Shown here in pieces: positions 1-64,000 of a stretch of 64,000 nt of DNA; within the stretch, counting starts at the first letter, position 1; every line of letters begins with the position of its first letter. The stretch is from Arenicellaceae bacterium. GTDB lineage: Bacteria; Pseudomonadota; Gammaproteobacteria; Arenicellales; Arenicellaceae. The notes under the pieces were generated by a model. It did not search any database and was not told the origin of the DNA. It worked only from the letters and a program-made list of their open reading frames with translations. The position numbers and the translations under genes were made by a program. The DNA lies in the NCBI GenBank assembly GCA_029246505.1, contig JAQWNC010000005.1, forward strand, positions 62,001-126,000, given 5' to 3'.

Positions 1-1417
1 CCGGTTTTTAGATTCAGCTTATAAAGATGCTGGTGTTGGTATCGTTAAAAATGCATCTGAAATTTGGCTTAAGGCCGATATTGTACTTAAGGTGCGCTCG
101 CCCGAAGAGAAAGAAATGGCTGCTGTTCGCAAGGGACAAACGCTTATAAGCTTTATCCAACCTGCGCAAAATCAAGCTTTGATGACGGCCTTGTCAGAAC
201 GCGGGGCTACGGTGATGGCCATGGAAAGCGTGCCACGTATTTCCCGAGCACAAAAAATGGATGCTTTAAGTTCGATGGCTAATATTGCCGGGTATCGAGC
301 TGTTGTGGAAGCTGCTCAGCACTTTGGGCGCTTTTTTACCGGCCAAATTACTGCTGCTGGAAAAATCCCGCCGGCCAAAGTGTTGGTTATTGGCGCTGGT
401 GTGGCTGGTCTGTCTGCGATAGGCGCAGCATCTAGTATGGGCGCGATTGTAAGAGCTTTTGATACTCGTCCTGAGGTGAAAGATCAGGTTGAAAGTTTAG
501 GTGGTGAATTCCTAATGTTGGACTTTGAAGATGAAGGTGGCAGTGGCATAGGTGGCTATGCAAAGACCATGAGCGATGAATTTATTGCTACTGAAATGGC
601 ATGTTTTCGTGAGCAGGCAAAAGAAGTTGATATTGTTATTACTACCGCACTGATACCGGGGCGACCTGCCCCAGAATTGTGGATGGAGGACATGGTCAAG
701 TCCATGCAAGAGGGTAGTGTAATTGTGGATTTAGCTGCTGAAAATGGCGGTAATTGCAAACTAACTAAGGCAGATAAGGTTATTCAAAAACATGGTGTGA
801 CTATTATTGGTTATACCGATATGCCGAGCAGGTTACCGACCCAAGCCAGTCAGTTGTACGCGACCAACTTACGACATTTACTGACTGATCTATGTCCGGA
901 GAAAGATGGCAATATAATCGTAAATATGGAGGATGAAGTTATTCGAGGCACTACGGTAATCAATTCCGGGGAAATTACCTGGCCGCCGCCACCACCAAAA
1001 TTATCGGCTGCGCCGACTAAACCTGCGCCTGCACCCGCAGCGGTAGTGAAAGTAGTGGTGGAGGAAAAGCCAACAAACGTTGTTATGTCCTGGCTACCGG
1101 CAGCAATTGGTGTGGTAGCTATGCTTGGCTTGGGCTCTGTTGCTCCTGCTTCCTTTATGTCTCATTTTACTGTTTTTGTCCTTGCCTGTTTTATCGGCTA
1201 TATGGTTATTTGGAATGTTAAGCCAGCGTTACATACCCCATTGATGAGTGTGACTAACGCGATTAGTAGCATTATAGTTATTGGGGCTTTATTACAGATT
1301 TCGTCAGATAGCGGTTGGATTGTTTTTCTGTCTGCGTTGGCTGTACTTATTACCAGCATAAATATTTTTGGCGGATTTGCCGTTACCCAGCGAATGCTGG
1401 CAATGTTTCGTAGGTAG
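1..1417 (+). CDS. pntA: NAD(P) transhydrogenase subunit alpha, 5' truncated by window
   Basis: Proton-translocating transhydrogenase alpha chain: carries hydride between NADH and NADP+ at the inner membrane, coupled to the proton gradient. The reading frame is open from base 2, so the start lies outside the window; about 70 N-terminal residues are missing compared with the roughly 510-residue E. coli protein. Visible are the [13 protein letters not shown] block, the dinucleotide-binding [13 protein letters not shown] loop, the RPEVKDQV segment and, after a proline/alanine linker, four C-terminal hydrophobic segments containing [13 protein letters not shown]. The soluble and membrane parts are fused as in E. 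coli, not split into PntAA/PntAB. pntB follows after 9 bases. Identification is very secure. Confidence 0.97.
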
Positions 1418-1426
1418 GGGGCGAAA

Positions 1427-2824
1427 ATGTCGGAAGGATTAATAAATATGGCTTATATAGGGGCCACTGTACTATTCATATTGGCGCTGAGTGGTTTAAG
1501 CAATCAGGAAACTGCTCGTCGTGGTAATTTTTACGGCATGCTGGGCATGGGCCTCGCTTTATTTGCAACTATCTTTGGTGTGGTTCAGGATAACTACGTC
1601 GTCATGCTACTTGGTCTAATCGTTGGTGGCGGAATTGGTTGGGTTTTGGCCAAGCGCGTTGATATGACTCAAATGCCCGAACTGGTGGCTATATTGCACA
1701 GTTTGGTTGGTTTGGCTGCCGTGCTCGTTGGTTATGCAACATTTGCAGATCATGAAATTGGTTTTACCGGTGTTGAAAAGACCATTCATGATGTAGAGGT
1801 GTATCTTGGTGTGTTGATCGGTGCGTTGACTTTTTCTGGGTCAGTAATTGCGTTCCTAAAACTGAGTGGAAGAGTCGGGGGCAAGCCGCTTTTGTTGCCG
1901 GCCAGGCATTGGCTCAATTTGGTGTTGTTAGTTTTGGCTATTTACTTTGGGAATATGTTTATCGACCAATCTGCCAATGGTGATGGTACGTTACCTCTGA
2001 TCCTAATGACCATTGTAGCCCTGGCGTTCGGCGTGCATATGGTGATGGCTATTGGTGGTGCCGATATGCCTGTGGTTGTATCTATGCTTAACAGCTATTC
2101 TGGCTGGGCTGCGGCAGCTACCGGTTTTATGTTGAGCAATGATCTGCTAATTGTTGTAGGTGCGCTGGTGGGCAGTAGTGGAGCGATATTAAGCTACATT
2201 ATGTGCCGTGCTATGAATCGTAAGTTTTTCTCAGTGATTGCTGGCGGTTTTGGTGGGGGGGAGGCAAGCACCGCATCAGGCGAAACCGTTGATCAAGGTG
2301 AAGCGATTTCTGTAGAAGCTGACGAAGTTACTCAAATGCTGAATGACGCAAAAGAGGTCATGATCATACCGGGTTATGGGATGGCGGTAGCGCAGGCACA
2401 GCACTCAGTGTACGAGCTTACCAAGCGCTTAAAAGATCGGGGGGTAAATGTTCGGTTTGGCATTCATCCGGTCGCCGGTCGAATGCCGGGTCACATGAAT
2501 GTTTTATTGGCTGAAGCGAAAGTGCCTTATGACATAGTTTTCGAGATGGATGAAATCAATGATGATTTTCGCAATATTGACGTCTCAATTATTATTGGTG
2601 CAAACGATATTGTTAATCCTGCTGCGCTTGATGAGCCAAATAGCCCTATTGCCGGTATGCCGGTGTTAGAGGCTTGGAATGGTAAAACAACTATTGTGCT
2701 TAAACGGTCAATGGCGACAGGTTATGCGGGTGTTGAAAATCCACTTTTCTTTAAGGAAAATACGCGTATGTTATTTGGCGATGCTAAAGAAACCGTTGAT
2801 GCTGTGGTTTCTTCGCTAGGATAA
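1427..2824 (+). CDS. pntB: NAD(P) transhydrogenase subunit beta
   Basis: Beta chain of the same transhydrogenase, 465 residues, the family's usual length. The N-terminal two thirds is a run of hydrophobic segments forming the proton channel. The C-terminal third is the NADP(H)-binding domain III, with the [16 protein letters not shown] and [18 protein letters not shown] motifs and the [10 protein letters not shown] loop. A purine-rich ribosome site (GGGGGCGAAA) stands right before the ATG, nine bases after pntA stops, so the two genes form one operon. I see no clear terminator behind it; the next gene converges from the other strand. Confidence 0.97.
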
Positions 2825-2883
2825 GTGCAAAGAGTAAGCGAAATATCGGTAAAGCTGCAGTCTTAACTGATCAGCCTTGCTTG

Positions 2884-3849
2884 CTACACGGCAAGTTTAT
2901 AGGTGTCCGAGAGTGTTGTTATAAACTTTCCGAGTTCGCTAGCCTCTAAATTATTTATGCCCGCTGCGGCCTTGCGTCCGCCTCCAGTCGGGAACTGTCG
3001 ACAAATATCATCCGCTCCTGTTTTGTTGTTTAAGGGTCCACGAACACTGACCAGATAATTGCCGTTGCCTTTTTCTGTTAGTACAGCATGAGCTTTATCA
3101 GGTAGTTGGTTGGTAAGCTGATTGCTCCATGAACCGCTGACACGCTTTGCCCAAGCAGCATCAGGGAGAAGAAACACTCTGCAATATGTGTCTTGGTAAT
3201 GTGGTTGTAGATCTTTTGTGCGGATAAGATCATCGCGGTAGCCCGATTCAAGCCTATTGAAGGTGTTTGTATCTGAAGATATAAAATCCTGCGGCGTTGG
3301 AAATTTTGAGATACGTTTAAAAAGCGCCTCCGGGTGAAAATGAAGGTCTTCAAGAGAGCCACCGTACCCGTTGTAATTTAAGTAAGTTCCTAGTTTTTTG
3401 CAATTGTCTCGTTGTAGTTTGCTAAGGTGAGACCTTTTGCTTAGAGCATCAGCAACTTTTATTAGATTGTCTCCATAGCAGCCACATACTGCCCACTCTG
3501 AATACTTGTTATTGAGTTCCTGATTAATTAGCAGGCTTGTGCAGACGTTAGCCGAAGTGTTTATATTTGTTTTTAGCTTTTTGCTCTGCGGAATATCACC
3601 AGCATAATGGTGATCTACATAGTGCACACTGATATCGTTATTAAGGAGTTCTATAAGGGTGTCTCGGTTCTTATCTAGGGACACGTCCAGAACGGTAATG
3701 TGGTCTCCATCATTCGCGTTTACGCGCCCGAGTAAGCTTATGTCCCGCTTTATGCCGGTGATAAGTTTGGATTCGCAAGGATTTTCGAGGCGCAATTGGG
3801 TGAGTGCGCAAAGGCCATCGGCATCTCCATTAAAAACATCGTGGTGCAT
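2884..3849 (-). CDS. DHH-family phosphoesterase
   Basis: 321 residues of the DHH/DHHA1 phosphoesterase superfamily (relatives of RecJ, NrnA and polyphosphatases). The N terminus carries motif I as FNGDADGLCAL, a further aspartate in VLDVSLD, and the name-giving DHH in HYVDHHYAG near residue 80. The C terminus shows the DHHA1-like glycine block FPTGGGRKAAAGIN near residue 293. These acidic and histidine residues normally hold two Mn2+ ions for hydrolysis of a phosphodiester or phosphoanhydride. The substrate cannot be told from sequence. There is no signal peptide, so it is cytoplasmic. It stands alone, convergent with pntB. Confidence 0.85.
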   Translation of the reverse strand: MHHDVFNGDADGLCALTQLRLENPCESKLITGIKRDISLLGRVNANDGDHITVLDVSLDKNRDTLIELLNNDISVHYVDHHYAGDIPQSKKLKTNINTSANVCTSLLINQELNNKYSEWAVCGCYGDNLIKVADALSKRSHLSKLQRDNCKKLGTYLNYNGYGGSLEDLHFHPEALFKRISKFPTPQDFISSDTNTFNRLESGYRDDLIRTKDLQPHYQDTYCRVFLLPDAAWAKRVSGSWSNQLTNQLPDKAHAVLTEKGNGNYLVSVRGPLNNKTGADDICRQFPTGGGRKAAAGINNLEASELGKFITTLSDTYKLAV

Positions 3850-4689
3850 GCTTGTTAGTTGCTATTGCTGAATTTGATAATGTTCAATTAGAATTTGGGC
3901 ACTTCAGATCGGGAAAACTCAGGTGGTGGAGCAATACCAGAAGATAGCATTTCGTGGACGTTGGTGCCGGACAGTAAAACAAAAAAGTAGCGTTTCAGTT
4001 GGTGTCGTCAGTGCTACCAATACCCAAAAGGTATCCCAACTGCTTAGGTTTACATCTTGCTGGACCTTAATATTACCTACCTGGCTGTCTCCATTACCAT
4101 GCTAGTAGACTCGAAACTCTATGCATTAATTTCGATCGCTAGAAAAGTGTGATTGTGCGTTGAACTCGCTCGTAAGATTGTTGAATCTGTTTTAGTGCGC
4201 ATATCTCGTGATACGTCTAGATCTATACAAATTTGGAAATCTAAATAATAGTCTAAATGAGGGAAAGTGAACACTAAGCTATACGGAGGCGATAATCAAA
4301 AGATACCGTCAGGGCGTGCGGTCTCTTTTTCGAAACAGAGATTTAGTCGAATATTAGTCGATCCAAAATAGAACTAAATATCCGACGCTATCTGGAAGAG
4401 GACCAAATCTACGGTATATAACAGAGGGTAAGGTATATTTTTCAATCAGTTATATTTTATTATTGAGAGAGTGTATGTGAACAGGGTGGGGCAGATGGGG
4501 CATCATTTTGTGTCTTTAATATGACTATATCTGTATCTCTCACCGTACCTATTTCTAAGTAAATGTTCTTTATTAATATATTAATCTGATTAAACGCATT
4601 AATCTTCGATGTGGCTTCACATGAAGCTAAACTATGCGTCTCACTGAGGCGAGTGGTCTATCGAGGAAATAACATACAAAGTGAATTAA
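3850..4689. other. Long spacer without a recognisable gene
   Basis: 840 AT-rich bases between the divergent DHH and MscS-type genes. The only open frame (3923-4105, 60 codons) has no ribosome site and a composition unlike its neighbours. A short imperfect hairpin with a T-run lies at 4302-4330 but no gene runs into it. It probably holds the two divergent promoters; I cannot place them with confidence. Confidence 0.5.
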
Positions 4690-5937
4690 ATGAAAGATCT
4701 AATAATGAGTTGGGTAACGAAACTCCCTTATGGTATGGGCTATGAGGTTGAGTTAGCAAGAGCCGTCGCTTTGTTGTTGGTTGTTATCGGTGCGACGATA
4801 CTTTATTTAGTAGCGAAACAATTGCTACTATTTATAAGTGATAAGGTTGTTACCAAAAGCGATTCCCAGTTTGATGACGTGTTCGTTAAATGGGGTGTGC
4901 TTCGCCGAATTGCGTATTTGGCACCCGCGTGGGTTATATATAAATGCGTACCTTGGGTATTACAAGAATACCAAACACTTGGTTCGTTGATTACTATACT
5001 AGCCTCGGTTTGGTTGATACTACTCCATACGTTGTTATTGACGGCAATTCTTGATGCGTTATCAGAGATTTACCGTTCTTTTCCGATATCGCAGCACTTG
5101 CCAATTCAAAGTTTCATTCAAGTCGCTAAGCTGGTTGTCTACTTTTTTATGTTCATTCTTATAGTTTCTTTTTTATTAGGCGAATCGCCATTTAAATTAA
5201 TAGCTGGGATGGGCGCAATGACTGCAGTGCTTATGTTGGTGTTCAAGGATTCCATTTTAGGATTCGTTGCCGGTCTACAGCTTAGTTTGAATAAAATGGT
5301 CAGTTTGGGTGACTGGGTAGAAATCCCCCAACATAATGCTGACGGTGATATTTTGGAGATTGGACTGACTACCGTAAAAGTGCGTAATTTTGATAATACC
5401 GTCACTACAGTGCCGACCCAAAGCCTAATTACGGAGTCATTTAAGAACTGGCGTGGAATGCAAGAATCTGCTGGAAGGCGAATTAAACGTTCCATTTATA
5501 TAGATGTGAATTCTGTTCAGTTTTGTGATTTAGTGTCGCTAGAGCGATACAGCAAGGTTGATTACATCAAGGAATATATAAGTGCTAAAAAGCAGGAAGT
5601 TGATAAATATAACCAGCAGAACGTCAGTGATGTAGAGTCGATGGTTAATGGCCGGCGTTTGACCAATATTGGTACTTTTAGAGCCTATATAATTGCTTAT
5701 TTAAAACATCATCCAAATATAAATCAGCAGCTTACGTTACTTGTACGCCAGTTGGCACCAACTGATGTGGGTATACCCATAGAGATTTATACGTTTAGTT
5801 CAGAAAAAGATTGGTCTAAATATGAGGCCATTCAGGCCGATATTTTTGATCATCTGTTTGCGGTTGCCCGTGAATTCGACTTACGAATCTATCAAAGACC
5901 GTCAGGTACTGATATTCAAGATATTAGTAATAGTTAG
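4690..5937 (+). CDS. ybdG: MscS-family mechanosensitive channel, YbdG (MscM) type
   Basis: 415 residues, the same length as E. coli YbdG, a small-conductance mechanosensitive channel of the inner membrane that opens on osmotic downshock. Several hydrophobic helices occupy residues 1-185. The pore-lining and beta-domain region follows with AGMGAMTAVLMLVFKDSI, GDWVEIPQHNADGDI and IGLTTVKVRNFDNTVTTVPT. The YbdG-specific C-terminal part is clear: RRLTNIGTFRAYIIAYLKHHP, LLVRQLAPTDVGIPIEIY and YEAIQADIFDHLFAVAREF. The start matches the YbdG N terminus (M-x-D-L-I). Monocistronic, or cotranscribed with the GST gene 18 bases downstream. Confidence 0.93.
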   Translation: MKDLIMSWVTKLPYGMGYEVELARAVALLLVVIGATILYLVAKQLLLFISDKVVTKSDSQFDDVFVKWGVLRRIAYLAPAWVIYKCVPWVLQEYQTLGSLITILASVWLILLHTLLLTAILDALSEIYRSFPISQHLPIQSFIQVAKLVVYFFMFILIVSFLLGESPFKLIAGMGAMTAVLMLVFKDSILGFVAGLQLSLNKMVSLGDWVEIPQHNADGDILEIGLTTVKVRNFDNTVTTVPTQSLITESFKNWRGMQESAGRRIKRSIYIDVNSVQFCDLVSLERYSKVDYIKEYISAKKQEVDKYNQQNVSDVESMVNGRRLTNIGTFRAYIIAYLKHHPNINQQLTLLVRQLAPTDVGIPIEIYTFSSEKDWSKYEAIQADIFDHLFAVAREFDLRIYQRPSGTDIQDISNS

Positions 5938-5955
5938 CTTAGGAGTTTTACAACC

Positions 5956-6726
5956 ATGTTCATTTTATATAATGCGCCTCAATCTACGTGCAGTCAGAAG
6001 GTTCGTCTAGTTTTGGTAGAGAAAGCGCTAGCGTTTGAAGAAGTAAAGCTGAATCTTTTTAAGGGTGATCAGTTAACGGCAGAATACATGCAAATCAACC
6101 CGAACGGAGTGGTTCCTAGTCTAGATCATGATGGTAAAATTATTATCGATTCATCTGTAATAATCGAGTATTTGGACGAATCATTTCCTGATACCCGTTT
6201 GCGTCCAGATTCTCCGGCTGGGTTAGCGGACATGCGCACATGGATGCGCTTTTTTGAAGAAGTTCCAACGCCAGCAGTTCGAGTGCCTTCTTATAATCGG
6301 GTTTTCTTACAACACTATAGTAGCCTTTCAAATGAAGAATTTATGGCCATTGCAGAACAGAAAACCTTGCGAAAAGATTTTTTTCTGAAAATGGGGAGAA
6401 CGGGCTATTCTACTGAAGAGATGAAGAAGTCGTTAAATCAGATACGTATGACTGTAGAGCGAATGGAAGAAAACCTCCAAGATAAATCAAGTTGGTTATT
6501 AGGGGAGCAATACACCCTGGCAGATATTTGCGTTTTGCCTTGTTTCGTAAGGATGAACGACATTGGCTATGCTTCGCTATGGGCAGACGCACCGAAAGTA
6601 GCGGCTTGGATAGAGCGAAGCGTTAACCGTGAAAATTATTTCTCAGCTTATTATCATGGTTCGTTGCTATCTGAAAAATACCCAGATGTTGATTTGTCTC
6701 CGGTAGCGCAGCCCGGAGTGCTATAA
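5956..6726 (+). CDS. Glutathione S-transferase family protein
   Basis: 256 residues. The N-terminal thioredoxin-fold domain begins FILYNAPQSTCSQKVRLVLVEKAL, with Ser/Cys residues where GSTs activate glutathione, followed by NPNGVVPSLDHDGKIIIDSSVI, the cis-proline and the Glu/Ser pair that bind the gamma-glutamyl part. The C-terminal helical domain contains the usual LGEQYTLADICVLP cap motif. A TAGGAG ribosome site precedes the ATG. It lies 18 bases behind ybdG and is followed at once by a hairpin terminator. Conjugation or isomerase role possible; the substrate is unknown. It lacks a signal peptide. Confidence 0.88.
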   Translation: MFILYNAPQSTCSQKVRLVLVEKALAFEEVKLNLFKGDQLTAEYMQINPNGVVPSLDHDGKIIIDSSVIIEYLDESFPDTRLRPDSPAGLADMRTWMRFFEEVPTPAVRVPSYNRVFLQHYSSLSNEEFMAIAEQKTLRKDFFLKMGRTGYSTEEMKKSLNQIRMTVERMEENLQDKSSWLLGEQYTLADICVLPCFVRMNDIGYASLWADAPKVAAWIERSVNRENYFSAYYHGSLLSEKYPDVDLSPVAQPGVL

Positions 6727-6742
6727 GCCTTCGGGCCTTTTT
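6727..6742 (+). terminator. Rho-independent terminator after the GST gene
   Basis: GCC-TTCG-GGC tetraloop hairpin followed by C and five T, starting at the base after the GST stop codon. A second overlapping inverted repeat (GCCTTT / AAAGGC) extends to about 6749. The stem is short but the UUCG loop is stable. Confidence 0.5.
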
Positions 6743-6858
6743 AAAGGCGCTCATGTGTAATTAGCTATCGCGCCGTTTGATCTAGGAACGCCAAGAGTAG
6801 CATTGTCATCAAGGGTTACGTGTGACTATATGCTGATAGGTTTCAGAACTATTCTGTG

Positions 6859-6875
6859 ATGTGATTTTGTTGCAT
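6859..6875. promoter_or_regulatory. Degenerate dyad upstream of iorA copy 1
   Basis: ATGTGA-TTTTG-TTGCAT. The right half-site is identical to copy 2, the left one has two changes. It overlaps a weak -35-like TTGTTG, with TCTATA 17 bases further on. It may be a weakened operator; this is inference from comparing the two copies. Confidence 0.35.
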
Positions 6876-6915
6876 ACTTAGCCTCACTTTCTATATACGG
6901 CTTTAGGTGCCTCAC

Positions 6916-7395
6916 ATGATTAGCTTATCCATCAATGGCTCGACTCAGTCGCTCGGTGACATAGATCCAGAAACGCCTTTGCTTTGGGCACTAAGAGATA
7001 CCCTTGGCCTGGTAGGAACCAAGTATGGTTGTGGTATTGCTCAATGCGGCGCCTGTACGGTGCATCTTAATGGCGTTCCTGTTCGTGCGTGTCAGTTGCA
7101 GGTCGGGAACCTCGAAGGCCAGGATATTACGACCATTGAAGGGGTTGCTAGTGCGGATGGTACGCTTCATGCCCTGCAAGAAGCATGGATAGAGCATGAC
7201 GTCCCGCAATGTGGATACTGTCAGGCCGGACAGATCATGAGTGCTGCCGCGCTGTTAGCGGCCAACACCAAACCTAATGATGACGATATAAATGCCGCAA
7301 TGGCTGGCAATATTTGTCGTTGTGGAACCTACACGCGCATAGTCGAGGCAATTCATACGGCTGCTGGAAAACTGGATCAAGGAGGTACAGCGTGA
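6916..7395 (+). CDS. (2Fe-2S) subunit of IorAB-type molybdenum hydroxylase, copy 1
   Basis: 159 residues, the size of isoquinoline 1-oxidoreductase alpha chains. Two iron-sulphur motifs are complete: a plant-type cluster, [17 protein letters not shown] with a fourth cysteine in VRACQL, and a C-terminal helical cluster, [11 protein letters not shown] with ICRCGTY. It passes electrons from the molybdenum centre of the large subunit to an outside acceptor. I chose the ATG at 6916, preceded by TAGGTG, over an upstream GTG, because the tandem copy conserves this ATG and diverges before it. It overlaps the large subunit by four bases (GTGA). It has no signal of its own, so it is probably co-exported with the Tat-tagged partner. 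Confidence 0.92.
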
Positions 7396-9641
7396 ATAAT
7401 TTACAAGATGGCTACAATGATCCGCTGGACGTACTTGGGCCTAAACAAGCTAGTCAATTAAGTCGTCGAGAGTTCATCAAGTTAAGTGGCATGGGTGCTG
7501 GGTTAGCACTAGCCTTCGTTTCGGTACCTTTTAGTAAGTCGGTTGCTGCAGCTTCAGAAGGGAGTGAATTTAACCTTTATGTTCAAATTAACCCTGACGG
7601 AGTAATTCGAATTTATTCTCCTAACCCTGAAGTGGGGCAAGGTATTAAGACTGCATTACCTATGATTGTGGCTGAGGAATTGGATGCGAATTGGGACGAT
7701 GTAGTTATTGAGAATTCTCCAGTTTCAGACGAGTACGGTCGCCAAAGGGCTGGCGGCTCCAGGTCAGTACCCCTTCGTTGGGATGAATTAAGAAAAGCTG
7801 GCGCGGGAGTGCGGGCTATGTTGATAGAAGCTGCTGCTGGCGAGTGGAATGTGCCTTCCAGTGAAGTGACGACAAATCAATCGATGCTGATTCATGCTTC
7901 TTCAGATCGCAGAATTAGCTATGGAGAAGTAGCTAATTTAGCCAGTGAATTAAGCCCGCCAATGGTCGATTCACTCAAATTTAAGGCACCAGAAGAGTAT
8001 CGCTTGCTTGGTACTCGAATTACGGGTACTGACAATATGGCTTTGGTTACCGGTAAGCCTATATTTGGTATTGATATACAGCTACCAAATATGTTGTACG
8101 CCAGTTACACCAAATGCCCGACAATTGGCGGGCGAGTAGTAGAAACTAATCTTGATGACATTAAAGCCTTACCAGGTGTGGTGACAGCATTTGTCCTTGA
8201 GGGTACTGCTGGTGTTCCAATGTTCGATCCTACGGGTGTGTCCATTACTCCCGGTGTCGCGATTGTCGCGGAATCGACTTGGCAAAGCTTTAAGGCTCGT
8301 GAAAGCTTGCAGGTTGAATGGGATACCAGTGAAGCGTCAAGCGATACGTGGGCTGACTTTGTCGAAGCAGCAGCAGAATTAAGGGGCAAAGAAGGCGCTA
8401 CAGTATTGGCAGAACAGGGTAACGCCCCTCGAGTTATAAACGATGCTACTACCAAGGTTTCTAGCCAATATAATTTCAGCTTCGTTTCTCATGCGCAACT
8501 AGAGCCACAAAGCTGCGTTGCCCATTGGCGAGAAAATATAATGGAAGTATGGAGTACGTCACAAGCCCAGTCGTTAGTAAGGGGCTCCGTAGCCTCACTA
8601 TTGGACATACCTAAAGAGAATGTCATTGCACACCAGTTGAGGGGCGGCGGTGGCTTTGGTCGGCGCTTAAATAACGATTATATCCGTGAAGCAGCTCTGA
8701 TTGCTCAGCGAGTAGATGTCCCGGTGAAACTTCAGTGGTCGCGTGAAGATGATATGTCATTTGATTTTTTTCGCCCTGGCGGATTTTATAATATGCAGGC
8801 CAGTGTTGATGAAAATGGCAAGCTAAATGCGTGGAATAGTCATTCAATTGCTGTTTCTGCGGATGGTAAAGAACCGAATGTTTCCGCGGGCCTTCGGCCG
8901 ATCGATTTCCCTCGGGAAATACTGCAACATTATAAGCACACCCTAACACTGTTGCCTTCAAAAACGCCGACAGGTCCCTGGAGAGCACCAAGTTCAAATT
9001 CGTACGCTTTTGTAGAACAAAGTTTTATGCATGAGTTGGCTGTGGCCGCTAAACGTGATCATGTGGAGTTTTTGGTCGAGTCGATGGGCGAGCCGAAATG
9101 GTTCCGAGAAGGCGAAGATTATTCTTTGAATACCGGGCGTGCGGTGAATGTCATCAAAATCGCGGCCGAACGTGCTGGCTGGGGGGCAGAACAGCCTGCA
9201 CGTCGCGCATTGGGTTTATCATTTTACTTTTGCCATGCCGGACATGTTGCGGAAGTTGCCGACGTTAGCGTGGATCAAAATAAAAAGATTACCGTTCATA
9301 AAGTTTGGGTGGTGGCAGATGTTGGGCAGATAATAAATATGAGCGGCGCTGAAAACCTGTGTCACGGTGCGGTGATCGATGCACTTAGTACAATGATGGG
9401 GTTGGAGATCACAATGACAAATGGTCGTATAGAACAAACTAATTTTGATCAATATCCTTTGTTAGGAATTGTTTCTCGACCCGAAATAGACGTCCATTTT
9501 GTAGATAGTGGGTATTCGCCAACTGGATTGGGTGAGCCGGCATTTCCACCATTGGCCGGGGCAGTATGTAATGCCATTTACACTGTGACAGGTGATCGGA
9601 TAAGGAGTTTACCAATTCGAAAGTCTGGATATACGATTTAG
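7392..9641 (+). CDS. Molybdopterin-binding large subunit, IorB type, Tat-exported, copy 1
   Basis: 749 residues of the xanthine dehydrogenase/isoquinoline oxidoreductase beta family. These enzymes hydroxylate N-heterocycles or oxidise aldehydes at a Mo-cofactor. The N terminus carries a twin-arginine signal ([18 protein letters not shown], near residue 27) ending in a small-residue stretch, so it works in the periplasm. Cofactor motifs seen are RGGGGFGRR (about residue 417) and the C-terminal [14 protein letters not shown] carrying the presumed catalytic glutamate. The start is the GTG at 7392 behind a perfect AGGAGG; longer in-frame extension into iorA is not used. No cytochrome partner or XdhC-type maturase is adjacent. 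The substrate is unknown. Confidence 0.92.
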
Positions 9642-9661
9642 ATTCGGTTGATAAATTGAGT

Positions 9662-9694
9662 TGGCTGCGCGGTCCTGCTGTGCGTAGCCATTTT
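9662..9694 (+). terminator. Hairpin terminator after iorB copy 1
   Basis: TGGCTGCGC pairs with GCGTAGCCA (nine pairs, one G-T) around an 11-base loop, followed by TTTT. A matching, diverged hairpin follows copy 2. Confidence 0.55.
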
Positions 9695-9880
9695 CACTAT
9701 CTACAGGTAGTTAACTCGGGACCCCCATAGCAGTGCCTTGGTATAGAGGGTATTGTATTTGTCGATATTGTAAATGAAGTCGGCATTGGAACTTATAAGT
9801 TGGATTTCTAGACCACTCAGTAAGGCTTTATTTATCTATTTATTTTGCTAATTGTGGCTTGGTTACAGAACTATTCTGCG

Positions 9881-9897
9881 ATGCAATTTTGTTGCAT
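9881..9897. promoter_or_regulatory. Perfect dyad operator candidate upstream of iorA copy 2
   Basis: ATGCAA-TTTTG-TTGCAT, a perfect 6+6 inverted repeat. It overlaps a -35-like TTGTTG (9889-9894); a -10-like TCAATA starts 17 bases later. The position suits repression by a dimeric regulator. No regulator gene is adjacent. Confidence 0.45.
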
Positions 9898-9938
9898 ACT
9901 AAGCCTCACTATCAATATATAGCTTTTAGGTGCTTTAC

Positions 9939-10418
9939 ATGATTAGTTTATCTATCAATGGCTCATCTCAGTCGCTCGGTGACATAGATCCAGAAACGCC
10001 TTTACTCTGGGCATTAAGGGATACCCTTGGCTTGGTAGGAACCAAGTATGGTTGTGGTATTGCTCAATGCGGTGCTTGTACGGTGCATCTTAATGGGGTT
10101 CCTGTTCGTGCATGCCAGTTGCAGGTTGGAAACTTAGAAGGCCAAGAGATTACGACTATTGAAGGTGTTGCGAGTGAGGACGGCGCGCTTCATGTACTGC
10201 AAGAAGCATGGATAGAGCATGACGTCCCGCAGTGTGGTTACTGTCAGGCTGGACAGATCATGAGTGCTGCCGCTCTTTTAGCGGCGAATACTAAGCCTAG
10301 TGATGAAGATATAAACACTGCAATGGCTGGCAATATTTGTCGTTGCGGAACATACACGCGCATAGTGGAAGCAATTCACATCGCTGCTAGAAAACTTGAT
10401 CAAGGAGGTACAGCGTGA
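9939..10418 (+). CDS. (2Fe-2S) subunit of IorAB-type molybdenum hydroxylase, copy 2
   Basis: 159 residues, nearly identical to copy 1. All eight cluster cysteines are kept ([11 protein letters not shown] plus VRAC; QCGYC plus ICRCG), so it should carry two 2Fe-2S centres. Differences cluster on surface-like positions in the middle and the C-terminal helix. The ATG at 9939 follows TAGGTG. The four-base GTGA overlap with the next gene and the GGAGG in its own 3' end are conserved, which couples translation of the two subunits. Confidence 0.92.
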
Positions 10419-12667
10419 ATAATTTGCAAAATGGCTACAACGATCCTCTGGATGCATTTGAGCCAAAACAGGCTAGGCAATTAAGTCGTCGAGAGTTCAT
10501 TAAGTTAAGTGGTATGGGTGCTGGGTTGGCACTAGCAGTCGTTTCGGTACCTTTTAGTAAATCGGCTACTGCAGCAACTGATGGTGTTGAATACAATCTT
10601 TTTATCCAAATTAATTCTGACGGAGTAATTCGAATTTATTCTCCTAACCCTGAAGTGGGGCAAGGTATAAAAACTGCTCTACCAATGGTAGTTGCAGAAG
10701 AGTTGGATGCGAATTGGAGCGATGTAGTAATTGAAAATTCTCCAATTGCTGATGAATACGGCCGACAAGTGGCTGGTGGTTCCCGATCGGTGCCTACACG
10801 ATGGGATGAACTTCGGGCGGCTGGCGCGGGAGTACGGGCTATGCTGATAGAAGCTGCTGCTGGTGAATGGAGCGTGCCTTCTAGCGAAGTTACAACAAAC
10901 CAGTCAATGCTCATTCATGCTTTTTCAGACCGTAGAATTAGCTATGGAGAAGTAGCTAATTTAGCCGGTGAATTAAGCCCGCCAATGGTTGATTCACTCA
11001 CATTTAAAAACCCAGAAGAGTATCGCTTGCTCGGTACTCGAATTACGGGAACTGACAATATGGCCTTGGTTACTGGTAAGCCTATATTTGGGATAGATTT
11101 ACAACTGCCAAATATGTTGTACGCCAGTTACACCAAGTGCCCGACAATTGGTGGGCGAGTAGTAAAAGCTAATCTTGATGAAATTAAAGCCTTACCAGGT
11201 GTGATAACGGCGTTTGTGCTTGAGGGTACGGTTGGAGTTACTTCATTTGATCCTAGAGGTGTGTCCGTTGCCCCCGGTGTTGCAATTGTTGCGGAATCTA
11301 CGTGGCAAAGCTTTAAGGCTCGTGATAGCTTAAAGATTGGATGGGATACTAGTGAAGCTTCCAGTGACTCGTGGAGTGATTATGTGGAAGCGGCAGAAGA
11401 ATTAAGAGGAAAAGAAGGCGCCGCTGTCCTACTTGAACAAGGTACTGCCGCTCAGGTTATAAATGATGCTGCTACTAAGGTTTCTAGTCAGTATGGTTTC
11501 GGTTTTGTTTCTCATGCGCAATTAGAGCCTCAAAGCTGCGTTGCCCATTGGCGAGAAAACATGATGGAGATATGGAGCACATCGCAAACTCAATCCGAGG
11601 TAAGAGGGTCGGTGGCTGCACTTTTAGACATGCCAAAGGAAAACGTAATTGCCCACCAGTATAGAGGTGGTGGCGGATTTGGTCGAAGGCTCGATAACGA
11701 CTACGTGCGTGAAGCTGCTCTAATTGCGCAGCGAGTAGATGCTCCGGTGAAACTGCAATGGTCTCGCGAAGACGACATGGCGTTTGACTTTTTTCGTGTT
11801 GGCGGATTTTATAACATGCAAGCAAGCGTTGACGAAAACGGCAAACTTAATGCCTGGAACAGCCATGCGATCTGTCTTTCAGCGGATGGTGAGAAACCCA
11901 ACTCTGGTGCTGGTCTTAGGCCAATGGACTTCCCACGAGAAATGTTGGAACATTTTAAACATACACAGACACTCCTGCCATCGAAAACACCAACAGGTCC
12001 GTGGAGAGCACCGAGTTCAAATTCGTACGCTTTTGTGGAGCAAAGTTTCGTGCATGAAATGGCTGTAGTTGCTCAACGGGATCATTTAGAGTTTTTGATA
12101 GAGTCTTTAGGGGAACCTAAGTGGTTTAAAGAGGGAGATTCAGCTTCTTTGAATACTGCGCGAGCAATTAACGTAATCAAAACTGTGGCTGAACGTGCTG
12201 GTTGGGGAACGAAGCAACAACCCGTAGGTCGTGCATTGGGTTTATCGTTTTACTTTTGTCATGCGGGATATGTTGCGGAAGTCGCCGATGTTAGCGTGGA
12301 TAAAGATAAAAAAATTACCGTACATAAAGTTTGGATGGCGGTAGATGTTGGGCCTGTATTGAATTTAAGTGCTGCGGAGAATCAGTGCCAAGGTGGAGTG
12401 ATAGATGGAATTAGTACATTGATGGGGTTAGAGATCACTATGACAAAAGGTCGGGTAGATCAGTCTAATTTTGATGAATATCCTCTATTAAGAATTAGTT
12501 CGCGGCCTAAAATCGACGTGCACTTTGTAAAGAGTGAGTACTCACCAACAGGATTGGGTGAGCCCGCATTTCCACCGTTAGCTGCGGCAGTTTGTAACGC
12601 TATTTACTCCGTTACAGGTGACCGCATACGAGATCTCCCAATACGAAAAGCTGGATATACGATTTAG
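10415..12667 (+). CDS. Molybdopterin-binding large subunit, IorB type, Tat-exported, copy 2
   Basis: 750 residues, paralogue of 7392-9641. It has the same twin-arginine signal ([12 protein letters not shown]), RGGGGFGRR and [14 protein letters not shown] motifs, so it should be active and periplasmic. Divergence from copy 1 is scattered; around residues 255-290 and the last 150 residues several substitutions change charge or size (for example [10 protein letters not shown] against [10 protein letters not shown]), which may alter substrate range. That reading is inference. Start GTG at 10415 behind AGGAGG. A symporter operon follows 130 bases downstream and could supply the substrate or handle the product. 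Confidence 0.92.
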
Positions 12668-12687
12668 CTACAATAATTAAAATATAA

Positions 12688-12722
12688 ATGGCTATAAAGG
12701 TCCACTCTGTGTAGTCATTTTT
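12688..12722 (+). terminator. Hairpin terminator after iorB copy 2
   Basis: ATGGCTATA pairs imperfectly with TGTAGTCAT, followed by five T. It is the diverged counterpart of 9662-9694, with paired positions partly compensated. Confidence 0.4.
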
Positions 12723-12744
12723 CGTAAACTAAATTAGGGTAATT

Positions 12745-12782
12745 TAGTTACTCCAATATACTTATTCAGTATTCCGTAACTA
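12745..12782. promoter_or_regulatory. Long inverted repeat ahead of the symporter operon
   Basis: TAGTTAC and GTAACTA, a perfect 7+7 dyad with 24 bases between, ends 15 bases before the start of the small symporter subunit. It could form a leader hairpin or be a protein site. Function unknown. Confidence 0.3.
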
Positions 12783-12797
12783 GGTCAAAACATAAAA

Positions 12798-13085
12798 ATG
12801 AATGATACAAATACCTATTGGCAAGCGAATTTGCGCTTAATTGCTAAGCTACTACTTATATGGTTTTCAGTTCCATTTCTAGGTGGCATTGTATTCGTAG
12901 ATTTATTAAATGAAGTACGTTTTGGTGGTTATAAGTTGGGGTTTTGGATTGCCCAGCAAGGATCAATCTATCTGTTTGTTGTACTTATTTTTATTTACGC
13001 TAAGCAAATGAATAAACTTGATGATAAATTTTCTAACGACAAGTTGGAAGAGCTTGATAGCGATACATGCGCTAGGGACGAGTAA
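12798..13085 (+). CDS. DUF4212 small subunit of a sodium/solute symporter
   Basis: 95 residues with two hydrophobic segments (about 20-40 and 52-72). This matches the small protein regularly encoded ahead of VC_2705-type sodium:solute symporters (DUF4212). The family pattern is visible: YWQANLRLI near the N terminus, FLGGIVFVDLLN, and GFWIAQQGSIYLFVVLIF. Its stop and the next start overlap as TAATG, so translation is coupled. Its biochemical role is not established; it probably helps assemble or regulate the transporter in the inner membrane. Confidence 0.88.
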   Translation: MNDTNTYWQANLRLIAKLLLIWFSVPFLGGIVFVDLLNEVRFGGYKLGFWIAQQGSIYLFVVLIFIYAKQMNKLDDKFSNDKLEELDSDTCARDE

Positions 13086-14797
13086 TGGAACTACGAGAAT
13101 TAACATACATCGTTGTTGGACTTACGTTTCTGCTTTATGTGGGCATTGCTATCTGGGCAAGAGCCGGATCTACTAAAGAATTTTATGTGGCTGGGGGAAG
13201 TGTAAATCCTATCGCTAATGGAATGGCAACCGCAGCTGACTGGATGTCAGCGGCTTCATTTATATCAATGGCCGGGCTCATAGGATTTGCTTATGACGGA
13301 TATGGAGGATCAGTTTTTTTACTAGGTTGGACCGGCGGCTATGTACTTTTGGCCACCTGTATAGCCCCATATTTACGCAAGTACGGTAAATATACAGTGC
13401 CGGAATTTATCGGTGAACGTTATTACTCTAAAGCGGCGCGTTTGGTGGCTGTAGCCTGTTTGATAATCGCATCCCTTACGTATGTTATTGGTCAAATGAA
13501 AGGTATTGGCGTTGCGTTTAGTCGGTTTTTAGAAATAGGGTACGAGCAGGGCCTAATTATAGGGATGGTTATAGTGTTCTTTTACGCCGTACTAGGTGGA
13601 ATGAAAGGAATTACCTATACGCAGATCGCTCAATATATGGTCTTAATATTTGCCTACACTATACCCGCGATATTCATTTCTATTCAGCTGACTGGTAATG
13701 CGGTACCCCAATTGGGGCTTGGTAGTACTTTGCTTAGTGATGGCACATATATATTGGATAAACTAGATTTGGTACTGACCGATATAGGTTTTAAGGAGTA
13801 CACCACCACGGCTAGATTAAGTACGCTGAATATGTTTTTTTACACAATGTCGTTGATGATTGGTACGGCCGGGTTACCGCATGTCATTATTCGTTTTTTT
13901 ACTGTTCCAAGTGTTAAGGATGCTCGAATTTCAGCTGGCTGGGCGCTGGTTTTTATCGCGATTTTATATACTACGGCACCGGCGATAGCGGCTATGGCGC
14001 GACTGAACCTAACAAACACTATTGAGCCAATACCCGGAGAGTATTTAGCCTACGACGAGAGACCTCAGTGGTTTAAGAATTGGGAGGTGACAGGTTTACT
14101 TGAGTATGAAGATAAAAACGAGGATGGGCTTATTCAATATAATGCCGACCCAGAGACTAATGAAATGGTCAATATTGATAATGATATTTTGGTATTAGCG
14201 AATCCTGAAATAGCGGGATTACCTAATTGGGTTATAGCTTTGGTCGCAGCTGGCGGTTTAGCCGCGGCACTATCGACAGCGGCAGGGCTCTTGTTGGCGA
14301 TGTCTTCTGCCATCTCCCATGATTTACTTAAAGGTGTTTTAAAACCAGATATTTCTGAACGAGGTGAGTTAACTGCATCTCGATTTTTTATGGGTTTAAC
14401 TGTGCTGGTGGCCGGGTATCTTGGGCTTAGTCCGCCTGACTTTGTTGCTGGTACAGTTGCATTGGCTTTTGGTTTGGCAGCAGCCTCGTTATTCCCTGTA
14501 ATAGTGTTAGGTATTTTCTATAAGCCGATGAACACTGCAGGGGCTATTTTTGGTATGTTGGCCGGTATAGGTGTTACCTTATTTTATGTGTTCCAACACA
14601 GTGGCATCATGTTTGTAAAAGAAACGGCATTTTTAGGCAATATGAGTCCAAATTGGTTCTTTGGAATTGAACCCAATGCTTTTGGGGCAGTCGGTGCAAT
14701 AGTAAACTTTGTAGTGGCTCTAGTAGTCTGTAGATTCACGTTAAAGCCGCCTAAAGAAGTGTTGACTTTAGTTGACCGGATACGCTCGCCAGGATAA
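13085..14797 (+). CDS. Sodium:solute symporter, VC_2705 (ActP-like) subfamily
   Basis: 570 residues with about 13 hydrophobic segments, the SSS fold used to import small organic acids such as acetate or propionate with Na+. Motifs include EFYVAGGSVNPIANGMATAADWMSAASFI near the N terminus, GGMKGITYTQIAQY, GLPHVIIRFFTVPS and the AAGGLAAALSTAAGLLLAMSSAISHD stretch lining the ion path. A hydrophilic loop near residue 340 carries DKNEDGLIQYN, which resembles an EF-hand-like calcium loop. It overlaps the DUF4212 gene by one base. The substrate is not determined by sequence. Confidence 0.9.
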   Translation: MELRELTYIVVGLTFLLYVGIAIWARAGSTKEFYVAGGSVNPIANGMATAADWMSAASFISMAGLIGFAYDGYGGSVFLLGWTGGYVLLATCIAPYLRKYGKYTVPEFIGERYYSKAARLVAVACLIIASLTYVIGQMKGIGVAFSRFLEIGYEQGLIIGMVIVFFYAVLGGMKGITYTQIAQYMVLIFAYTIPAIFISIQLTGNAVPQLGLGSTLLSDGTYILDKLDLVLTDIGFKEYTTTARLSTLNMFFYTMSLMIGTAGLPHVIIRFFTVPSVKDARISAGWALVFIAILYTTAPAIAAMARLNLTNTIEPIPGEYLAYDERPQWFKNWEVTGLLEYEDKNEDGLIQYNADPETNEMVNIDNDILVLANPEIAGLPNWVIALVAAGGLAAALSTAAGLLLAMSSAISHDLLKGVLKPDISERGELTASRFFMGLTVLVAGYLGLSPPDFVAGTVALAFGLAAASLFPVIVLGIFYKPMNTAGAIFGMLAGIGVTLFYVFQHSGIMFVKETAFLGNMSPNWFFGIEPNAFGAVGAIVNFVVALVVCRFTLKPPKEVLTLVDRIRSPG

Positions 14798-14866
14798 AAG
14801 CAAACAAGTTGTCCATAATATAAGTAGAAGAAAAGAAGCCAGTTGTTTTGTACTTTTAAGACCTAG

Positions 14867-15841
14867 TTAAAGGTTTACCACTATTGGTTTGTATATCGAT
14901 TGGGAGCGATGAGCATCAATCGAAGTAGCAATTTCTTCTGGCCGTTTGAGTCGTTTTACTTGTTTAAATAGCTTGTCGGCTTGTACATATTCTCGTCGAA
15001 GATAGCTAAGCCATTGTTTAATCCTGTTTGCGACATGCTTAGATTCGTAGACTTCTTCGGTGACTCTGCTGAAATTGACCATCAGGTCTAATATTTCCAG
15101 CCAGGCAAGCCTGGGAGTAACTCCACTAGATTGAATCTGTCTAGCTAAATCCGGAAAGGATAGGGCGCCACGTCCAAGCATAACGTCCGTACAGGCGCTT
15201 TGGGATACACAGCGATGGTAATCCTTAACGTTCCAAATCTCGCCATTCGCAATTATAGGGATTGGACTTATCTCACTTATGGCTGCAATCGCTTCCCAAT
15301 GAGCGGGTGGTTTGTAACCGTCCTCTTTGGTTCTCGCATGAATACACAGTTCACTGGCATTTGCGTCAAATATTGCCTGACTTATTTCGCGTAGTAATCC
15401 TCGATCACTAAAACCCAATCTTATTTTTGTAGTAACTGGTATGTTTTGGGGTACTGCCCTGCGTATCGAACTAACAATATTGAAAACCCTATTTGGTTCT
15501 TTCAGTATTACTGAGCCACCGTCGTTCCGATTAACGGTTTTGGCTGGACAACCAAAGTTTATGTCGATTCCGGGTGCGCCTAAATTTGCTGCCACCAACG
15601 CACTGGAAGCCATTAATTCAGCATTACCACCTAGAAGTTGAACATACACAGGTGTACCGTTTGTTGTGCAGCCGTTAGTGTGTAATTCTGGGCAAAACCG
15701 ATAGAACACTTTTTTGGGCAAGGTGTGGGTAGTTACCCTGACAAATTCGGTAACACAGCGGCTTATACCCCCAATTCGCGTGAGTAATTCTCGCATGGTG
15801 TGATCGACCACGCCTTCCATCGGTGCTAATAGTATTCTCAC
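14867..15841 (-). CDS. dusC: tRNA-dihydrouridine(16) synthase DusC
   Basis: 324 residues. FMN- and NADPH-dependent reduction of a uridine in the tRNA D-loop (position 16 for DusC). The N terminus MRILLAPMEGVVDHTMRELL holds the flavin-binding loop. FGCPAKTVNRNDGGS contains the catalytic cysteine that protonates the base, and IHARTKEDGYKPPAHW and IIANGEIWN contribute to phosphate binding. Assignment to DusC rather than DusA or DusB rests on the CVTEFVRV segment and the C-terminal RIKQWLSYLRREY motif, both typical of DusC. Cytoplasmic, single gene. Confidence 0.9.
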   Translation of the reverse strand: MRILLAPMEGVVDHTMRELLTRIGGISRCVTEFVRVTTHTLPKKVFYRFCPELHTNGCTTNGTPVYVQLLGGNAELMASSALVAANLGAPGIDINFGCPAKTVNRNDGGSVILKEPNRVFNIVSSIRRAVPQNIPVTTKIRLGFSDRGLLREISQAIFDANASELCIHARTKEDGYKPPAHWEAIAAISEISPIPIIANGEIWNVKDYHRCVSQSACTDVMLGRGALSFPDLARQIQSSGVTPRLAWLEILDLMVNFSRVTEEVYESKHVANRIKQWLSYLRREYVQADKLFKQVKRLKRPEEIATSIDAHRSQSIYKPIVVNL

Positions 15842-15984
15842 GATTTACGTTCTTATTAGCTTAACTAACTTTACCTAGCATAGTCCAAGTAGGCCTAGTG
15901 GTCCTAGATAAAAGTGTCTGGCTATCTACTACTACTTGTTCAGGTTGAGCGTTATTAAGCCAGGCGGTGACGGGTGATAGAGCT

Positions 15985-16368
15985 TTATATTTCAAATATT
16001 TTCGATGATTCAAGAGCTACGAAATAGTGCAGTACCCATGAAGGAGTTACCAATATCTCCCCAGGAACTAGAATATAGTCTTCGCCTGCTAAGGTGACTT
16101 GTAGCTTACCTGTTTCGACATACATAACTTGTTTAGCCGGATGGCTGTGTACTGTTGTTTTTGCTCCTTGGTCGACCTCTATATACCCGATATTAAAGTT
16201 GTCAGCTTGGGTGTTGCGTATGTGAACAACTTCTCTAACGGCTCGAGCTGGCTGGTTATTAATAATACTGTGCTGCACCGGAGGAGATTTTACTGCCTGA
16301 CCCTGTGCATATGCGTAAGTTGATATGCTTAGCAAGGTGAAGGCAATAATTGTTAAGGCTATTCGCAT
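15985..16368 (-). CDS. Secreted single-domain cupin
   Basis: 127 residues: signal peptide (cleavage likely after AYAQ-type residues near 22), then one cupin barrel. Cupin motif 1 is GAKTTVHSHPAKQVMYVETG, with two histidines and a glutamate for a metal ion; motif 2 is LVPGEILVTPSWVLHYF. It may be an isomerase, dioxygenase or binding protein; no function can be given. The frame ends at KIFEI-stop, but a second frame shifted by one base stays open for some 45 codons further (to about 15863) with plausible residues, so the 3' end may have suffered a frameshift. Confidence 0.75.
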   Translation of the reverse strand: MRIALTIIAFTLLSISTYAYAQGQAVKSPPVQHSIINNQPARAVREVVHIRNTQADNFNIGYIEVDQGAKTTVHSHPAKQVMYVETGKLQVTLAGEDYILVPGEILVTPSWVLHYFVALESSKIFEI

Positions 16369-16433
16369 GGCGATTTATTCTCTAAATTATTTTGAATGTT
16401 AAACTAGCAGGTATGATTGTTAATGAATACCTT

Positions 16434-16685
16434 TTAGTCCGCGGCACCTTTCTCAATCTCATCATCTACTGGGATTTCTTGCGCTTCCCAATGTTCAACT
16501 ATCTGTCTAGCTTGGTTATAGCTGGCATCATCAACCATTACACGGACTAGCCCCATCGTTTGAATTTCACCGATTCCACCTTGCAGATGCTCGCCGAAAA
16601 TCTTTGCCTGAATACCTGAGTGTTCAAGTAAATGTAATACCAAATGAGCATCAATAGCACTATTCGCTTGATAAGCTGTTTTCAA
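16434..16685 (-). CDS. DUF2007 small protein
   Basis: 83 residues matching the DUF2007 'putative signal transducing protein' pattern: an opening strand with AYQANSAIDAHLVLHLLEHSGI, then an EHLQGGIGEIQ loop, a VRVMVDDASYNQA segment and a final helix. Ferredoxin-like fold expected; cytoplasmic. Function unknown. It lies seven bases after the end of the decayed exonuclease gene on the same strand, so it may be expressed from that gene's promoter. Confidence 0.8.
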   Translation of the reverse strand: MKTAYQANSAIDAHLVLHLLEHSGIQAKIFGEHLQGGIGEIQTMGLVRVMVDDASYNQARQIVEHWEAQEIPVDDEIEKGAAD

Positions 16686-16692
16686 TGTAAAT

Positions 16693-17352
16693 CTATAGCC
16701 TGAAGTGATTTATAAGGTTTCGCACCTTTAATGATATTGGCTCGTGAAAGCCCTTCCTCGATACCGTATTGGCGAAAAAAGTTGGTGGTACTTCAGATAT
16801 CTTGATTAGATCGTCCGCTGTAAAGCCGAACTCCGACGGTGCAAATGCGTTCACTTGACCTTCCAGAAACTGCAGGAGTTCAACGGTAGCTTCACAATCA
16901 GCAATCGCCCGGTGCAAATCGCATTTTTTAAAGTTCATTTCCGCTGCTAGATTACCTAAAGAGTATGATCTTAAGTTTGGGACCAACCTGCGACTGAGAA
17001 GAAGGGTACACAACATGGTCATTTAATTATTACGATTGAATTGCTGTAGTTCATTAGTGATAAAGCCACCGTCAAATGAAGTATTATGCGCGACGGTAGG
17101 CGATTCACTCAAAAATTCAACCAGACCTTCCAGCACCATTTTAATTGGGGGAGCTTCTGTGACCATCTCGTTAGTAATGCCAGTTATTGCTATTACTTCA
17201 TAGGGGATGCGAGTTTGAGGGTTGACTAATGATTAAAACGAATCGATAACAATGCCATCTCTGGTTCTTAACGCACAAATTTCCGTAATGCGGGCCCCTT
17301 GATGATGCGAGAAACCCGTCGTTTCGATATCGATGACGACAAAGTCGGTCAT
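16693..17352 (-). pseudogene. DnaQ-like 3'-5' exonuclease with two in-frame stop codons
   Basis: Reading from an ATG at 17352 one frame gives a complete 220-codon DEDD exonuclease interrupted by two TAA codons, at 17233-17235 (codon 40) and 17023-17025 (codon 110). All three exonuclease motifs lie in that one frame: ExoI VVIDIETTGF near the start, ExoII TVAHNTSFDGGF in the middle, and ExoIII HRAIADCEATVELL near residue 140. No frameshift is needed. The first stop is one base from GAA or CAA. The open 3' part (16693-17022) lacks motifs I and II and cannot be a working nuclease. Either a young pseudogene or two sequence errors. Confidence 0.85.
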
Positions 17353-17400
17353 TTCAGTATCTGGATGACTGATTTATTCAAATTGCTGAGCTTGACCGAT

Positions 17401-17431
17401 GAATATCCCGAGCTTTTAGCTCAGGATATTC
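17401..17431 (-). repeat. Strong 13-bp hairpin behind the ThuA gene
   Basis: GAATATCCCGAGC and GCTCAGGATATTC form 13 pairs (one mismatch that becomes G-U in RNA on the minus strand) around a five-base loop. It sits 36 bases past the ThuA stop and about 50 bases before the exonuclease start. There is no T-run, so it may be a processing or attenuation structure rather than a classic terminator. Confidence 0.6.
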
Positions 17432-17466
17432 TCGGTCTAAGGCCACATTCTATTCTTTTAAACGAC

Positions 17467-18303
17467 TTACTTAGTCGACTGTACTACGTCGCCGGTCGCT
17501 GCCCACTCCGTGCCGCGCCCGAACGTCAGGCGGAAAGTCTGGCCCCTAACATTTTCGATGCCATGACCAAAAGCCGTGACAAACACGCGACCATCGCCGT
17601 AGTCTGTAGTCCATAACATTGGTTGGTCACGCCCTGCTCCAAGTACCGGCTGTCTGGGGCTATCGCCATAGAGACTGTGATCATCGTAAGCTGTTGCGAG
17701 CACATGGTATGAACCCTCCGGCTGCCATATAAGATTAGCGTAGAGTTCGTCGTTATCCTGCTGTAAAGGGCCGAGTCCTCGGGTTATCGGATGATCAGGG
17801 TCCACTATGTCAATTGCGAAGCTGTGGGCCGGCGAGTGATGGCCATTGTTGGGTCGATAACTTCCTCCACTCATTTCTTCGTAGGCTGGCCAATCACGAA
17901 AAGCTGACAGGGCGGCGTGATACAACACGAGCCCTTTACCGGAACGGACGAAGGCTTGGACGGCATCTTGAGTCTCGGTGCCCCAAGCCAGTCGTTGATC
18001 GCTACCATTCGAGTAGTTCAGTATCAAAACGTCATACGGAGCCAGTGTAACGGAGCCAACACCGCGAAACTCCTCCATTACGCGAACATCGAACCGCTCA
18101 GTCTCCTCTAACGCCTTTCTAAGTTCGGGTGTTGTGTCCCGCCATGCGTGGGAAGACGAGTGCTGCCCGGTAATGATCAACGCTCGCAGTTTTTGTTGTT
18201 CCGTGCCGTCACCATTCTGAGCCGACGCAACGCCTGAAGCGATTTGTACGCACGTCAACAGGGCTATGATGAATAAAACAGTGCTACTTTTATTCGAAAA
18301 CAT
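17467..18303 (-). CDS. Exported ThuA-domain protein
   Basis: 278 residues: signal peptide (about 1-28), then a ThuA-like class I glutamine-amidotransferase-fold domain. Recognisable are RALIITGQHSSSHAW at the start of the domain, PYDVLILNYSNG, the VRSGKGLVLYHAALSAFRDW stretch, HSFAIDIVDPDHPITRGL, and WTTDYGDGRVFVTAFGHG near the end. ThuA proteins are linked to sugar use (trehalose, keto-sugars), but most exported members have no known activity. The DNA is clearly richer in G+C than its neighbours, which suggests acquisition from elsewhere. It lies 60 bases behind the arylsulfotransferase-like gene on the same strand. Confidence 0.85.
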   Translation of the reverse strand: MFSNKSSTVLFIIALLTCVQIASGVASAQNGDGTEQQKLRALIITGQHSSSHAWRDTTPELRKALEETERFDVRVMEEFRGVGSVTLAPYDVLILNYSNGSDQRLAWGTETQDAVQAFVRSGKGLVLYHAALSAFRDWPAYEEMSGGSYRPNNGHHSPAHSFAIDIVDPDHPITRGLGPLQQDNDELYANLIWQPEGSYHVLATAYDDHSLYGDSPRQPVLGAGRDQPMLWTTDYGDGRVFVTAFGHGIENVRGQTFRLTFGRGTEWAATGDVVQSTK

Positions 18304-18364
18304 ATTTGGTTCTCCAAGGAAATCGCATTCTACTGCTGGTTATATATTTATCTGAATAAAACAA

Positions 18365-19957
18365 TTACTCAGACTGCTCTGGACGATTGGGACGGGCCTG
18401 CTCGGCCGTGTGTAATTCTGTAATTTTACCGAGCGGAGTCAAATCTTTACCCGCAAGTCCAAGGTAATCAGGTGCGTAGCGCACGATTCGAAATGCTGAG
18501 TTAAAATGATCAGCCACTTCGTCTGTCATGATCGTATAAATACCATACTCGTCTCCAGTACGATTTCCAACTGGGTTAATGTATTCCCATACCACTTCTT
18601 TATCAGGTGTCACCTCGAAAAAGTGCCCATGTGCACCTGAGTTAATGACTGTGTTACCGTTTGGCATGCGCTGCGCCCCGGAAATATAGTCACTATAAAA
18701 AGAGTTCGGTAATGCACCGGAATAATTCCAAACGATTTGTTTTGAAATATTATGCCCCACATTTGGTCCGCGCTGAGGCGGGTCATCGTACCCGCCGTCC
18801 ATTTGTGATACGTACTCGCCTTCTTCCATAGTACCTTTATAAGGGTTGACCTCTAGTACTGATGAGTATGTGTTTCCAAGTCGACGGCTGCCGTTGTCGA
18901 ATATCAAAAAATTTCCTGCCCCGGGTAGCTCTCCTTTCATAGGCGTCACTTCTTTTTCACGTATCCATTGAACGTCATGAGTGAAAAAGATCTGTTGATG
19001 ACCGTTAATGCTTGATTGACCTTCGTTAGTCACTGATGGGCAATCACCCGCATCGTGCGCGCATGGGTTTCCCCAGCGATAAACAAAATCACCATCATTA
19101 CCAGCGGCTAGTGCAATACTTTTGTCAGGGTCACCGGTGATAAAAGTAGCACCGTGATCAATCACCATAACCTCACTATTTGCAGAGTTACTGATTATAA
19201 TCTGATCAAGTATTTCATTGTGATCAAACGCGTTGACGTGAATCCAGTCCCCGCTAACTCCATCGGCATAATTAAGATCCATTTTGCCTGGCGAGTCGGC
19301 AATTACGCCGTAGGTAGGCAAATCAGGGTTTATATCCTGAACGATATGGTCAGAGACATTCCATTCCCAGATGACATTGCCGTCCATATCGACTTCCACA
19401 AGCCCATCAGGTCGAGATGTGTAGTCATCACGCAGTTCTGGGTCAGCACCTAAAGCGATAGCGTCTTCATGAGTGATGGCTCGAGTCGAGACATACATTA
19501 ACGTTCTTTGCTCTAGCTTTGGGTTCCATATCATGCGGAAATCATGGTGCGGTGTGTAGCCCTCGCGCTCTTCGTCGTGCTGCCAAATCACTTCTCCTTC
19601 CCAATTAATTAACTGATAAATCGCTCCGCTTCGGTTTCCTTTTCCTGCTTTATCAACAGTTCCTCTCAATAGGTTCCCATCTTCAAGTAAACGGGCGTGT
19701 TTTTCTACCGCCTCGGAATCGGGCACGCTGAAACCTTCAGGGTATGGCCACGTATGTACCACACGACCTTCCATATCTATCAGGTAGGTGTTTTTGCCCC
19801 GAAACGGGCTAAATAGAGTATAGCCATTAGATGCCTTTGCCGGATCATATTGAATTAGTTCGGTGGGTCCCTGAAAAACTTCATAAGCACTTGAATTGAG
19901 AGTAATGACTAGTAAGCCAGCAAATAGTGATGCTAAAAGTATTTTTTTTATATTCAC
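18365..19957 (-). CDS. Exported arylsulfotransferase (ASST)-family protein
   Basis: 530 residues with a signal peptide (1-24) and a beta-propeller of the bacterial aryl-sulfate sulfotransferase type. Propeller strands repeat a pattern such as TYLIDMEGRVVHTWPYP, VEVDMDGNVIWEWN and EVTPDKEVVWEYINP. Histidines in TPHHDFRM, HVNAFDHNEI and FFTHDVQWI line up with positions that could form the active centre; ASST uses a histidine as sulfate carrier. PAPS-independent sulfate transfer between phenols is the family reaction. Whether this protein does that is unknown, since many ASST-like propellers are uncharacterised. It is followed by the ThuA gene and preceded by a DUF6152 gene. Confidence 0.8.
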   Translation of the reverse strand: MNIKKILLASLFAGLLVITLNSSAYEVFQGPTELIQYDPAKASNGYTLFSPFRGKNTYLIDMEGRVVHTWPYPEGFSVPDSEAVEKHARLLEDGNLLRGTVDKAGKGNRSGAIYQLINWEGEVIWQHDEEREGYTPHHDFRMIWNPKLEQRTLMYVSTRAITHEDAIALGADPELRDDYTSRPDGLVEVDMDGNVIWEWNVSDHIVQDINPDLPTYGVIADSPGKMDLNYADGVSGDWIHVNAFDHNEILDQIIISNSANSEVMVIDHGATFITGDPDKSIALAAGNDGDFVYRWGNPCAHDAGDCPSVTNEGQSSINGHQQIFFTHDVQWIREKEVTPMKGELPGAGNFLIFDNGSRRLGNTYSSVLEVNPYKGTMEEGEYVSQMDGGYDDPPQRGPNVGHNISKQIVWNYSGALPNSFYSDYISGAQRMPNGNTVINSGAHGHFFEVTPDKEVVWEYINPVGNRTGDEYGIYTIMTDEVADHFNSAFRIVRYAPDYLGLAGKDLTPLGKITELHTAEQARPNRPEQSE

Positions 19958-20042
19958 GCAAATTCTCCGGTGTTTTTAACTATTGAAAGTGATTTGATGA
20001 TCACTTTATTCAATTAGATTTCGGGTTGGTAATGGGTGTGGA

Positions 20043-21065
20043 TTAAAAAATGGTGCAATCCAATTCTATAAACTCGGCGCTTAATGCGACATAAAGTCGC
20101 TCACTATAAGCTTGTTCGGTAAAAGTAGTTGGGTCGTTAATTTCTATGCGGTAAGCGAGTTCGGTTTGATCTTCGCTTAACACAAAGTATTCGGTTACTT
20201 TCACGTTTTCGCTTTGCCTCGCACCTGCTTGATTAACGTACGGGTAATTGATTCTACTGGTCTCAACAACCAATGTGTTTCCTTCCCAGCGACCGACGGA
20301 ATAACCAAGTGGACTTGCTACTTGCATTGCGGCCGCTGCGGGGCTTGCGCCTACGTGTATGGTTCTATCGGTTCCAAAATATTCTGTCACCAAGTTTACC
20401 GTATCACCGTGATCCGAAATTATGAATGACAATGGTTGATACATCGGTGTAGGCATGCCGGGTGCCTCACAGCGTGCTACCGGGGCTGTAACTGGGTCCC
20501 AGACGCTCATCTCAGCACGTGCCTCTTCTGTGTACGGAAAATGTCGTTTTGTGCCTACGGCTCTACCTGCGATGCTCCAAACTCTAAATATTCCCTTGTC
20601 CTCACTGGCTGCATCTACTAATTGACTCAAATCGACATCTGAATGAGCCGCACCGCCAACGTGGTCTTGTGACCAGCGTGGCTTGATGGTCGCTGTTAGC
20701 ACTGCCTCTTTACCATTTTCGAATAATGCATTACTACCGAGAATATAGCGTGGACGGCGTTCCGATATGTTTCCCGCGATGGTAATACGCTCACCAACCA
20801 CGAAGTGTTCTCGCTTTACTCCCATACGGCCGAATAGGTTTGGGCTCCCGTAGGTTTCAACTCGCCAAGTTTCCTCGGTACTGTCCAGGTTTGTAATTTT
20901 TATGTCCAGCCCAGCGTGTGGATTCTTCCAATGAACCCTCATAAGTTCACCTTCGATTTCGGAAACTTCTTTAGAAAATTCAGAACGCGAATGATGTGCA
21001 CTGGTAATTGGGAGTAAAAATATTAGCGATGTGAATATCGCTAATAATAATTGTTTAGCTGACAT
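20043..21065 (-). CDS. Exported two-domain DUF6152 protein (copy A)
   Basis: 340 residues. Signal peptide 1-23 ends ITSA directly before HHSRSEFS, so the mature protein should begin with His-His. The DUF6152 domain follows (about 24-130): IEGELMRVHWKNPHAGLDI, WRVETYGSPN and VGERITIAGN, probably a small OB-like barrel. A second domain (about 160-340) has CEAPGMPTPMYQ, RTIHVGA, and GYSVGRWEGNTLVVETS; the usual GHSIG is GYSVG here. It ends ELDCTIF with a lone cysteine. A good ribosome site (GGGAG) fixes the start. Most like copy B. Function unknown. Confidence 0.88.
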   Translation of the reverse strand: MSAKQLLLAIFTSLIFLLPITSAHHSRSEFSKEVSEIEGELMRVHWKNPHAGLDIKITNLDSTEETWRVETYGSPNLFGRMGVKREHFVVGERITIAGNISERRPRYILGSNALFENGKEAVLTATIKPRWSQDHVGGAAHSDVDLSQLVDAASEDKGIFRVWSIAGRAVGTKRHFPYTEEARAEMSVWDPVTAPVARCEAPGMPTPMYQPLSFIISDHGDTVNLVTEYFGTDRTIHVGASPAAAAMQVASPLGYSVGRWEGNTLVVETSRINYPYVNQAGARQSENVKVTEYFVLSEDQTELAYRIEINDPTTFTEQAYSERLYVALSAEFIELDCTIF

Positions 21066-21476
21066 TTCTTACTCCCTTGATTAGATAATGTAGATTTTTC
21101 AGATTATATACCTTGATAATCAAAAACGAGAATCCTGTAAGTAATGTTACATTTTTAGGAAGACGTTAAATTTTAAGTTTAAACGCCAAACCCTCCGGTC
21201 TGGGCCAATGCATTCGAGCTGTATTTAGAACTGATAATAATATTTATTGAGTGCTAACTGAATTCTTGAATTAAGGATCATAGGAATTGGGACCGAAATC
21301 TTGGAATGACCACCCGAAAACAGTTGTAAAGAATGCCTTAGTTGCTGGTAAGTTGGCCGTGGGTCATTCAACGTAATTAATCTTTTCATGTTCATTCATA
21401 AATGTTTGCCAGAATAAATATTCAGTAAATAACCAGCGAGTATAACCCTGTGTTTCCGTCGCTTAGCGCAGTGATT
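21066..21476. other. Spacer between DUF6152 copy A and the cupin gene
   Basis: 411 bases without a credible gene. It contains the dyad TGTAA-GTAATG-TTACA at 21136-21151, about 70 bases upstream of copy A, a good position for an operator. Confidence 0.5.
21136..21151. promoter_or_regulatory. TGTAA-N6-TTACA dyad upstream of DUF6152 copy A
   Basis: Perfect 5+5 inverted repeat about 70 bases before the start codon. Similar half-sites occur in other intergenic gaps of the window (48002-48021, 39117-39123, 59957-59963). Regulator unknown; chance occurrence is possible in AT-rich DNA. Confidence 0.3.
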
Positions 21477-21788
21477 TTAAGCATTAAACCAAAACTCAAT
21501 TTCTGATGTATCTACCTCAAAGCGTGCAGCATGCTCTTGTTCAGGTTCAAGATAGTACCAATCCCCGGGACCGTAACGAGACTCCTTTCCGGACGAGAAC
21601 ATTATAAGCTCTCCGACGGTGATCACTCCGCAATTCTCGGTGGGGTGGGTGTGTGGTTCTATTTCTGTACCTGCCGGGTAGGAGGCGAACAGGACCTTAC
21701 AGCCATCTGCCAGAAGTTGATGTGCATCAAAGGGCCCCTCAAACGGAGGCAGTGCTGAAATCAGTTTGGGAAACGGTTTTTGGTTCAT
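21477..21788 (-). CDS. Small cytoplasmic cupin
   Basis: 103 residues, one cupin barrel without a signal peptide. Motif 1 is PAGTEIEPHTHPTENCGVITVGE, with the His-x-His and glutamate-type ligands; motif 2 is YGPGDWYYLEPEQEHAARF. Its start overlaps the stop of the upstream DUF6152 gene by one base (TAATG), so the two are translationally coupled and very likely functionally linked. The role is unknown; candidates are metal-dependent isomerase, dioxygenase or ligand sensor. Confidence 0.8.
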   Translation of the reverse strand: MNQKPFPKLISALPPFEGPFDAHQLLADGCKVLFASYPAGTEIEPHTHPTENCGVITVGELIMFSSGKESRYGPGDWYYLEPEQEHAARFEVDTSEIEFWFNA

Positions 21789-22789
21789 TAATCGGCCAGC
21801 ATGCAGTTATATGGCTTGATCTCTTCTCCAGGTATCCATTCATAGCCAGCGCGACCGAGAAATGCTTGGCCTTCATATGTCGTTGGGTCGCTAGAAGTTG
21901 CCTCCCAGGTCATTTGTCGATTGTCTTCATCGAAGGTGATGCGCTCAACCATGGTGAAATCTTCGCTTTTCGGCGTGCCAAATTCGTCAACGTATGGCCA
22001 ACTAATGTTGGAGGTCTCAATAATTAGTGTTAGCCCTTCCCATCTACCGATTGAGGTTCCCATCAACGAGGTCGGTTGCGTGTTTGGATTGAAATTGCTA
22101 TCCATCTGTATAGTCCGGCGACCATCCCATTGCTCAATTTGAATCAGTATCTGTCCTTCACCTTCTTGAAAGGCTATTGGGAAAGGCGTGTCCATAACTA
22201 CGGGCATACCGGGCGCTATACATCGCAGGGCAGGGTCATCGACCACCGGATCCCAGGCTTCTCTGGCAGCCAGAGAAGCCGCTGTAAAGTTACGCACTGG
22301 GTCTTGATCATTGGGCCCGCGATTACGTGTCCATACACGGTATATACCCTGTGGTTCATCGCCGTTGATTTTAGTCTCTGGTCTGTCATTGGGGGAAACC
22401 CGATCTAAAAGCCCCAAGCGGCCTGCGAAACCAGGATCGAGTAAAACTTCCTTGCCGTTCGCATAAGTCATATTAGTTGCCAACATCTCGTTTCGTCCCA
22501 AGCGAGAAAATGCACCCGAAAATGTTACGCGATCACCAACGCTAATAGCCTCATCGAGCCCCAACCGCTGTAGTCGATTTACCGGCGCAGTTTCTATATT
22601 CCAAATCTCGCCGTCTTCTCTTCGAATTTTGAAATTTGCATGTGGGTTGACCCACAATATTTCCACGATCTCACCTTTGATATCACCGACGTTATCATTA
22701 TCGAAAAACGCGCTAAATGAATGATGCGCAGATGCTACGCCAAAAACAAAAGTTGCCAGAGTAAAAATACTTACTTGAATCAGTCTCAC
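21788..22789 (-). CDS. Exported two-domain DUF6152 protein (copy B)
   Basis: 333 residues. Signal peptide 1-21 ends VASA just before HHSFSAFF. First domain: IKGEIVEILWVNPHANFKI, IWNIETAPVNRLQRLGL and VGDRVTFSGAF. Second domain: CIAPGMPVVMDTPF, RRTIQMDS and GTSIGRWEGLTLIIETS, where the common GHSIG is GTSIG; C terminus with YNCMLAD. It shares the CxAPGMP and REAWDPV segments with copy A, so A and B form one subgroup. It lies 50 bases behind the SDR gene and overlaps the cupin gene, giving the order SDR-DUF6152-cupin in one operon. Confidence 0.88.
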   Translation of the reverse strand: MRLIQVSIFTLATFVFGVASAHHSFSAFFDNDNVGDIKGEIVEILWVNPHANFKIRREDGEIWNIETAPVNRLQRLGLDEAISVGDRVTFSGAFSRLGRNEMLATNMTYANGKEVLLDPGFAGRLGLLDRVSPNDRPETKINGDEPQGIYRVWTRNRGPNDQDPVRNFTAASLAAREAWDPVVDDPALRCIAPGMPVVMDTPFPIAFQEGEGQILIQIEQWDGRRTIQMDSNFNPNTQPTSLMGTSIGRWEGLTLIIETSNISWPYVDEFGTPKSEDFTMVERITFDEDNRQMTWEATSSDPTTYEGQAFLGRAGYEWIPGEEIKPYNCMLAD

Positions 22790-22839
22790 TTGCCGTCAAC
22801 CTCTATGTATTTGCTTTATCGTTAAATTGAACAAAAGAG

Positions 22840-23619
22840 TTATAGGATTCCTGGATTAGAACCCCCATCGAGAGAAATGTTTTGTCCAGACATGAAACTG
22901 GCCTGTGAGCTACAGACAAAGGCACAAGTAGCGCCAAATTCTTCGGGTAGCCCGAGACGCTTAGCAGCGATACTATTTACTTGATCTGCTCGCGCCTGTT
23001 CGTACGTGATGCCCTCGGCTTTTGCTCGATCTTCGGCCATGAATATTTGACGATCAGTATCGATCCTCTCAGGCAAAAGGTTGTTTATTGTTACGTTGTT
23101 TTTAGCTACCTGAAGAGAAAGTGCCTTGCATAGTGCGGTTAAACCGCAACGTGCCGCTGTGGACAACCCCATATATTGGAAGGGGTGTTTAACCATCGCC
23201 GAAGTGATATTGACGATGCGGCCGAACTTTTGTTCTTCCATATGGCCGATCACACCCTTTATCATCATAGTCGCAGCGAGCATATTCATCTCGATTGCGT
23301 GGATATAGTCATCATAGCTGCATTCCCGGAAATCACGGGGTGGCGGACCTGAATTATTATTGACCAGAATATCGGGATTAGGGCAGGCTGATAATAGCTT
23401 TGCACGCCCACTCTCTGTCGTCTGATCGGCCTGAACGGCAGTTACCGTAACACTTGTCGCATCACGAATTTCTTGCGCGGCAGCTTCAAGACGGTCTCCA
23501 TCGAGACCGTTGATCGTTACATTTACACCTTCATGAGCCAATGCCAATGCACAAGCTTTTCCGAGGCCCCGGCTAGAACCACATAGCAGGGCATTTTTTC
23601 CGGTGATTCCTAGATTCAT
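22840..23619 (-). CDS. SDR-family oxidoreductase without the usual YxxxK
   Basis: 259 residues, Rossmann fold. The cofactor loop is CGSSRGLGKACALALA, followed by the DILVNNNSGPP motif and GRIVNITSAMV. The segment where classical SDRs carry Tyr-x-x-x-Lys reads QYMGLSTAARCGL: a Tyr is present but the Lys four residues on is missing, as in a known subgroup with SxxxR. Substrate and even redox activity are therefore uncertain. The C terminus FMSGQNISLDGGSNPGIL is standard. AAGG ribosome site. First gene of the operon with DUF6152 copy B and a cupin. Confidence 0.85.
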   Translation of the reverse strand: MNLGITGKNALLCGSSRGLGKACALALAHEGVNVTINGLDGDRLEAAAQEIRDATSVTVTAVQADQTTESGRAKLLSACPNPDILVNNNSGPPPRDFRECSYDDYIHAIEMNMLAATMMIKGVIGHMEEQKFGRIVNITSAMVKHPFQYMGLSTAARCGLTALCKALSLQVAKNNVTINNLLPERIDTDRQIFMAEDRAKAEGITYEQARADQVNSIAAKRLGLPEEFGATCAFVCSSQASFMSGQNISLDGGSNPGIL

Positions 23620-23984
23620 TTCACTAACCTTGGTAATTTTTGTGAATTGTAGTTTTACCGCATCGTACCGATCAAGTTCTTTGCGAACCAGAGGTAATGT
23701 GACATTTCTTAAACTTTGATGGTCTCGCTGATTCTATTGTCTTACGCTTCTTAAGTAACAATTCTTAGCAGAACGCATTTGTCATGTCATATTGTGAGTA
23801 CTGGGTGTGACTACAGACCTCAGTATTTGCCATTTTTATGCCTGTGTCTCAAGTCTTGATGAGAGCCGGATGTCGGGTCTAACAATTGCTAAGTGAATAG
23901 TTTCTAGTTTTGGACGAATTGCCTTAGAATAGCGGCCATTTTGACGCCTCGGTGCTTCAGTTGTATGTTGATAAGTTGGATTAA
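23620..23984. other. Divergent promoter gap, SDR / DUF349
   Basis: 365 bases between two divergent genes; no gene, repeat or clear hairpin seen. It must carry both promoters, but none has strong -35/-10 boxes. Confidence 0.5.
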
Positions 23985-26780
23985 ATGTTAAGCGGTATTT
24001 TCAAACCTGCGTGGCAGAGCGAATCTGTCACAAAACGGGTATTGGCCTTAGAAAAGATGGACGTGCGTGATGTCGCGAACCAGGCTATTTTTGAAAGTCT
24101 AGCGAAAGCCGATGAGGATGTATCTGTTCGGCAAGCTGCCTTAGCAAAGCTAACAACACCCGAAAAAGTTTTTTTAATTGGTCAATCTCACTCTGATCCA
24201 GAAACTCGCGAGTGTGCCGACGCTGTATTTGCTGCGTTAGTCGGCCCCAAGAGTGAGCTATCGGATCGTGAGTTTCGAGACTTCCTGGCAGCACAGCCTA
24301 AAGCCGTATTGCTTGTAGCTCAACACTGTCCCCACTCAGATATACGAAATGAACTTATAGAACCGCTATCTGAGATTGCAAAAGCGGATCTTATCGCTGG
24401 TGTAGAGTACAGCGAAACCCGACAATTAATCGCCCATCAGCTGAATTCTCAAGAGGCGCTAGCACAGGCCCGTAAATTGCTAAAAGGCAAAGATAAGAGT
24501 GCTGAGAAGATAATCAAAACCAAATTGGATGTAATCCATGCTGAGCACCGGCAAGCCCAACAGAATGCGGAAGAAGCACAGCGAATATCTGAAAGCATGG
24601 AGTATTTATTAGCGCATATTCAGGATTGGCAACCAGATTTTGAGGGTCGCTATCAGGCTGCTGTTCAACAGTGGGAGTCCCTAAAATTTGCACCAGCCGG
24701 TAACGCCCTTGAAAAATTTAGCCAGGCGCGATCTAAATTTCAAACTGAATTAACACGACAGCAAGACCTCGCCTCGGCGAATCAAACTCAAAGAGCTCTA
24801 GTGAAGGAGTTAGAGGCTGAGTGTAATGGCTTGGCTCAGTTGTCGTTAGATGAAATGCTAAGTCGAAAACCGGCGCCCGACGAATTACTTGGTAGGGTGG
24901 CCGCAAAATGGGCGGAGGCTTCGGAATTAGGTTTTCCAGATGCCATGCTAATTAGGCAGTGTGTTTGCGCACAAGATGCTTTGGAATGTGTACTGACCTT
25001 ATGTGAATCGCTAAACATTAACAGGAAAGCAGCTGAAAAGGTGGTTGATACAGATGCTGCAGAATTGATTCAAGGCTTAGAAATTTCGATCGGGGTGGTC
25101 AATAAATGGCCGAGACACTATCCACCTTTAACGGTGAAAAAAGAGTTCGAAAATGAACTGACAGAATTAAAGCTGCAGCTTGAGGAATCGGTGAGTAAAT
25201 CACGCGACAAGCTCGATAAATTACATAAAAGAATCAACCGCCTGCTAGGCAGTACAAATCGTGGTGACCTGAATAAGGCAAAACGTGAATTGGTGGCAAT
25301 CACTAAGGCAATATCGAAGTACACCGGAAAAGAAAAGGCTGCTCTTGAGGAACGAGTTAAAAAAGCTAGCGATGCAGTTAGCAAAATGAGGGATTGGAAG
25401 GATTTTGCTACCGAACCTAAGTACATAGAATTTTGTGAATTGATGGAAGCGCTGACTGAGTCAAAAGCTCACGCGGACAAACTGTCGGTTGAAATTAATA
25501 CATTACAAAAGCGATGGAAAGCACTGGGGCACTCCGACAGTGCTGACAAACACTGGGAACGTTTTAAGCTAGCTGCAGATAAAGCTTATGAACCTTGCGC
25601 GGTGTTTTTTGCCAAGCGCCACGAAACCCGACAACAGAATCTGGAAAAACGTGAACCTTATCTTCAGCAAATGCGTGACCTGTTGGAAAATACTTTATGG
25701 GATGAGCAGCCGGACTATAGAGCTGTCGAATCCACCTTGAGAAAAATAATTAGTGACTGGCAAAAGGTTAAAGATGTGGAGCAGCGTGCTGGGCAAAAGC
25801 AATGGAAAAAACTAACCAAGTTCAGGACTGCAATTCACGAAAAACTCGATGTTGTATATGACGGAAATATCGAAGAAAAAAATCAACTTATTGAGCAGTC
25901 GCAGAAACTGCTTGATATGGATGTAACTGAAGATTCGTTGAACAAACTTAAACAATTGCAAACCCGCTGGAAACAGGTTGGTGTTACCCGCCGGAAGGAA
26001 GACCAGGCGGCATGGAAAAGCTTTAAGACAGCTACGGATGAGGTTTACGAGAAAATTCAGGGCGTACGCAAGGCTAAGCGGGCGGACGAAGACGCAAAAC
26101 TGCATGTTTACCGACAAGTTACTCGGCAAATTCATGATCTTGCCAAAACAGCTACTGTCTTGGCTGACGCAGACTCAACGTTTGATCGCCTACAGGCCGA
26201 ATACAAGGAATTAACACCATTACCGAGAGGACTTCCAGAAAAGTTAGTTGACGGTTTGGAGTCAGATTTTCGTCGAGCCAGTACCGCGTATAGCAACGCC
26301 AGAGATCGAGTTAAGGCAGCCGGTAAAACAGCTGCGTTCGAAGCGTTAGTTAAGAAGACTTCGCTTTGTTCTGAGTTGGAAGGTCTAGGTGAAAATGCAT
26401 CCACGGAAGATATACAAAAGATTCAAACTGCTTTGGACCTCATTGAAATAAGCGACAATGGTTTGCGTAAACGATTCGAAAAGCGACTTTCAGCTGCCCT
26501 AAATAATAAGTCAGATGTGGATCGCAGTAAGGCTGAAGAGGTACGACGGATCATGTGTATTGATCTCGAGATTTTACTCGATGCCGACACTCCAAATGAA
26601 GATTCAGAGTTACGGATGATCACTCAATTAGAGAGAATGAAGAAGGGTGGTCTTGGTCAGGCGATGCCTAAAAAGGAAGACGCTTTGAGCAAGATGAAAC
26701 TGGACTGGCTTTGTCTGCCAGGTGCGAAGCCTGAAGTACAGGAAAAACTAAATAAGAGATTTTTTAATCTGATTAAGTAA
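23985..26780 (+). CDS. DUF349-repeat coiled-coil protein
   Basis: 931 residues, mostly helical and highly charged. The N-terminal 150 residues look like HEAT-type helices (SVTKRVLALEKMD, VSVRQAALAKL). The central and C-terminal parts carry several DUF349 units, each a three-helix piece with a central Trp: LQKRWKALGHSDSADKHWERFK, ISDWQKVKDVEQRAGQKQWKK and LQTRWKQVGVTRRKEDQAAWK. No signal or membrane segment; cytoplasmic. The family is widespread in gammaproteobacteria and has no settled function. Single gene. Confidence 0.85.
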   Translation: MLSGIFKPAWQSESVTKRVLALEKMDVRDVANQAIFESLAKADEDVSVRQAALAKLTTPEKVFLIGQSHSDPETRECADAVFAALVGPKSELSDREFRDFLAAQPKAVLLVAQHCPHSDIRNELIEPLSEIAKADLIAGVEYSETRQLIAHQLNSQEALAQARKLLKGKDKSAEKIIKTKLDVIHAEHRQAQQNAEEAQRISESMEYLLAHIQDWQPDFEGRYQAAVQQWESLKFAPAGNALEKFSQARSKFQTELTRQQDLASANQTQRALVKELEAECNGLAQLSLDEMLSRKPAPDELLGRVAAKWAEASELGFPDAMLIRQCVCAQDALECVLTLCESLNINRKAAEKVVDTDAAELIQGLEISIGVVNKWPRHYPPLTVKKEFENELTELKLQLEESVSKSRDKLDKLHKRINRLLGSTNRGDLNKAKRELVAITKAISKYTGKEKAALEERVKKASDAVSKMRDWKDFATEPKYIEFCELMEALTESKAHADKLSVEINTLQKRWKALGHSDSADKHWERFKLAADKAYEPCAVFFAKRHETRQQNLEKREPYLQQMRDLLENTLWDEQPDYRAVESTLRKIISDWQKVKDVEQRAGQKQWKKLTKFRTAIHEKLDVVYDGNIEEKNQLIEQSQKLLDMDVTEDSLNKLKQLQTRWKQVGVTRRKEDQAAWKSFKTATDEVYEKIQGVRKAKRADEDAKLHVYRQVTRQIHDLAKTATVLADADSTFDRLQAEYKELTPLPRGLPEKLVDGLESDFRRASTAYSNARDRVKAAGKTAAFEALVKKTSLCSELEGLGENASTEDIQKIQTALDLIEISDNGLRKRFEKRLSAALNNKSDVDRSKAEEVRRIMCIDLEILLDADTPNEDSELRMITQLERMKKGGLGQAMPKKEDALSKMKLDWLCLPGAKPEVQEKLNKRFFNLIK

Positions 26781-26874
26781 TTAAATGTTTCAATGGTCGT
26801 TAGTGTTGTTGTGTACTATCTAGGCAATCAGATATTTTACTGATAGATAATTAATTCGTATTTTGGGGTATTAA

Positions 26875-27915
26875 ATGCAAACGAACCGTCAGTCCTGGAT
26901 CAAGATTGGAACTACAGCGATAACGCTATTTCTTTTAGCAACCGCGAGTTATGGCCATCACTCACGTTCTAATTTTAACTTTGGTGCCACACTGGAGTTA
27001 GAAGGCACTATTAGTTCATTTGAATTTCGAAACCCACATACCTTCTTATCACTGACCGTAACCGCTGACTCTGGCGAAGTACAGGAGTGGCTGCTTGCAG
27101 GTAACTCTATTGCCAGTTTAAAAAGCGCAGGTTGGGCAGCGGATACATTTTCTGTCGGTGAGCAGGTTAAAGTTGTTGGTAACCCGGATCGAAATGAAAG
27201 AAAGCGCCTTTTATTCTTGGATGTGATTACTAAAATGGACGGTTCTACGTACGCTTCGGGTAAAATTTCACCGGGCGGTCGACCGGCAGTAACTAAGGCC
27301 GGTGCCGTAGGTTCAAATGACTTCACTGGTGTCTGGCAGCCGCCATTTAATCCACGTACTGTGGCCGCGAACTTTCAAGTTGCCCAGCTACCAATAACCG
27401 CAAAAGGCCAGCCTTTTATTGATGCTTATGATGAGGGCGAAGATCCGGCATTGGATTGTGAGGCTGATGCAGCGCCTATGACTGTATTGCCTATTTATCC
27501 AATGCAAATCACTAGATCTGGGGATGAGTTGCACATGCATTATGAGCAGTTTGACGGTCGAAGGGTGGTTTATTTGGGATTAGATGAACACCTAGCAGAT
27601 ACACAAGCTACGCATATGGGGCACTCAATTGGCAGTATCGACGGTAATGTATTAACCGTAGATACGGGGTTCTTCACCGAGGATCGATGGGGCTTGGGCC
27701 GTGGTGCACCCAGTGGATTAGGTAAACACGTTGTTGAGCAATACACACTAGCCGATGATGGAATGACAATGGCTGTGGAGTTTACCTTTGAGGATCCCGA
27801 GTATTTAACCGAGCCGGTTAGTGGGTCTGGATCAATGGCATTTCGCCCCGGGTATGAAATGGAAGAGTGGGATTGCGATACCACAGCAGCCCGTCGGCAT
27901 TTATCACTAGATTAG
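26875..27915 (+). CDS. Exported two-domain DUF6152 protein (copy C)
   Basis: 346 residues. Signal peptide 1-27 ends ASYG directly before HHSRSNFN. Domain 1: LEGTISSFEFRNPHTFLSL, WLLAGNSIASLKSAGW and VGEQVKVVGNPDRNERKRL. Domain 2 begins near DFTGVWQPPFNPR and has CEADAAPMTVLPIYPMQI, RRVVYLGLDEHL, GHSIGSIDGNVLTVDTGFF and FEDPEYLTEPV; the end reads EEWDCDTTAARRHL. Closest in layout to copy I (same HHSRSNF start, same DFTGxW and AARRH-like end). Followed by a strong terminator, so probably monocistronic. Confidence 0.9.
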   Translation: MQTNRQSWIKIGTTAITLFLLATASYGHHSRSNFNFGATLELEGTISSFEFRNPHTFLSLTVTADSGEVQEWLLAGNSIASLKSAGWAADTFSVGEQVKVVGNPDRNERKRLLFLDVITKMDGSTYASGKISPGGRPAVTKAGAVGSNDFTGVWQPPFNPRTVAANFQVAQLPITAKGQPFIDAYDEGEDPALDCEADAAPMTVLPIYPMQITRSGDELHMHYEQFDGRRVVYLGLDEHLADTQATHMGHSIGSIDGNVLTVDTGFFTEDRWGLGRGAPSGLGKHVVEQYTLADDGMTMAVEFTFEDPEYLTEPVSGSGSMAFRPGYEMEEWDCDTTAARRHLSLD

Positions 27916-27935
27916 TTTTGCTACATATATTATTC

Positions 27936-27973
27936 AAAAGCCCGCTATCCTTCGGATAGTGGGCTTTTGTTTG
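27936..27973 (+). terminator. Strong Rho-independent terminator after DUF6152 copy C
   Basis: A 15-base arm beginning AAAAGCCCGC pairs with GGATAGTGGGCTTTT around a three-base loop, ending in a T-run. It also has an A-run on the left, so it can act in both directions. Confidence 0.9.
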
Positions 27974-28070
27974 TCTAGAGCCCTTAAACCTTAAGGATTG
28001 CAAAAGGCTGTCCACGTTTAAACCCGCTGAAGGCTTTATATCTGCAAACTAGTAAAAGATCTGGGTAGGT

Positions 28071-28352
28071 TTAAGCTTCTAAGTCAATTACATCAGATGT
28101 TGGGAAACTACTAAACGGAAAGGGTCGTGTCTCTGAGTTGAACGTAGCAAAGTGTAATATTTGCGTTACGTATTTGCTAATACTGTCTCCTGCGTTCTTA
28201 AGATAACTATTTGGGTTTCCGTTGATAATCAAAAACGCGCACTGACCAACTACTATCGCCAACATGACTGGTTGAGTTAGGTAAAAAATCATCCAAAACA
28301 CTGCGACCATAAACACACGCACCCATTTTGATTGGTATTTATCGTCAGTCAT
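28071..28352 (-). CDS. DUF4389 membrane protein
   Basis: 93 residues with a hydrophobic hairpin (about 11-45): WVRVFMVAVFWMIFYLT and VMLAIVVGQCAFLIINGNPN, then SISKYVTQILHFATFNSE and a PFPFSSFP end. This matches the DUF4389 pattern (conserved Y-x-x-Q-I-x-x-F and PFPF). Inner-membrane protein of unknown function. It lies upstream of, and on the same strand as, nothing obvious; copy D starts further away on the same strand. Confidence 0.75.
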   Translation of the reverse strand: MTDDKYQSKWVRVFMVAVFWMIFYLTQPVMLAIVVGQCAFLIINGNPNSYLKNAGDSISKYVTQILHFATFNSETRPFPFSSFPTSDVIDLEA

Positions 28353-28442
28353 TTTATATCTCTAATAGAGTTTCAATTACCTTATTAAATGAGGACGAAT
28401 TAGCTTATTTAAACCGATCATTACCGGCAGGCTGTCATGACG

Positions 28443-29498
28443 TTATGTTGGCGGCTCCAAAAACCTTTTGGTGCTTTCCGGATCGCAGCCACCTGAATAC
28501 ATTTTTAAATGAGGCGAGTATATGAGGTTTCTGGAGTGTATCATTGGTTCAGATAAATACTCGGGATCTTCCAATATAAATTCCATTGCGATTAGAGTGC
28601 CGTCTTCTACGAGTCGGTACTTCTCGATTACATGTTTTTGGCCACCAGATGGGACGCCCACTTGGTATGGTGAACGATGGTCTTCAAAGTTTCGCGTATC
28701 GACGATCAGCGTATCGCCCTCCCAATGCCCAATTGAGTGGCCAGTGGTAAACCGCTGCCCTGGATCAGGGTGATCTCTACCGTCCATATATATATCGCGG
28801 TGTTCATCGAACCACTCACTTCTAAAGCGGATTACCTCTGCGGCTTCGCTCATATCTATTTCCATCAGATATATCCATGTGGAAACTAGCGCAGCTGGCG
28901 TTGGTCGGCCGACACAAGTTGATTCTGGGTTCTCACTGGATAAAGGATCAAAGCTATCTTTGGCACGTTGGCCTTTCTCGGTAAGCTTAAGAAATGCATT
29001 AAAGAACCCATCGAAGCCTCCTGGGTATTGTCCGAACATAGTTCGATCACCGATCCATATACCGCTTAGGGAGTCTGTTTTAGATTCTGTTGTCTCGATG
29101 TTTTCAGGGCTGGTTACCGGTTCACCGGACGCCATCGTTATCGATTCTAATTTTGCGTATTTTCGTCCACTACGCATTACATGTGATCGAATAAATACCT
29201 GATCTCCAGGTGTCAGCGAGTCTTTGTTCCATCCCGCTCGTCTAGCGAGAACATTTAGGGCACCCATTTCAATTTCCCACTGAACTGGTTCACCACTTTC
29301 TTCAGTTTCGACAATGATGTAAGCATGCGGTTGACGCCAACTAAATCGAATAACTTCTGCTTCAAAAGCGTATATAGAATTCAGATCCATACCAGCATCA
29401 CTATGGTGGGCTTGAGCGCCATTGATGACAAATAGGGCACAAAAGCTTGCGGTTCGAAGGGTTTGTGTCCATATTGATTGGGCAAGTATATTTGGCAA
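28443..29498 (-). CDS. Exported two-domain DUF6152 protein (copy D)
   Basis: 351 residues. Signal peptide 1-30 ends GAQA right before HHSDAGMD. Domain 1: FEAEVIRFSWRQPHAYIIV (Gln replaces Asn in the NPH motif), WEIEMGALNVLARRAGW, PGDQVFIRSHVMRSGRK. Domain 2: LSGIWIGDRTMFGQYPGGFDG, CVGRPTPAALVSTWIYLMEI, RDIYMDGRDHPDPGQRF, GHSIGHWEGDTLIVDTRNF, VPSGGQKHVIEKYRL and FILEDPEYLSEP; end SGGCDPESTKRFL. It groups with copies G and J (shared HHSDAG and DGRxHP). Monocistronic as far as seen. Confidence 0.9.
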   Translation of the reverse strand: MPNILAQSIWTQTLRTASFCALFVINGAQAHHSDAGMDLNSIYAFEAEVIRFSWRQPHAYIIVETEESGEPVQWEIEMGALNVLARRAGWNKDSLTPGDQVFIRSHVMRSGRKYAKLESITMASGEPVTSPENIETTESKTDSLSGIWIGDRTMFGQYPGGFDGFFNAFLKLTEKGQRAKDSFDPLSSENPESTCVGRPTPAALVSTWIYLMEIDMSEAAEVIRFRSEWFDEHRDIYMDGRDHPDPGQRFTTGHSIGHWEGDTLIVDTRNFEDHRSPYQVGVPSGGQKHVIEKYRLVEDGTLIAMEFILEDPEYLSEPMIHSRNLIYSPHLKMYSGGCDPESTKRFLEPPT

Positions 29499-29601
29499 TT
29501 ACAACTCCGCTAATTCGTTAGTGAACAGTGATTCTATAGTATTACATATAGCCATAATCAGAGCTATAACTAGCCGGGGAGTTACAAATACTGCTTTTTA
29601 T

Positions 29602-31023
29602 CTAGGTCTGCCGCTGCCAGCCGCCGCCTAAGGCTTGATAAAACGATATTATCGCATTGAGCCTTGCAAGTTTATTATCCAGGAATGCATTGCGCACTGA
29701 AAACAAAGTGTTCTGCGTGTTTAGAACGGTCTGGTAATCAGACACGCCTTCGCGATATCTAACCCCGGCAATGCGATAGGCCTCTTCTGCTCTTGTCAAG
29801 TCTTCTCCGGCCACTATGCTCAATGATTCCAGTAGTGCGATGTTTCCCAGCGAAACTTCGATATCATTGAACGCTGTAATCGCAGCTTTTCGATAATTAT
29901 CTAACGCAGATTCCAAATCCAACTTACTATTTTTCAAGTTCCGATTGCGTGCTCCGTTATCCAGTAAAGTTAGTAGGAAACTAGCGGTACCAGTTGCCGT
30001 GGTGATTCCGTTATCCAATAGCCCATCGAGCGAGGTGCTTGCTGCACCGGCTGAAGCAGTCAACGAAATATTCGGCAGGAACTCTAATCGTGTTAGGTCT
30101 ACATTGGCCCTAAATAAACGTAGGTCTGCTTCGGCGCTGACCAGGTCGGGTCGACGTAGTAGTAACTCAGAGGGTAATCCTGGTTGCACCGCAGGCACGG
30201 TCACACCTTGAAGAGTTGTTTCCCTGACTTGCACATCATTTACTGAAGAGGCTATTAGCGTCGCCAGAGAAGCGCGTACAGATAATTCATTTTGGTGCAG
30301 TGTTTTAAGGTTATTTTGTTGTTGTTGTACCGCAATACGCTGCTGTAACGCATCAATAGGGGTAACCGTTCCTGCATTAGCCCGAGCCTGAATAATTCGA
30401 TAAATTGCTTCAGCGTTTTCAAGGTTTTGTTCGGCCGCTTCAATGCGGTCCCTAATTAGCAAAATCTGAAAGTAGGTCGAAGCGGCGGTACCCAAAGTAT
30501 TTAATCGTAGATCCGCCAAACGGGCGATATCGCCATCATATCGAGCAACAGCAGCATCGTAGCGCGCTGGCTTGCTAAGTATATCGGTATACACCAAGCT
30601 CGTACTTAATTCCGAGCGCGTGCTATTGGTATTCGTAAAACTACCATCATCGCTTTCAAATCCGATATATCGGCGATCAGCACCCACTTCCATCAAAGGC
30701 GTAGGTAGTAAGTCAAATCCAGCGTTACGCAACGATAGTTGGGCTTGTTCCAGGTTACGTACATTGTTGGCCAGGTCGAGATTACTGGTTTCTACCAGAG
30801 CCATGAACTTTGTTAGCTCGCTACTACTAAAACTACTCCACCAGTCGAGTTGAGGCCAGCTTAGGGCCTGCCCATCGTTGCTTACTTGCCACTGGCCCGG
30901 TATGTCACTGCTCGGCAATTCGGGTAGTTTGGTCATCGCGCAACCGGCTAATAAGTAAAACAACAAACTTGAGGTTATTAATTTAGTCAATAACCAGGGC
31001 AAGAATAGTAGTTGCTTATCCAT
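29602..31023 (-). CDS. Outer-membrane efflux lipoprotein (TolC/NodT family)
   Basis: 473 residues. A lipoprotein signal with lipobox LLAGC near residue 28 anchors it in the outer membrane. Two outer-membrane-efflux (OEP) repeats follow, with features such as LRNAGFDLLPTPLMEVGA, LLIRDRIEAAEQNLENAEAI, SELLLRRPDLVSAEADL and GVRYREGVSDYQTVLNTQ. It forms the exit duct of a tripartite pump. I start at the ATG at 31023, which gives a proper lipoprotein signal and sits five bases after the macB stop; the longer upstream frame would run through macB. Third gene of macA-macB-OMF. Confidence 0.9.
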   Translation of the reverse strand: MDKQLLFLPWLLTKLITSSLLFYLLAGCAMTKLPELPSSDIPGQWQVSNDGQALSWPQLDWWSSFSSSELTKFMALVETSNLDLANNVRNLEQAQLSLRNAGFDLLPTPLMEVGADRRYIGFESDDGSFTNTNSTRSELSTSLVYTDILSKPARYDAAVARYDGDIARLADLRLNTLGTAASTYFQILLIRDRIEAAEQNLENAEAIYRIIQARANAGTVTPIDALQQRIAVQQQQNNLKTLHQNELSVRASLATLIASSVNDVQVRETTLQGVTVPAVQPGLPSELLLRRPDLVSAEADLRLFRANVDLTRLEFLPNISLTASAGAASTSLDGLLDNGITTATGTASFLLTLLDNGARNRNLKNSKLDLESALDNYRKAAITAFNDIEVSLGNIALLESLSIVAGEDLTRAEEAYRIAGVRYREGVSDYQTVLNTQNTLFSVRNAFLDNKLARLNAIISFYQALGGGWQRQT

Positions 31024-31028
31024 AATCT

Positions 31029-33023
31029 CTAGTCGGATGCCAGCGCCACGACGGGATCTAACTGCGCAGCTTTGCGTGCTGGAGCAAAGCCGAAAATAAG
31101 ACCAATACCGGCGGCACAACTAAATGCTAATATCATCGGGCCAGAGCTAAACACAACCGAAGTGCCCAACGTTCGAATTAACATACCAGCACCAATCCCT
31201 AACAAAACACCCAGTAATCCACCTAGTGCTGAGACGACAATTGCTTCGGAAATGAATTGCAGCAGAATATCGTTCTGCCGCGCTCCGGTCGCCATGCGGA
31301 TGCCTATTTCTCGGGTACGTTCTGTCACTGAAACCAACATGATATTCATTACGCCTATACCCCCCACTAATCGAGATATAGCGGCAACAGACCCCAGTAA
31401 AATAGTAAATGTTTCCCGCGAAGCAGATGCATTTTCTAATAACTCGGCGCTGTTGAAGACCCGAAAATCTTCTGAACCATGGCGCTGTACCAACAAGCTG
31501 GTTATAGCTTCTTCAGTATCATTGATCAAATCAGGGTCTTCAACTGCCACCGTTAGTGTGCGTAAATGCGATCGTCCGAACAGGCGCATTCCTCCTGTTT
31601 TTAGGGGCACAAATACCACGTCGTCCTGATCTCGACCGCCAAAACCGGAAGAGCCTTTGGAGGTCATTACGCCAATGATCTGAAAGGGCACGTTTTTGAT
31701 CATCATGTACTCACCGATCGGATTTTCACCCTCGACAAATAAGCTGTTCTTAACCGTTGAACCAATTACCGCAACCGGAGTGTATTCCTCACTGTCTTCG
31801 TCGGTAAAAAATACGCCTGCAGCCAACGGCCAGCTACGTGTCAGTGGCAGATTACTAGAGGTGGCGGTAATCGAAGATACATAGTCCTTACTACCAACAC
31901 GTAAAGTTTCGTTGCCGGTAATCTCAGGCAGGGCGGCCTTAACATTGGGTATTTGGGAGGCAATTGCGACAGAATCTTCCAACCTTAATGTTTGTGATGC
32001 AGTTCCTCTACGCGCGCTCGGGCTTATCGTTAACATGTCGGCGCCTAGCGACGTAATACGGTCGATAATATCTTTCTGGGCACCTTCACCAATGGCTAAC
32101 ATTGCCACCACAGAAGCTACTCCGATCACAATTCCTAGTAGCGTCAACACAGTACGAAATACGTTGGCTTTTAGCGAGCTAAAAGCCATATTGATTGCTT
32201 CAAACACCTCGGCGAATGGCGCGCCCGCCTTCGGCTTGGATTGCATTGCGTGAAACACACTGGTGGCGTCTTTCAATTTGTCACTGTACACCGTTTCAGA
32301 ATCACTCAGAACCTCTCCGTCAAGTAGCTCAATTTGTCGTTCTGCATTCTTGGCGACGTCGTGATCATGGGTAATAAGAATAACAGTATGGCCTTGTTTG
32401 GCGAGATCTTTAAGTAGTGCCATTACTTCAATGCCACTTTGAGAGTCCAATGCCCCTGTAGGCTCGTCTGCAAGAATTACTTGCCCACCATTCATTAGTG
32501 CACGAGCTATCGACACCCGTTGCTGTTGACCACCAGATAACTGACTAGGACGATGATCCATACGGTCGCCTAAGCCTAAAGATGTAAGCAGTTCTACTGA
32601 GCGAATAGCGCGCTGAGATTGTGGTAAGCCGGCATATATTGCAGGTACCTCAACATTTTGATCGGCGGTGGACGTGCCTATTAGATTATAACTCTGAAAC
32701 ACAAAGCCGAATGCTTCACGGCGTAACCAGGCAAGCCCATCGGCATCAAAACTCTGAATATCGCGACCAGCAAATAGGTAATCGCCGCTGGTTGGTCGAT
32801 CAAGGCAACCCAAAATATTCATCATGGTAGATTTGCCTGAACCTGATTGCCCTATAAGCGATACAAATTCACCCGCATAAATACTTAGTGAAACTCCTCG
32901 TAATGCGTGTACTTCTACTCCGCCCCCTGTAGTAAATGTACGTGTTATGTTACGAAGTTCGATCAGGGGGACTAACTCGGCAGAAAGCTGCCCTGACTTT
33001 TCTGTAGAAGTAGATATGTTCAT
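31029..33023 (-). CDS. macB: MacB-type ABC transporter, fused ATPase and permease
   Basis: 664 residues. The N-terminal nucleotide-binding domain has Walker A GQSGSGKSTMMNILG, signature LSGGQQQRVSIARAL, Walker B VILADEPTGALDS and the switch histidine in LITHDHDV. A first membrane helix (about 290-310, ending IVIGVASVVAML) is followed by a large periplasmic domain (about 320-530) and three C-terminal helices including GVMNIMLVSVTERTREIGIR. It is a mechanotransmission exporter that drives substrates (macrolides, toxins, haem, peptides in known cases) from the periplasm through TolC. Lies between macA and the OMF gene in one operon. The exported substrate here is unknown. Confidence 0.93.
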   Translation of the reverse strand: MNISTSTEKSGQLSAELVPLIELRNITRTFTTGGGVEVHALRGVSLSIYAGEFVSLIGQSGSGKSTMMNILGCLDRPTSGDYLFAGRDIQSFDADGLAWLRREAFGFVFQSYNLIGTSTADQNVEVPAIYAGLPQSQRAIRSVELLTSLGLGDRMDHRPSQLSGGQQQRVSIARALMNGGQVILADEPTGALDSQSGIEVMALLKDLAKQGHTVILITHDHDVAKNAERQIELLDGEVLSDSETVYSDKLKDATSVFHAMQSKPKAGAPFAEVFEAINMAFSSLKANVFRTVLTLLGIVIGVASVVAMLAIGEGAQKDIIDRITSLGADMLTISPSARRGTASQTLRLEDSVAIASQIPNVKAALPEITGNETLRVGSKDYVSSITATSSNLPLTRSWPLAAGVFFTDEDSEEYTPVAVIGSTVKNSLFVEGENPIGEYMMIKNVPFQIIGVMTSKGSSGFGGRDQDDVVFVPLKTGGMRLFGRSHLRTLTVAVEDPDLINDTEEAITSLLVQRHGSEDFRVFNSAELLENASASRETFTILLGSVAAISRLVGGIGVMNIMLVSVTERTREIGIRMATGARQNDILLQFISEAIVVSALGGLLGVLLGIGAGMLIRTLGTSVVFSSGPMILAFSCAAGIGLIFGFAPARKAAQLDPVVALASD

Positions 33024-33059
33024 CTTATATGGCTGTAGCTAAGCTCGCGTCTATTAAGC

Positions 33060-34607
33060 TTAGAAGCGACGTCCACCGCCACCGCCGCCAAGTTCACCAA
33101 CTCGGGCCGATGCGCCACCTTGCGCAGCTTCGTCGCGGGCTTGAATTATGCCGGCAACGACTTGGTCACCAACTTCCAATCCGCTTAAAACTTCGGCTGC
33201 AATTCGAGTGGTTACGCCGATGGTGATTTTGCGGTTTTCGATTTCGCCATTTGGTTTTACTATCAGTACTGTAGATTTAGTAGTGCCGGTTCCTATTCGA
33301 TTGGTATTGCGCTGCGCACCGCCGGTTCGTTCTTCTCCACGATTACGCCCGCCACCACTTCCAGAACCGTCACCTCGACCTCCATTTGCTGCTGCGCGCT
33401 CACGAAATCGTGCGATTTCTTCCGGGCTCAGATCGGTAAAGTCAGCAGGCATACCGGCCGGTCGAGTTTGTGAACGGTCAATATTAGGCTCGTGATATGG
33501 GTTTTTAATTTGAGGTGTAGTTGTAGCGTTAGGTTCAGTGTTGGTGGCTTCGTTGTTGCTCTGTGCCAAGCCCAATAAATTATTTACATCTTTAAAATCT
33601 AGCGCGCCGACAGGTACGCGAACCACGTTGGTGGCTGCTGATGTGATAAAGAATATTTGTGCCGTCATATCTGACAACAGTGTGGCGTCAGAGTTGTCGA
33701 CGTCAAATAAGGCGGTGTACAGCACAACATTATTGGTCACTACTGGCTTAGGTAAGATTTGGCGTAAATTCCCATACCAGCGCCTACTGCCTCCGCCAAG
33801 TGTGGTGAAATAGACATCCATATTGGTGCTAAGTTTACTTACGTCGGCTTCAGAGACTTCACCTTGCACAGTCATGGTGGAAAGGTCGGCAATTCGAAGG
33901 ATTGTCGGCGCTTGCTGCGACGCGTTTAGGGTTTGGCCTACTTTTTTATCAATTGAAATTACCGTGCCTGCAATCGGTGCAGCAATTTTGCTGAAGGCTA
34001 GTGTGGCTTCATCGCTGGCTAAGCTGGCATTGCTTTGAGCTATTTGTGATTGCAGCTGGATCAAGCTGGATTGCGCAGAAGCCAAAGTGTTTATCGAAGA
34101 GTCAAAATCAGCCTGGCTAGTTGCATCTTCTTCAATTAAACGGGTTTGCCTATCTGCATTAGCCTGAGCCAACTTTAACGAAGCTGCACGTGCGGACAGC
34201 TGGGCTTCAAGCGCACGCAAGCTGGCGCGGCTTGCTTCGACCCGATTAAGTTGCACTGTGGCATCAATTTCGGCGAGTAATTGACCGCTGGTAACTTGAT
34301 CACCGATTTCAACAAGGAAAGTTTCTAGCTGTCCTGATACCTGTGCGCCAACGTCTACATAATCGCTGGGTTGCAAGTTTCCAGCAGCGGTAACTGCGTT
34401 TTCGAGATCGCCTTGATCGACTGTTACGACTAGCGGTTTTGCTATGGCTGCAGTATTTTTCTGAGTAAACCACCAACCAAAGGTGGCACAAACGATTAGG
34501 CCAAATACAAGCAGCGTCCTTTTTCGACGAAGGCCGCGTGTTAGTCCAGTCAATTTTCCGCTAACTGTTGTCTGCGAATTATTGTTCTCGGTATTTATTT
34601 GATCCAC
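33060..34607 (-). CDS. macA: MacA-type periplasmic adaptor (membrane fusion protein)
   Basis: 515 residues, longer than the 370-odd of E. coli MacA. One N-terminal membrane helix (about 33-48, LLVFGLIVCATFGWWF), lipoyl halves (VDVGAQVSGQLETFLVEIGD and APIAGTVISIDKKVGQ), a coiled-coil hairpin in between, then beta-barrel and membrane-proximal domains (IENRKITIGVTT, LEVGDQVVAGI). The extra length is an insertion of about 100 residues (345-445) rich in Asn, Pro, Gly and Arg, including GGRGDGSGSGGGRNRGEE, and a GGGGGRRF tail. Starts with GTG behind AGAGAGA. It bridges MacB to the outer-membrane factor. Confidence 0.9.
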   Translation of the reverse strand: MDQINTENNNSQTTVSGKLTGLTRGLRRKRTLLVFGLIVCATFGWWFTQKNTAAIAKPLVVTVDQGDLENAVTAAGNLQPSDYVDVGAQVSGQLETFLVEIGDQVTSGQLLAEIDATVQLNRVEASRASLRALEAQLSARAASLKLAQANADRQTRLIEEDATSQADFDSSINTLASAQSSLIQLQSQIAQSNASLASDEATLAFSKIAAPIAGTVISIDKKVGQTLNASQQAPTILRIADLSTMTVQGEVSEADVSKLSTNMDVYFTTLGGGSRRWYGNLRQILPKPVVTNNVVLYTALFDVDNSDATLLSDMTAQIFFITSAATNVVRVPVGALDFKDVNNLLGLAQSNNEATNTEPNATTTPQIKNPYHEPNIDRSQTRPAGMPADFTDLSPEEIARFRERAAANGGRGDGSGSGGGRNRGEERTGGAQRNTNRIGTGTTKSTVLIVKPNGEIENRKITIGVTTRIAAEVLSGLEVGDQVVAGIIQARDEAAQGGASARVGELGGGGGGRRF

Positions 34608-35037
34608 TACGATCTCTCTCTAACGTTTGTTGTCATTTATTATCTTGCTATTGCGGTGCAGACAATATACCAGCCGCACAAGCTACAATGATGGAGATAT
34701 TGTGCAGGGTTCATGATTGTTAAATGGGGATACAAAACGGTGTGCCGCCAATAGCAACAGTTAATCTAAGTAGGTATACAAATGTTAGAAAGTGGTCACG
34801 TGCGAATCTATAACTAAATGTAACAAGTCATTGGCCAGCAATAGTTTGTTCTTCCAAGCAATCGGGATGATTGCTACGATTCAAAAGCTAAATAGTTTTG
34901 ATATATCAGTATAAGGGTTTGTATCTTTGAAATATATAAATTGACTATGGCCAAGTATGAGTTGCTGCCACTAGCAATAGTGCGTGCGTGTTGACAAGAT
35001 GGTTTAGTAAAAAATTCGATCATCCAGAGGAACTACA
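34608..35037. other. Divergent promoter gap, macA / amidohydrolase
   Basis: 430 bases without a gene. An AGAGGAA ribosome site lies at 35025-35031. A TGTAACA half-site occurs at 34819-34825. A weak -35/-10 pair (TTGATA, 18 bases, TATCTT) begins near 34897; I give it little weight. Confidence 0.4.
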
Positions 35038-36768
35038 ATGATTGTAAGCAGGCAGATATTCAGGCAGACAGTTTTGATTTTGGCAGGAGTGCTTTTTGCG
35101 CCGGTTTCTATGGCGCAGTCAGCTCCAGATACTGTATTTATAAACGGCAAGGTGCTCACAGTAGATGCGGAGTTTTCACAAGCTGAGGCGGTAGCCGTGA
35201 CCAGCAATCAAATTTCTGCCGTTGGTACTAATGCTGAGATCAATGCACTCGTTGGTGAGGGCACCCGGGTAATAGATTTAGCCGGTAAGACATTGATGCC
35301 GGGTTTGATCGATAATCATAACCACCTGATTTATAATTCCCCAACCTGGCCTAATGGCGTTAGGTTAGGGCGAGTGCGTACCCGTGCAGAAGCGTTGCAA
35401 CGTATAGCAGCCAAGGCAAAAGAGCTTGGACCTGGAAACGATGCGAGCCATATAGTGTTTGCACTAGGCGGATGGAATCCGGTGCAGTTTACTGATGATC
35501 AAAGTGAATTTACTCGCGCTGAGCTAGATGAAATTGCTCCGAATAATCCGGTATACACCCAGATTAGTTGGGGTACCGCTGTATTGAATAGCATGGCGAT
35601 GGAGCTAGGCGGCATTAGTAATGATATGCCGGAGCCAGAGGCTAGTACTGGCGGTAAAATTTGGCGTGACGCTGATGGTAACGTGACAGGTAAGTTTACC
35701 GGCGCGATTTTCCTTAAATGGCAATTACGACCACTATTCCCTGAAGTAACTGGAGAGTCCGCTGCTGCCGGATTATTAGCAGAGATAGCAGACTACTCAA
35801 AACTCGGGGTTACCACGTCAATGACTTATAACGGGCCCGAGTTTCCCGAAGATGGCTTAGCTTATATTCAGGAATATCTCGCTGATGCAGGCAAACTTGA
35901 TATGCGGATCTATTATCCACCGCACTTCGGTAGAAATGTCAGTGCCTGGACCCCAGAAGAAGTTCCTACTGTAGTAGCGGGGCTTGCGAAGCATAAACCG
36001 TATAGCGGGTCTGAAATGTACCAAATGCTTCACTTTGGTGAGCACATGTATTTACCTGTATCAGACAGTTATAGAATGGGTGATAAGCCTTATCCTGACG
36101 AGATGATGGATCAGTTTCGTATTGTGGTAACGGCTGCTGCGAAAAATGGCTGGCAAGTTGCAGAGCACCTAAATCGTGATATTACAGCAAATCAAATGCT
36201 GGAGATTTATGAGGAAGTTAATCAAACCTATCCGATTACTGACCTTCGTTGGCGTTTTGAACATGCTCAGGGCTTGTCACAGGTGACTATTGAGCGAGCT
36301 AAGGCGCTTGGTATGGCGATGGGGCTACATAGTTCGGCTGCTATGAGCTCACCGAAATCACGTGCAAGTAATGCCACTTTTTCGGAACTATTGTCCAAGC
36401 AAGATGCTCCTCCGCTGCGTTGGTATCAAGATAGCGGTATACCATTCGGGTTGGGTTCTGACGCCCAGGTAGTTGCACATGACTCGCCTTTTTTCACGCT
36501 TTATTGGGTGGTTAGTGGCAAAGATACTTCTGGTCAGCCTTATTTTAAGCACGGTACTTTGACTCGTGAAGAAGCGTTAATTGCCCATACAAAATCGAAC
36601 GCATACCTTATGCATAAGGAAGATATTTTGGGTTCGCTAGAGGTTGGGAAACTGGCAGATATTGTTGTGTTAGACAGGGACTACATGACAGTTCCAGTGG
36701 ATGATATCCGCGATTTGAATTCAGTTTTAACTATGGTTGATGGTCGTATCGTCTATGAGGCGATGTGA
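35038..36768 (+). CDS. Exported amidohydrolase, YtcJ-like (amidohydrolase_3)
   Basis: 576 residues with a signal peptide (about 1-27, ending SMAQS). The metal-dependent TIM barrel begins GKTLMPGLIDNHNHLIY (the HxH metal pair). Further ligands are probably in WQVAEHLNRDITA, WRFEHAQGLS and GLGSDAQVVAHDSPF (catalytic Asp). The C terminus SLEVGKLADIVVLDRDY is the usual small beta domain. YtcJ-type enzymes hydrolyse C-N bonds of amides, ureas or imides; the substrate is unknown. It may be cotranscribed with DUF6152 copy E, 93 bases downstream, with no terminator between and a strong one after copy E. Confidence 0.88.
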   Translation: MIVSRQIFRQTVLILAGVLFAPVSMAQSAPDTVFINGKVLTVDAEFSQAEAVAVTSNQISAVGTNAEINALVGEGTRVIDLAGKTLMPGLIDNHNHLIYNSPTWPNGVRLGRVRTRAEALQRIAAKAKELGPGNDASHIVFALGGWNPVQFTDDQSEFTRAELDEIAPNNPVYTQISWGTAVLNSMAMELGGISNDMPEPEASTGGKIWRDADGNVTGKFTGAIFLKWQLRPLFPEVTGESAAAGLLAEIADYSKLGVTTSMTYNGPEFPEDGLAYIQEYLADAGKLDMRIYYPPHFGRNVSAWTPEEVPTVVAGLAKHKPYSGSEMYQMLHFGEHMYLPVSDSYRMGDKPYPDEMMDQFRIVVTAAAKNGWQVAEHLNRDITANQMLEIYEEVNQTYPITDLRWRFEHAQGLSQVTIERAKALGMAMGLHSSAAMSSPKSRASNATFSELLSKQDAPPLRWYQDSGIPFGLGSDAQVVAHDSPFFTLYWVVSGKDTSGQPYFKHGTLTREEALIAHTKSNAYLMHKEDILGSLEVGKLADIVVLDRDYMTVPVDDIRDLNSVLTMVDGRIVYEAM

Positions 36769-36861
36769 TAATTTGCGCTATTCTTGATTAGGCGCAAGTT
36801 TTGTTCATTGGTGTACTTAATAAGTTTTAGTAGAAAGTAACTTTTTATTGAGGATTAATGC

Positions 36862-37902
36862 ATGTGGAAGTCAGCAAGATTCGCCTTCAGTTTGGCATTT
36901 TTAGCTTTAGTACCTATAGTTTCCGTGGCCCATCATGGGTTTGCGGCGCATTTTGACAACAAGACAGTGATTAGAATTGAAGGCACCGTTAAACAATTTG
37001 ATTTTATTAATCCTCACGGTTTTTTGCATATTGACTCAGTAAATGAAGCCGGCGAGCCGGTTGTATGGGTTTGTGATTTGCAAGCTAAAACCCAACTGGT
37101 TAGACGCGGAGTTGACGAGACACTTTTTACAGTTGGCGAACCTATAGTCGTTGAAGGATACCCTGCCAGGCGCGAAGCATACGGGTGTGAATATGGTACA
37201 GGCCATTTTTCTGACGGCAGCACGTTTACTATGCGCTTAGTCGGAGATAAGCCACAAACTCAATTTGCTGAAAATGAACGTATACCTCTGGCAGAAGGGG
37301 AAACACGCTCAATATTTGGAGTTTGGATGCGACCTGGTATGTTTGGGGATGCAAGCGGTCGGGGAGAGCGATCGGGTGATGATTCAATTACACCAGCGGG
37401 TCAATTAGCAGTCGATGCTTTCGATTCAATCAATGACAACCCAGTAGTGAGTTGCGAAGGAGGCAGCCCAGTGCGAAATTGGACTCCACCAGGGCTGGCG
37501 ACGAAGTTTAGTCAGGAAGGTGAAAAAATTTATATTTATCATGAGTCTATGGATATTACTCGTACCGTACATATGGATCTTAATGAGCATCCGTCCGAGA
37601 TTGAGCCTAGCGATATGGGACATTCAATTGGTAGATACGAAGAAGATGGAACTCTGGTAATTGATACTGCCGTATTTAAGGCTGGGGTTTTATCTGGAGA
37701 AACATTAAATACAGATCAAATGACTATGCAGGAGCGTGTCTCTATAACAGAAGGTACTGGCGACCTCAATATAGCTTGGACGGTCTACGAACCGGTTTAT
37801 TATTCAGAGCCAATAATTGGAAGTCAGTCACTTCAGAGTACAGAAAAAGAACTTATTCCATACGAATGCATTCCCGGTTCGCCAATGGGTAGTTATCAAT
37901 AA
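36862..37902 (+). CDS. Exported two-domain DUF6152 protein (copy E)
   Basis: 346 residues. Signal peptide 1-23 ends VSVA directly before HHGFAAHF, the only copy with Gly instead of Ser after the His pair. Domain 1: IEGTVKQFDFINPHGFLHI, WVCDLQAKTQLVRRGV, VGEPIVVEGYPARREAYGCE (with two extra cysteines, in WVCDL and YGCEYG). Domain 2: SIFGVWMRPGMFG, CEGGSPVRNWTPPGLA, RTVHMDLNEHP, GHSIGRYEEDGTLVIDTAVF; end LIPYECIPGSP. The extra cysteine pair is specific to this copy and could be a second disulfide or metal site. Follows the amidohydrolase. Confidence 0.9.
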   Translation: MWKSARFAFSLAFLALVPIVSVAHHGFAAHFDNKTVIRIEGTVKQFDFINPHGFLHIDSVNEAGEPVVWVCDLQAKTQLVRRGVDETLFTVGEPIVVEGYPARREAYGCEYGTGHFSDGSTFTMRLVGDKPQTQFAENERIPLAEGETRSIFGVWMRPGMFGDASGRGERSGDDSITPAGQLAVDAFDSINDNPVVSCEGGSPVRNWTPPGLATKFSQEGEKIYIYHESMDITRTVHMDLNEHPSEIEPSDMGHSIGRYEEDGTLVIDTAVFKAGVLSGETLNTDQMTMQERVSITEGTGDLNIAWTVYEPVYYSEPIIGSQSLQSTEKELIPYECIPGSPMGSYQ

Positions 37903-37920
37903 AAAGTAATCACACCCATT

Positions 37921-37954
37921 AAAAAAGCCAGCCTGTTTTAAGGCTGGCTTTTTT
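37921..37954 (+). terminator. Perfect bidirectional terminator after DUF6152 copy E
   Basis: AAAAAAGCCAGCCT and AGGCTGGCTTTTTT, a perfect 14-base inverted repeat around GTTTTA. A-run on one side and T-run on the other, so it serves both copy E and the convergent cytochrome gene. Confidence 0.95.
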
Positions 37955-37978
37955 ATTTTGGCTAGCGTGCTGTTTTAG

Positions 37979-39034
37979 CTAGTTAGTAGGATCTAGTGAC
38001 GCTATGTAGGCTGTAATGTTGAGCATGTCTTCTGCGGTCAAATTTGCGACCACAGGAACCATTATTGGACTGGTTCGAGTGCCTTGTTTTACATCCCATA
38101 ACTGGCGCATTATGTAGCTAGCGGTACGACCGGCAATTGCTGGAATGTCACCCAATCCACGCTGGCCTTCGCCATGGCACAGACCGCACTGTATAGTTTT
38201 TCCACCACCAGTGGTCACTAACGCTTCACCTTTTGCAATACTCCCAATTGGAACGTATGCGATGAATCCCGCTCGAGGATCTCTAAGTAGCTCTGTTCTT
38301 TCGGGATGTTCGGCAACTTCAATGATTCGTTGACCTAGTTTCTGTTTAGGGAGGCCTTCCAGTGGCAAAAGCAATCCATTCATAGTCGCTCGGACTTGCG
38401 GGGCCTCGTCTGCCTCGATAACCGTTACGTGCGGTTTGTATTCAATGGACGCAAAATACTCGGCAGCTATTTTACGTTCTTCTTCGGTGAGCAGGGCAGC
38501 AATTCTTCCCATTTCGTTTGGATTAGCTTTGCGCAAATCTGCACTGTAGCGTTCACGATTTGCGAAAGCCTCGAGTTGCTGCAGAAAATAGTTGACTGGT
38601 AAACCAGCTACGTGCCCATTTTCCATTTTGCCTTGGCCGCTTGCATAGTGGCACATGGAGCATGCACGGATTTCCCGCTCTTTATCACCATACGCTACTA
38701 AATCAGGCATTTCAGGGTGATCTTGGGGATACCAATCACCCGGTCCAAAATCATTATCCGCTTCCGCAACCTCAAATGATTGCGTGCTGTCTTCCAGAGT
38801 ATATTTGGGTCCACCTTTTTCAGGCGGAGCACCGTAGTATGCACATTCTAACGGGCTAGCGTTTTCTGGGCAGGGTGGTGCGATTTCATCGCCTGGGGAG
38901 TAGGGTCCTATTTCACCATATGCCCAGTTGGGCCAGTCCGGGCCATGCTGTATTGTTTCAGGCGGGATGGTTTGTGCATGAGCCGAAAGCGCTAGGATTA
39001 ATAGGCTTGCAATAATTAAAGGTTTCAATTGCAT
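37979..39034 (-). CDS. Exported di-haem cytochrome c
   Basis: 351 residues with a cleaved signal peptide (about 1-20, ending SAHAQ). Two haem c sites: CSMCH near residue 133 and CGLCH near residue 283, each in a class I cytochrome c-like domain with a downstream Met or His available (GLPVNYFLQQLEAF, IAGRTASYIMRQLWDV). Between them lies a region with RIAALLTEEERKIAAEYFAS, the usual cytochrome-domain closing helix. Role: periplasmic electron carrier, possibly the acceptor for exported dehydrogenases such as the IorAB-type enzymes; that link is inference. Convergent with copy E; divergent from the lectin-hydrolase gene. Confidence 0.88.
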   Translation of the reverse strand: MQLKPLIIASLLILALSAHAQTIPPETIQHGPDWPNWAYGEIGPYSPGDEIAPPCPENASPLECAYYGAPPEKGGPKYTLEDSTQSFEVAEADNDFGPGDWYPQDHPEMPDLVAYGDKEREIRACSMCHYASGQGKMENGHVAGLPVNYFLQQLEAFANRERYSADLRKANPNEMGRIAALLTEEERKIAAEYFASIEYKPHVTVIEADEAPQVRATMNGLLLPLEGLPKQKLGQRIIEVAEHPERTELLRDPRAGFIAYVPIGSIAKGEALVTTGGGKTIQCGLCHGEGQRGLGDIPAIAGRTASYIMRQLWDVKQGTRTSPIMVPVVANLTAEDMLNITAYIASLDPTN

Positions 39035-39236
39035 AATCTTTTTTTCTATGGTTGATTAATCTGGGCGCTAGCGATTTGGTTTACTGGATATTAGTAGCGA
39101 ATAGGTGTTCAGTGGTTGTAACATTTGGTTTCTCAACTTTTGGCTACCTGTTTACCTAGAGTTGTATTTTTGTGTAGCGTTTACTATGGTGCATAGTGCG
39201 TTGTGCCCTGTCAATTAGATATTTTCCTGGAGTGAT

Positions 39237-40673
39237 ATGAAAAACGTATTTGTAGTGAACTGTTCGGTATTCTTTTCATTAGTTTATACCGGTATGGTAG
39301 CTGCAGATCCCAGTTTTTTACGTTCAACGTATGATTTGGAAGATCCTAGCGGTTATTGTTTAGATATTCCCGGGTTTGGCCCGCGTATGCGTAAAGAAGC
39401 GCCTATCGGTACCCACACATGTAAATACGGTATCCCCGGTTTTTACGTTGATGAACTATTTGAACTAACCAGTTCAAATTTTCTTAGATTGCCGGAATAT
39501 GACCTGTGTTTAGCGGCAGACACCATAGCGATTGGTTCTCATATAAACACTATCCCTTGCGATCTGGGGAAGGTTCACTCCTGGGCAATGCATGCTAATG
39601 GAAATGTGACGCCGGAAATTGACACCAGCTTGTGCATGACGATGTCACGTGAAAAGGTATACGTGAATACCTCAGTGGCCAATCTCACTGCAAACTCTGG
39701 TCGCGAAGTTTCTCTCCAGAATTGTGCGAGAGATTCACGCTATTATCAAAGCTGGAAACTATCAGATCCAAACGAACTTGAGACCAAAACAGCGAATACG
39801 CTGCGTAATGGAATGGACATAGAAACCGCAAGACTTATCCGTGAATTAGGCTACGAGATTCGACCGGAAGAAACGGCAGAAGCGTATGCCTCGCACCCAC
39901 GAATGTTTACTTCAGCAGACGTGACAATCTCGGATGTAATTAAATATGGTTTAGAAGAGGGTGAGCGTTTGCAGGTTTACATTGGCAATAATCGCAATAG
40001 CCCCCGAAATGCAGCGCCTATGATTATCTTGGTTCATGGCGGTGGGTTTAGTAACGGAGGACTCAACAGTCTCCAACATGCGGCAACCCAGTTTGCTGCG
40101 TTAGGCTATATAGCGATTAATATCACCTACCCTTTGGCCCCCACTGCTAATTGGCCAAGTGGAGGTAATAGTGTCGCAAATGCGGTCCGTTGGGCGCAAG
40201 AGAATGCGGTAGAGTATAAGGGTGATCTGGGAAATATTTTTTTACTAGGTCATTCAGCTGGCGGTGCCCATGTAGCAGATTTTGTTTTTCGTCCCGGGAA
40301 TCTTGATGGGGAGATTCCAGATATCGCCGGAGCGATTCTTGCCTCACCGGTACTTACATTAGATCCGACTAATCCTGCGTCTTTCGTCATTGGATATTTT
40401 GGTGAGGATACTGATTCCTGGAAAGCCAAACAGACCCTTGGAAATGTAGAAAGAACCTCTATCCCCGTACTTACTCTGGTAGCGGAATTTGATCCTAATT
40501 CATTTCACAGATCGACCGCCGGTTTGTTAAACGAACTGGTAGTAAATAAAGCGGTCAGTGCGCGTTTAAGCCAAATGCGCGGTCATAACCATATTTCTTA
40601 TATTACCTCGATTGGCACCAAAGATACTCAATCGTTGGAGGAAATATTGGACTTTATCGCGACTCGGAACTAA
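39237..40673 (+). CDS. Exported beta-trefoil-like lectin fused to an alpha/beta hydrolase
   Basis: 478 residues. Signal peptide (1-23, ending MVAAD). Residues 28-180 look like a ricin-type beta-trefoil: cysteine-rich with spaced YCLDIPG, LCLAADTIAIGS, and LCMTMS units and closing YYQSWKL. Residues 200-478 are an esterase-like alpha/beta hydrolase with the oxyanion HGGGF, nucleophile GHSAGGAH, probable acid in LVAEFDPN and base in MRGHNHISY. The lectin part suggests binding of a carbohydrate-bearing substrate; an ester bond may be cut. It precedes a TRAP binding protein by only four bases, so both are in one operon. Confidence 0.85.
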   Translation: MKNVFVVNCSVFFSLVYTGMVAADPSFLRSTYDLEDPSGYCLDIPGFGPRMRKEAPIGTHTCKYGIPGFYVDELFELTSSNFLRLPEYDLCLAADTIAIGSHINTIPCDLGKVHSWAMHANGNVTPEIDTSLCMTMSREKVYVNTSVANLTANSGREVSLQNCARDSRYYQSWKLSDPNELETKTANTLRNGMDIETARLIRELGYEIRPEETAEAYASHPRMFTSADVTISDVIKYGLEEGERLQVYIGNNRNSPRNAAPMIILVHGGGFSNGGLNSLQHAATQFAALGYIAINITYPLAPTANWPSGGNSVANAVRWAQENAVEYKGDLGNIFLLGHSAGGAHVADFVFRPGNLDGEIPDIAGAILASPVLTLDPTNPASFVIGYFGEDTDSWKAKQTLGNVERTSIPVLTLVAEFDPNSFHRSTAGLLNELVVNKAVSARLSQMRGHNHISYITSIGTKDTQSLEEILDFIATRN

Positions 40674-40677
40674 GTCG

Positions 40678-41715
40678 ATGAGCAAAGAAAACCAGATGAT
40701 GCGTCGAGAGTTCCTTAAGGCTTCTGCCATGCTTGGTGGTGGGTTTATAACTGCTGGTTCCGCCATTACGGGTGTTCATGCGCAGGAAGTAAATCCAACA
40801 AGCAGTAAAAAACCGTTTCGCATAGTCATGGGTGGGTATGGTCCGTCAACGTCCAGTTTTAGTCAGGGATTAAAAAAAATCGGTGATCGACTCGAAGCTG
40901 GTTTTGGCGACGAGGTTGAAATCAAGTATGTATATAACATCATGGATCTTGGCTACGATGGAGCAGGCGGGTTAGCGACTCTGGTTGATAATAGTTGGTT
41001 GGCACTTGCCTATATGACTATGTTTGCGGGTATTCCGGCATTAGAACTAGCTGCGTTACCGTTTTTGTTTTCTGACACGAAAATGGCGAGAGCGGCAATG
41101 GATGGTGCTCTCGGTCAGTCTGCAATTGAAACAATTGAAAACGGTACCAATTATCGAGTTTTAGGTTTTTTCGAAAATGGTTTCCGTCATGTCTCAAATA
41201 ATACCAGACCAGTGCATTCGCCAGATGATCTGGCGGGCCTTGCTATAAGAGTTCTTGCTGTGCAGGCGAGAACCTTCGAACTTTTGGGGGCTAACCCAAC
41301 GAATACGCCGCTGCCTGGGGTATTGAAGGGGCTCGAATCAGGCCAATTGGATGGGCAGGAAAATCCGTTCGAGAATGTTGTTACCTACAGTTTGTATAAA
41401 GCACAGCGTTTTTATACCGAGACCTATCATTCTTATCTATCTAGGCCAATATTTGTAAATAAGTCGTCGTTTGATTCATGGCCTGCTGAGCTGCAGAATG
41501 AATTACGTGCGGCAGTGCAGAACGCAGTTATCTTTCAGCGAGGATTGCATGATGAGGCCGAAATAAGCGCAGCACTTACGATACGCGAGTCCGGCGGCGA
41601 GATAATTCAACTCACAGCTGCACAGCGTAAAAAGTTTGTTGATGCCGTAGCGCCCATCTATTTCGACGCACAATCGCTATACAGTCGAGAGTTGTTGAGT
41701 TCAGTAGGGCTGTAA
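40678..41715 (+). CDS. TRAP transporter solute-binding protein (DctP family), Tat-type signal, copy 1
   Basis: 345 residues. Periplasmic receptor of a TRAP transporter, which typically binds carboxylates. N terminus NQMMRREFLKASAMLGGG is a twin-arginine-like signal; mature part starts near residue 33. DctP features include the opening strand RIVMGGYGPSTSSFSQGL, FENGFRHVSNNTRPVHSPDDLAGLAIRVL, and LDGQENPFENVVTY. I start at the ATG at 40678 (an ATG at 40696 is also possible) rather than further up, because longer frames overlap the hydrolase gene. No DctQ or DctM membrane genes lie in the window. Paralogue of 43850-44872. Confidence 0.9.
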   Translation: MSKENQMMRREFLKASAMLGGGFITAGSAITGVHAQEVNPTSSKKPFRIVMGGYGPSTSSFSQGLKKIGDRLEAGFGDEVEIKYVYNIMDLGYDGAGGLATLVDNSWLALAYMTMFAGIPALELAALPFLFSDTKMARAAMDGALGQSAIETIENGTNYRVLGFFENGFRHVSNNTRPVHSPDDLAGLAIRVLAVQARTFELLGANPTNTPLPGVLKGLESGQLDGQENPFENVVTYSLYKAQRFYTETYHSYLSRPIFVNKSSFDSWPAELQNELRAAVQNAVIFQRGLHDEAEISAALTIRESGGEIIQLTAAQRKKFVDAVAPIYFDAQSLYSRELLSSVGL

Positions 41716-41753
41716 CTGATTTAAAATGGACGCAGCGCCAATCCCAAATGCCA

Positions 41754-42587
41754 TCAACGCTGAACGTGCTCCACTCGGGCTGGGCCAGCCTCAATACTAA
41801 TCAGGCGGAACAGGCGTTCGTCCCACAAACTACCGGTCATCATATTTAGCACGAACTGAGGATCTGGATTGACGCCACTACCTGCTTCGATACCCGCCAA
41901 TTCATCGCGAAAGGCCTTTTTGCCAGGTTGTGACTGATGGGCTGCCTGTGCGTTAGCATCTTCCCACATCTCCACGACAGTCATATGGTTTGGTCTATTT
42001 GACTGAGTTAATACATCGTATCGAAGGTTTCCATCGTGGCCGCGGCTAAGTTTAGCCATATTAGTTATTAAATCGTTACCGCAAGGCCCATTCGGATCAG
42101 GACGGCGATCACATGGTGCAAATTGTTCTGGCGGGATAAGGTCTGCATGGGTGATCACATACACTGTAGAAATGTTTCCATCTGGGATATATTGTGGGCT
42201 TGGTGCCAGTAGCGCAACATGTGGGCGTTCGTCATACGGGGCATAGAGCATGTGCTGTAATTTTTCACGAAAGGAAACGGTATGAGCAGAAGCGGCGTGA
42301 GCGGCACGCGAATTTCGGCCGGCCCAGGCCTCCAGAAGAACAAAATGATTACTACGGCTAATCCGCTGCAAGGCTTCAAAACGAAGATTACCAGCTTCGC
42401 CCTTACTTGTAGCGGTATGCTCTTTTATTAGTGCTTCAGCTTCTTCTGCGAAATTACTTGTAACCTCAATATAAGTAACAATTAGGGCAGGCGAGTCTTT
42501 TAGAGTTGTGCCATCTGCCAGTGTAACGTCAGCATAGGTGTTTGCGACCCAAAAAATACTGAGCATTCCGATTAATATTTTGTGCAT
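41754..42587 (-). CDS. Exported protein with two ABM-type domains
   Basis: 277 residues with a signal peptide (1-19, ending TYA). Two antibiotic-biosynthesis-monooxygenase-like ferredoxin folds in tandem: first ALIVTYIEVTSNFAEEAEA with GNLRFEALQRISRSNHFVL and LEAWAGRNSRAAH, second VYVITHADLIPP with GNLRYDVLTQSNRPNHMTV and VEMWEDANAQAAHQ. ABM domains act as small cofactor-free oxygenases or quinol monooxygenases, usually as dimers; here one chain supplies both halves. An exported version is unusual. Convergent with the first TRAP receptor. Confidence 0.83.
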   Translation of the reverse strand: MHKILIGMLSIFWVANTYADVTLADGTTLKDSPALIVTYIEVTSNFAEEAEALIKEHTATSKGEAGNLRFEALQRISRSNHFVLLEAWAGRNSRAAHAASAHTVSFREKLQHMLYAPYDERPHVALLAPSPQYIPDGNISTVYVITHADLIPPEQFAPCDRRPDPNGPCGNDLITNMAKLSRGHDGNLRYDVLTQSNRPNHMTVVEMWEDANAQAAHQSQPGKKAFRDELAGIEAGSGVNPDPQFVLNMMTGSLWDERLFRLISIEAGPARVEHVQR

Positions 42588-42953
42588 ATTTTTCTCTCAA
42601 ACGTGTCATTGTAAGCTAGTTATTTGCGCTGGTGAAGCAAGGCGGAGATGGATTCATAATTTTTATCCTATACTAATCATATCTGTTTTTCTGTTAGAAG
42701 CTATTAAATTTGGTTACAAATTGAAATATCTAATCGCGATTAACTCGGTTTGAGTATTGGATTCGAATTTTCTGCTTACTGGGTTCAGGAAGTTTAGCCG
42801 GTGCCAATATGCAAAGAGGTAGACTCAAATAAAGAAGAGGTTTAATCTTCCTTCTTTGGTGGTCTAGCTCCCTATGCTGTGTCTTTTTGAACTGGTTCAG
42901 TCGTATGGAGCCAAAGAAATCTAATACCGAATTCATTTAATGGAGATTTTTGC
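42588..42953. other. Divergent gap, ABM protein / FAH-family gene
   Basis: 366 bases without a gene. An imperfect purine/pyrimidine inverted repeat (AAAGAAG ... CTTCTTT) lies at 42831-42857. GGAGAT ribosome site at 42941-42946 for the next gene. Confidence 0.4.
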
Positions 42954-43736
42954 ATGAACGATAATAAAATTAAAAGCCGTCGACAATTTTTAGCGGGTAG
43001 TGCCGCTGGAGCAGCTGCTTTAGCCACTAAATCCGCAACAGCACAAGAAGCCAGATATGTAATTGATGTGCCAGAAGTTGTTTCGATGGAAATTGATGGT
43101 ACCAGTAATCGGTTTCCGGTAAGACGTGTTTTCGCTTTAGGTCGTAATTATCGAGCCCATGCAATTGAGTCAGGAGACGATCCTGATGTTACGCCTCCGT
43201 TTTTCTTTATTAAGCCTAGAGACGCTGTTGTAGAAGCCGGTAAAGGCCACCCATATCCGCAAATGACCAAAGAATTGCGCTACGAGGCTGAAATGATCGT
43301 CGCCCTAAAGAGTGGAGGCACTGATATTAGTCCTGAAGATGCGCTCGATCACGTGTACGCGTACGGAGTTGGATTGGATATGACGCGCGAAGATTTACAG
43401 CACGTTGCTCAGGAATTATCTCGTCCGTGGGCAATTAGTAAATCATTTGATAATTCGGCACCCTGTGGGCCACTGTACCCTGTAGAAAGCAATGGTCATG
43501 CGGTAGATGGTCGTATTTGGCTAAGCGTTAACGATGAAATGAAACAGGATTCTAATCTTTCTTTGCAGCGCTGGTCTGTTCCCGAAGGAATTGCCATTCT
43601 TTCACAATATTATAAGCTTACCGCTGGTGATATCATCATGACCGGTACACCTGCAGGAATTGGTCTGGTCAATAAAGGCGACGTGATTAAAACAGGTATT
43701 GAAGGCGTCGGCGAAATAGAAGTAGTTATTACCTAG
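42954..43736 (+). CDS. Tat-exported fumarylacetoacetate hydrolase-family protein
   Basis: 260 residues. N terminus KSRRQFLAGSAAGAAALA is a clear twin-arginine signal, cleaved near residue 31 (ATAQE). The catalytic domain is a standard FAH fold: FALGRNYRAHAIE, PPFFFIKPRDAVVEAG, LRYEAEMIVAL (Glu metal ligand), YGVGLDMTRED (Asp ligand) and the closing ITGTPAGIGLV-like stretch (IIMTGTPAGIGLV). Family members cleave C-C bonds of acylpyruvates or hydrate/decarboxylate aromatic ring-cleavage products, normally in the cytoplasm. A folded, metal-loaded enzyme would suit Tat export. It is followed by a Tat-tagged TRAP receptor and an exported MBL-fold enzyme on the same strand. Confidence 0.9.
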   Translation: MNDNKIKSRRQFLAGSAAGAAALATKSATAQEARYVIDVPEVVSMEIDGTSNRFPVRRVFALGRNYRAHAIESGDDPDVTPPFFFIKPRDAVVEAGKGHPYPQMTKELRYEAEMIVALKSGGTDISPEDALDHVYAYGVGLDMTREDLQHVAQELSRPWAISKSFDNSAPCGPLYPVESNGHAVDGRIWLSVNDEMKQDSNLSLQRWSVPEGIAILSQYYKLTAGDIIMTGTPAGIGLVNKGDVIKTGIEGVGEIEVVIT

Positions 43737-43849
43737 TTTCATTGTTTTGCGAAGTTTCATGAAATGGTTTGCTGCGCGAAAATTGGTGTAGATCGCCTTT
43801 ATAGATATTTGTTAAAAATTAATTTACTAGCCTTAATTGGAGGGTTTGT

Positions 43850-44872
43850 ATGTCCAGACGAAATTTTTTACGGAGTTCGGCGGTAGTTGGCGCCAGTGCA
43901 GCTATTGGTAGTTTAGGAATATCGGAGTTAAAGGCGCAGCAGAATCCTTCAGAGGGGCCGATTCGAATTATCATGGCTGGCTATGGGCCGACGACGACGA
44001 GCTTTAGTCTTGCCTTGAAAGGTATGGGGGACCGAATCGAAGCAAAATTTCCTGGCGACGTGGAAGTTAAATACGTCTACAACATAATCGATCTGGGGTA
44101 CAAGGGGCTCGATATTCTCTGGCTTGTGGAAGAGGGCGTGCTTACGCTTGGCTACCAATCAAGTAGTTACCTGACTAGCCGGGTCCCGAATCTAGGGCTA
44201 GTGGATTTACCATTTTTATTTACTGATAACCTGACAGCACGTACTGCAATGGACGGTGAGTTAGGTCAAAGACTAACTGAAAGTATCGAACAGGATATGG
44301 ATTATAGAGTTCTCGGATACTTTGAAAATGGACTCCGCCATATGTCTAATCGCGTTAGGCCGGTGCGAACTCCAGCTGATATGAAGGATCTTTCCATTCG
44401 AGTATTACCGAGTAAAGTGCACGAGCGAACTTTTCAGTTACTCGGGGCTAAGCCAGAAATAATGGATCTTTCCGAAGTTATCGAGCGAGTAAAGGCAGGT
44501 ACGATCGACATGCAAGAGAACCCGTTTGCAAACACCGTCACCTATGGTGTACACAATTTTCACAAACACCACACCGCTAGTAATCATTTTTATATATCGA
44601 GACCTATATTTTTTCATCGGCCTACGTTTGACTCCTGGCCAGAGGAGTTGCAATTAGAAATGCGTGCCGCCGTTACTGATGCAGTAGCTTTTCAGCGTGG
44701 CATGAAGGATCAGGAAGAAACTGATGCGGCAGCGTTTATTCGTGAAGCAGGTGGGGAGATTGAAGAGCTAACGCCCGAAGAGATTCAGCTATTCGTCGAA
44801 GCGGTTAAACCAGTTTATGAGGATGCGCAAACCCAATACTCCAGGGAACTGCTCAATTTAGTAGGCTTATAA
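43850..44872 (+). CDS. TRAP transporter solute-binding protein (DctP family), Tat-type signal, copy 2
   Basis: 340 residues, paralogue of 40678-41715. Twin-arginine-like start MSRRNFLRSSAVVGASAA. Matches along the length: RIIMAGYGPTTTSFSLAL, EVKYVYNIIDLGYKG, YFENGLRHMSNRVRPV, MQENPFANTVTYGVHNFHKH and the C-terminal YSRELLNLVGL (YSRELLSSVGL in copy 1). Strong GGAGGG ribosome site. The two receptors probably bind related compounds. It sits between the exported FAH-family and MBL-fold genes; no permease genes are in the window. Confidence 0.9.
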   Translation: MSRRNFLRSSAVVGASAAIGSLGISELKAQQNPSEGPIRIIMAGYGPTTTSFSLALKGMGDRIEAKFPGDVEVKYVYNIIDLGYKGLDILWLVEEGVLTLGYQSSSYLTSRVPNLGLVDLPFLFTDNLTARTAMDGELGQRLTESIEQDMDYRVLGYFENGLRHMSNRVRPVRTPADMKDLSIRVLPSKVHERTFQLLGAKPEIMDLSEVIERVKAGTIDMQENPFANTVTYGVHNFHKHHTASNHFYISRPIFFHRPTFDSWPEELQLEMRAAVTDAVAFQRGMKDQEETDAAAFIREAGGEIEELTPEEIQLFVEAVKPVYEDAQTQYSRELLNLVGL

Positions 44873-44896
44873 ATTACTGATGGAGATTTTACTTCT

Positions 44897-45835
44897 ATGA
44901 AGACAAACAATATCGTAGCCATAGGGCTTGTCGGGTTTATACTAACTGTTGCTTGCAGTGGTGTAAATTCACAGTCGACAGATGCTGAAGCGCTGCCGAG
45001 TACACAATCTACTCCCTATCCGAGTGATTTGTTGGTAAGAGTTCGAGGAGTAGCCATGGCTATTCCGGGCGAATTAGCGACTGCAGTGAATTTTGCCAAG
45101 GTTGCCGAAAGTCACCGTACCTATGCGGGTATCATTGAGGGAGGCGCTGACGAGTTGTTTGTTTCTGCCCGTACAGCTTTTCAAATCGTCTATCCAAAAG
45201 GTTCGATCATGTTAGATAGCGGCATGGACGAAGAAGTTCATCGCTATTATGGCTTTGGTAGAGATGAGCCTTATTGGCAGGAAGCGAATGATAGGGTTCA
45301 GCAAGCCCTTAAGAATGCGCAATTGATTATTATTACGCACGAGCATGGCGACCATGTGGCCGGCGTGATTCGTAGCGATATTCGTGACCAGCTTGCATCG
45401 AAAACAATATTGACACAGCAGCAGGTCGATACGCTTATCTCTGCTCCACAGTTGCCCCAGATTCAGTTAACCGAGCAGCAAGCGAGTGATTATATTGTTG
45501 TCGATTATGAGCAGATTATGCCTATAGCGCCGGGAACAGTTCTTATCAAGTCACCCGGGCACACGCAAGGTCATCAGATGTTATACCTTCAGTTGGCTAA
45601 TGGCGAAGAGCTTCTATTTATCGGTGATATTGGATGGTCATTGGATAATATTACCCAGCTGATGCTGCGTCCTGAAGCGACAATGGCACGTATAAAAGAG
45701 AATCCAGTGGCACTAACACATCAAATGATCTGGATTAAACAGATTATGGATGAAGATGGGATTATAGTTGTACCATCCCACGACGACCGTTTGCTAACTC
45801 GATACGTCGAGGATGGAAAGCTGGGTAAATTTTAG
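44897..45835 (+). CDS. Lipoprotein MBL-fold metallohydrolase
   Basis: 312 residues. Lipoprotein signal with Cys at residue 20 (LTVACSG). Metallo-beta-lactamase fold: metal motif IIITHEHGDHVAGV (HxHxDH), further ligands in IKSPGHTQGHQMLYL and FIGDIGWSLD, and a final VPSHDDRL. Substrate unknown; MBL enzymes hydrolyse esters, lactones, thioesters and more. GGAG ribosome site 24 bases after the TRAP receptor stop, so it is the last gene of the FAH-TRAP-MBL operon. Convergent with the second MBL gene 24 bases on; I see no terminator between. Confidence 0.88.
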   Translation: MKTNNIVAIGLVGFILTVACSGVNSQSTDAEALPSTQSTPYPSDLLVRVRGVAMAIPGELATAVNFAKVAESHRTYAGIIEGGADELFVSARTAFQIVYPKGSIMLDSGMDEEVHRYYGFGRDEPYWQEANDRVQQALKNAQLIIITHEHGDHVAGVIRSDIRDQLASKTILTQQQVDTLISAPQLPQIQLTEQQASDYIVVDYEQIMPIAPGTVLIKSPGHTQGHQMLYLQLANGEELLFIGDIGWSLDNITQLMLRPEATMARIKENPVALTHQMIWIKQIMDEDGIIVVPSHDDRLLTRYVEDGKLGKF

Positions 45836-45859
45836 TGTTTAAATAGTCCCAAATGATTA

Positions 45860-46942
45860 TTATTCAGCGGGCGTAGACATAAGAATTTCATAAGCCCCTG
45901 AGACATTACCTGGGCGGGATTTTTCAAACTCCAATACATGGCTGTAGTCTTCCATGAGAATGGAGTCAACCAACTCTTGCTCGGATTTACCAGCCGCAAT
46001 ACCTTCTGACACCGCTGCGTATAACTCTTCTAAATAGCGTGTTTGTTCAGATACATGGGCCTTGGTTCCAGGCGCTTCGTGCGCGGGTACAATAATATCG
46101 AAATCCAGCTGCTCTACTTGCTGTAATGATTCGACCCAGTCTGGCAAGAATCCACCATCCAGTACTGTCCATGCTAGGCGGTTAGGTGTTAGAAAGTCCG
46201 CAGTATAAATAGCGCTTTCTTCGGGAAATCGAACTACGGTCATATCATCAGAATGGTTCAGGCCAGTGTAATGCAGTTCAACGGTCTTTCCACCCAGTGT
46301 AATGGATGCTTTATCGGAATAATAAATGTCAGGTGCGCGTACTGTGGCGCCACCAAATCTTGCTGCCCATATTTCCGCGCGTGAAAGTGAGCCGTTAGAG
46401 TCGGTATCAAATAACGCGAATGCGCCTTCGCCACGATCAACGCCAATATATCCACCGGCTTCTGATTCCTGAATTACACCGTCGTTGTTCGTATCCCATA
46501 GCTGCTCCCTTGGTAGCAGTGGTGCATCGTCGGCTGGCCGTTGTAAATTCTTTCGTGCATTTTCATGAGCAATAAATGTTGCGGTATCTGCAAATACCTC
46601 ACCACCACCAGCGTGGTCATTATGTGTATGGCTGTAAATTACGTATTTTACTGGCAATCCAAAACGCTCATCGAGCTGTTGTTTAAGCCATGTTGAAACT
46701 TCTGGAAACGTGGGGTCCACTACAATAATGCCGTCATCTGTAACCAAAAATACACCGGCATGTCGAACTTGTCTGAATCGATAGAGATCGCCTCGGATAT
46801 TAAGAATTTCGCGTTCAGGTTCGGCTATTACCTCGGTTTGAGCATACACCTGACCAATCAAACCAGAGCCGAAAATAAGCGCCGCGACTATAGTTAGTTT
46901 AGTAGCTACCATAGTAAGAGTTCGTATTTGATTTAAAGACAT
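45860..46942 (-). CDS. Exported MBL-fold hydrolase with inserted EF-hand pair
   Basis: 360 residues from the ATG at 46942, which has GAGGAAG just ahead of it; a TTG 27 bases upstream is less likely. Signal peptide to about residue 35 (VYAQT). MBL metal motif YSHTHNDHAGGGEVF near residue 110 and later LNHSDDMTVVRF and PAHEAPGTKAHV. Between the first and second metal blocks, around residues 150-200, lie two EF-hand-like loops: DTNNDGVIQESEAG and DTDSNGSLSRAEIW. Calcium could therefore control or stabilise the enzyme. The insertion keeps the MBL motifs in order, so the protein should fold. Substrate unknown. Confidence 0.87.
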   Translation of the reverse strand: MSLNQIRTLTMVATKLTIVAALIFGSGLIGQVYAQTEVIAEPEREILNIRGDLYRFRQVRHAGVFLVTDDGIIVVDPTFPEVSTWLKQQLDERFGLPVKYVIYSHTHNDHAGGGEVFADTATFIAHENARKNLQRPADDAPLLPREQLWDTNNDGVIQESEAGGYIGVDRGEGAFALFDTDSNGSLSRAEIWAARFGGATVRAPDIYYSDKASITLGGKTVELHYTGLNHSDDMTVVRFPEESAIYTADFLTPNRLAWTVLDGGFLPDWVESLQQVEQLDFDIIVPAHEAPGTKAHVSEQTRYLEELYAAVSEGIAAGKSEQELVDSILMEDYSHVLEFEKSRPGNVSGAYEILMSTPAE

Positions 46943-47071
46943 ATTCTTCCTCGTCGTGTGGTTATCCAATTTGTTGGTTCTAATACCAATCCAATCATTT
47001 AAAAGGCCTCGCCCAGCTCGCTGGCTGAAGCGCGAGTTGGGCGGAACCTTGAAACGTACGCTATACCTTGG

Positions 47072-47842
47072 CTAGTTTACAGCTTTAGTATATTTATGAA
47101 CTATACGTTGTGTTTGGCCGCTTAGAGCCTGGTCGCCCCAGTAGATTGTAATATCGTCTTCCGGGTGATTAGCGAGTAGATCGCTCTCCGCGCTCAATAT
47201 GAACCCCGCGTCTGTGATATCAGATATGGCAGTAGCCGCCGGAATTCTGTGCAGGGCTGCACTAGCTTCACGAGAAAGGCCTTCCGGGGCAAGATGTTCG
47301 ATAATTGCAAATGTACCGCCAGGTTTTAACATTCTTAGTACGTTGGCGTAATTAGCTACGGAATTGGATGGCACTACTTCGCCTTGCTCAGCATTGAAGT
47401 GCCAATGGTGAACAATCAAGAATAGTAGTACTGCATCTACCGAGTTGTCCGGCATTTCTAATTGCGCTGTTGGATTAAGATCAACTTCTACATTGCCATA
47501 CGGTTCGTACATGGCAACAAGTTCAGCCATGCGCTCTTCATCTACCCGGCGGGCATTATTTTGAGCTATTACCTTGCCATCAGTACCGACAATATCGGCG
47601 ACCATGCGCGTGTAATAACCACCGGCAGATGATATGTCTACGACCGTTTGGCCATCTGAAACTCCAAAAAATTCAAGAATTTCACCTGGTTTTCTACCAG
47701 CATCACGGGCACGATCTTCTGCTGGTCGGGCCATTGCAGCTACTGCATCGTCATATACATCCGCATTTACTGCTGTGCTACTTATTAGTGCCAGGACTAT
47801 AGTCGCAGTCAAAGCTACTTTTTCACATCGAATTTTTGTCAT
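47072..47842 (-). CDS. Exported methyltransferase-fold protein (COG4798-like)
   Basis: 256 residues from the ATG at 47842, behind AGAGAGG; a longer frame upstream would destroy the signal peptide. Signal: about 1-27, ending AVNA. The rest resembles a class I SAM methyltransferase: motif I as VVDISSAGGYYTRMVADI (the usual GxG is altered), DNSVDAVLLFLIVHHWHF as motif II/IV, and MLKPGGTFAIIEHLAPEG as motif V/VI. SAM is not known to be present in the periplasm, so either the protein acts on something else or the signal is not cleaved. Similar predicted-exported proteins are known without a function. Confidence 0.8.
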   Translation of the reverse strand: MTKIRCEKVALTATIVLALISSTAVNADVYDDAVAAMARPAEDRARDAGRKPGEILEFFGVSDGQTVVDISSAGGYYTRMVADIVGTDGKVIAQNNARRVDEERMAELVAMYEPYGNVEVDLNPTAQLEMPDNSVDAVLLFLIVHHWHFNAEQGEVVPSNSVANYANVLRMLKPGGTFAIIEHLAPEGLSREASAALHRIPAATAISDITDAGFILSAESDLLANHPEDDITIYWGDQALSGQTQRIVHKYTKAVN

Positions 47843-48001
47843 GAGAACCTCTCTTTTTTTTAAAAATGGGTCAGATAAACTAGTAAAGAAACGCGAAGAT
47901 AATACCCTAGACATCGGCATAGGTCGATTAAGGATGCTTTATCCTTTTTGCCCGGGTTTTGACTAATCCATCTGATTGAACGAGTAAAGTGGGCTCGGAT
48001 G

Positions 48002-48021
48002 TTGTAAGCCACTAATTACAA
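48002..48021. promoter_or_regulatory. TTGTAA-N8-TTACAA dyad
   Basis: Perfect 6+6 inverted repeat in the gap between the divergent methyltransferase-like and transglycosylase genes. Same half-site as 21136-21151. Unknown regulator. Confidence 0.3.
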
Positions 48022-48100
48022 GTATATGCGCTGTAAATTCGCAAACATGACATAAAACACAATATATAGTATTATATGCGCCATTATAACCCGACATATA

Positions 48101-48931
48101 GTGGCTGTGGTGTTAATAAAGCAGAGTTATAAACTTATCGTTACCCGATTATTGCTCGTACTATTAAGTATTAGTCGTCTCGCAAGTATTATCCGTCTCG
48201 AAGAGATTAGTCGTCCTATTTCCCATTTTCGGATGAAAGGGTTCTTCAAATTGAAAGAAAGCCACATAGATCGCGCTGGCTTTGTAACCCAAATTTCAAT
48301 TGTTTTATTTGCGCTGACTACGTTGTACGTCAGCGGTTTGTCCTACTTCCCCATTGAACGCGAAGGGCTGGTCGAGACAATACTAGAAGCGCCTTCGAAT
48401 GTTGAAGTGTTCCTAACTGAACCTGAGACTAGCAAATATCAGCTACCGCAGATCGAACCAATGCGGCTTTTCACGGTTAGCTCCGAATTTGATAAGATTA
48501 TTATTAGGATAAGCCGGGAGTTTGGCGTTGATCCTGCACTGGTCAAGGCTGTGATTCATTCTGAATCAGCATTTGATCAATTTGCGGTATCCAGCCAAGG
48601 CGCTGCAGGTCTTATGCAGTTAATGCCTGCAACGTCAGAAAGGTTCGCTGTAGAAGACCCATATAATGCTGAGCAGAATATTCGTGGGGGAGTAAGGTTC
48701 CTAAAACACTTGCTTACGACCTTCGAGAACGATGAGCGATTAGCAATTGCGGCATACAATGCGGGGCCAGGACGGGTTTTGTATTACGGGAACGTACCAC
48801 CGTTCATAGAAACTTATACGTTTGTATATAAAGTTTTAGGTTTGCGTAAACTGTACGCTGACGCTTATCCTGCTACTCAGGATAAAATGGGCACATCGAT
48901 GGCCTTGCTTGAGGCATCGATTTCGACCTAA
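48101..48931 (+). CDS. Lytic transglycosylase (SLT domain), membrane-anchored
   Basis: 276 residues from a GTG. One membrane segment at about 66-85 (FVTQISIVLFALTTLYVSGL), then a Slt70-type catalytic domain: ISREFGVDPALVKAVIHSESAFD (catalytic Glu), SSQGAAGLMQLMPATSERF, NIRGGVRFLKHLL and LAIAAYNAGPGRV. It cleaves peptidoglycan glycan strands to 1,6-anhydro ends in the periplasm. The start is uncertain: neither the GTG at 48101 nor the ATG at 48233 has a good ribosome site; a start at 48233 would still keep the anchor. Confidence 0.87.
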   Translation: MAVVLIKQSYKLIVTRLLLVLLSISRLASIIRLEEISRPISHFRMKGFFKLKESHIDRAGFVTQISIVLFALTTLYVSGLSYFPIEREGLVETILEAPSNVEVFLTEPETSKYQLPQIEPMRLFTVSSEFDKIIIRISREFGVDPALVKAVIHSESAFDQFAVSSQGAAGLMQLMPATSERFAVEDPYNAEQNIRGGVRFLKHLLTTFENDERLAIAAYNAGPGRVLYYGNVPPFIETYTFVYKVLGLRKLYADAYPATQDKMGTSMALLEASIST

Positions 48932-49014
48932 ATAGGTTTTTTATAGGCCTAAATCGTATAGGGAGCCTCGAACAAGGAGTATGTAGGGAATTAATCTATC
49001 CACTGTTATAGATT

Positions 49015-49034
49015 GAATATCCGAAGTAATATTC
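49015..49034. promoter_or_regulatory. GAATAT-N8-ATATTC dyad upstream of arsM
   Basis: Perfect 6+6 inverted repeat about 90 bases before the arsM start. Spacing and AT-rich halves would suit an ArsR-type repressor, but no arsR gene is in view, so this is only a candidate. Confidence 0.3.
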
Positions 49035-49125
49035 CGTACTCATTAACGGTCATACTGACCTACCGAAATAAACATATAACTGCGATAGCGTTGGAGTCCG
49101 ACCGAGGGTAGGATTGGAGTTAACT

Positions 49126-50193
49126 ATGGGAGATAAGACGTACAACGAAGTTAGTGAATATTATGGCAAGACCTTGCAGGGGTCCGAAGACTTAAAAACT
49201 AATGCCTGTTGCACTGATACCGACTTGCCAGAATATGTAAAAACTAACTTATCGAACATACACGATGAGGTGCTGGCACGCTATTACGGTTGTGGTTTGG
49301 TAGCACCACAAGTGTTGAAAGGCGCGCGTATCCTTGATTTAGGTAGTGGTAGCGGGCGCGATGTTTACGCGCTTGCCCAAGAGGTTGGAGAACATGGCTC
49401 AGTCGTAGGCGTAGATATGACTGATGAGCAATTGGAAGTCGCTAATCGGCACATTGAGTATCATCGTGACAAGTTTGGTTACGCAAAGGCAAATACAGAG
49501 TTCCATAAGGGCTATATTGAAAAACTGGATGAATTGGACCTTGAGCTAGAAAGTTTTAATGTGGTCATTTCAAATTGTGTGATCAACCTTTCTCCTGATA
49601 AAGAAGCGGTACTCAAGCAAGTATGGAATTTGCTTAAGCCCGGCGGTGAAATGTACTTTTCGGATGTTTATTCAGATCGTAGAGTTCCGGTAGGACTTAT
49701 TAAAGATCCGGTGTTATATGGCGAGTGTTTATCAGGAGCTTTGTATTGGAATGACTTTCTAACACTGGCTAAAGATGCAGGATTTACTGATCCTAGATTG
49801 GTGGAAGATCGACCTTTAACTATTGATAACGCGACAATTGAGGCGAGAGTTGCGCCTATAAAATTTTACTCTGCCACTTATCGTCTTTTTAAGATTGACA
49901 ATTTAGATAGATCATGTGAAGACTACGGGCAGGCGGTGATTTATAAAGGGAGTGTGCCACAGCATTCGGAAAAATTTGTACTAGATGCTCACCACCACAT
50001 AGAGAAAGGAAGGGCTTTCCCGGTTTGTAGGAATACTTATAGAATGTTGAGCGAATCACGTTTGGCTGAGCATTTCGAGTTTGTCGGTAATGGCGAACAT
50101 CACGTCGGTATTTTCCCTGGTTGCGGTGAGATAATGCCATTTTCCGCGCTTAAATCTGACTCAGCGACATCAGATTCGGCCAGCTGTTGCTAG
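49126..50193 (+). CDS. arsM: Arsenite methyltransferase ArsM
   Basis: 355 residues. Transfers methyl groups from SAM to As(III), giving mono-, di- and trimethylated arsenicals. SAM motif LDLGSGSGRDVYALA with VVGVDMTDEQLEVA; the conserved arsenic-binding cysteines are present at about C28/C29 (NACC), C151 (SNCVINL) and C201 (GECLSGA). It ends DSASCC, an extra vicinal pair typical of some family members. I start at the ATG at 49126, which follows TTGGAG by a proper distance, not the TTG four codons upstream. First gene of an arsenosugar operon; arsS follows after nine bases. Confidence 0.94.
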   Translation: MGDKTYNEVSEYYGKTLQGSEDLKTNACCTDTDLPEYVKTNLSNIHDEVLARYYGCGLVAPQVLKGARILDLGSGSGRDVYALAQEVGEHGSVVGVDMTDEQLEVANRHIEYHRDKFGYAKANTEFHKGYIEKLDELDLELESFNVVISNCVINLSPDKEAVLKQVWNLLKPGGEMYFSDVYSDRRVPVGLIKDPVLYGECLSGALYWNDFLTLAKDAGFTDPRLVEDRPLTIDNATIEARVAPIKFYSATYRLFKIDNLDRSCEDYGQAVIYKGSVPQHSEKFVLDAHHHIEKGRAFPVCRNTYRMLSESRLAEHFEFVGNGEHHVGIFPGCGEIMPFSALKSDSATSDSASCC

Positions 50194-50202
50194 GTGTAAA
50201 TT

Positions 50203-51162
50203 ATGCATGATATGCGAACACGGTTGCAGCCAAGCGATTTCCCGGCAATTCGGCGTAAACAGTTATCTACCCTTCAGGTAAATTTGGGCTATACCTGTAA
50301 CCAAACGTGTTTACACTGCCATGTAAATGCAGGGCCGACTCGTAAAGAGCAAATGAGCCGAGAAACTATCGATGTCGTACTTGATGTATTACGTAATACC
50401 AAAGTTAATACTTTGGATTTAACCGGCGGGGCGCCCGAGTTAAATATAAATTTTCGCTATTTAGCGGCCGAAGCTCGGGCACTGGGCGTGCATGTTATAG
50501 ATCGGTGTAACCTGACTATTCTTAGTGAGCCGGGACAAGGTGATTTGGCGAAGTTTTTGGCGGAGCACCAGATCGAGGTAGTTGCTTCCTTGCCCTGTTA
50601 TCTCGAGGACAATGTTGATGCCCAGCGAGGCGATGGGGTCTATCAACGGAGTATGGATGGACTGAAAACACTGAACAAATTGGGGTACGGTAAGGCAGAA
50701 AGTGGGTTGATATTGAACTTGGTATACAACCCGATCGGTCCATATTTGCCGCCAGCGCAAATACAGTTGGAAGAAGATTATCATCGTGAGTTAAGAGCCC
50801 GATTCGGGATCGAATTCAACACCTTGTTTATTATTACCAATATGCCTATTTCCCGGTTTGGTAGCACCCTGGTATCTCATAATCAGTTCGATGATTATAT
50901 GGGGCTGTTGCGCGGTGCGATGAATAAGGACAACCTTGAATCGGTAATGTGCCGAGACATTGTGAGCGTGGACTATCAGGGTTATTTATACGACTGCGAC
51001 TTTAACCAAATGCTTGATATACCACTTGGTGGCACGACTGAAAAAAAGCACCTGCGGAAACTTTTGGAAGAAAACATAGAGGGAACGGCTATCGCTGTAG
51101 CGAACCATTGTTATGGTTGTACTGCTGGGCAAGGGTCAAGTTGCGGAGGCGCGCTGGACTAG
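50203..51162 (+). CDS. arsS: Arsenosugar biosynthesis radical SAM protein ArsS
   Basis: 319 residues. Radical SAM enzyme needed, after ArsM, to make dimethylarsinoyl ribosides (joins a 5'-deoxyadenosyl unit to dimethylated arsenic). The [4Fe-4S] motif is CNQTCLHC in NLGYTCNQTCLHCHVNAGP; LTGGAPELNINFRYLA is the GGE-like SAM motif. The C-terminal part has MCRDIVSVDYQGYLYDCDFNQML and a cysteine-rich end (NHCYGCTAGQGSSCGG) that probably binds a second cluster or the arsenical. It ends one base before the next start (TAGCGTG), so translation is coupled to the glycosyltransferase. Confidence 0.93.
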   Translation: MHDMRTRLQPSDFPAIRRKQLSTLQVNLGYTCNQTCLHCHVNAGPTRKEQMSRETIDVVLDVLRNTKVNTLDLTGGAPELNINFRYLAAEARALGVHVIDRCNLTILSEPGQGDLAKFLAEHQIEVVASLPCYLEDNVDAQRGDGVYQRSMDGLKTLNKLGYGKAESGLILNLVYNPIGPYLPPAQIQLEEDYHRELRARFGIEFNTLFIITNMPISRFGSTLVSHNQFDDYMGLLRGAMNKDNLESVMCRDIVSVDYQGYLYDCDFNQMLDIPLGGTTEKKHLRKLLEENIEGTAIAVANHCYGCTAGQGSSCGGALD

Positions 51163-51163
51163 C

Positions 51164-51832
51164 GTGATTTCAGTCATAATTCCCGTTCTGTGTGAAGTGG
51201 AGAATATATCCACTTTACGCCAGTCGACGCACATGTTCCGATCGTTAGGGATTGAAGTCATTATTGTCGATGGTGGAAGCGATGATGGAACTCAGGAATT
51301 GGTGCGTGCGTTCGCCGATAATTTTATTAGCGCTCCTCTGGGCCGTGCGAAACAATTAAATGCTGGGGCTGCTAGCGCTAAGGGGGAAGTCTTGCTATTC
51401 CTGCACGCAGATACAAATATTTCTAACGAAGCATTTGTTCAAGCCCGCGATAGAATAGGGTCAAGTGAATGGGGCCGTTTCGACGTTCGTATCGATAATT
51501 CCAAGTGGTTTTATCGAATCGTTGAATACATGATCAATTTGCGAAGTCGAATAACTGGAATTGCAACGGGTGATCAAGCGATCTTTGTTCGGAAAAGCTT
51601 GTTTTACGATATCGGAGGTTTTGCGGATATTCCATTGATGGAAGATGTAGAAATATCCCGCAGACTAAAACAACGAGCACGACCGGTTTGCCTGAAGCAA
51701 AAAGTGGTTACTTCTGCCCGTTATTGGGAAAAGCATGGCCTATTTACAAGTGTTTTGCGCATGTGGTCCATTCGATTTGCGTATTGGGTAGGATGTTCGC
51801 CGGAACGCTTATATAAGCGCTACTACCGATAA
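51164..51832 (+). CDS. TIGR04283-type glycosyltransferase of the arsenosugar cluster
   Basis: 222 residues, GT-A fold family 2. ISVIIPVLCEVENIS begins the nucleotide-sugar domain; IIVDGGSDDGTQELVRAF, APLGRAKQLNAGAASAKGE, the LLFLHADTNIS metal motif (DxD-like) and FADIPLMEDVEISRRLK (ED/base) follow. Known in databases as a glycosyltransferase associated with arsenosugar radical SAM genes; probably modifies the ribose aglycone. Start is the GTG at 51164, right after the arsS stop; a longer frame inside arsS is not used. No membrane anchor seen. Confidence 0.9.
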   Translation: MISVIIPVLCEVENISTLRQSTHMFRSLGIEVIIVDGGSDDGTQELVRAFADNFISAPLGRAKQLNAGAASAKGEVLLFLHADTNISNEAFVQARDRIGSSEWGRFDVRIDNSKWFYRIVEYMINLRSRITGIATGDQAIFVRKSLFYDIGGFADIPLMEDVEISRRLKQRARPVCLKQKVVTSARYWEKHGLFTSVLRMWSIRFAYWVGCSPERLYKRYYR

Positions 51833-51872
51833 ATTTGCATCCGTTTACTTCTCATTTAACCGTTATTTAGCG

Positions 51873-52499
51873 ATGCCAAGATGTATTCAAATATTTGCCA
51901 AGGCACCGATACCCGGAAAGGTCAAAACGCGTATGCAACCAGAGCTTGATGACGAGCAATGCGCAGAATTAGCAAAAAGGCTATTGCATCATAGCTGTCA
52001 GTTAGCAAAAGAATATCGCAATGGCGAAATCCAACTCTGGTGTTCACCCGATACCGGGCATCCGTATTTTTTTGCATTGGCCGAAAAGTTCCCGTTAACT
52101 CTGTTCGCTCAACGCGGCGAACATCTGGGACAACGCATGATCAATGCTATGAACAACGCTTTAGACTCTGGCTTTCAACCTTTGCTTATCGGAGCAGATT
52201 GTCCGTTTTTCGACAACCAATATTTAGATAATGCCTTTAAGCAGCTTGAACAGCACGATGTTGTTTTGGGGCCTGCAACCGACGGAGGTTACGTTTTAAT
52301 CGGTAGCAATCAAATATTGCCTAAGGATATTCTCGATGAAATTGCTTGGGGAACTGCCAATGCAATGCAACAAACCATAGAACAAGTTAGTCAACGGGGT
52401 TTGAAATGCGGTCTATTAGAACCATTAGCAGATATCGACAGGGTTCAAGACCTTGAATTGCTTAATCCTATTGGCTTACTAACCAGCGGAGTTCATTGA
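51873..52499 (+). CDS. TIGR04282-type glycosyltransferase of the arsenosugar cluster (DUF2064)
   Basis: 208 residues of the DUF2064 nucleotidyl/glycosyl-transferase-like family. IQIFAKAPIPGKVKTRM is the nucleotide-binding N terminus; GEHLGQRMINAMNNAL, PLLIGADCPFFD and DVVLGPATDGGYVLIG follow, with the acidic residues for a metal-bound nucleotide. The partner of the TIGR04283 protein in arsenosugar clusters; may activate or transfer the sugar. It lies 40 bases after the previous gene. A strong hairpin terminator at 52522 ends the operon. Confidence 0.9.
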   Translation: MPRCIQIFAKAPIPGKVKTRMQPELDDEQCAELAKRLLHHSCQLAKEYRNGEIQLWCSPDTGHPYFFALAEKFPLTLFAQRGEHLGQRMINAMNNALDSGFQPLLIGADCPFFDNQYLDNAFKQLEQHDVVLGPATDGGYVLIGSNQILPKDILDEIAWGTANAMQQTIEQVSQRGLKCGLLEPLADIDRVQDLELLNPIGLLTSGVH

Positions 52500-52513
52500 T
52501 AAATACCTAGCCA

Positions 52514-52544
52514 TAAAAAAACCCGGGCGAAGCCCGGGCTTTTT
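52514..52544 (+). terminator. Bidirectional terminator ending the arsenosugar operon
   Basis: CCCGGGC-GAA-GCCCGGG hairpin (7 G/C pairs), A-run before (52515-52521), C and five T after (52540-52544). Also serves the convergent gene starting on the minus strand at 53200. Confidence 0.92.
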
Positions 52545-52555
52545 AGTTGTTAATA

Positions 52556-53200
52556 CTATTCTGTTGCGAAACAGTAGTAGTAACCGTTGCCCCCAGTGGC
52601 TTGTAGGTTTTCTTGACCACATCCACGTGATGGATGTGCTGAGTTCCATGAAGTCGGATTGTCACCGCCACCTTGGAGATCGTGATGCCCTACAAGAGCG
52701 CTGCCATCTTCACTGTTACTTGTCCAGTTTCCACAAGTAGTGTCGCCGTCAGCGGTGGAAGCGGTTCCATCCATCATTGAGCCCGTCATGACATCGTGCA
52801 TATTTGGCTCATCTCCACGGCCATTAATAACATCGCCGTTTTCAGATACAGAATTTTCTTTACTCGTTTGAGTGTTATCGCTATGCAGATCATCCACATC
52901 ACTCGCGATCATTACGCCGTTAGCGTTATACCATGGGCCACTACCAATACGGTCTCGTGCATTTTCGCCACCATCACCAGAGGTACTTAAGTAAGCAGCC
53001 CAGGATTTATCTACTGAACCTGCTGCAGATGCCAATGCTTGACAGTGGGCATCCGCCCCTGCGATCCCCCCAAGATTTGCGCCATCGCCAGAACCTGTAC
53101 TTGTCATGAAGAAGCTCATCCCATTGTCTTGTGCAATAGCTAATGGGCCGACTACGAGCGTTGCTAAACTAATACTTAATAGTGATATTTTTTTATTCAT
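52556..53200 (-). CDS. Secreted lectin-like protein (DUF1554-like)
   Basis: 214 residues with a signal peptide (1-23, ending AIAQ). The mature part, rich in Gly, Ser, Asp and Asn, shows the pattern of C-type-lectin-like DUF1554 domains: GADAHCQALASAAGSVDKSWAAYLSTS, then ARDRIGSGPWYNANG, a loop with DGTASTADGDTTCGNWTSNS and a closing RGCGQENL with YYYCFATE. Cysteine spacing fits two disulfides. Likely a surface or secreted binding protein. No partner gene is adjacent. The domain name is by pattern memory, not by a search. Confidence 0.65.
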   Translation of the reverse strand: MNKKISLLSISLATLVVGPLAIAQDNGMSFFMTSTGSGDGANLGGIAGADAHCQALASAAGSVDKSWAAYLSTSGDGGENARDRIGSGPWYNANGVMIASDVDDLHSDNTQTSKENSVSENGDVINGRGDEPNMHDVMTGSMMDGTASTADGDTTCGNWTSNSEDGSALVGHHDLQGGGDNPTSWNSAHPSRGCGQENLQATGGNGYYYCFATE

Positions 53201-53371
53201 TTCTAATGCTCCAATTGGTGAATAATTGTTTGTGCGGATAAAATTAGTTGTCGAATACTATCAGAAATATTTGGAAATATTGATTCTCTGATTTTTTAAT
53301 CTAGTTTTAAATACTAATAGACAGATAAAGATTTCTAAATTAAGCCTTTAGATATATCCCTAAAAATATTG

Positions 53372-53989
53372 TTAATCAGGAAAGCGAGGCAATTTCTGAG
53401 CGTCTTCTGGCACTTGATATTGCGCGATATTCATTTGCATAGCCAACAAAGTGTAGTATGCGTTTATACCCGTTAGATCTACTACGCCCTTGTTACCAAA
53501 CCTTTCTTGCGTGCGCCGGTAGGTTTGATCGCTTACTCTTTTGTTACGATGTAATTCCATAGAGAAATTGTAGACGATTTCTTGATCATCGCTCATATCA
53601 GTTGGCCGGCGTCCCTCTGCAATTGCATCAGCGATATCAGCGTCTATTCCCGCCTTTAATGCAATAGGATAGTGTACAAACCATTCGTAATCTTGAGTCC
53701 ACTCGCGGGCTGTTATTAAAATCACCAATTCACTCAGGGTATTTCCTAGAGCGGATTTATAACGCAAATAATCACCCATAGACCGAGCTTGGTTCATAAC
53801 ATTGGGGCTGTGCATTAGTGGCTCAAAGGGACCGAAAACGGGCACGTTTCGTGCCTCCAGAAATTCTTCTGCGGCGAGCTTTTGCTCTTCATTATATTGT
53901 TGGGGAGGAATTATTGGCAGGCGTTCTTGTGCAGTGATTGGCATATAAAAAATAGAGTTTAGGAATATGGCTAATGCAAGAATTTTCAT
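53372..53989 (-). CDS. Exported carboxymuconolactone decarboxylase-family protein
   Basis: 205 residues, signal peptide (1-20, ending ITAQ). AhpD/CMD-like all-helical domain: LMHSPNVMNQARSMGDYLRYK, TLSELVILITAREWTQDYEWFVHYPIALKAG, VYNFSMELHRNKRVSDQTY and ITGINAYY-like end (LTGINAYYTLLAMQMN). The CxxC redox pair of AhpD is absent; an E-x-x-x-H (EWFVH) is present instead, as in the decarboxylase-like branch. Function unknown; it could act on a ring-cleavage product in the periplasm, which is inference from its neighbourhood. Confidence 0.82.
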   Translation of the reverse strand: MKILALAIFLNSIFYMPITAQERLPIIPPQQYNEEQKLAAEEFLEARNVPVFGPFEPLMHSPNVMNQARSMGDYLRYKSALGNTLSELVILITAREWTQDYEWFVHYPIALKAGIDADIADAIAEGRRPTDMSDDQEIVYNFSMELHRNKRVSDQTYRRTQERFGNKGVVDLTGINAYYTLLAMQMNIAQYQVPEDAQKLPRFPD

Positions 53990-54161
53990 TATAAGTACCG
54001 GTTTAGATCCTAATTAATTTAATTACATCTGTGTTTTTAATCGTACATTTTCTAATTAACATGATGGTTATATAAAGAGCTATTTTCATAATTGTCTATT
54101 GTCGTTAGGTTAATCTGAGAAGATCAGTGAAATCTAGTCTAACGTTATACGGAAGGGTGCT

Positions 54162-54800
54162 TTAGTAAGTCCCAGTCACAGGTCGGGGTACGCGGGCTTT
54201 CGAACCATCCGGCGTTAACTGGTAGCGAATTCTACGTGCCTCATCGTCAAGGAAGCTTAAAGATTGTTGAAAAAGCCCTTGAGGTAACCCACCAGCGGGC
54301 ACGGTTGCTTCAATTATGTATAGGCGTCCCTGGTGAAGGTATATGCCCGCATAAGTTCGAGATTCATCTACATTGGTAACCTGCAATTGGTGTCCCTCGA
54401 CCATATCAATATGATTCCAGGCATCGAAGGTTATCTCACCACCCCGTTTACGAATATTGTGGGCTGCATATGATGTTGCCGCTCGCTGATCGTATAGCCA
54501 CAGTGCTGAATTATTACCTTCATCAGTGCGGTCTGGTAATTCTTCGTAAATGCGTTGTCCTTCATTATAATTAACCACGGTGAGGCTATAGGCGGCCTCA
54601 TCATTATTAAGCGTGTAAGCCTTGGCGGGGAGTGTGACGCCGTATTCGGAAGCGTATCCAAATTCTAGAATCTCTGGTGTACCAGGGAAATTGATCGCAA
54701 AGTGTTCTTCCTGATCGACATACTCAGCCCATTCTTGGGCGGATGTGGTCCCGGATACAATTAATATCGACCCCATTATTGCAAGTAAAATTCGCATCAT
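54162..54800 (-). CDS. Secreted protein of unknown function, paralogue of 57202-57837
   Basis: 212 residues from the first of two ATGs at 54800, with AAGGAA ahead of it. Signal peptide 1-23 (SGTTSAQ). The mature part opens EWAEYVDQEEHFAINFPGTP, a pattern like small exported PsbP/DUF1795-type domains, then YGVTLPAKAYTL, YAGIYLHQGRLYIIEATVPAG and LFQQSLSFLDDEARRIRY. I do not recognise a named family. A related gene lies at 57202; both stand beside a short DUF6152 gene. Here it is downstream of that gene on the minus strand, 76 bases apart. Confidence 0.8.
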   Translation of the reverse strand: MMRILLAIMGSILIVSGTTSAQEWAEYVDQEEHFAINFPGTPEILEFGYASEYGVTLPAKAYTLNNDEAAYSLTVVNYNEGQRIYEELPDRTDEGNNSALWLYDQRAATSYAAHNIRKRGGEITFDAWNHIDMVEGHQLQVTNVDESRTYAGIYLHQGRLYIIEATVPAGGLPQGLFQQSLSFLDDEARRIRYQLTPDGSKARVPRPVTGTY

Positions 54801-54876
54801 TTGATTCCTTGTTTTATTATTTAAGATGTTGTTATTAAAGGGCACATATACTCCGATTTAGGAATATACCAGTGGA

Positions 54877-55266
54877 TTAATCCCATTCTTTTTCGACACC
54901 ACCTTCGGTGGTTACATAACCTAATAAGCAGCCATTAGCGCCATCACGAAGCTGATGACATCTTACAGAGATGTTGTCACCGGCTTGAATATCATCCTTT
55001 TCCCAGCCTCGACGTGCCAGTGCGTTTAAGCCACCACCTTCGAGTGCCCACAGTTCTTTTTCGCCATTTTCATTAGCTGCTTCAAGATGAATCCAGGCAT
55101 GGGGGTTGATCCAAATTACTTTGTTAACTTTGCCTGTTAGGTGTGTGTACTCGTGTAGTGAGTAATTTCCGTGCGAATGGTGTGCTATGCTGGTAATTGG
55201 TGAGCTTAGCAGCAGCAGTATAGCCATTTTAGCAAATGTTTTGATCGACAAAATTACTTCTCTCAC
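54877..55266 (-). CDS. Exported single-domain DUF6152 protein (copy F, short)
   Basis: 129 residues; only the N-terminal DUF6152 domain, no second domain. Signal peptide ends TSIA directly before HHSHGNYS. Motifs: LTGKVNKVIWINPHAWIHL, ELWALEGGGLNALARRGW, AGDNISVRCHQLRDGANGCLLGY. Two cysteines (RCHQL, GCLLG) are shared with the other short copy, H, and with none of the long ones. Start is uncertain: GTG 55266 or TTG 55251, the latter seven bases after GAGAAG; both leave the signal intact. Followed by the secreted protein gene at 54162-54800. Confidence 0.87.
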   Translation of the reverse strand: MREVILSIKTFAKMAILLLLSSPITSIAHHSHGNYSLHEYTHLTGKVNKVIWINPHAWIHLEAANENGEKELWALEGGGLNALARRGWEKDDIQAGDNISVRCHQLRDGANGCLLGYVTTEGGVEKEWD

Positions 55267-55359
55267 TAGTGACGTTTAATATAGATTCAGTACTTTTTGA
55301 TAACGAACGAACCGGCAAACACTAAATTTCGGCAAAATATTGCTTTACCGTCTTTACTG

Positions 55360-56379
55360 CTAACTAGAAAACTGGCCAGAAGCAGAAAGTTCAGGATCAC
55401 AATTGTAGCGGTACATTTTTAATTTAGGAGTGAAGTCCCACTGAAGTGTCGCGCTAAACGATTCTGTAAAATATTCAGGGTCTTCCAGAAATACTTCAAT
55501 TTCTAATCGTTTACCCTCGTCAATAAGTGAAAATCTCTCGATTGTATGTTTTAGAGCTCCAGATGGTACGCCATCGCTGTATGGTGCACGATTATCTGCA
55601 AATAATCGTGTATCAACCACCAAGGTCTCATCTTCCCAATGGCCAATCGAGTGGCCCTGTACGGTACGCTCCCCATTTTCTGGATGGCCACGCCCATCAG
55701 TGTAAACAATTCTTTCATTATCGAAAAATTCGTTCTTAATATTGACGCGATCATCTAGAATTTCGATATCAGTTAGGTATACCGCGGTTGCCGTTAATAT
55801 GCGCGGTGTTGGCGGTGATATGCACTGAGCGATGGGGCTGTCGGTAACGTAGTTGTAACTGGCTTTCGCTTGGGCACCGGCGTCGGTTAGCGGTGTTTTT
55901 ATAAGCTGCTCCATAAAAGGGCCAAGAGTCGAAGTCCGTCCTTTCCAGATTCCCGCAAGGCTAGTGGTAAAGTCAGAACCTACATAATCACTTTCGTCTT
56001 GAATCCATAATTTTCCGTCCGCGGTTTCGGTAGAAATCATCATCGCAAATTTGCGATCAGGGTTTCTATCCGGGTGCGCGCGCACGGAGATAACATCACC
56101 AGGCTTTAGCATATCTGTTGTCCAGCCGCTGCGTGACATGATTGGTGTTGATCCAGTTTCTATGGCCCATTCCACCGTTTCGCCATTCTCTTGCTCAACT
56201 TTTACGTAGGTTGTGACGTGCGGATTTCTCCAAACGTAACGAACTACAACCCCCTGGATTGATAAGATATTTTTTTCGTCGTAGCCAGCATCACTATGGT
56301 GCGCAAATACTGGCGTAAATAAAATTGAAACGATACTCGCTATAGAGATAAAGGTTAGAGGTATAAATATTTTTTTCAT
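55360..56379 (-). CDS. Exported two-domain DUF6152 protein (copy G)
   Basis: 339 residues. Signal peptide 1-26 ends PVFA directly before HHSDAGYD. Domain 1: IQGVVVRYVWRNPHVTTYV, WAIETGSTPIMSRSGW, PGDVISVRAHPDRNPDRK. Domain 2: LAGIWKGRTSTLG, CISPPTPRILTATAVYLTDIEIL, RIVYTDGRGHPENGERT, GHSIGHWEDETLVVDTRLF, VPSGALKHTIERFSL and FLEDPEYFTESF; end YRYNCDPELS. Same subgroup as copies D and J. Transcribed towards copy F on the same strand, 93 bases apart. Confidence 0.9.
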   Translation of the reverse strand: MKKIFIPLTFISIASIVSILFTPVFAHHSDAGYDEKNILSIQGVVVRYVWRNPHVTTYVKVEQENGETVEWAIETGSTPIMSRSGWTTDMLKPGDVISVRAHPDRNPDRKFAMMISTETADGKLWIQDESDYVGSDFTTSLAGIWKGRTSTLGPFMEQLIKTPLTDAGAQAKASYNYVTDSPIAQCISPPTPRILTATAVYLTDIEILDDRVNIKNEFFDNERIVYTDGRGHPENGERTVQGHSIGHWEDETLVVDTRLFADNRAPYSDGVPSGALKHTIERFSLIDEGKRLEIEVFLEDPEYFTESFSATLQWDFTPKLKMYRYNCDPELSASGQFSS

Positions 56380-56524
56380 ATGAATCTAGTTTTGGAAATG
56401 TCGAATGGTAAACGAACTATGGCGTGACAAGAATTTAAAATCAAGAAGGTTTGGGACCTAGACTCACAAGAACGGTTATCAAGAAGTTGAATTCAGTATT
56501 TTCATCTCCAAGCACTTAGAGCGT

Positions 56525-56885
56525 TTAGTAAGCCGTTAACATCGGCCACGCTACAAAAAATAGTAGTGCGGGCCCTCTAAACGGATTCAGGTATATCGCA
56601 TATGGAGTAAGCGTTGATACGGCATGACCAATAAGCGCTATTAAGTATCTTACTTTCTTAAATCTGCCGATTAGAAATAATGCGATTAACACTAATTTAG
56701 CAATCGCGATACCAAGCATTATCGTTTTACCCATACCGGCTAGGAAATAAAATTTTCGAATATGCCTGCTGTATGTGTGGAATTTAAAATTTTATCGACG
56801 TTCCACATTACTAAAACCAAGGCAACGCTAATCCGTAAGTAAAACAAGCAGTTTGTAAGTTTATTGTTCGTTTTTTATTCTCCAT
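56525..56885 (-). pseudogene. DoxX-like membrane protein with two homopolymer frameshifts
   Basis: From an ATG at 56885 the frame breaks in an A6 run (plus strand T6, 56871-56876) and again in a T4 run (plus strand A4, 56749-56752). Adding one base to each gives a continuous 120-codon protein: MENKKTNNKLTNCLFYLRIS, then LVLVMWNVDKILNSTHTAGIFENF, YFLAGMGKTIMLGIAIAKLVLI and GHAVSTLTPYAIYLNP with FFVAWPMLTAY. That is the layout of small DoxX-type membrane proteins (four helices). The last piece alone (56525-56734) is open but starts inside the protein. Two single-base losses in homopolymers suggest decay or sequence error. Confidence 0.7.
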
Positions 56886-57201
56886 TTATTGAGTTAAGTG
56901 GTTGGTAGACTCCCTATACCTGAGCATCTTGCCATTTGGCTATCATTCATACAATTACAGATTTTTGTAGCTAAAGCTACTCTCATAGGGAACGCCTAGG
57001 AACCTCTACTAACGTCAACGCTGTTCTCAACTTAATCGCCCATCAGCCCTGGCACGCTTGGTGGGAGCGAGCTTTATAAATTTTCTTTTTTAGCATCTTA
57101 CTTAGACCACTGATTTTTTGCTTTTAAATATACTCTGGTTATTTAGAACCTGAGCTTTTATACTTCTTTTCCTTACGATATGGCTCTCTCGGGGACCTGG
57201 T
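56886..57201. other. Gap before the GC-richer secreted gene pair
   Basis: 316 bases without a gene. Base composition changes from AT-rich to GC-richer near its right end, close to the start at 57202. No clear terminal repeats seen. Confidence 0.4.
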
Positions 57202-57837
57202 ATGGCTATTCTGCGACTGTTCACTATGATCTCGATCCTGTTGTTTAGCGGGTCGGTTTTTGCTCAGAGGTGGGTTCCTTTCGCTTCTACGGAAGACGGT
57301 TTTCGCATGATGGCGCCCGGCGAGTTCGAGATCGAAGAAATCGATTTCGAGACGGAGTACGGCATCATCGTCCCAGCACGTATCTATAGCCACGAAAACG
57401 ACATCGGCACGTTTACGATGACGGTAGTTGACTACAGTGACTCACAACGGCTTCACGAAGAACGTATCGAGGAACTTGACGGCGTGTATATAAGCATCTA
57501 CGGTGAGGTAGATGTACGCGGCTCAGTTGCATTCGCGGCCAAGAAGATTCGTGACCGGGCAAGTTCGATCGAATACGATGCTTACCACTACATCAGTCGC
57601 GTCGACGGTCACCAGTTGCAAACGACAAATCCGGATCGCTCGCGCACGTTTGCGGCAATTTATCTCCGCAATAGCCGCTTGTACGCCAGCGAGGCGACAG
57701 TTAAGGAAGGTTCTACACCGCCGGGTATGTTCCAGCAGTCGCTGGAGTTTATCGACGACAATGGCGAGCAGGTTCGTTATGGATCTTTTCGAGAGGTCTA
57801 TAAAGTTCTGGGCGCGCCTGACGGATCACGTTTTTAG
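57202..57837 (+). CDS. Secreted protein of unknown function, paralogue of 54162-54800
   Basis: 211 residues, signal peptide (1-22, ending VFAQ). It opens RWVPFASTEDGFRMMAPGEF and shares with its paralogue YGIIVPARIYS, a SVAFAAKKIRDR-type helix, HQLQTTNPDRSRTFAAIYLR and MFQQSLEFIDD. Codon choice is much richer in G+C than most of the window, which points to transfer. It ends ten bases before a short DUF6152 gene, so the two form an operon. The order is swapped relative to the minus-strand pair, where the DUF6152 gene comes first. Confidence 0.82.
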   Translation: MAILRLFTMISILLFSGSVFAQRWVPFASTEDGFRMMAPGEFEIEEIDFETEYGIIVPARIYSHENDIGTFTMTVVDYSDSQRLHEERIEELDGVYISIYGEVDVRGSVAFAAKKIRDRASSIEYDAYHYISRVDGHQLQTTNPDRSRTFAAIYLRNSRLYASEATVKEGSTPPGMFQQSLEFIDDNGEQVRYGSFREVYKVLGAPDGSRF

Positions 57838-57847
57838 GAATCGAAAT

Positions 57848-58219
57848 ATGCAACTGAAATCATTGATCATTCCGTTAGTCGTAGGGCAAGCGCTCGCATT
57901 CTCTGCTTGGGCGCATCACTCGCACGGGGCTTACGCGATGACCGACTACGTCGAGGTGGAAGGAACTGTAACCGACGTCTACTGGATCAATCCACACGCT
58001 TGGGTTTATCTGGATGTGATTGCTGAAAATGGAGATACGGTGAATTGGGCTCTCGAGGCTGCGGGCGCTAGTACGCTGATCCGAGCTGATATCGATCCAG
58101 ACGGAGTCAAAGCGGGCGACAGGATACACGTGAAGTGTCATCAGCTCAGGGACCGTTCCAACGGCTGTTTGCTTGGCTTTGTGACTAACTCGGACGGCGC
58201 TACGATCGAGTGGGACTAG
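57848..58219 (+). CDS. Exported single-domain DUF6152 protein (copy H, short)
   Basis: 123 residues. I use the ATG at 57848, ten bases after the preceding stop, since a longer frame would cover the upstream gene. Signal peptide 1-22 ends SAWA directly before HHSHGAYA. Motifs: VEGTVTDVYWINPHAWVYL, WALEAAGASTLIRADI, AGDRIHVKCHQLRDRSNGCLLGF. Very close to copy F in layout, including the KCHQL and GCLLG cysteines and an xEWD end. GC-richer DNA like its partner gene. Role unknown. Confidence 0.88.
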   Translation: MQLKSLIIPLVVGQALAFSAWAHHSHGAYAMTDYVEVEGTVTDVYWINPHAWVYLDVIAENGDTVNWALEAAGASTLIRADIDPDGVKAGDRIHVKCHQLRDRSNGCLLGFVTNSDGATIEWD

Positions 58220-58626
58220 ACTAAGCCAAGTCCGAGCCATTGATCATGCGATTTTTCTTGATTGATTGTACTCAGCTGAACCTATCCGTAGCGATTTTCA
58301 ATAGCTTTCAGAGTGCCGGAATGTACTAGCCTAATAAAGGCATATTCCTGTAATTTTCCTTTCAGTGGTACTTTCTAAGGGTAATCGAACTGCAATGGAG
58401 ACCCATAACAGAGGGATATGCTGACTAAGATCTAATATGTAACTATAGGCGGTTGATAGAAATACCTAAACCGTCTGGTTGAAGGACTGCTAATTATCCA
58501 TAGCGGTCATTCGCTGACGCCATTACCACGAAAACCATCAAGCATTTTCATGTTTAATTTCCAATTGATAATCGAGAGGCAAGACCGGATACTTTTCTTG
58601 CACGCTCTGACCCTTTGATTTTTACT
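58220..58626. other. Convergent spacer, copy H / copy I
   Basis: 407 bases between convergent genes; AT-rich again. I find no gene, no strong hairpin and no repeat. Confidence 0.4.
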
Positions 58627-59736
58627 TCATTGAACTATATGCCGACTCGCCGCGTTTGGATCACAACCGTATTCATCCTGGAATGGATAGCTTACATCAA
58701 GGCCAAGCTGAGTCGATATAGTGACTGGCTCCGTCAAATAGACAGGATCTTCGAGAGTGTACTTATAGTCAATGCGCGTTCCGCCTTCCGTTAATGTGAG
58801 CCACTCGACAAGATGTTTCTGTTCACTTGAGGAGACGCCACCACCGATCCCCCACTTCGCGGGAGTAAAATATGCTGTATCGACAACAAGGGTCTCTCCC
58901 TCAAACCAGCCAATCGCATGCCCTAAGTGAGAAGGCTGTGTATCCGTTGGGTGCTCGGTCATTCCAAGATGGATGACACGATACACGTCCATAATCTCGG
59001 TTCGAATGATTAATGTATCGTCATCGCGCTCGATCCTGTGCGCCGCAGGCACATCACTAGAATATAGCCAGGGCGGACTCTTTGAGATACAGCGGTACCA
59101 TGGATTATCTTGGATCTTAAATGCGTCAATTCCAGCTTGACCGAGCTCAGTAACCGGTAAACCAGCGGCGGCGAATTCAAATCCGCCGAAGTCTATTTGA
59201 GATTCAGCAGAAGTAGGTATGCTATTCCTTCCTCCGATACCAAATCGACCGCCGACTGATCGCCAAATGCCAGTAAAGTCTTTGGATGATGCAGACTTAT
59301 TAACCTGTCGCTGTGCTTGTCGAGGCATACCTTCAGGCACGCTTCCTCCTGAAACCATAGTGCTACCATCGGACAGTACCCAATAGTTGGAGTAGTAGAG
59401 GTTTTTGTCACTGTTATTGTCGGGGTTAGCGAACACGGTGATCTGATCACCTACCTGCATCGTGTTCCGTGTCCAGCCACGTCGCATCAGTACAGATACG
59501 GAATTAAGTTCAAAAAGCAGCTCCAGAGGATCACCATTTTCGTTCTCGATGGCGACAGTCGCAAAAGTATGTGGGTTTCGCCAGGAATACTCAGAAATAA
59601 CCCCTGAGAATTCGACTAGAGTGTTGGTATCAAAATTACTACGCGAATGGTGCGCCGACGTTGGATTACAAAACCCCATAGTCAATACGATAGCTGCGAA
59701 CAGCTGTAACCAATTTTTAATTGTGCATAGAGACAC
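58627..59736 (-). CDS. Exported two-domain DUF6152 protein (copy I)
   Basis: 369 residues, the longest copy. Signal peptide 1-28 ends PTSA before HHSRSNFD. Domain 1: FSGVISEYSWRNPHTFATV, LLFELNSVSVLMRRGW, VGDQITVFANPDNNSDKNL. Domain 2: DFTGIWRSVGGRFG, CISKSPPWLYSSDVPAAHRI, YRVIHLGMTEHP, GHAIGWFEGETLVVDTAYF (GHAIG for GHSIG), and LEDPVYLTEPVTI; end DEYGCDPNAASRHI. Groups with copy C. A TGTTACA half-site lies upstream at 59957-59963. Confidence 0.9.
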   Translation of the reverse strand: MSLCTIKNWLQLFAAIVLTMGFCNPTSAHHSRSNFDTNTLVEFSGVISEYSWRNPHTFATVAIENENGDPLELLFELNSVSVLMRRGWTRNTMQVGDQITVFANPDNNSDKNLYYSNYWVLSDGSTMVSGGSVPEGMPRQAQRQVNKSASSKDFTGIWRSVGGRFGIGGRNSIPTSAESQIDFGGFEFAAAGLPVTELGQAGIDAFKIQDNPWYRCISKSPPWLYSSDVPAAHRIERDDDTLIIRTEIMDVYRVIHLGMTEHPTDTQPSHLGHAIGWFEGETLVVDTAYFTPAKWGIGGGVSSSEQKHLVEWLTLTEGGTRIDYKYTLEDPVYLTEPVTISTQLGLDVSYPFQDEYGCDPNAASRHIVQ

Positions 59737-60391
59737 AGTTTTTTAGCTCTCAATTAACTTAGAGTTTAGGAAAAGACATGTGCTCCCCCTAGTGGTAAAT
59801 TCAACTCACCCACTAAACGAAAATGTAATTGGAGTCGTTATATCTTGAGTAAGTGTTGCAGATCCAGCTCATAAAACTGCGAGTCCACCCAATAATCCTA
59901 GATATAGATTTTTATTATAGCATTAATGCCAGTTAGAGATAGTTGATGTTTCAACTTGTTACAATCAACAAAGGGCGCTCATGGAATTATGTGAGGTAGA
60001 TTTAGAGTAGGAAACCCAGTGTTTGGGTATGTTCTTTATACGACTAAGATACAACATGATTCTGCTCTACCTAAAGCCACAATAAAGGGGCTGGGGCTTG
60101 TAAACAGAGGCCTGGGGTCAAATTTCGATCTTATTTGAATGGTGGTGGGTGGGGATATGCCGTACTTACTACGTTTTAAAAAGAGCGATCTAAGTGTCAG
60201 GTTCTGGTTTCTTAATTGGAATCCGCAACTGATCGCCATCTCCCAGAAATTCAACAAGCCATTGCTAAAACTAATGCATAAATGCAGTCAGCCGCTATTA
60301 AAAGCTAGTATTTTTCGAACCTCTCCAAGAGTCTAGGGCGGCTAATGGGCGGGATTAGCTGGGGGCAGGGGTTAAGCAGGGAGTTATCCGG
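59737..60391. other. Long spacer upstream of DUF6152 copy I
   Basis: 655 bases. Some stretches (about 60200-60330) translate into coding-like pieces broken by stops, which may be remains of an old gene, but I cannot name one. A run reading GGGGTCAAATTT near 60114 recalls palindromic repeats seen around REP-type elements, without a matching second half. Otherwise nothing. Confidence 0.4.
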
Positions 60392-60604
60392 TCAGTAGGT
60401 TGAATTTGGCGTCAAGGCCGGATTAACCTCGCCATAAATCTCTTCGGGGTCGACATCATTGCTCAGCAAGGCTTCACGAACCGCTTCAATATGCTCACGA
60501 ATAATGTCGCAGCGATCACCGTAGTCGTATTTGTTTACCTCTATCGCCTGGGGCATATAGGTAAAAGCGATTTTTAGGGCATTCAAAGTATCTGCGTTAC
60601 TCAT
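60392..60604 (-). CDS. Small hypothetical protein
   Basis: 70 residues, mostly acidic helix: LNALKIAFTYMPQAIEVNKYD, IIREHIEAVREALLSNDVDPEE. AAAGAGAT ribosome site before the ATG. Amino-acid make-up is natural for a soluble protein, and there is no signal peptide. I do not recognise it. Next to the IS remnant, so it may belong to an acquired segment. Confidence 0.55.
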   Translation of the reverse strand: MSNADTLNALKIAFTYMPQAIEVNKYDYGDRCDIIREHIEAVREALLSNDVDPEEIYGEVNPALTPNSTY

Positions 60605-60673
60605 GTTGATCTCTTTGTTTCAATAATGGGCTTTGGATTTATTCAGCTTAGTCAAATAACTATGTGTGGGTGT

Positions 60674-61108
60674 TCAACCGGTCCGTAATCTGGCTGGCAT
60701 CAAATAAGCCGCTACCCTGAAAAAGTATTGCTCCGGAGGAAGAGTAGAGAATGTGATAGGAGTTCGCATCATCCATTGAAGTACAAAGTATATTTCTTTA
60801 AGGGCAGCGATTTTGTAAAGCAAACGATACCGCATTGCCGTCGTTAGCGGTCCAACACCTATAAGATTGATCATTCGCTTCAAGTTGTAGGCCAGAACAT
60901 ACAAACTCATCTCCGTACTTACGCGCTTGAGCATTTTTGTTTGGAAGTGAGCAGATACCGTCCATGACTTGATCGTTCCGAAAGGATGCTCAACAGTTTA
61001 CTTGCGGATTTGCATCATCGTTGGATTTCGATCCAAGGCAGGCTGTTTTCTGTAGTCTATGAGGGAGGCTTGCGAAAATTTTTCTTGCCAGCAACTCGCA
61101 ACCTCCAT
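60674..61108 (-). mobile_element. IS1182-type transposase remnant (C-terminal part, one in-frame stop)
   Basis: One frame from 61108 to 60674 gives the C-terminal end of a DDE transposase of the IS1182 kind: ALDRNPTMMQIRK, stop (TAA at 60998-61000), then TVEHPFGTIKSWTVSAHFQTK and KRVSTEMSLYVLAYNLKRMI. The catalytic Glu region VEHPFGTIK is kept, the stop is one base from CAA (Gln, the usual residue in RKQTVEHP). The N-terminal half is absent; the GC-richer hydrolase gene ends only 14 bases away at 61122. Terminal inverted repeats were not found. The element is dead. Confidence 0.8.
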
Positions 61109-61121
61109 TTTTCAGTTCGCT

Positions 61122-63155
61122 TTACCGCGTCACGTAAGACCAGATCGATTCTGCCTGCTCGAGGATCTGCCTCAAATCCTGGTCTAGTAGGTACCCCTCA
61201 TGGATCAACGTCGTCGCTTCCTCAGCAACTAAGCCCAGGTAATGGGCCTTACTCGTGTAGCGCTCTTCAATTGACAACCGCGGATCGTTACGGGCTTCTC
61301 GCTCCTGTCTACTTTTCGGGAACGGAAGAAACGAGCCCGACATATGTGAAAGGATATGTGTCGGCCCATAGTCTGAGTTATATAGATTCCAGCCAGTATA
61401 CGTCGCCAGCGGCACGAGTGCTCCCGGTGTCAGGAGCCCGCTGTACTCATTGCCGTCCTCGTTTACCTGCGGCACCAGAATCGTGTAGGCCGGGCCGATG
61501 ATTGGCGGCTCGTTGGTGATTATCCCTTCAGAAGCAAACCTCGGCCCATAGTCAACCGGGTAGGCTTTATGCGTGATTGTTGGGAAGTTGATGCCGGGTA
61601 TCGGTGGAAAACTGACATCCTCTGGCGAAACTAAGGTCTCGTCTTCGAGCAGCGGGTAACGGCTGGGCGGCGGCGCCGTGCCATCGGTGACCCACTCGTG
61701 CATCCGCACAAGCAGTCCGCGCATGAGCCAGGAAAAATCATTTGGGTTGTTGACGTTCTGGCCATTTTCCACATGTGGTGGAAACTCCGCTGGCAGATGC
61801 TGCGAGGCTGCGACATGATAGATACGCGCAGTCTCGTCCATCATCGGAATATGCTGTTTGCCGTCGAGCGTTGTCGTTAGCAGTGACGCGACCCTACCCC
61901 AATACTCGTAGGATGAATTCACATTGTAGACCTTCGGCATGAACGCTTCCGGAACATGCGAAAGCATGCCGCCCGTCTGCCCAGTATACGGGTCGGTCAA
62001 CTCCACATCAGCGAATGGAAAAATGTCTGTCGGATAGAAGAAATTCAGATAGGGATGTGCGTCGCGGGAAGCCTGCCCGAAGCGAAGATTAAAGCTACCG
62101 CGAGCCGCACCCCCGATTTGCGCGATGATGCCGTCGAACGCCTTGCGGTGCTGCTCGTCCTCATTAAAGCCCATATAAATCAGCGTACGCAGAGTTCGCC
62201 CAGGTTGTGACATGCCGTAGCCGACAACGTTTTGGATGGCACCTTCTGGCAGGTTCAGATCGTCCATTGAGCCATACTTCCACAATGACGCGGCATCACG
62301 GAGCCCGGCAAGCCCTAAGCCAATGACTTCAGGGTTCTCCGCCTTGTATATCACCTCGTATATTCGATGAGGCTCGAACCCCGTCTCTAGATAAATACGG
62401 CTCATATCTGGAATGACCCGCTCATTATCCACGCGGGCAAACTGCCACTGGTCTAGCGGGATAACGAATCGTGGACCGTCAACGGAGTTACGAACCGTCA
62501 GTATGGTCTCCGGCGCATCGGGATCGGAGACAGGGTAAGGTACGTGATTACGATCAGCAAGCGTGCGATCAAACACTCGCTGCCTTACGGTAAAATCGCT
62601 GCGTACTAAACCTTCGATCACCTCATCCGGTTCGACTCGAGGCACGAACACTCGAGAACCCGCCACGCGGCTTACTGGCACGTCGAACTGCCAACCCACC
62701 CAGAGCAATGTGAAGCCTTGCTCCATCAAAAATCCGTCGCCGAAATTCTCAGGCGTCGTTGGATTGTCGGCATCCCATTCCCCATCATCGGATTGTGCAT
62801 GATTGAAGAATGTTAGCATCCGTCGCGTACCGCGGTTGGCTACGCCGAGTAGCATCGTGCCGTTGCCACGCGCCACATCCTTTGGTTGAATCAGCGTAAA
62901 CGTCGCCGAAAACTCAACGAGACCGCCAGCGTTAGTCGGCGCATGCTCGATGTCGACGATGATTTGGTTCTCGGGTTTCGTCGGATCCACTGCAAAATTC
63001 ATCGTTCCGATGAATTTCTCATACGGCCCGGCGAGTCCGTAAGATTTACCGCCGAGGACGTCCTCGTGTACATCGATATCGACGCCAACAACCTTGGCAG
63101 AAACGGCCGGTACAAAAAAAAGTACCGCAAGCAAACTTCTGGTAGTCAAATTCAT
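61122..63155 (-). CDS. Exported alpha/beta hydrolase-domain protein (Abhydrolase_10 type)
   Basis: 677 residues with a signal peptide (1-20, ending VSAK). Belongs to the large exported proteins labelled 'alpha/beta hydrolase domain-containing' (Abhydrolase_10): VVGVDIDVHEDVLGGKSYGLAGPYEKFIGTM-like opening (first block ends at IGTM), GVANRGTRRMLTFFNHA, NVVGYGMSQPGRTLRTLIYMGFN, where GMSQ stands at the nucleophile position, IAQIGGAARGSFNLRFGQ and a late GWNLYNSDYG. No catalysed reaction is established for the family. DNA is clearly GC-richer than the surroundings and the gene abuts an IS remnant, which fits horizontal gain. Confidence 0.85.
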   Translation of the reverse strand: MNLTTRSLLAVLFFVPAVSAKVVGVDIDVHEDVLGGKSYGLAGPYEKFIGTMNFAVDPTKPENQIIVDIEHAPTNAGGLVEFSATFTLIQPKDVARGNGTMLLGVANRGTRRMLTFFNHAQSDDGEWDADNPTTPENFGDGFLMEQGFTLLWVGWQFDVPVSRVAGSRVFVPRVEPDEVIEGLVRSDFTVRQRVFDRTLADRNHVPYPVSDPDAPETILTVRNSVDGPRFVIPLDQWQFARVDNERVIPDMSRIYLETGFEPHRIYEVIYKAENPEVIGLGLAGLRDAASLWKYGSMDDLNLPEGAIQNVVGYGMSQPGRTLRTLIYMGFNEDEQHRKAFDGIIAQIGGAARGSFNLRFGQASRDAHPYLNFFYPTDIFPFADVELTDPYTGQTGGMLSHVPEAFMPKVYNVNSSYEYWGRVASLLTTTLDGKQHIPMMDETARIYHVAASQHLPAEFPPHVENGQNVNNPNDFSWLMRGLLVRMHEWVTDGTAPPPSRYPLLEDETLVSPEDVSFPPIPGINFPTITHKAYPVDYGPRFASEGIITNEPPIIGPAYTILVPQVNEDGNEYSGLLTPGALVPLATYTGWNLYNSDYGPTHILSHMSGSFLPFPKSRQEREARNDPRLSIEERYTSKAHYLGLVAEEATTLIHEGYLLDQDLRQILEQAESIWSYVTR

Positions 63156-63562
63156 TCTATTTTCCCTATGAAGAACCCTTTAATGTAGAAAGCATAAACC
63201 GTCTATTCTGCTAAATCAATAAGTACCAGCCAGGCCGAAAACCTGGTCACTTACTTTTGAATATTTATACCCTCATTAGCGCGATAACATCTTCGGCCGC
63301 TATTTTATGTAGTGATTCGCCTTTTTACTAAGGATCCCACATCAATTTTTTATCTGTTTCTGTGCAATATATCCTAGGGTCTTTGTCTCATTTAGAACAC
63401 TCCTTCTCTTGATAAGGGAATAAACTATTGCATAGATTATTTAAAATCACAGTTAAAGCGGGCACTGGTAACGCAGTTTATGAAGCTATCAAATACCCGC
63501 TTGAGACAATTGCTTTGGCGGGCTATTTTTATTTTAAGGGTTTGTTATTTCGAGCCTGCTTC
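63156..63562. other. Spacer before DUF6152 copy J
   Basis: 407 AT-rich bases. Weak inverted repeats occur at 63230-63246 (CCAGG/CCTGG) and 63496-63522 (CCCGC/GCGGG with T-rich DNA after it); the latter could stop transcription of copy J or from the left. No gene seen. Confidence 0.4.
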
Positions 63563-64000
63563 TCATTCTGATGGTACCTCGGGTTCGCAGTTGTAGTCAT
63601 GTCGTTCCAGTTCGGGCGTGAAATATCGAATAATTTGGTCTTCGAAGTTTTCTGCTAAATACTCTGGATCTTCCATAAACACCTCTATAAACATACGTGT
63701 TTTATCGTCGCTTAGGCGATACTTTTCAATGACGTGCTTTTGTGAACCAGAAGGTACGCCATTTCGATTAGGTGATCGATGGTCGGCAAACAATCGCGTA
63801 TCAATGGTCAATATTTGATTGTCCCAATGGCCAATAGAATGCCCCTGGATAGTGAGTTCTTCTCCTTCAGGATGACCGCGTCCATCCATATATACAGTGC
63901 GGTGCGAATCAAGATACTCGCTGTATATAATAATTCGATCATCGAGTTCTTCGATTTCAAATAAGTAGCCGGTGGTATTCAGCAAGCGAGGTGTGGGAAA
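63563..64000 (-). CDS. Exported two-domain DUF6152 protein (copy J), N-terminal part outside window
   Basis: Only the last 145 or so codons are visible; the frame stays open to the window edge, so the signal peptide and first domain lie beyond it. Second-domain motifs: PTPRLLNTTGYLFEIEEL, RTVYMDGRGHPEGEELT, GHSIGHWDNQILTIDTRLF, VPSGSQKHVIEKYRL, FMEDPEYLAENF; end HDYNCEPEVP. Belongs with copies D and G (shared PTPR, DGRxHP and DPEY). Presence of domain 1 is inferred from those. Confidence 0.87.
   Translation of the reverse strand, partial: FPTPRLLNTTGYLFEIEELDDRIIIYSEYLDSHRTVYMDGRGHPEGEELTIQGHSIGHWDNQILTIDTRLFADHRSPNRNGVPSGSQKHVIEKYRLSDDKTRMFIEVFMEDPEYLAENFEDQIIRYFTPELERHDYNCEPEVPSE

Follow-up and report, generated by a model that had tools for sequence, protein, structure and literature searches.

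Long proteins encoded in a 64,000-nucleotide stretch of an Arenicellaceae genome (hereafter the window) start with a DUF6152 domain and continue into a long C-terminal part. Is this part a domain in its own right, and what might it do together with DUF6152? The stretch that raises the question, 26875-29498, consists of two such genes, copy C (26875-27915, forward strand) and copy D (28443-29498, reverse strand).

Results

The first finding of this study is that a C-terminal domain is present in all eight long copies, as the first-pass annotation had proposed. Used as a single query, the C-terminal part of copy D matched the other seven copies with E values from 3e-8 (copy A) to 4e-48 (copy G), and a chance likeness of the eight domains can be excluded because this one part retrieves all the others; an iterated profile, seeded with seven of the same window copies, gives E 2e-46 to 1e-58 on the window copies. 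The domain lies at 28482-29063 (reverse strand) in copy D, for which an AlphaFold model was made, and at 27328-27879 (forward strand) in copy C, which matches the copy D query at E 1.3e-27 and whose fold is read via related models. On the reverse strand it is also found at 20052-20585 in copy A (gene 20043-21065), 21800-22339 in copy B (gene 21788-22789), 55396-55953 in copy G (gene 55360-56379) and 58660-59208 in copy I (gene 58627-59736), and on the forward strand at 37318-37872 in copy E (gene 36862-37902). Copy J (63563-64000, reverse strand) is cut by the window edge, and its complete, fused form is found at L007:1492-2478. The ordered motifs described earlier are kept in a seven-copy alignment, with EPVY at the DPEY position of copy E and GHAIG as the GHSIG variant of copy I.

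The domain also proved to be without a name, as had been thought, since Pfam, NCBIfam and PDB sequence searches assign none. At the curated cut-offs of Pfam and NCBIfam, the ten window proteins match no family except DUF6152; lipocalin and FABP families are absent from the Pfam matches of 80 genome members at E 0.1; and the PDB holds no sequence relative (best E 1.7 for the C-terminal part, 1.5 for the full protein). The N-terminal part of nine window proteins belongs to DUF6152 (PF19649), all nine scoring above the Pfam gathering threshold (51-105 bits, cut-off 27), with copy J lacking its DUF6152 part inside the window; 62 of the 80 genome members match DUF6152 at E 0.1. The Pfam model spans 98 positions, leaves the C-terminal domain outside and has no assigned function. 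A haem barrel of the THAP4/nitrobindin type was considered and set aside, the window giving one weak Pfam match (copy B, E 0.039, under the cut-off) and the 80 members likewise one. Weak matches to DUF4131 occur in four of the 80, the best at E 0.0013. In the literature collection searched, no paper mentions DUF6152 or DUF6644, and searches on OB-folds with an N-terminal histidine, on lipocalin-, FABP- or calycin-like bacterial proteins and on the names of four relatives returned nothing on the DUF6152/C-domain family.

That the domain can occur without DUF6152 in the same protein is borne out by genes that encode it alone. An AlphaFold model of one such free-standing protein has a pLDDT of 91.8 and a pTM of 0.89, and because the C-domain is predicted to fold alone, we do not regard it as part of the DUF6152 fold; the possibility that it is a piece of the first domain was rejected on this model. 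Among the 50 matches listed for the model, all are of the FABP, CRABP, CRBP, SAHS or NanoLuc type, and 237 chains reach a Z of at least 8 (7oxw: Z 9.4, rmsd 3.8, 124 aligned). Its residues 1-195 cover FABP positions from about -1 to 132 (Z 8.8-9.4), so that the predicted barrel is alignable along nearly the whole FABP length. Mature copy D (pLDDT 93.7, pTM 0.89) gives FABP/CRABP and NanoLuc matches for its C-terminal part (Z 8.2-9.1), while its DUF6152 part matches an OB-fold (PriB, Z 8.8; SSB also matched). The helix-turn-helix that FABP/iLBP proteins have between strands A and B is present in the predicted models, with four helices between strands 116-120 and 182-187 in copy D, and three between strands 8-11/36-38 and 82-86 in the free-standing protein. 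Past residue 110, copy D has nine strands of at least three residues, shorter ones being unlisted, compared with ten in the FABP/iLBP fold. These matches are moderate (Foldseek E about 1e-3, identity 8-17%): their Z values of 8-9 lie just a little above the 7-8 that the tool usually reaches at best when a model matches nothing clearly. Fold families outside the matches listed, such as CusF and CcmE, are compatible with these results. The C-domain thus modelled looks like a fatty-acid-binding-type barrel, resembling FABP, CRABP, CRBP and NanoLuc-type barrels over nearly the whole chain, including the helices between the first and later barrel strands. It differs from FABPs in being secreted and bacterial, in its two conserved cysteines, its longer lid region and its lack of any Pfam match, the likeness being one of fold, in predicted models. 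For the full model, Foldseek ranks lysyl-tRNA synthetases first (E 2.9e-4), a result that we put down to OB-fold similarity.

Both conserved cysteines occur in 8/8 long copies (copy J read from L007), at 27457-27459 and 27874-27876 in copy C (forward strand), and in copy D as Cys165 (28914-28916) and Cys308 (28485-28487; both reverse strand). Across 259 C-domains, C165 is found in 258, and the C308 position holds Cys in 229/229 aligned domains, with 30 gaps. The number of cysteines is even in 170/170 complete fused proteins, which supports the disulfide that had been suggested, and a Cys165-Cys308 bond is likely. The same alignment has R204 in 256/259 (copy D, 28797-28799), E262 in 258/259 (28623-28625; both reverse strand) and D281 in 254/259, and S225 is also among the conserved residues. 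The histidine of GHSIG had been thought possibly catalytic, with Tyr or Thr replacing it in copies A and B. The replacements are real (GYSVG and GTSIG, respectively), and the catalytic role is rejected because the residue is unconserved, being His in just 142/259 domains.

The second finding concerns the start of DUF6152. Sought near the domain start, His-His occurs in 258 of 264 DUF6152 ORFs; four of the six others are cut by a locus end, one is without its N-terminal part (L055:6691-7029) and one is a spurious match (L067). Anchored on the first Pro-His instead, the count is 253/264, and five of the other 11 do have His-His, an earlier chance Pro-His having misled the anchor. The downstream Pro-His is itself near-invariant (P27 in 262/262 domains, H28 in 261/262). 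By a sequence-based site rule, a signal-peptidase-type site lies exactly before His-His in 250/256 proteins, and mature DUF6152 is predicted to begin with these histidines once its putative signal peptide is removed; a second compatible site is found at +5 in 187/256, and cleavage there would remove them. In copy C, the predicted His1-His2 (26956-26961) follows the predicted signal peptide (26875-26955), and NPH, which would complete the putative metal site, lies at 27031-27039 (all forward strand). In copy D, His1-His2 is at 29403-29408, and QPH (consensus NPH) with the conserved His28 at 29325-29333 (both reverse strand). The other pairs are at 20991-20996 (copy A), 22721-22726 (copy B), 36931-36936 (copy E), 56296-56301 (copy G) and 59647-59652 (copy I). 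Such a start, together with the near-invariant Pro-His, probably marks a metal site built on an N-terminal histidine, of which the copper histidine brace is one example.

The two domains go together in number, position and sequence. In the 2.64-Mb genome there are 83-86 C-domains alongside about 100 DUF6152 domains. Across fifteen named MAGs, each domain is present 37 to at least 150 times, the two counts being similar within a genome (r 0.91 in the 13 genomes below the counting ceiling of 150); copy numbers from the class and phylum draws are lower bounds, with 8-13 candidates scored per well-matched genome. In the phylum draw, DUF6152 is present in all 11 other C-positive genomes (p 4e-12); two genomes, G119 and G424, have the C-domain without it. 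Among 386 C-negative genomes of one draw, 30 have DUF6152, and both His-His and Pro-His were present in 20/20 such proteins, from 20 of these 30. Free-standing C genes adjoin a free-standing DUF6152 gene in 18 of 19 cases in this genome, a count that left out two C-domain fragments spanning fewer than 120 profile positions (L047:8612, L061:12139) and, of the 20 genes then left, the fused copy J and L070, where the upstream DUF6152 part carries two stops. The sole exception, added to these from L067, is a C gene that has no complete DUF6152 next to it. A single DUF6152 gene serves as neighbour to more than one of the 18 in L061 and L069; for L047:2557 and L059:3653 the neighbour is on the opposite strand, as is the nearest one for L061:14693, which has a same-strand one 3 nt away. 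In related loci, many of them cut by ends, the two adjoin in 42/75. The sequences of both domains co-vary (Mantel r 0.47 over 55 separate pairs, some of them sharing one DUF6152 gene; 0 of 2000 permutations as high). Most likely, the C-domain and DUF6152 act as one unit.

Two window copies, F (54877-55266, reverse strand) and H (57848-58219, forward strand, start set at 57848), are DUF6152 alone. They do lack the C-domain and carry their own cysteine pair, as first described, at positions 75 and 85 once the signal peptide is discounted. That the first domain can work alone does not follow from them: both belong to a Cys75/Cys85 subfamily and adjoin a gene of another family, partner X, at 54162-54845 (reverse strand, 34 nt from F) and 57202-57837 (forward strand, directly before H), and a member of the partner X family is fused to DUF6152 in L101:147-1094.

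Discussion

A separate domain with conserved residues of its own co-occurs, adjoins and co-varies with DUF6152, and both have predicted folds. New here is the His-His/Pro-His signature that we read in DUF6152 sequences. One report describes the N-terminal-histidine metalloproteins DUF4198, DUF6702, Ang-1 and Ang-2, found by signal strapping, with N-terminal-histidine proteins of other DUFs binding Ni or Cu (PMC12537917). DUF6152, a name absent from the literature collection searched, is not among them, and differs from them in combining a His-His start with a predicted OB-fold that is joined to a barrel, or has one as its partner, and exists in a very large number of copies. The copper histidine-brace proteins LPMO, CopC and pMMO, as described in a second report (PMC10952591), share with it an N-terminal His, a second His and secretion, whereas the fold predicted for DUF6152, with the OB-folds PriB and SSB among the matches listed, is probably different.

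The explanation that we consider best, and in which our confidence is about evenly divided, is a family of periplasmic metal-dependent, ligand-binding enzymes diversified by substrate. Signal peptidase would free the mature His-His start of the OB-fold, and His-His and Pro-His would bind one transition-metal ion in a histidine-brace-like site, copper being the first candidate. The C-terminal FABP-type barrel, whose helical lid region would be linked to its C-terminal tail by one disulfide, may hold a small, probably hydrophobic ligand. Together the domains would form a metal-dependent, perhaps oxidative, enzyme. The paralogues, scores of them in each genome, would each be devoted to another substrate or another catabolic gene cluster. 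A bolder version is a new class of secreted copper oxygenases in which a histidine-brace OB-fold is joined to a substrate-presenting FABP-type cup; with about 40 to over 150 paralogues per genome, it would be to the periplasm of uncultured proteobacteria what a large set of P450s is elsewhere. This version is doubtful.

A serious although unlikely alternative is metal uptake or chaperoning, in which the His-His of DUF6152 catches the metal and the barrel takes a partner or some small ligand, metal-chelating or otherwise, with no catalysis. CopC, DUF4198, DUF6702 and the anglerases are N-terminal-histidine metal binders in the two reports, which also describe anglerases fused to membrane permeases (PMC10952591, PMC12537917) and with oxidase activity that is weak at most (PMC12537917). 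In the C-negative genomes, a DUF6644-like membrane protein is encoded immediately downstream of DUF6152 in 15/15 loci examined, and in one protein (L184) all three parts, DUF6152, C-domain and DUF6644-like, are fused, both of which would suit metal handling. However, around 100 divergent paralogues in one genome (median pairwise identity of 80 C-domains, 0.26) are hard to square with metal supply, and DUF6644 was rejected as the partner in the window genome, which has one weak match to it.

An improbable reading is a periplasmic carrier or sensor, in which hydrophobic nutrients or signal molecules are bound in the barrel and passed to neighbouring catabolic enzymes or TonB systems, with DUF6152 as a structural or docking part. 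The FABP-type fold of the models is consistent with it, as is VtrC, a bacterial periplasmic bile-salt receptor that is reportedly a calycin-type protein. TonB receptors and solute-binding proteins are indeed among the gene neighbours, which are of many kinds (SGL/NHL propellers, amidohydrolases, sulfatases, cytochromes c, metallo-beta-lactamase folds); as a point against the metal-dependent enzyme, no copper-metabolism family is among the 25 commonest of 132 and the 25 commonest of 120 neighbour Pfam families, in two censuses that give plain counts and not enrichment. Against a carrier, His-His and Pro-His are kept in every architecture looked at, beyond what docking needs, and the near-invariance of the barrel's Arg, Glu and Asp would be unusual in a family that varies in its ligands alone. 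These three residues, Arg204, Glu262 and Asp281, near-invariant in fused and free-standing forms alike, could instead be those of a metal-independent lyase, isomerase or hydrolase with DUF6152 as lid, which is very improbable, as it leaves the N-terminal His-His and Pro-His unexplained.

By our estimate from domain counts, the family accounts for perhaps 4% of all genes in a small genome, several relatives carry at least as many copies, and it is half-named and without an assigned function. From the conserved His-His start we predict that DUF6152 proteins bind metal, and from the barrel that there is a ligand. If the metal-dependent enzyme reading is true, a large paralogue expansion in uncultured bacteria would be tied to one specific kind of periplasmic chemistry.

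Results

The C-domain, the unnamed C-terminal domain of the long DUF6152 proteins, belongs to a real feature, in which a known DUF bearing the signature of an N-terminal His goes with an FABP-like domain that has no name, and the family has grown to about a hundred copies. As the first-pass annotation had claimed, eight window proteins carry it, seven of them complete (copies A, B, C, D, E, G and I) and one, copy J, cut by the window edge; two further DUF6152 proteins, F and H, are short. The motif order proposed for this domain, from [DS]xxGxW to a final Cys, is present in the alignment of the window copies, and the C part of copy D as sole query finds the other seven at E-values of 3e-8 to 4e-48. 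Pfam names only DUF6152 (PF19649) in the window proteins, in their N-terminal part, and NCBIfam names nothing there at its cut-offs. Among 80 own-genome members, 62 match DUF6152 at E 0.1 and no other Pfam family is matched by more than four, and a profile search with the C-terminal part alone gave no sequence relative in the PDB (best E 1.7). Elsewhere in the window, 6907-9641 and 9930-12667 are two adjoining, very similar copies of a two-gene set, which we take to be aldehyde-oxidase-like (2Fe-2S subunit and large subunit), and 49114-52499 looks like what we presume to be an arsenic methylation and arsenosugar cluster (a methyltransferase, a radical SAM protein and two glycosyltransferase-like genes).

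The own assembly (2.64 Mb, 97.5% complete) holds 86 C-domain matches with a single-copy query and 83 with a family profile, and 100 DUF6152 matches with the Pfam model, of which a few are fragmentary or doubtful; in 14 control genomes this model found no match. ORFs in the extracted stretches, the window and the locus with complete copy J, which is thereby counted twice, comprise 61 fused proteins, 27 with DUF6152 only, 21 with the C-domain only, one double C-domain and one spurious CN. The double one (L063:3685-5250, 522 residues, two tandem C-domains) adjoins a DUF6152 gene, and a similar tandem protein (open frame 518) occurs in the sister genome G001. Two C-domain proteins with about 120 additional C-terminal residues (L047:2557-3633 and L059:3653-4732) have a neighboring DUF6152 gene in the opposite orientation. 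The paralogues are old, since the median pairwise identity of 80 own C-domains is 0.26, and 0.46 to the nearest paralogue. On a tree of 261 C-domains, the label of origin (own genome, named loci, class or phylum) requires 62 changes, so that own paralogues are interspersed with those of other genomes; the fused versus free-standing label requires only 11, against 72 for shuffled labels.

A same-genus sister has 39 C-domain matches and the other 39 relatives none, and DUF6152 occurs in exactly the two of these 41 genomes that have the C-domain. Own genome included, the C-domain is found in 3 of 109 genomes from the order, 4 of 369 in a class draw and 12 of 398 in a phylum draw. The best 80 loci, retained from a scan of named genomes, are mostly MAG records titled Gammaproteobacteria, Proteobacteria or Rhodospirillaceae, with some Acidobacteria. 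In 15 MAGs selected for having the C-domain, whole-genome C-domain/DUF6152 counts are 120/120, 136/125, 134/136, at least 150/150 (two genomes), 137/98, 46/58, 44/47, 99/76, 50/43, 74/71, 128/88, 138/148, 82/75 and 37/38, with a correlation of 0.91 (13 genomes, excluding the two at 150 or more).

Judged from sequence and gene order, the C-domain and DUF6152 are one functional unit. In the own genome, 18 of 19 free-standing full-length C-domain genes have a free-standing DUF6152 gene no more than 300 nt away, as do 42 of 75 in related loci, many of which end too soon to show the neighbour. The exception, L067:3794-4615, lacks His-His, and the second half of the DUF6152 model gives a weak match to this C-domain protein's C-terminal end. 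The two domains have correlated distance matrices in 55 separate same-strand pairs (r 0.47) and in 175 fused proteins (r 0.83), with none of 2000 permutations as high in either case, although this may stem partly from common ancestry of adjacent pairs and from a few pairs having a partner in common. In the phylum draw without the own genome, DUF6152 is present in 11 of 11 C-positive versus 30 of 386 C-negative genomes (p 4e-12). The class draw, however, provides counter-evidence, as of the three C-positive genomes besides the own one, two (G119 and G424) are without DUF6152 (p 0.06).

An AlphaFold2 model of mature copy D (115 aligned proteins; pLDDT 93.7, pTM 0.89) resembles OB-folds at residues 10-95 (PriB 4apv, Z 8.8, 80 aligned; SSB 1z9f, Z 8.3, 76 aligned) and, at residues 111-300, retinoid/fatty-acid-binding barrels and NanoLuc (best 7oxw, Z 9.1, rmsd 4.2, 123 aligned). 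The proposal that the C-domain is separate from the first domain agrees with prediction: a free-standing C-domain protein of a related genome, modeled without DUF6152, is predicted to fold by itself (pLDDT 91.8, pTM 0.89) and again matches 7oxw (Z 9.4, rmsd 3.8, 124 aligned). It has 237 chains at Z ≥8, and the 50 matches listed are all FABP, CRABP, CRBP, SAHS or NanoLuc-type. Because Foldseek E-values are moderate (best 1.2e-3 for this model), identities are 8-17% and Z is slightly above the tool's stated background, this is a fold in common with FABP-type barrels rather than proven kinship.

The DUF6152 domain starts with His-His in 258 of 264 distinct ORFs, the other six being four locus-end cuts, one missing its N-terminal part and one spurious match; counted from Pro-His, His-His lies 24-30 residues upstream in 253 of 264. 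His-His directly follows a signal-peptidase (-3,-1) site in 250 of 256 and is preceded by a hydrophobic stretch in 253 of 256, with an alternative compatible site at +5 in 187 of 256. P27 is invariant (262 of 262) and H28 nearly so (261 of 262; numbering of mature copy D). In DUF6152 proteins from 20 of the 30 DUF6152-positive, C-less genomes of the phylum draw, His-His after a signal-peptide-like stretch and Pro-His are present in 20 of 20. The amino group and ring of an N-terminal His chelate transition metals, forming with a second His the copper histidine brace (PMC10952591), and a screen of secreted proteins for His as the first residue revealed proteins that bind Ni and Cu among DUF4198, DUF6702 and anglerases (PMC12537917). 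Our literature search found the word DUF6152 in none of the papers it covered.

Across 259 C-domains (176 fused, 83 free-standing), C165 is conserved in 258, R204 in 256, G223 in 258, S225 in 249, E262 in 258 and D281 in 254; the final Cys is present wherever its position is aligned (229 of 229; 30 gaps). GHSIG has its His in 142 of 259, this position otherwise being Tyr, Asp, Trp, Thr and others. The first-pass annotation had suggested a disulfide between the two cysteines, which the sequences support: the number of cysteines is even in all 170 complete fused mature proteins and exactly two in 158. Free-standing C-domain proteins are less regular (even in 58 of 66).

Discussion

The associations of DUF6152 with DUF6644-like proteins, with a family we call X and with the C-domain suggest that it is a module having three or more partners, namely a membrane protein, X and the barrel. 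Four of the 27 DUF6152-only ORFs, F and H among them, have Cys75/Cys85. X genes at window 54162-54845 (reverse strand) and 57202-57837 (forward strand) adjoin F and H respectively; another adjoins the copy in L033, and one lies in the same stretch as the copy in L041, 2.5 kb off. X, which has no Pfam match at cut-off, forms a single protein with DUF6152 in L101:147-1094 and L102:2062-3009. In all 15 C-less loci examined (of 30 such genomes), the gene after DUF6152, on its strand, encodes a DUF6644-like protein. These calls come from an iterated model built in part from the members themselves; with Pfam's own DUF6644 model, some fall above cut-off and some below. Hydropathy indicates four or so membrane helices, and two of these proteins weakly match DUF2214, which we take to be a CopD-type family. 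At distant loci, C-domain genes too have DUF6644-like neighbors, frequently in tandem pairs (L221-L235, L150, L175, L177, L178, L184 and L189 hold such genes, by DUF6152 or some C-domain genes), and one L184 protein combines DUF6152, the C-domain and a DUF6644 part below Pfam cut-off.

The best reading of these sequences is that fused or paired DUF6152 and C-domain would form a periplasmic metal-dependent enzyme. Consistent with this, the His site and polar barrel residues are conserved amid strong divergence elsewhere. The neighbors, counted in two censuses (114 of 175 in the own genome; 129 of 151 in the second), count for an enzyme as raw tallies with no enrichment claimed: they are varied and catabolic or periplasmic, including SGL/NHL propellers, amidohydrolases, sulfatases, cytochromes c, the metallo-beta-lactamase fold, aldo-keto reductases and TonB receptors. 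NHL/SGL beta-propeller proteins are the largest neighbor cluster in the own genome (L044:4661-5980 and its cluster of nine). Counting against an enzyme, no metal-gene context is visible among the neighbors, and among characterized proteins the closest of this type chiefly bind metals. A role in metal handling is still a serious rival because DUF6152 is associated with the DUF6644-like membrane protein. If the proteins are enzymes, as we prefer, a metal would sit at His1/His28 of DUF6152, with His2 nearby, a ligand would bind inside the C-domain barrel, and the identity of the paralogue would set the substrate range.
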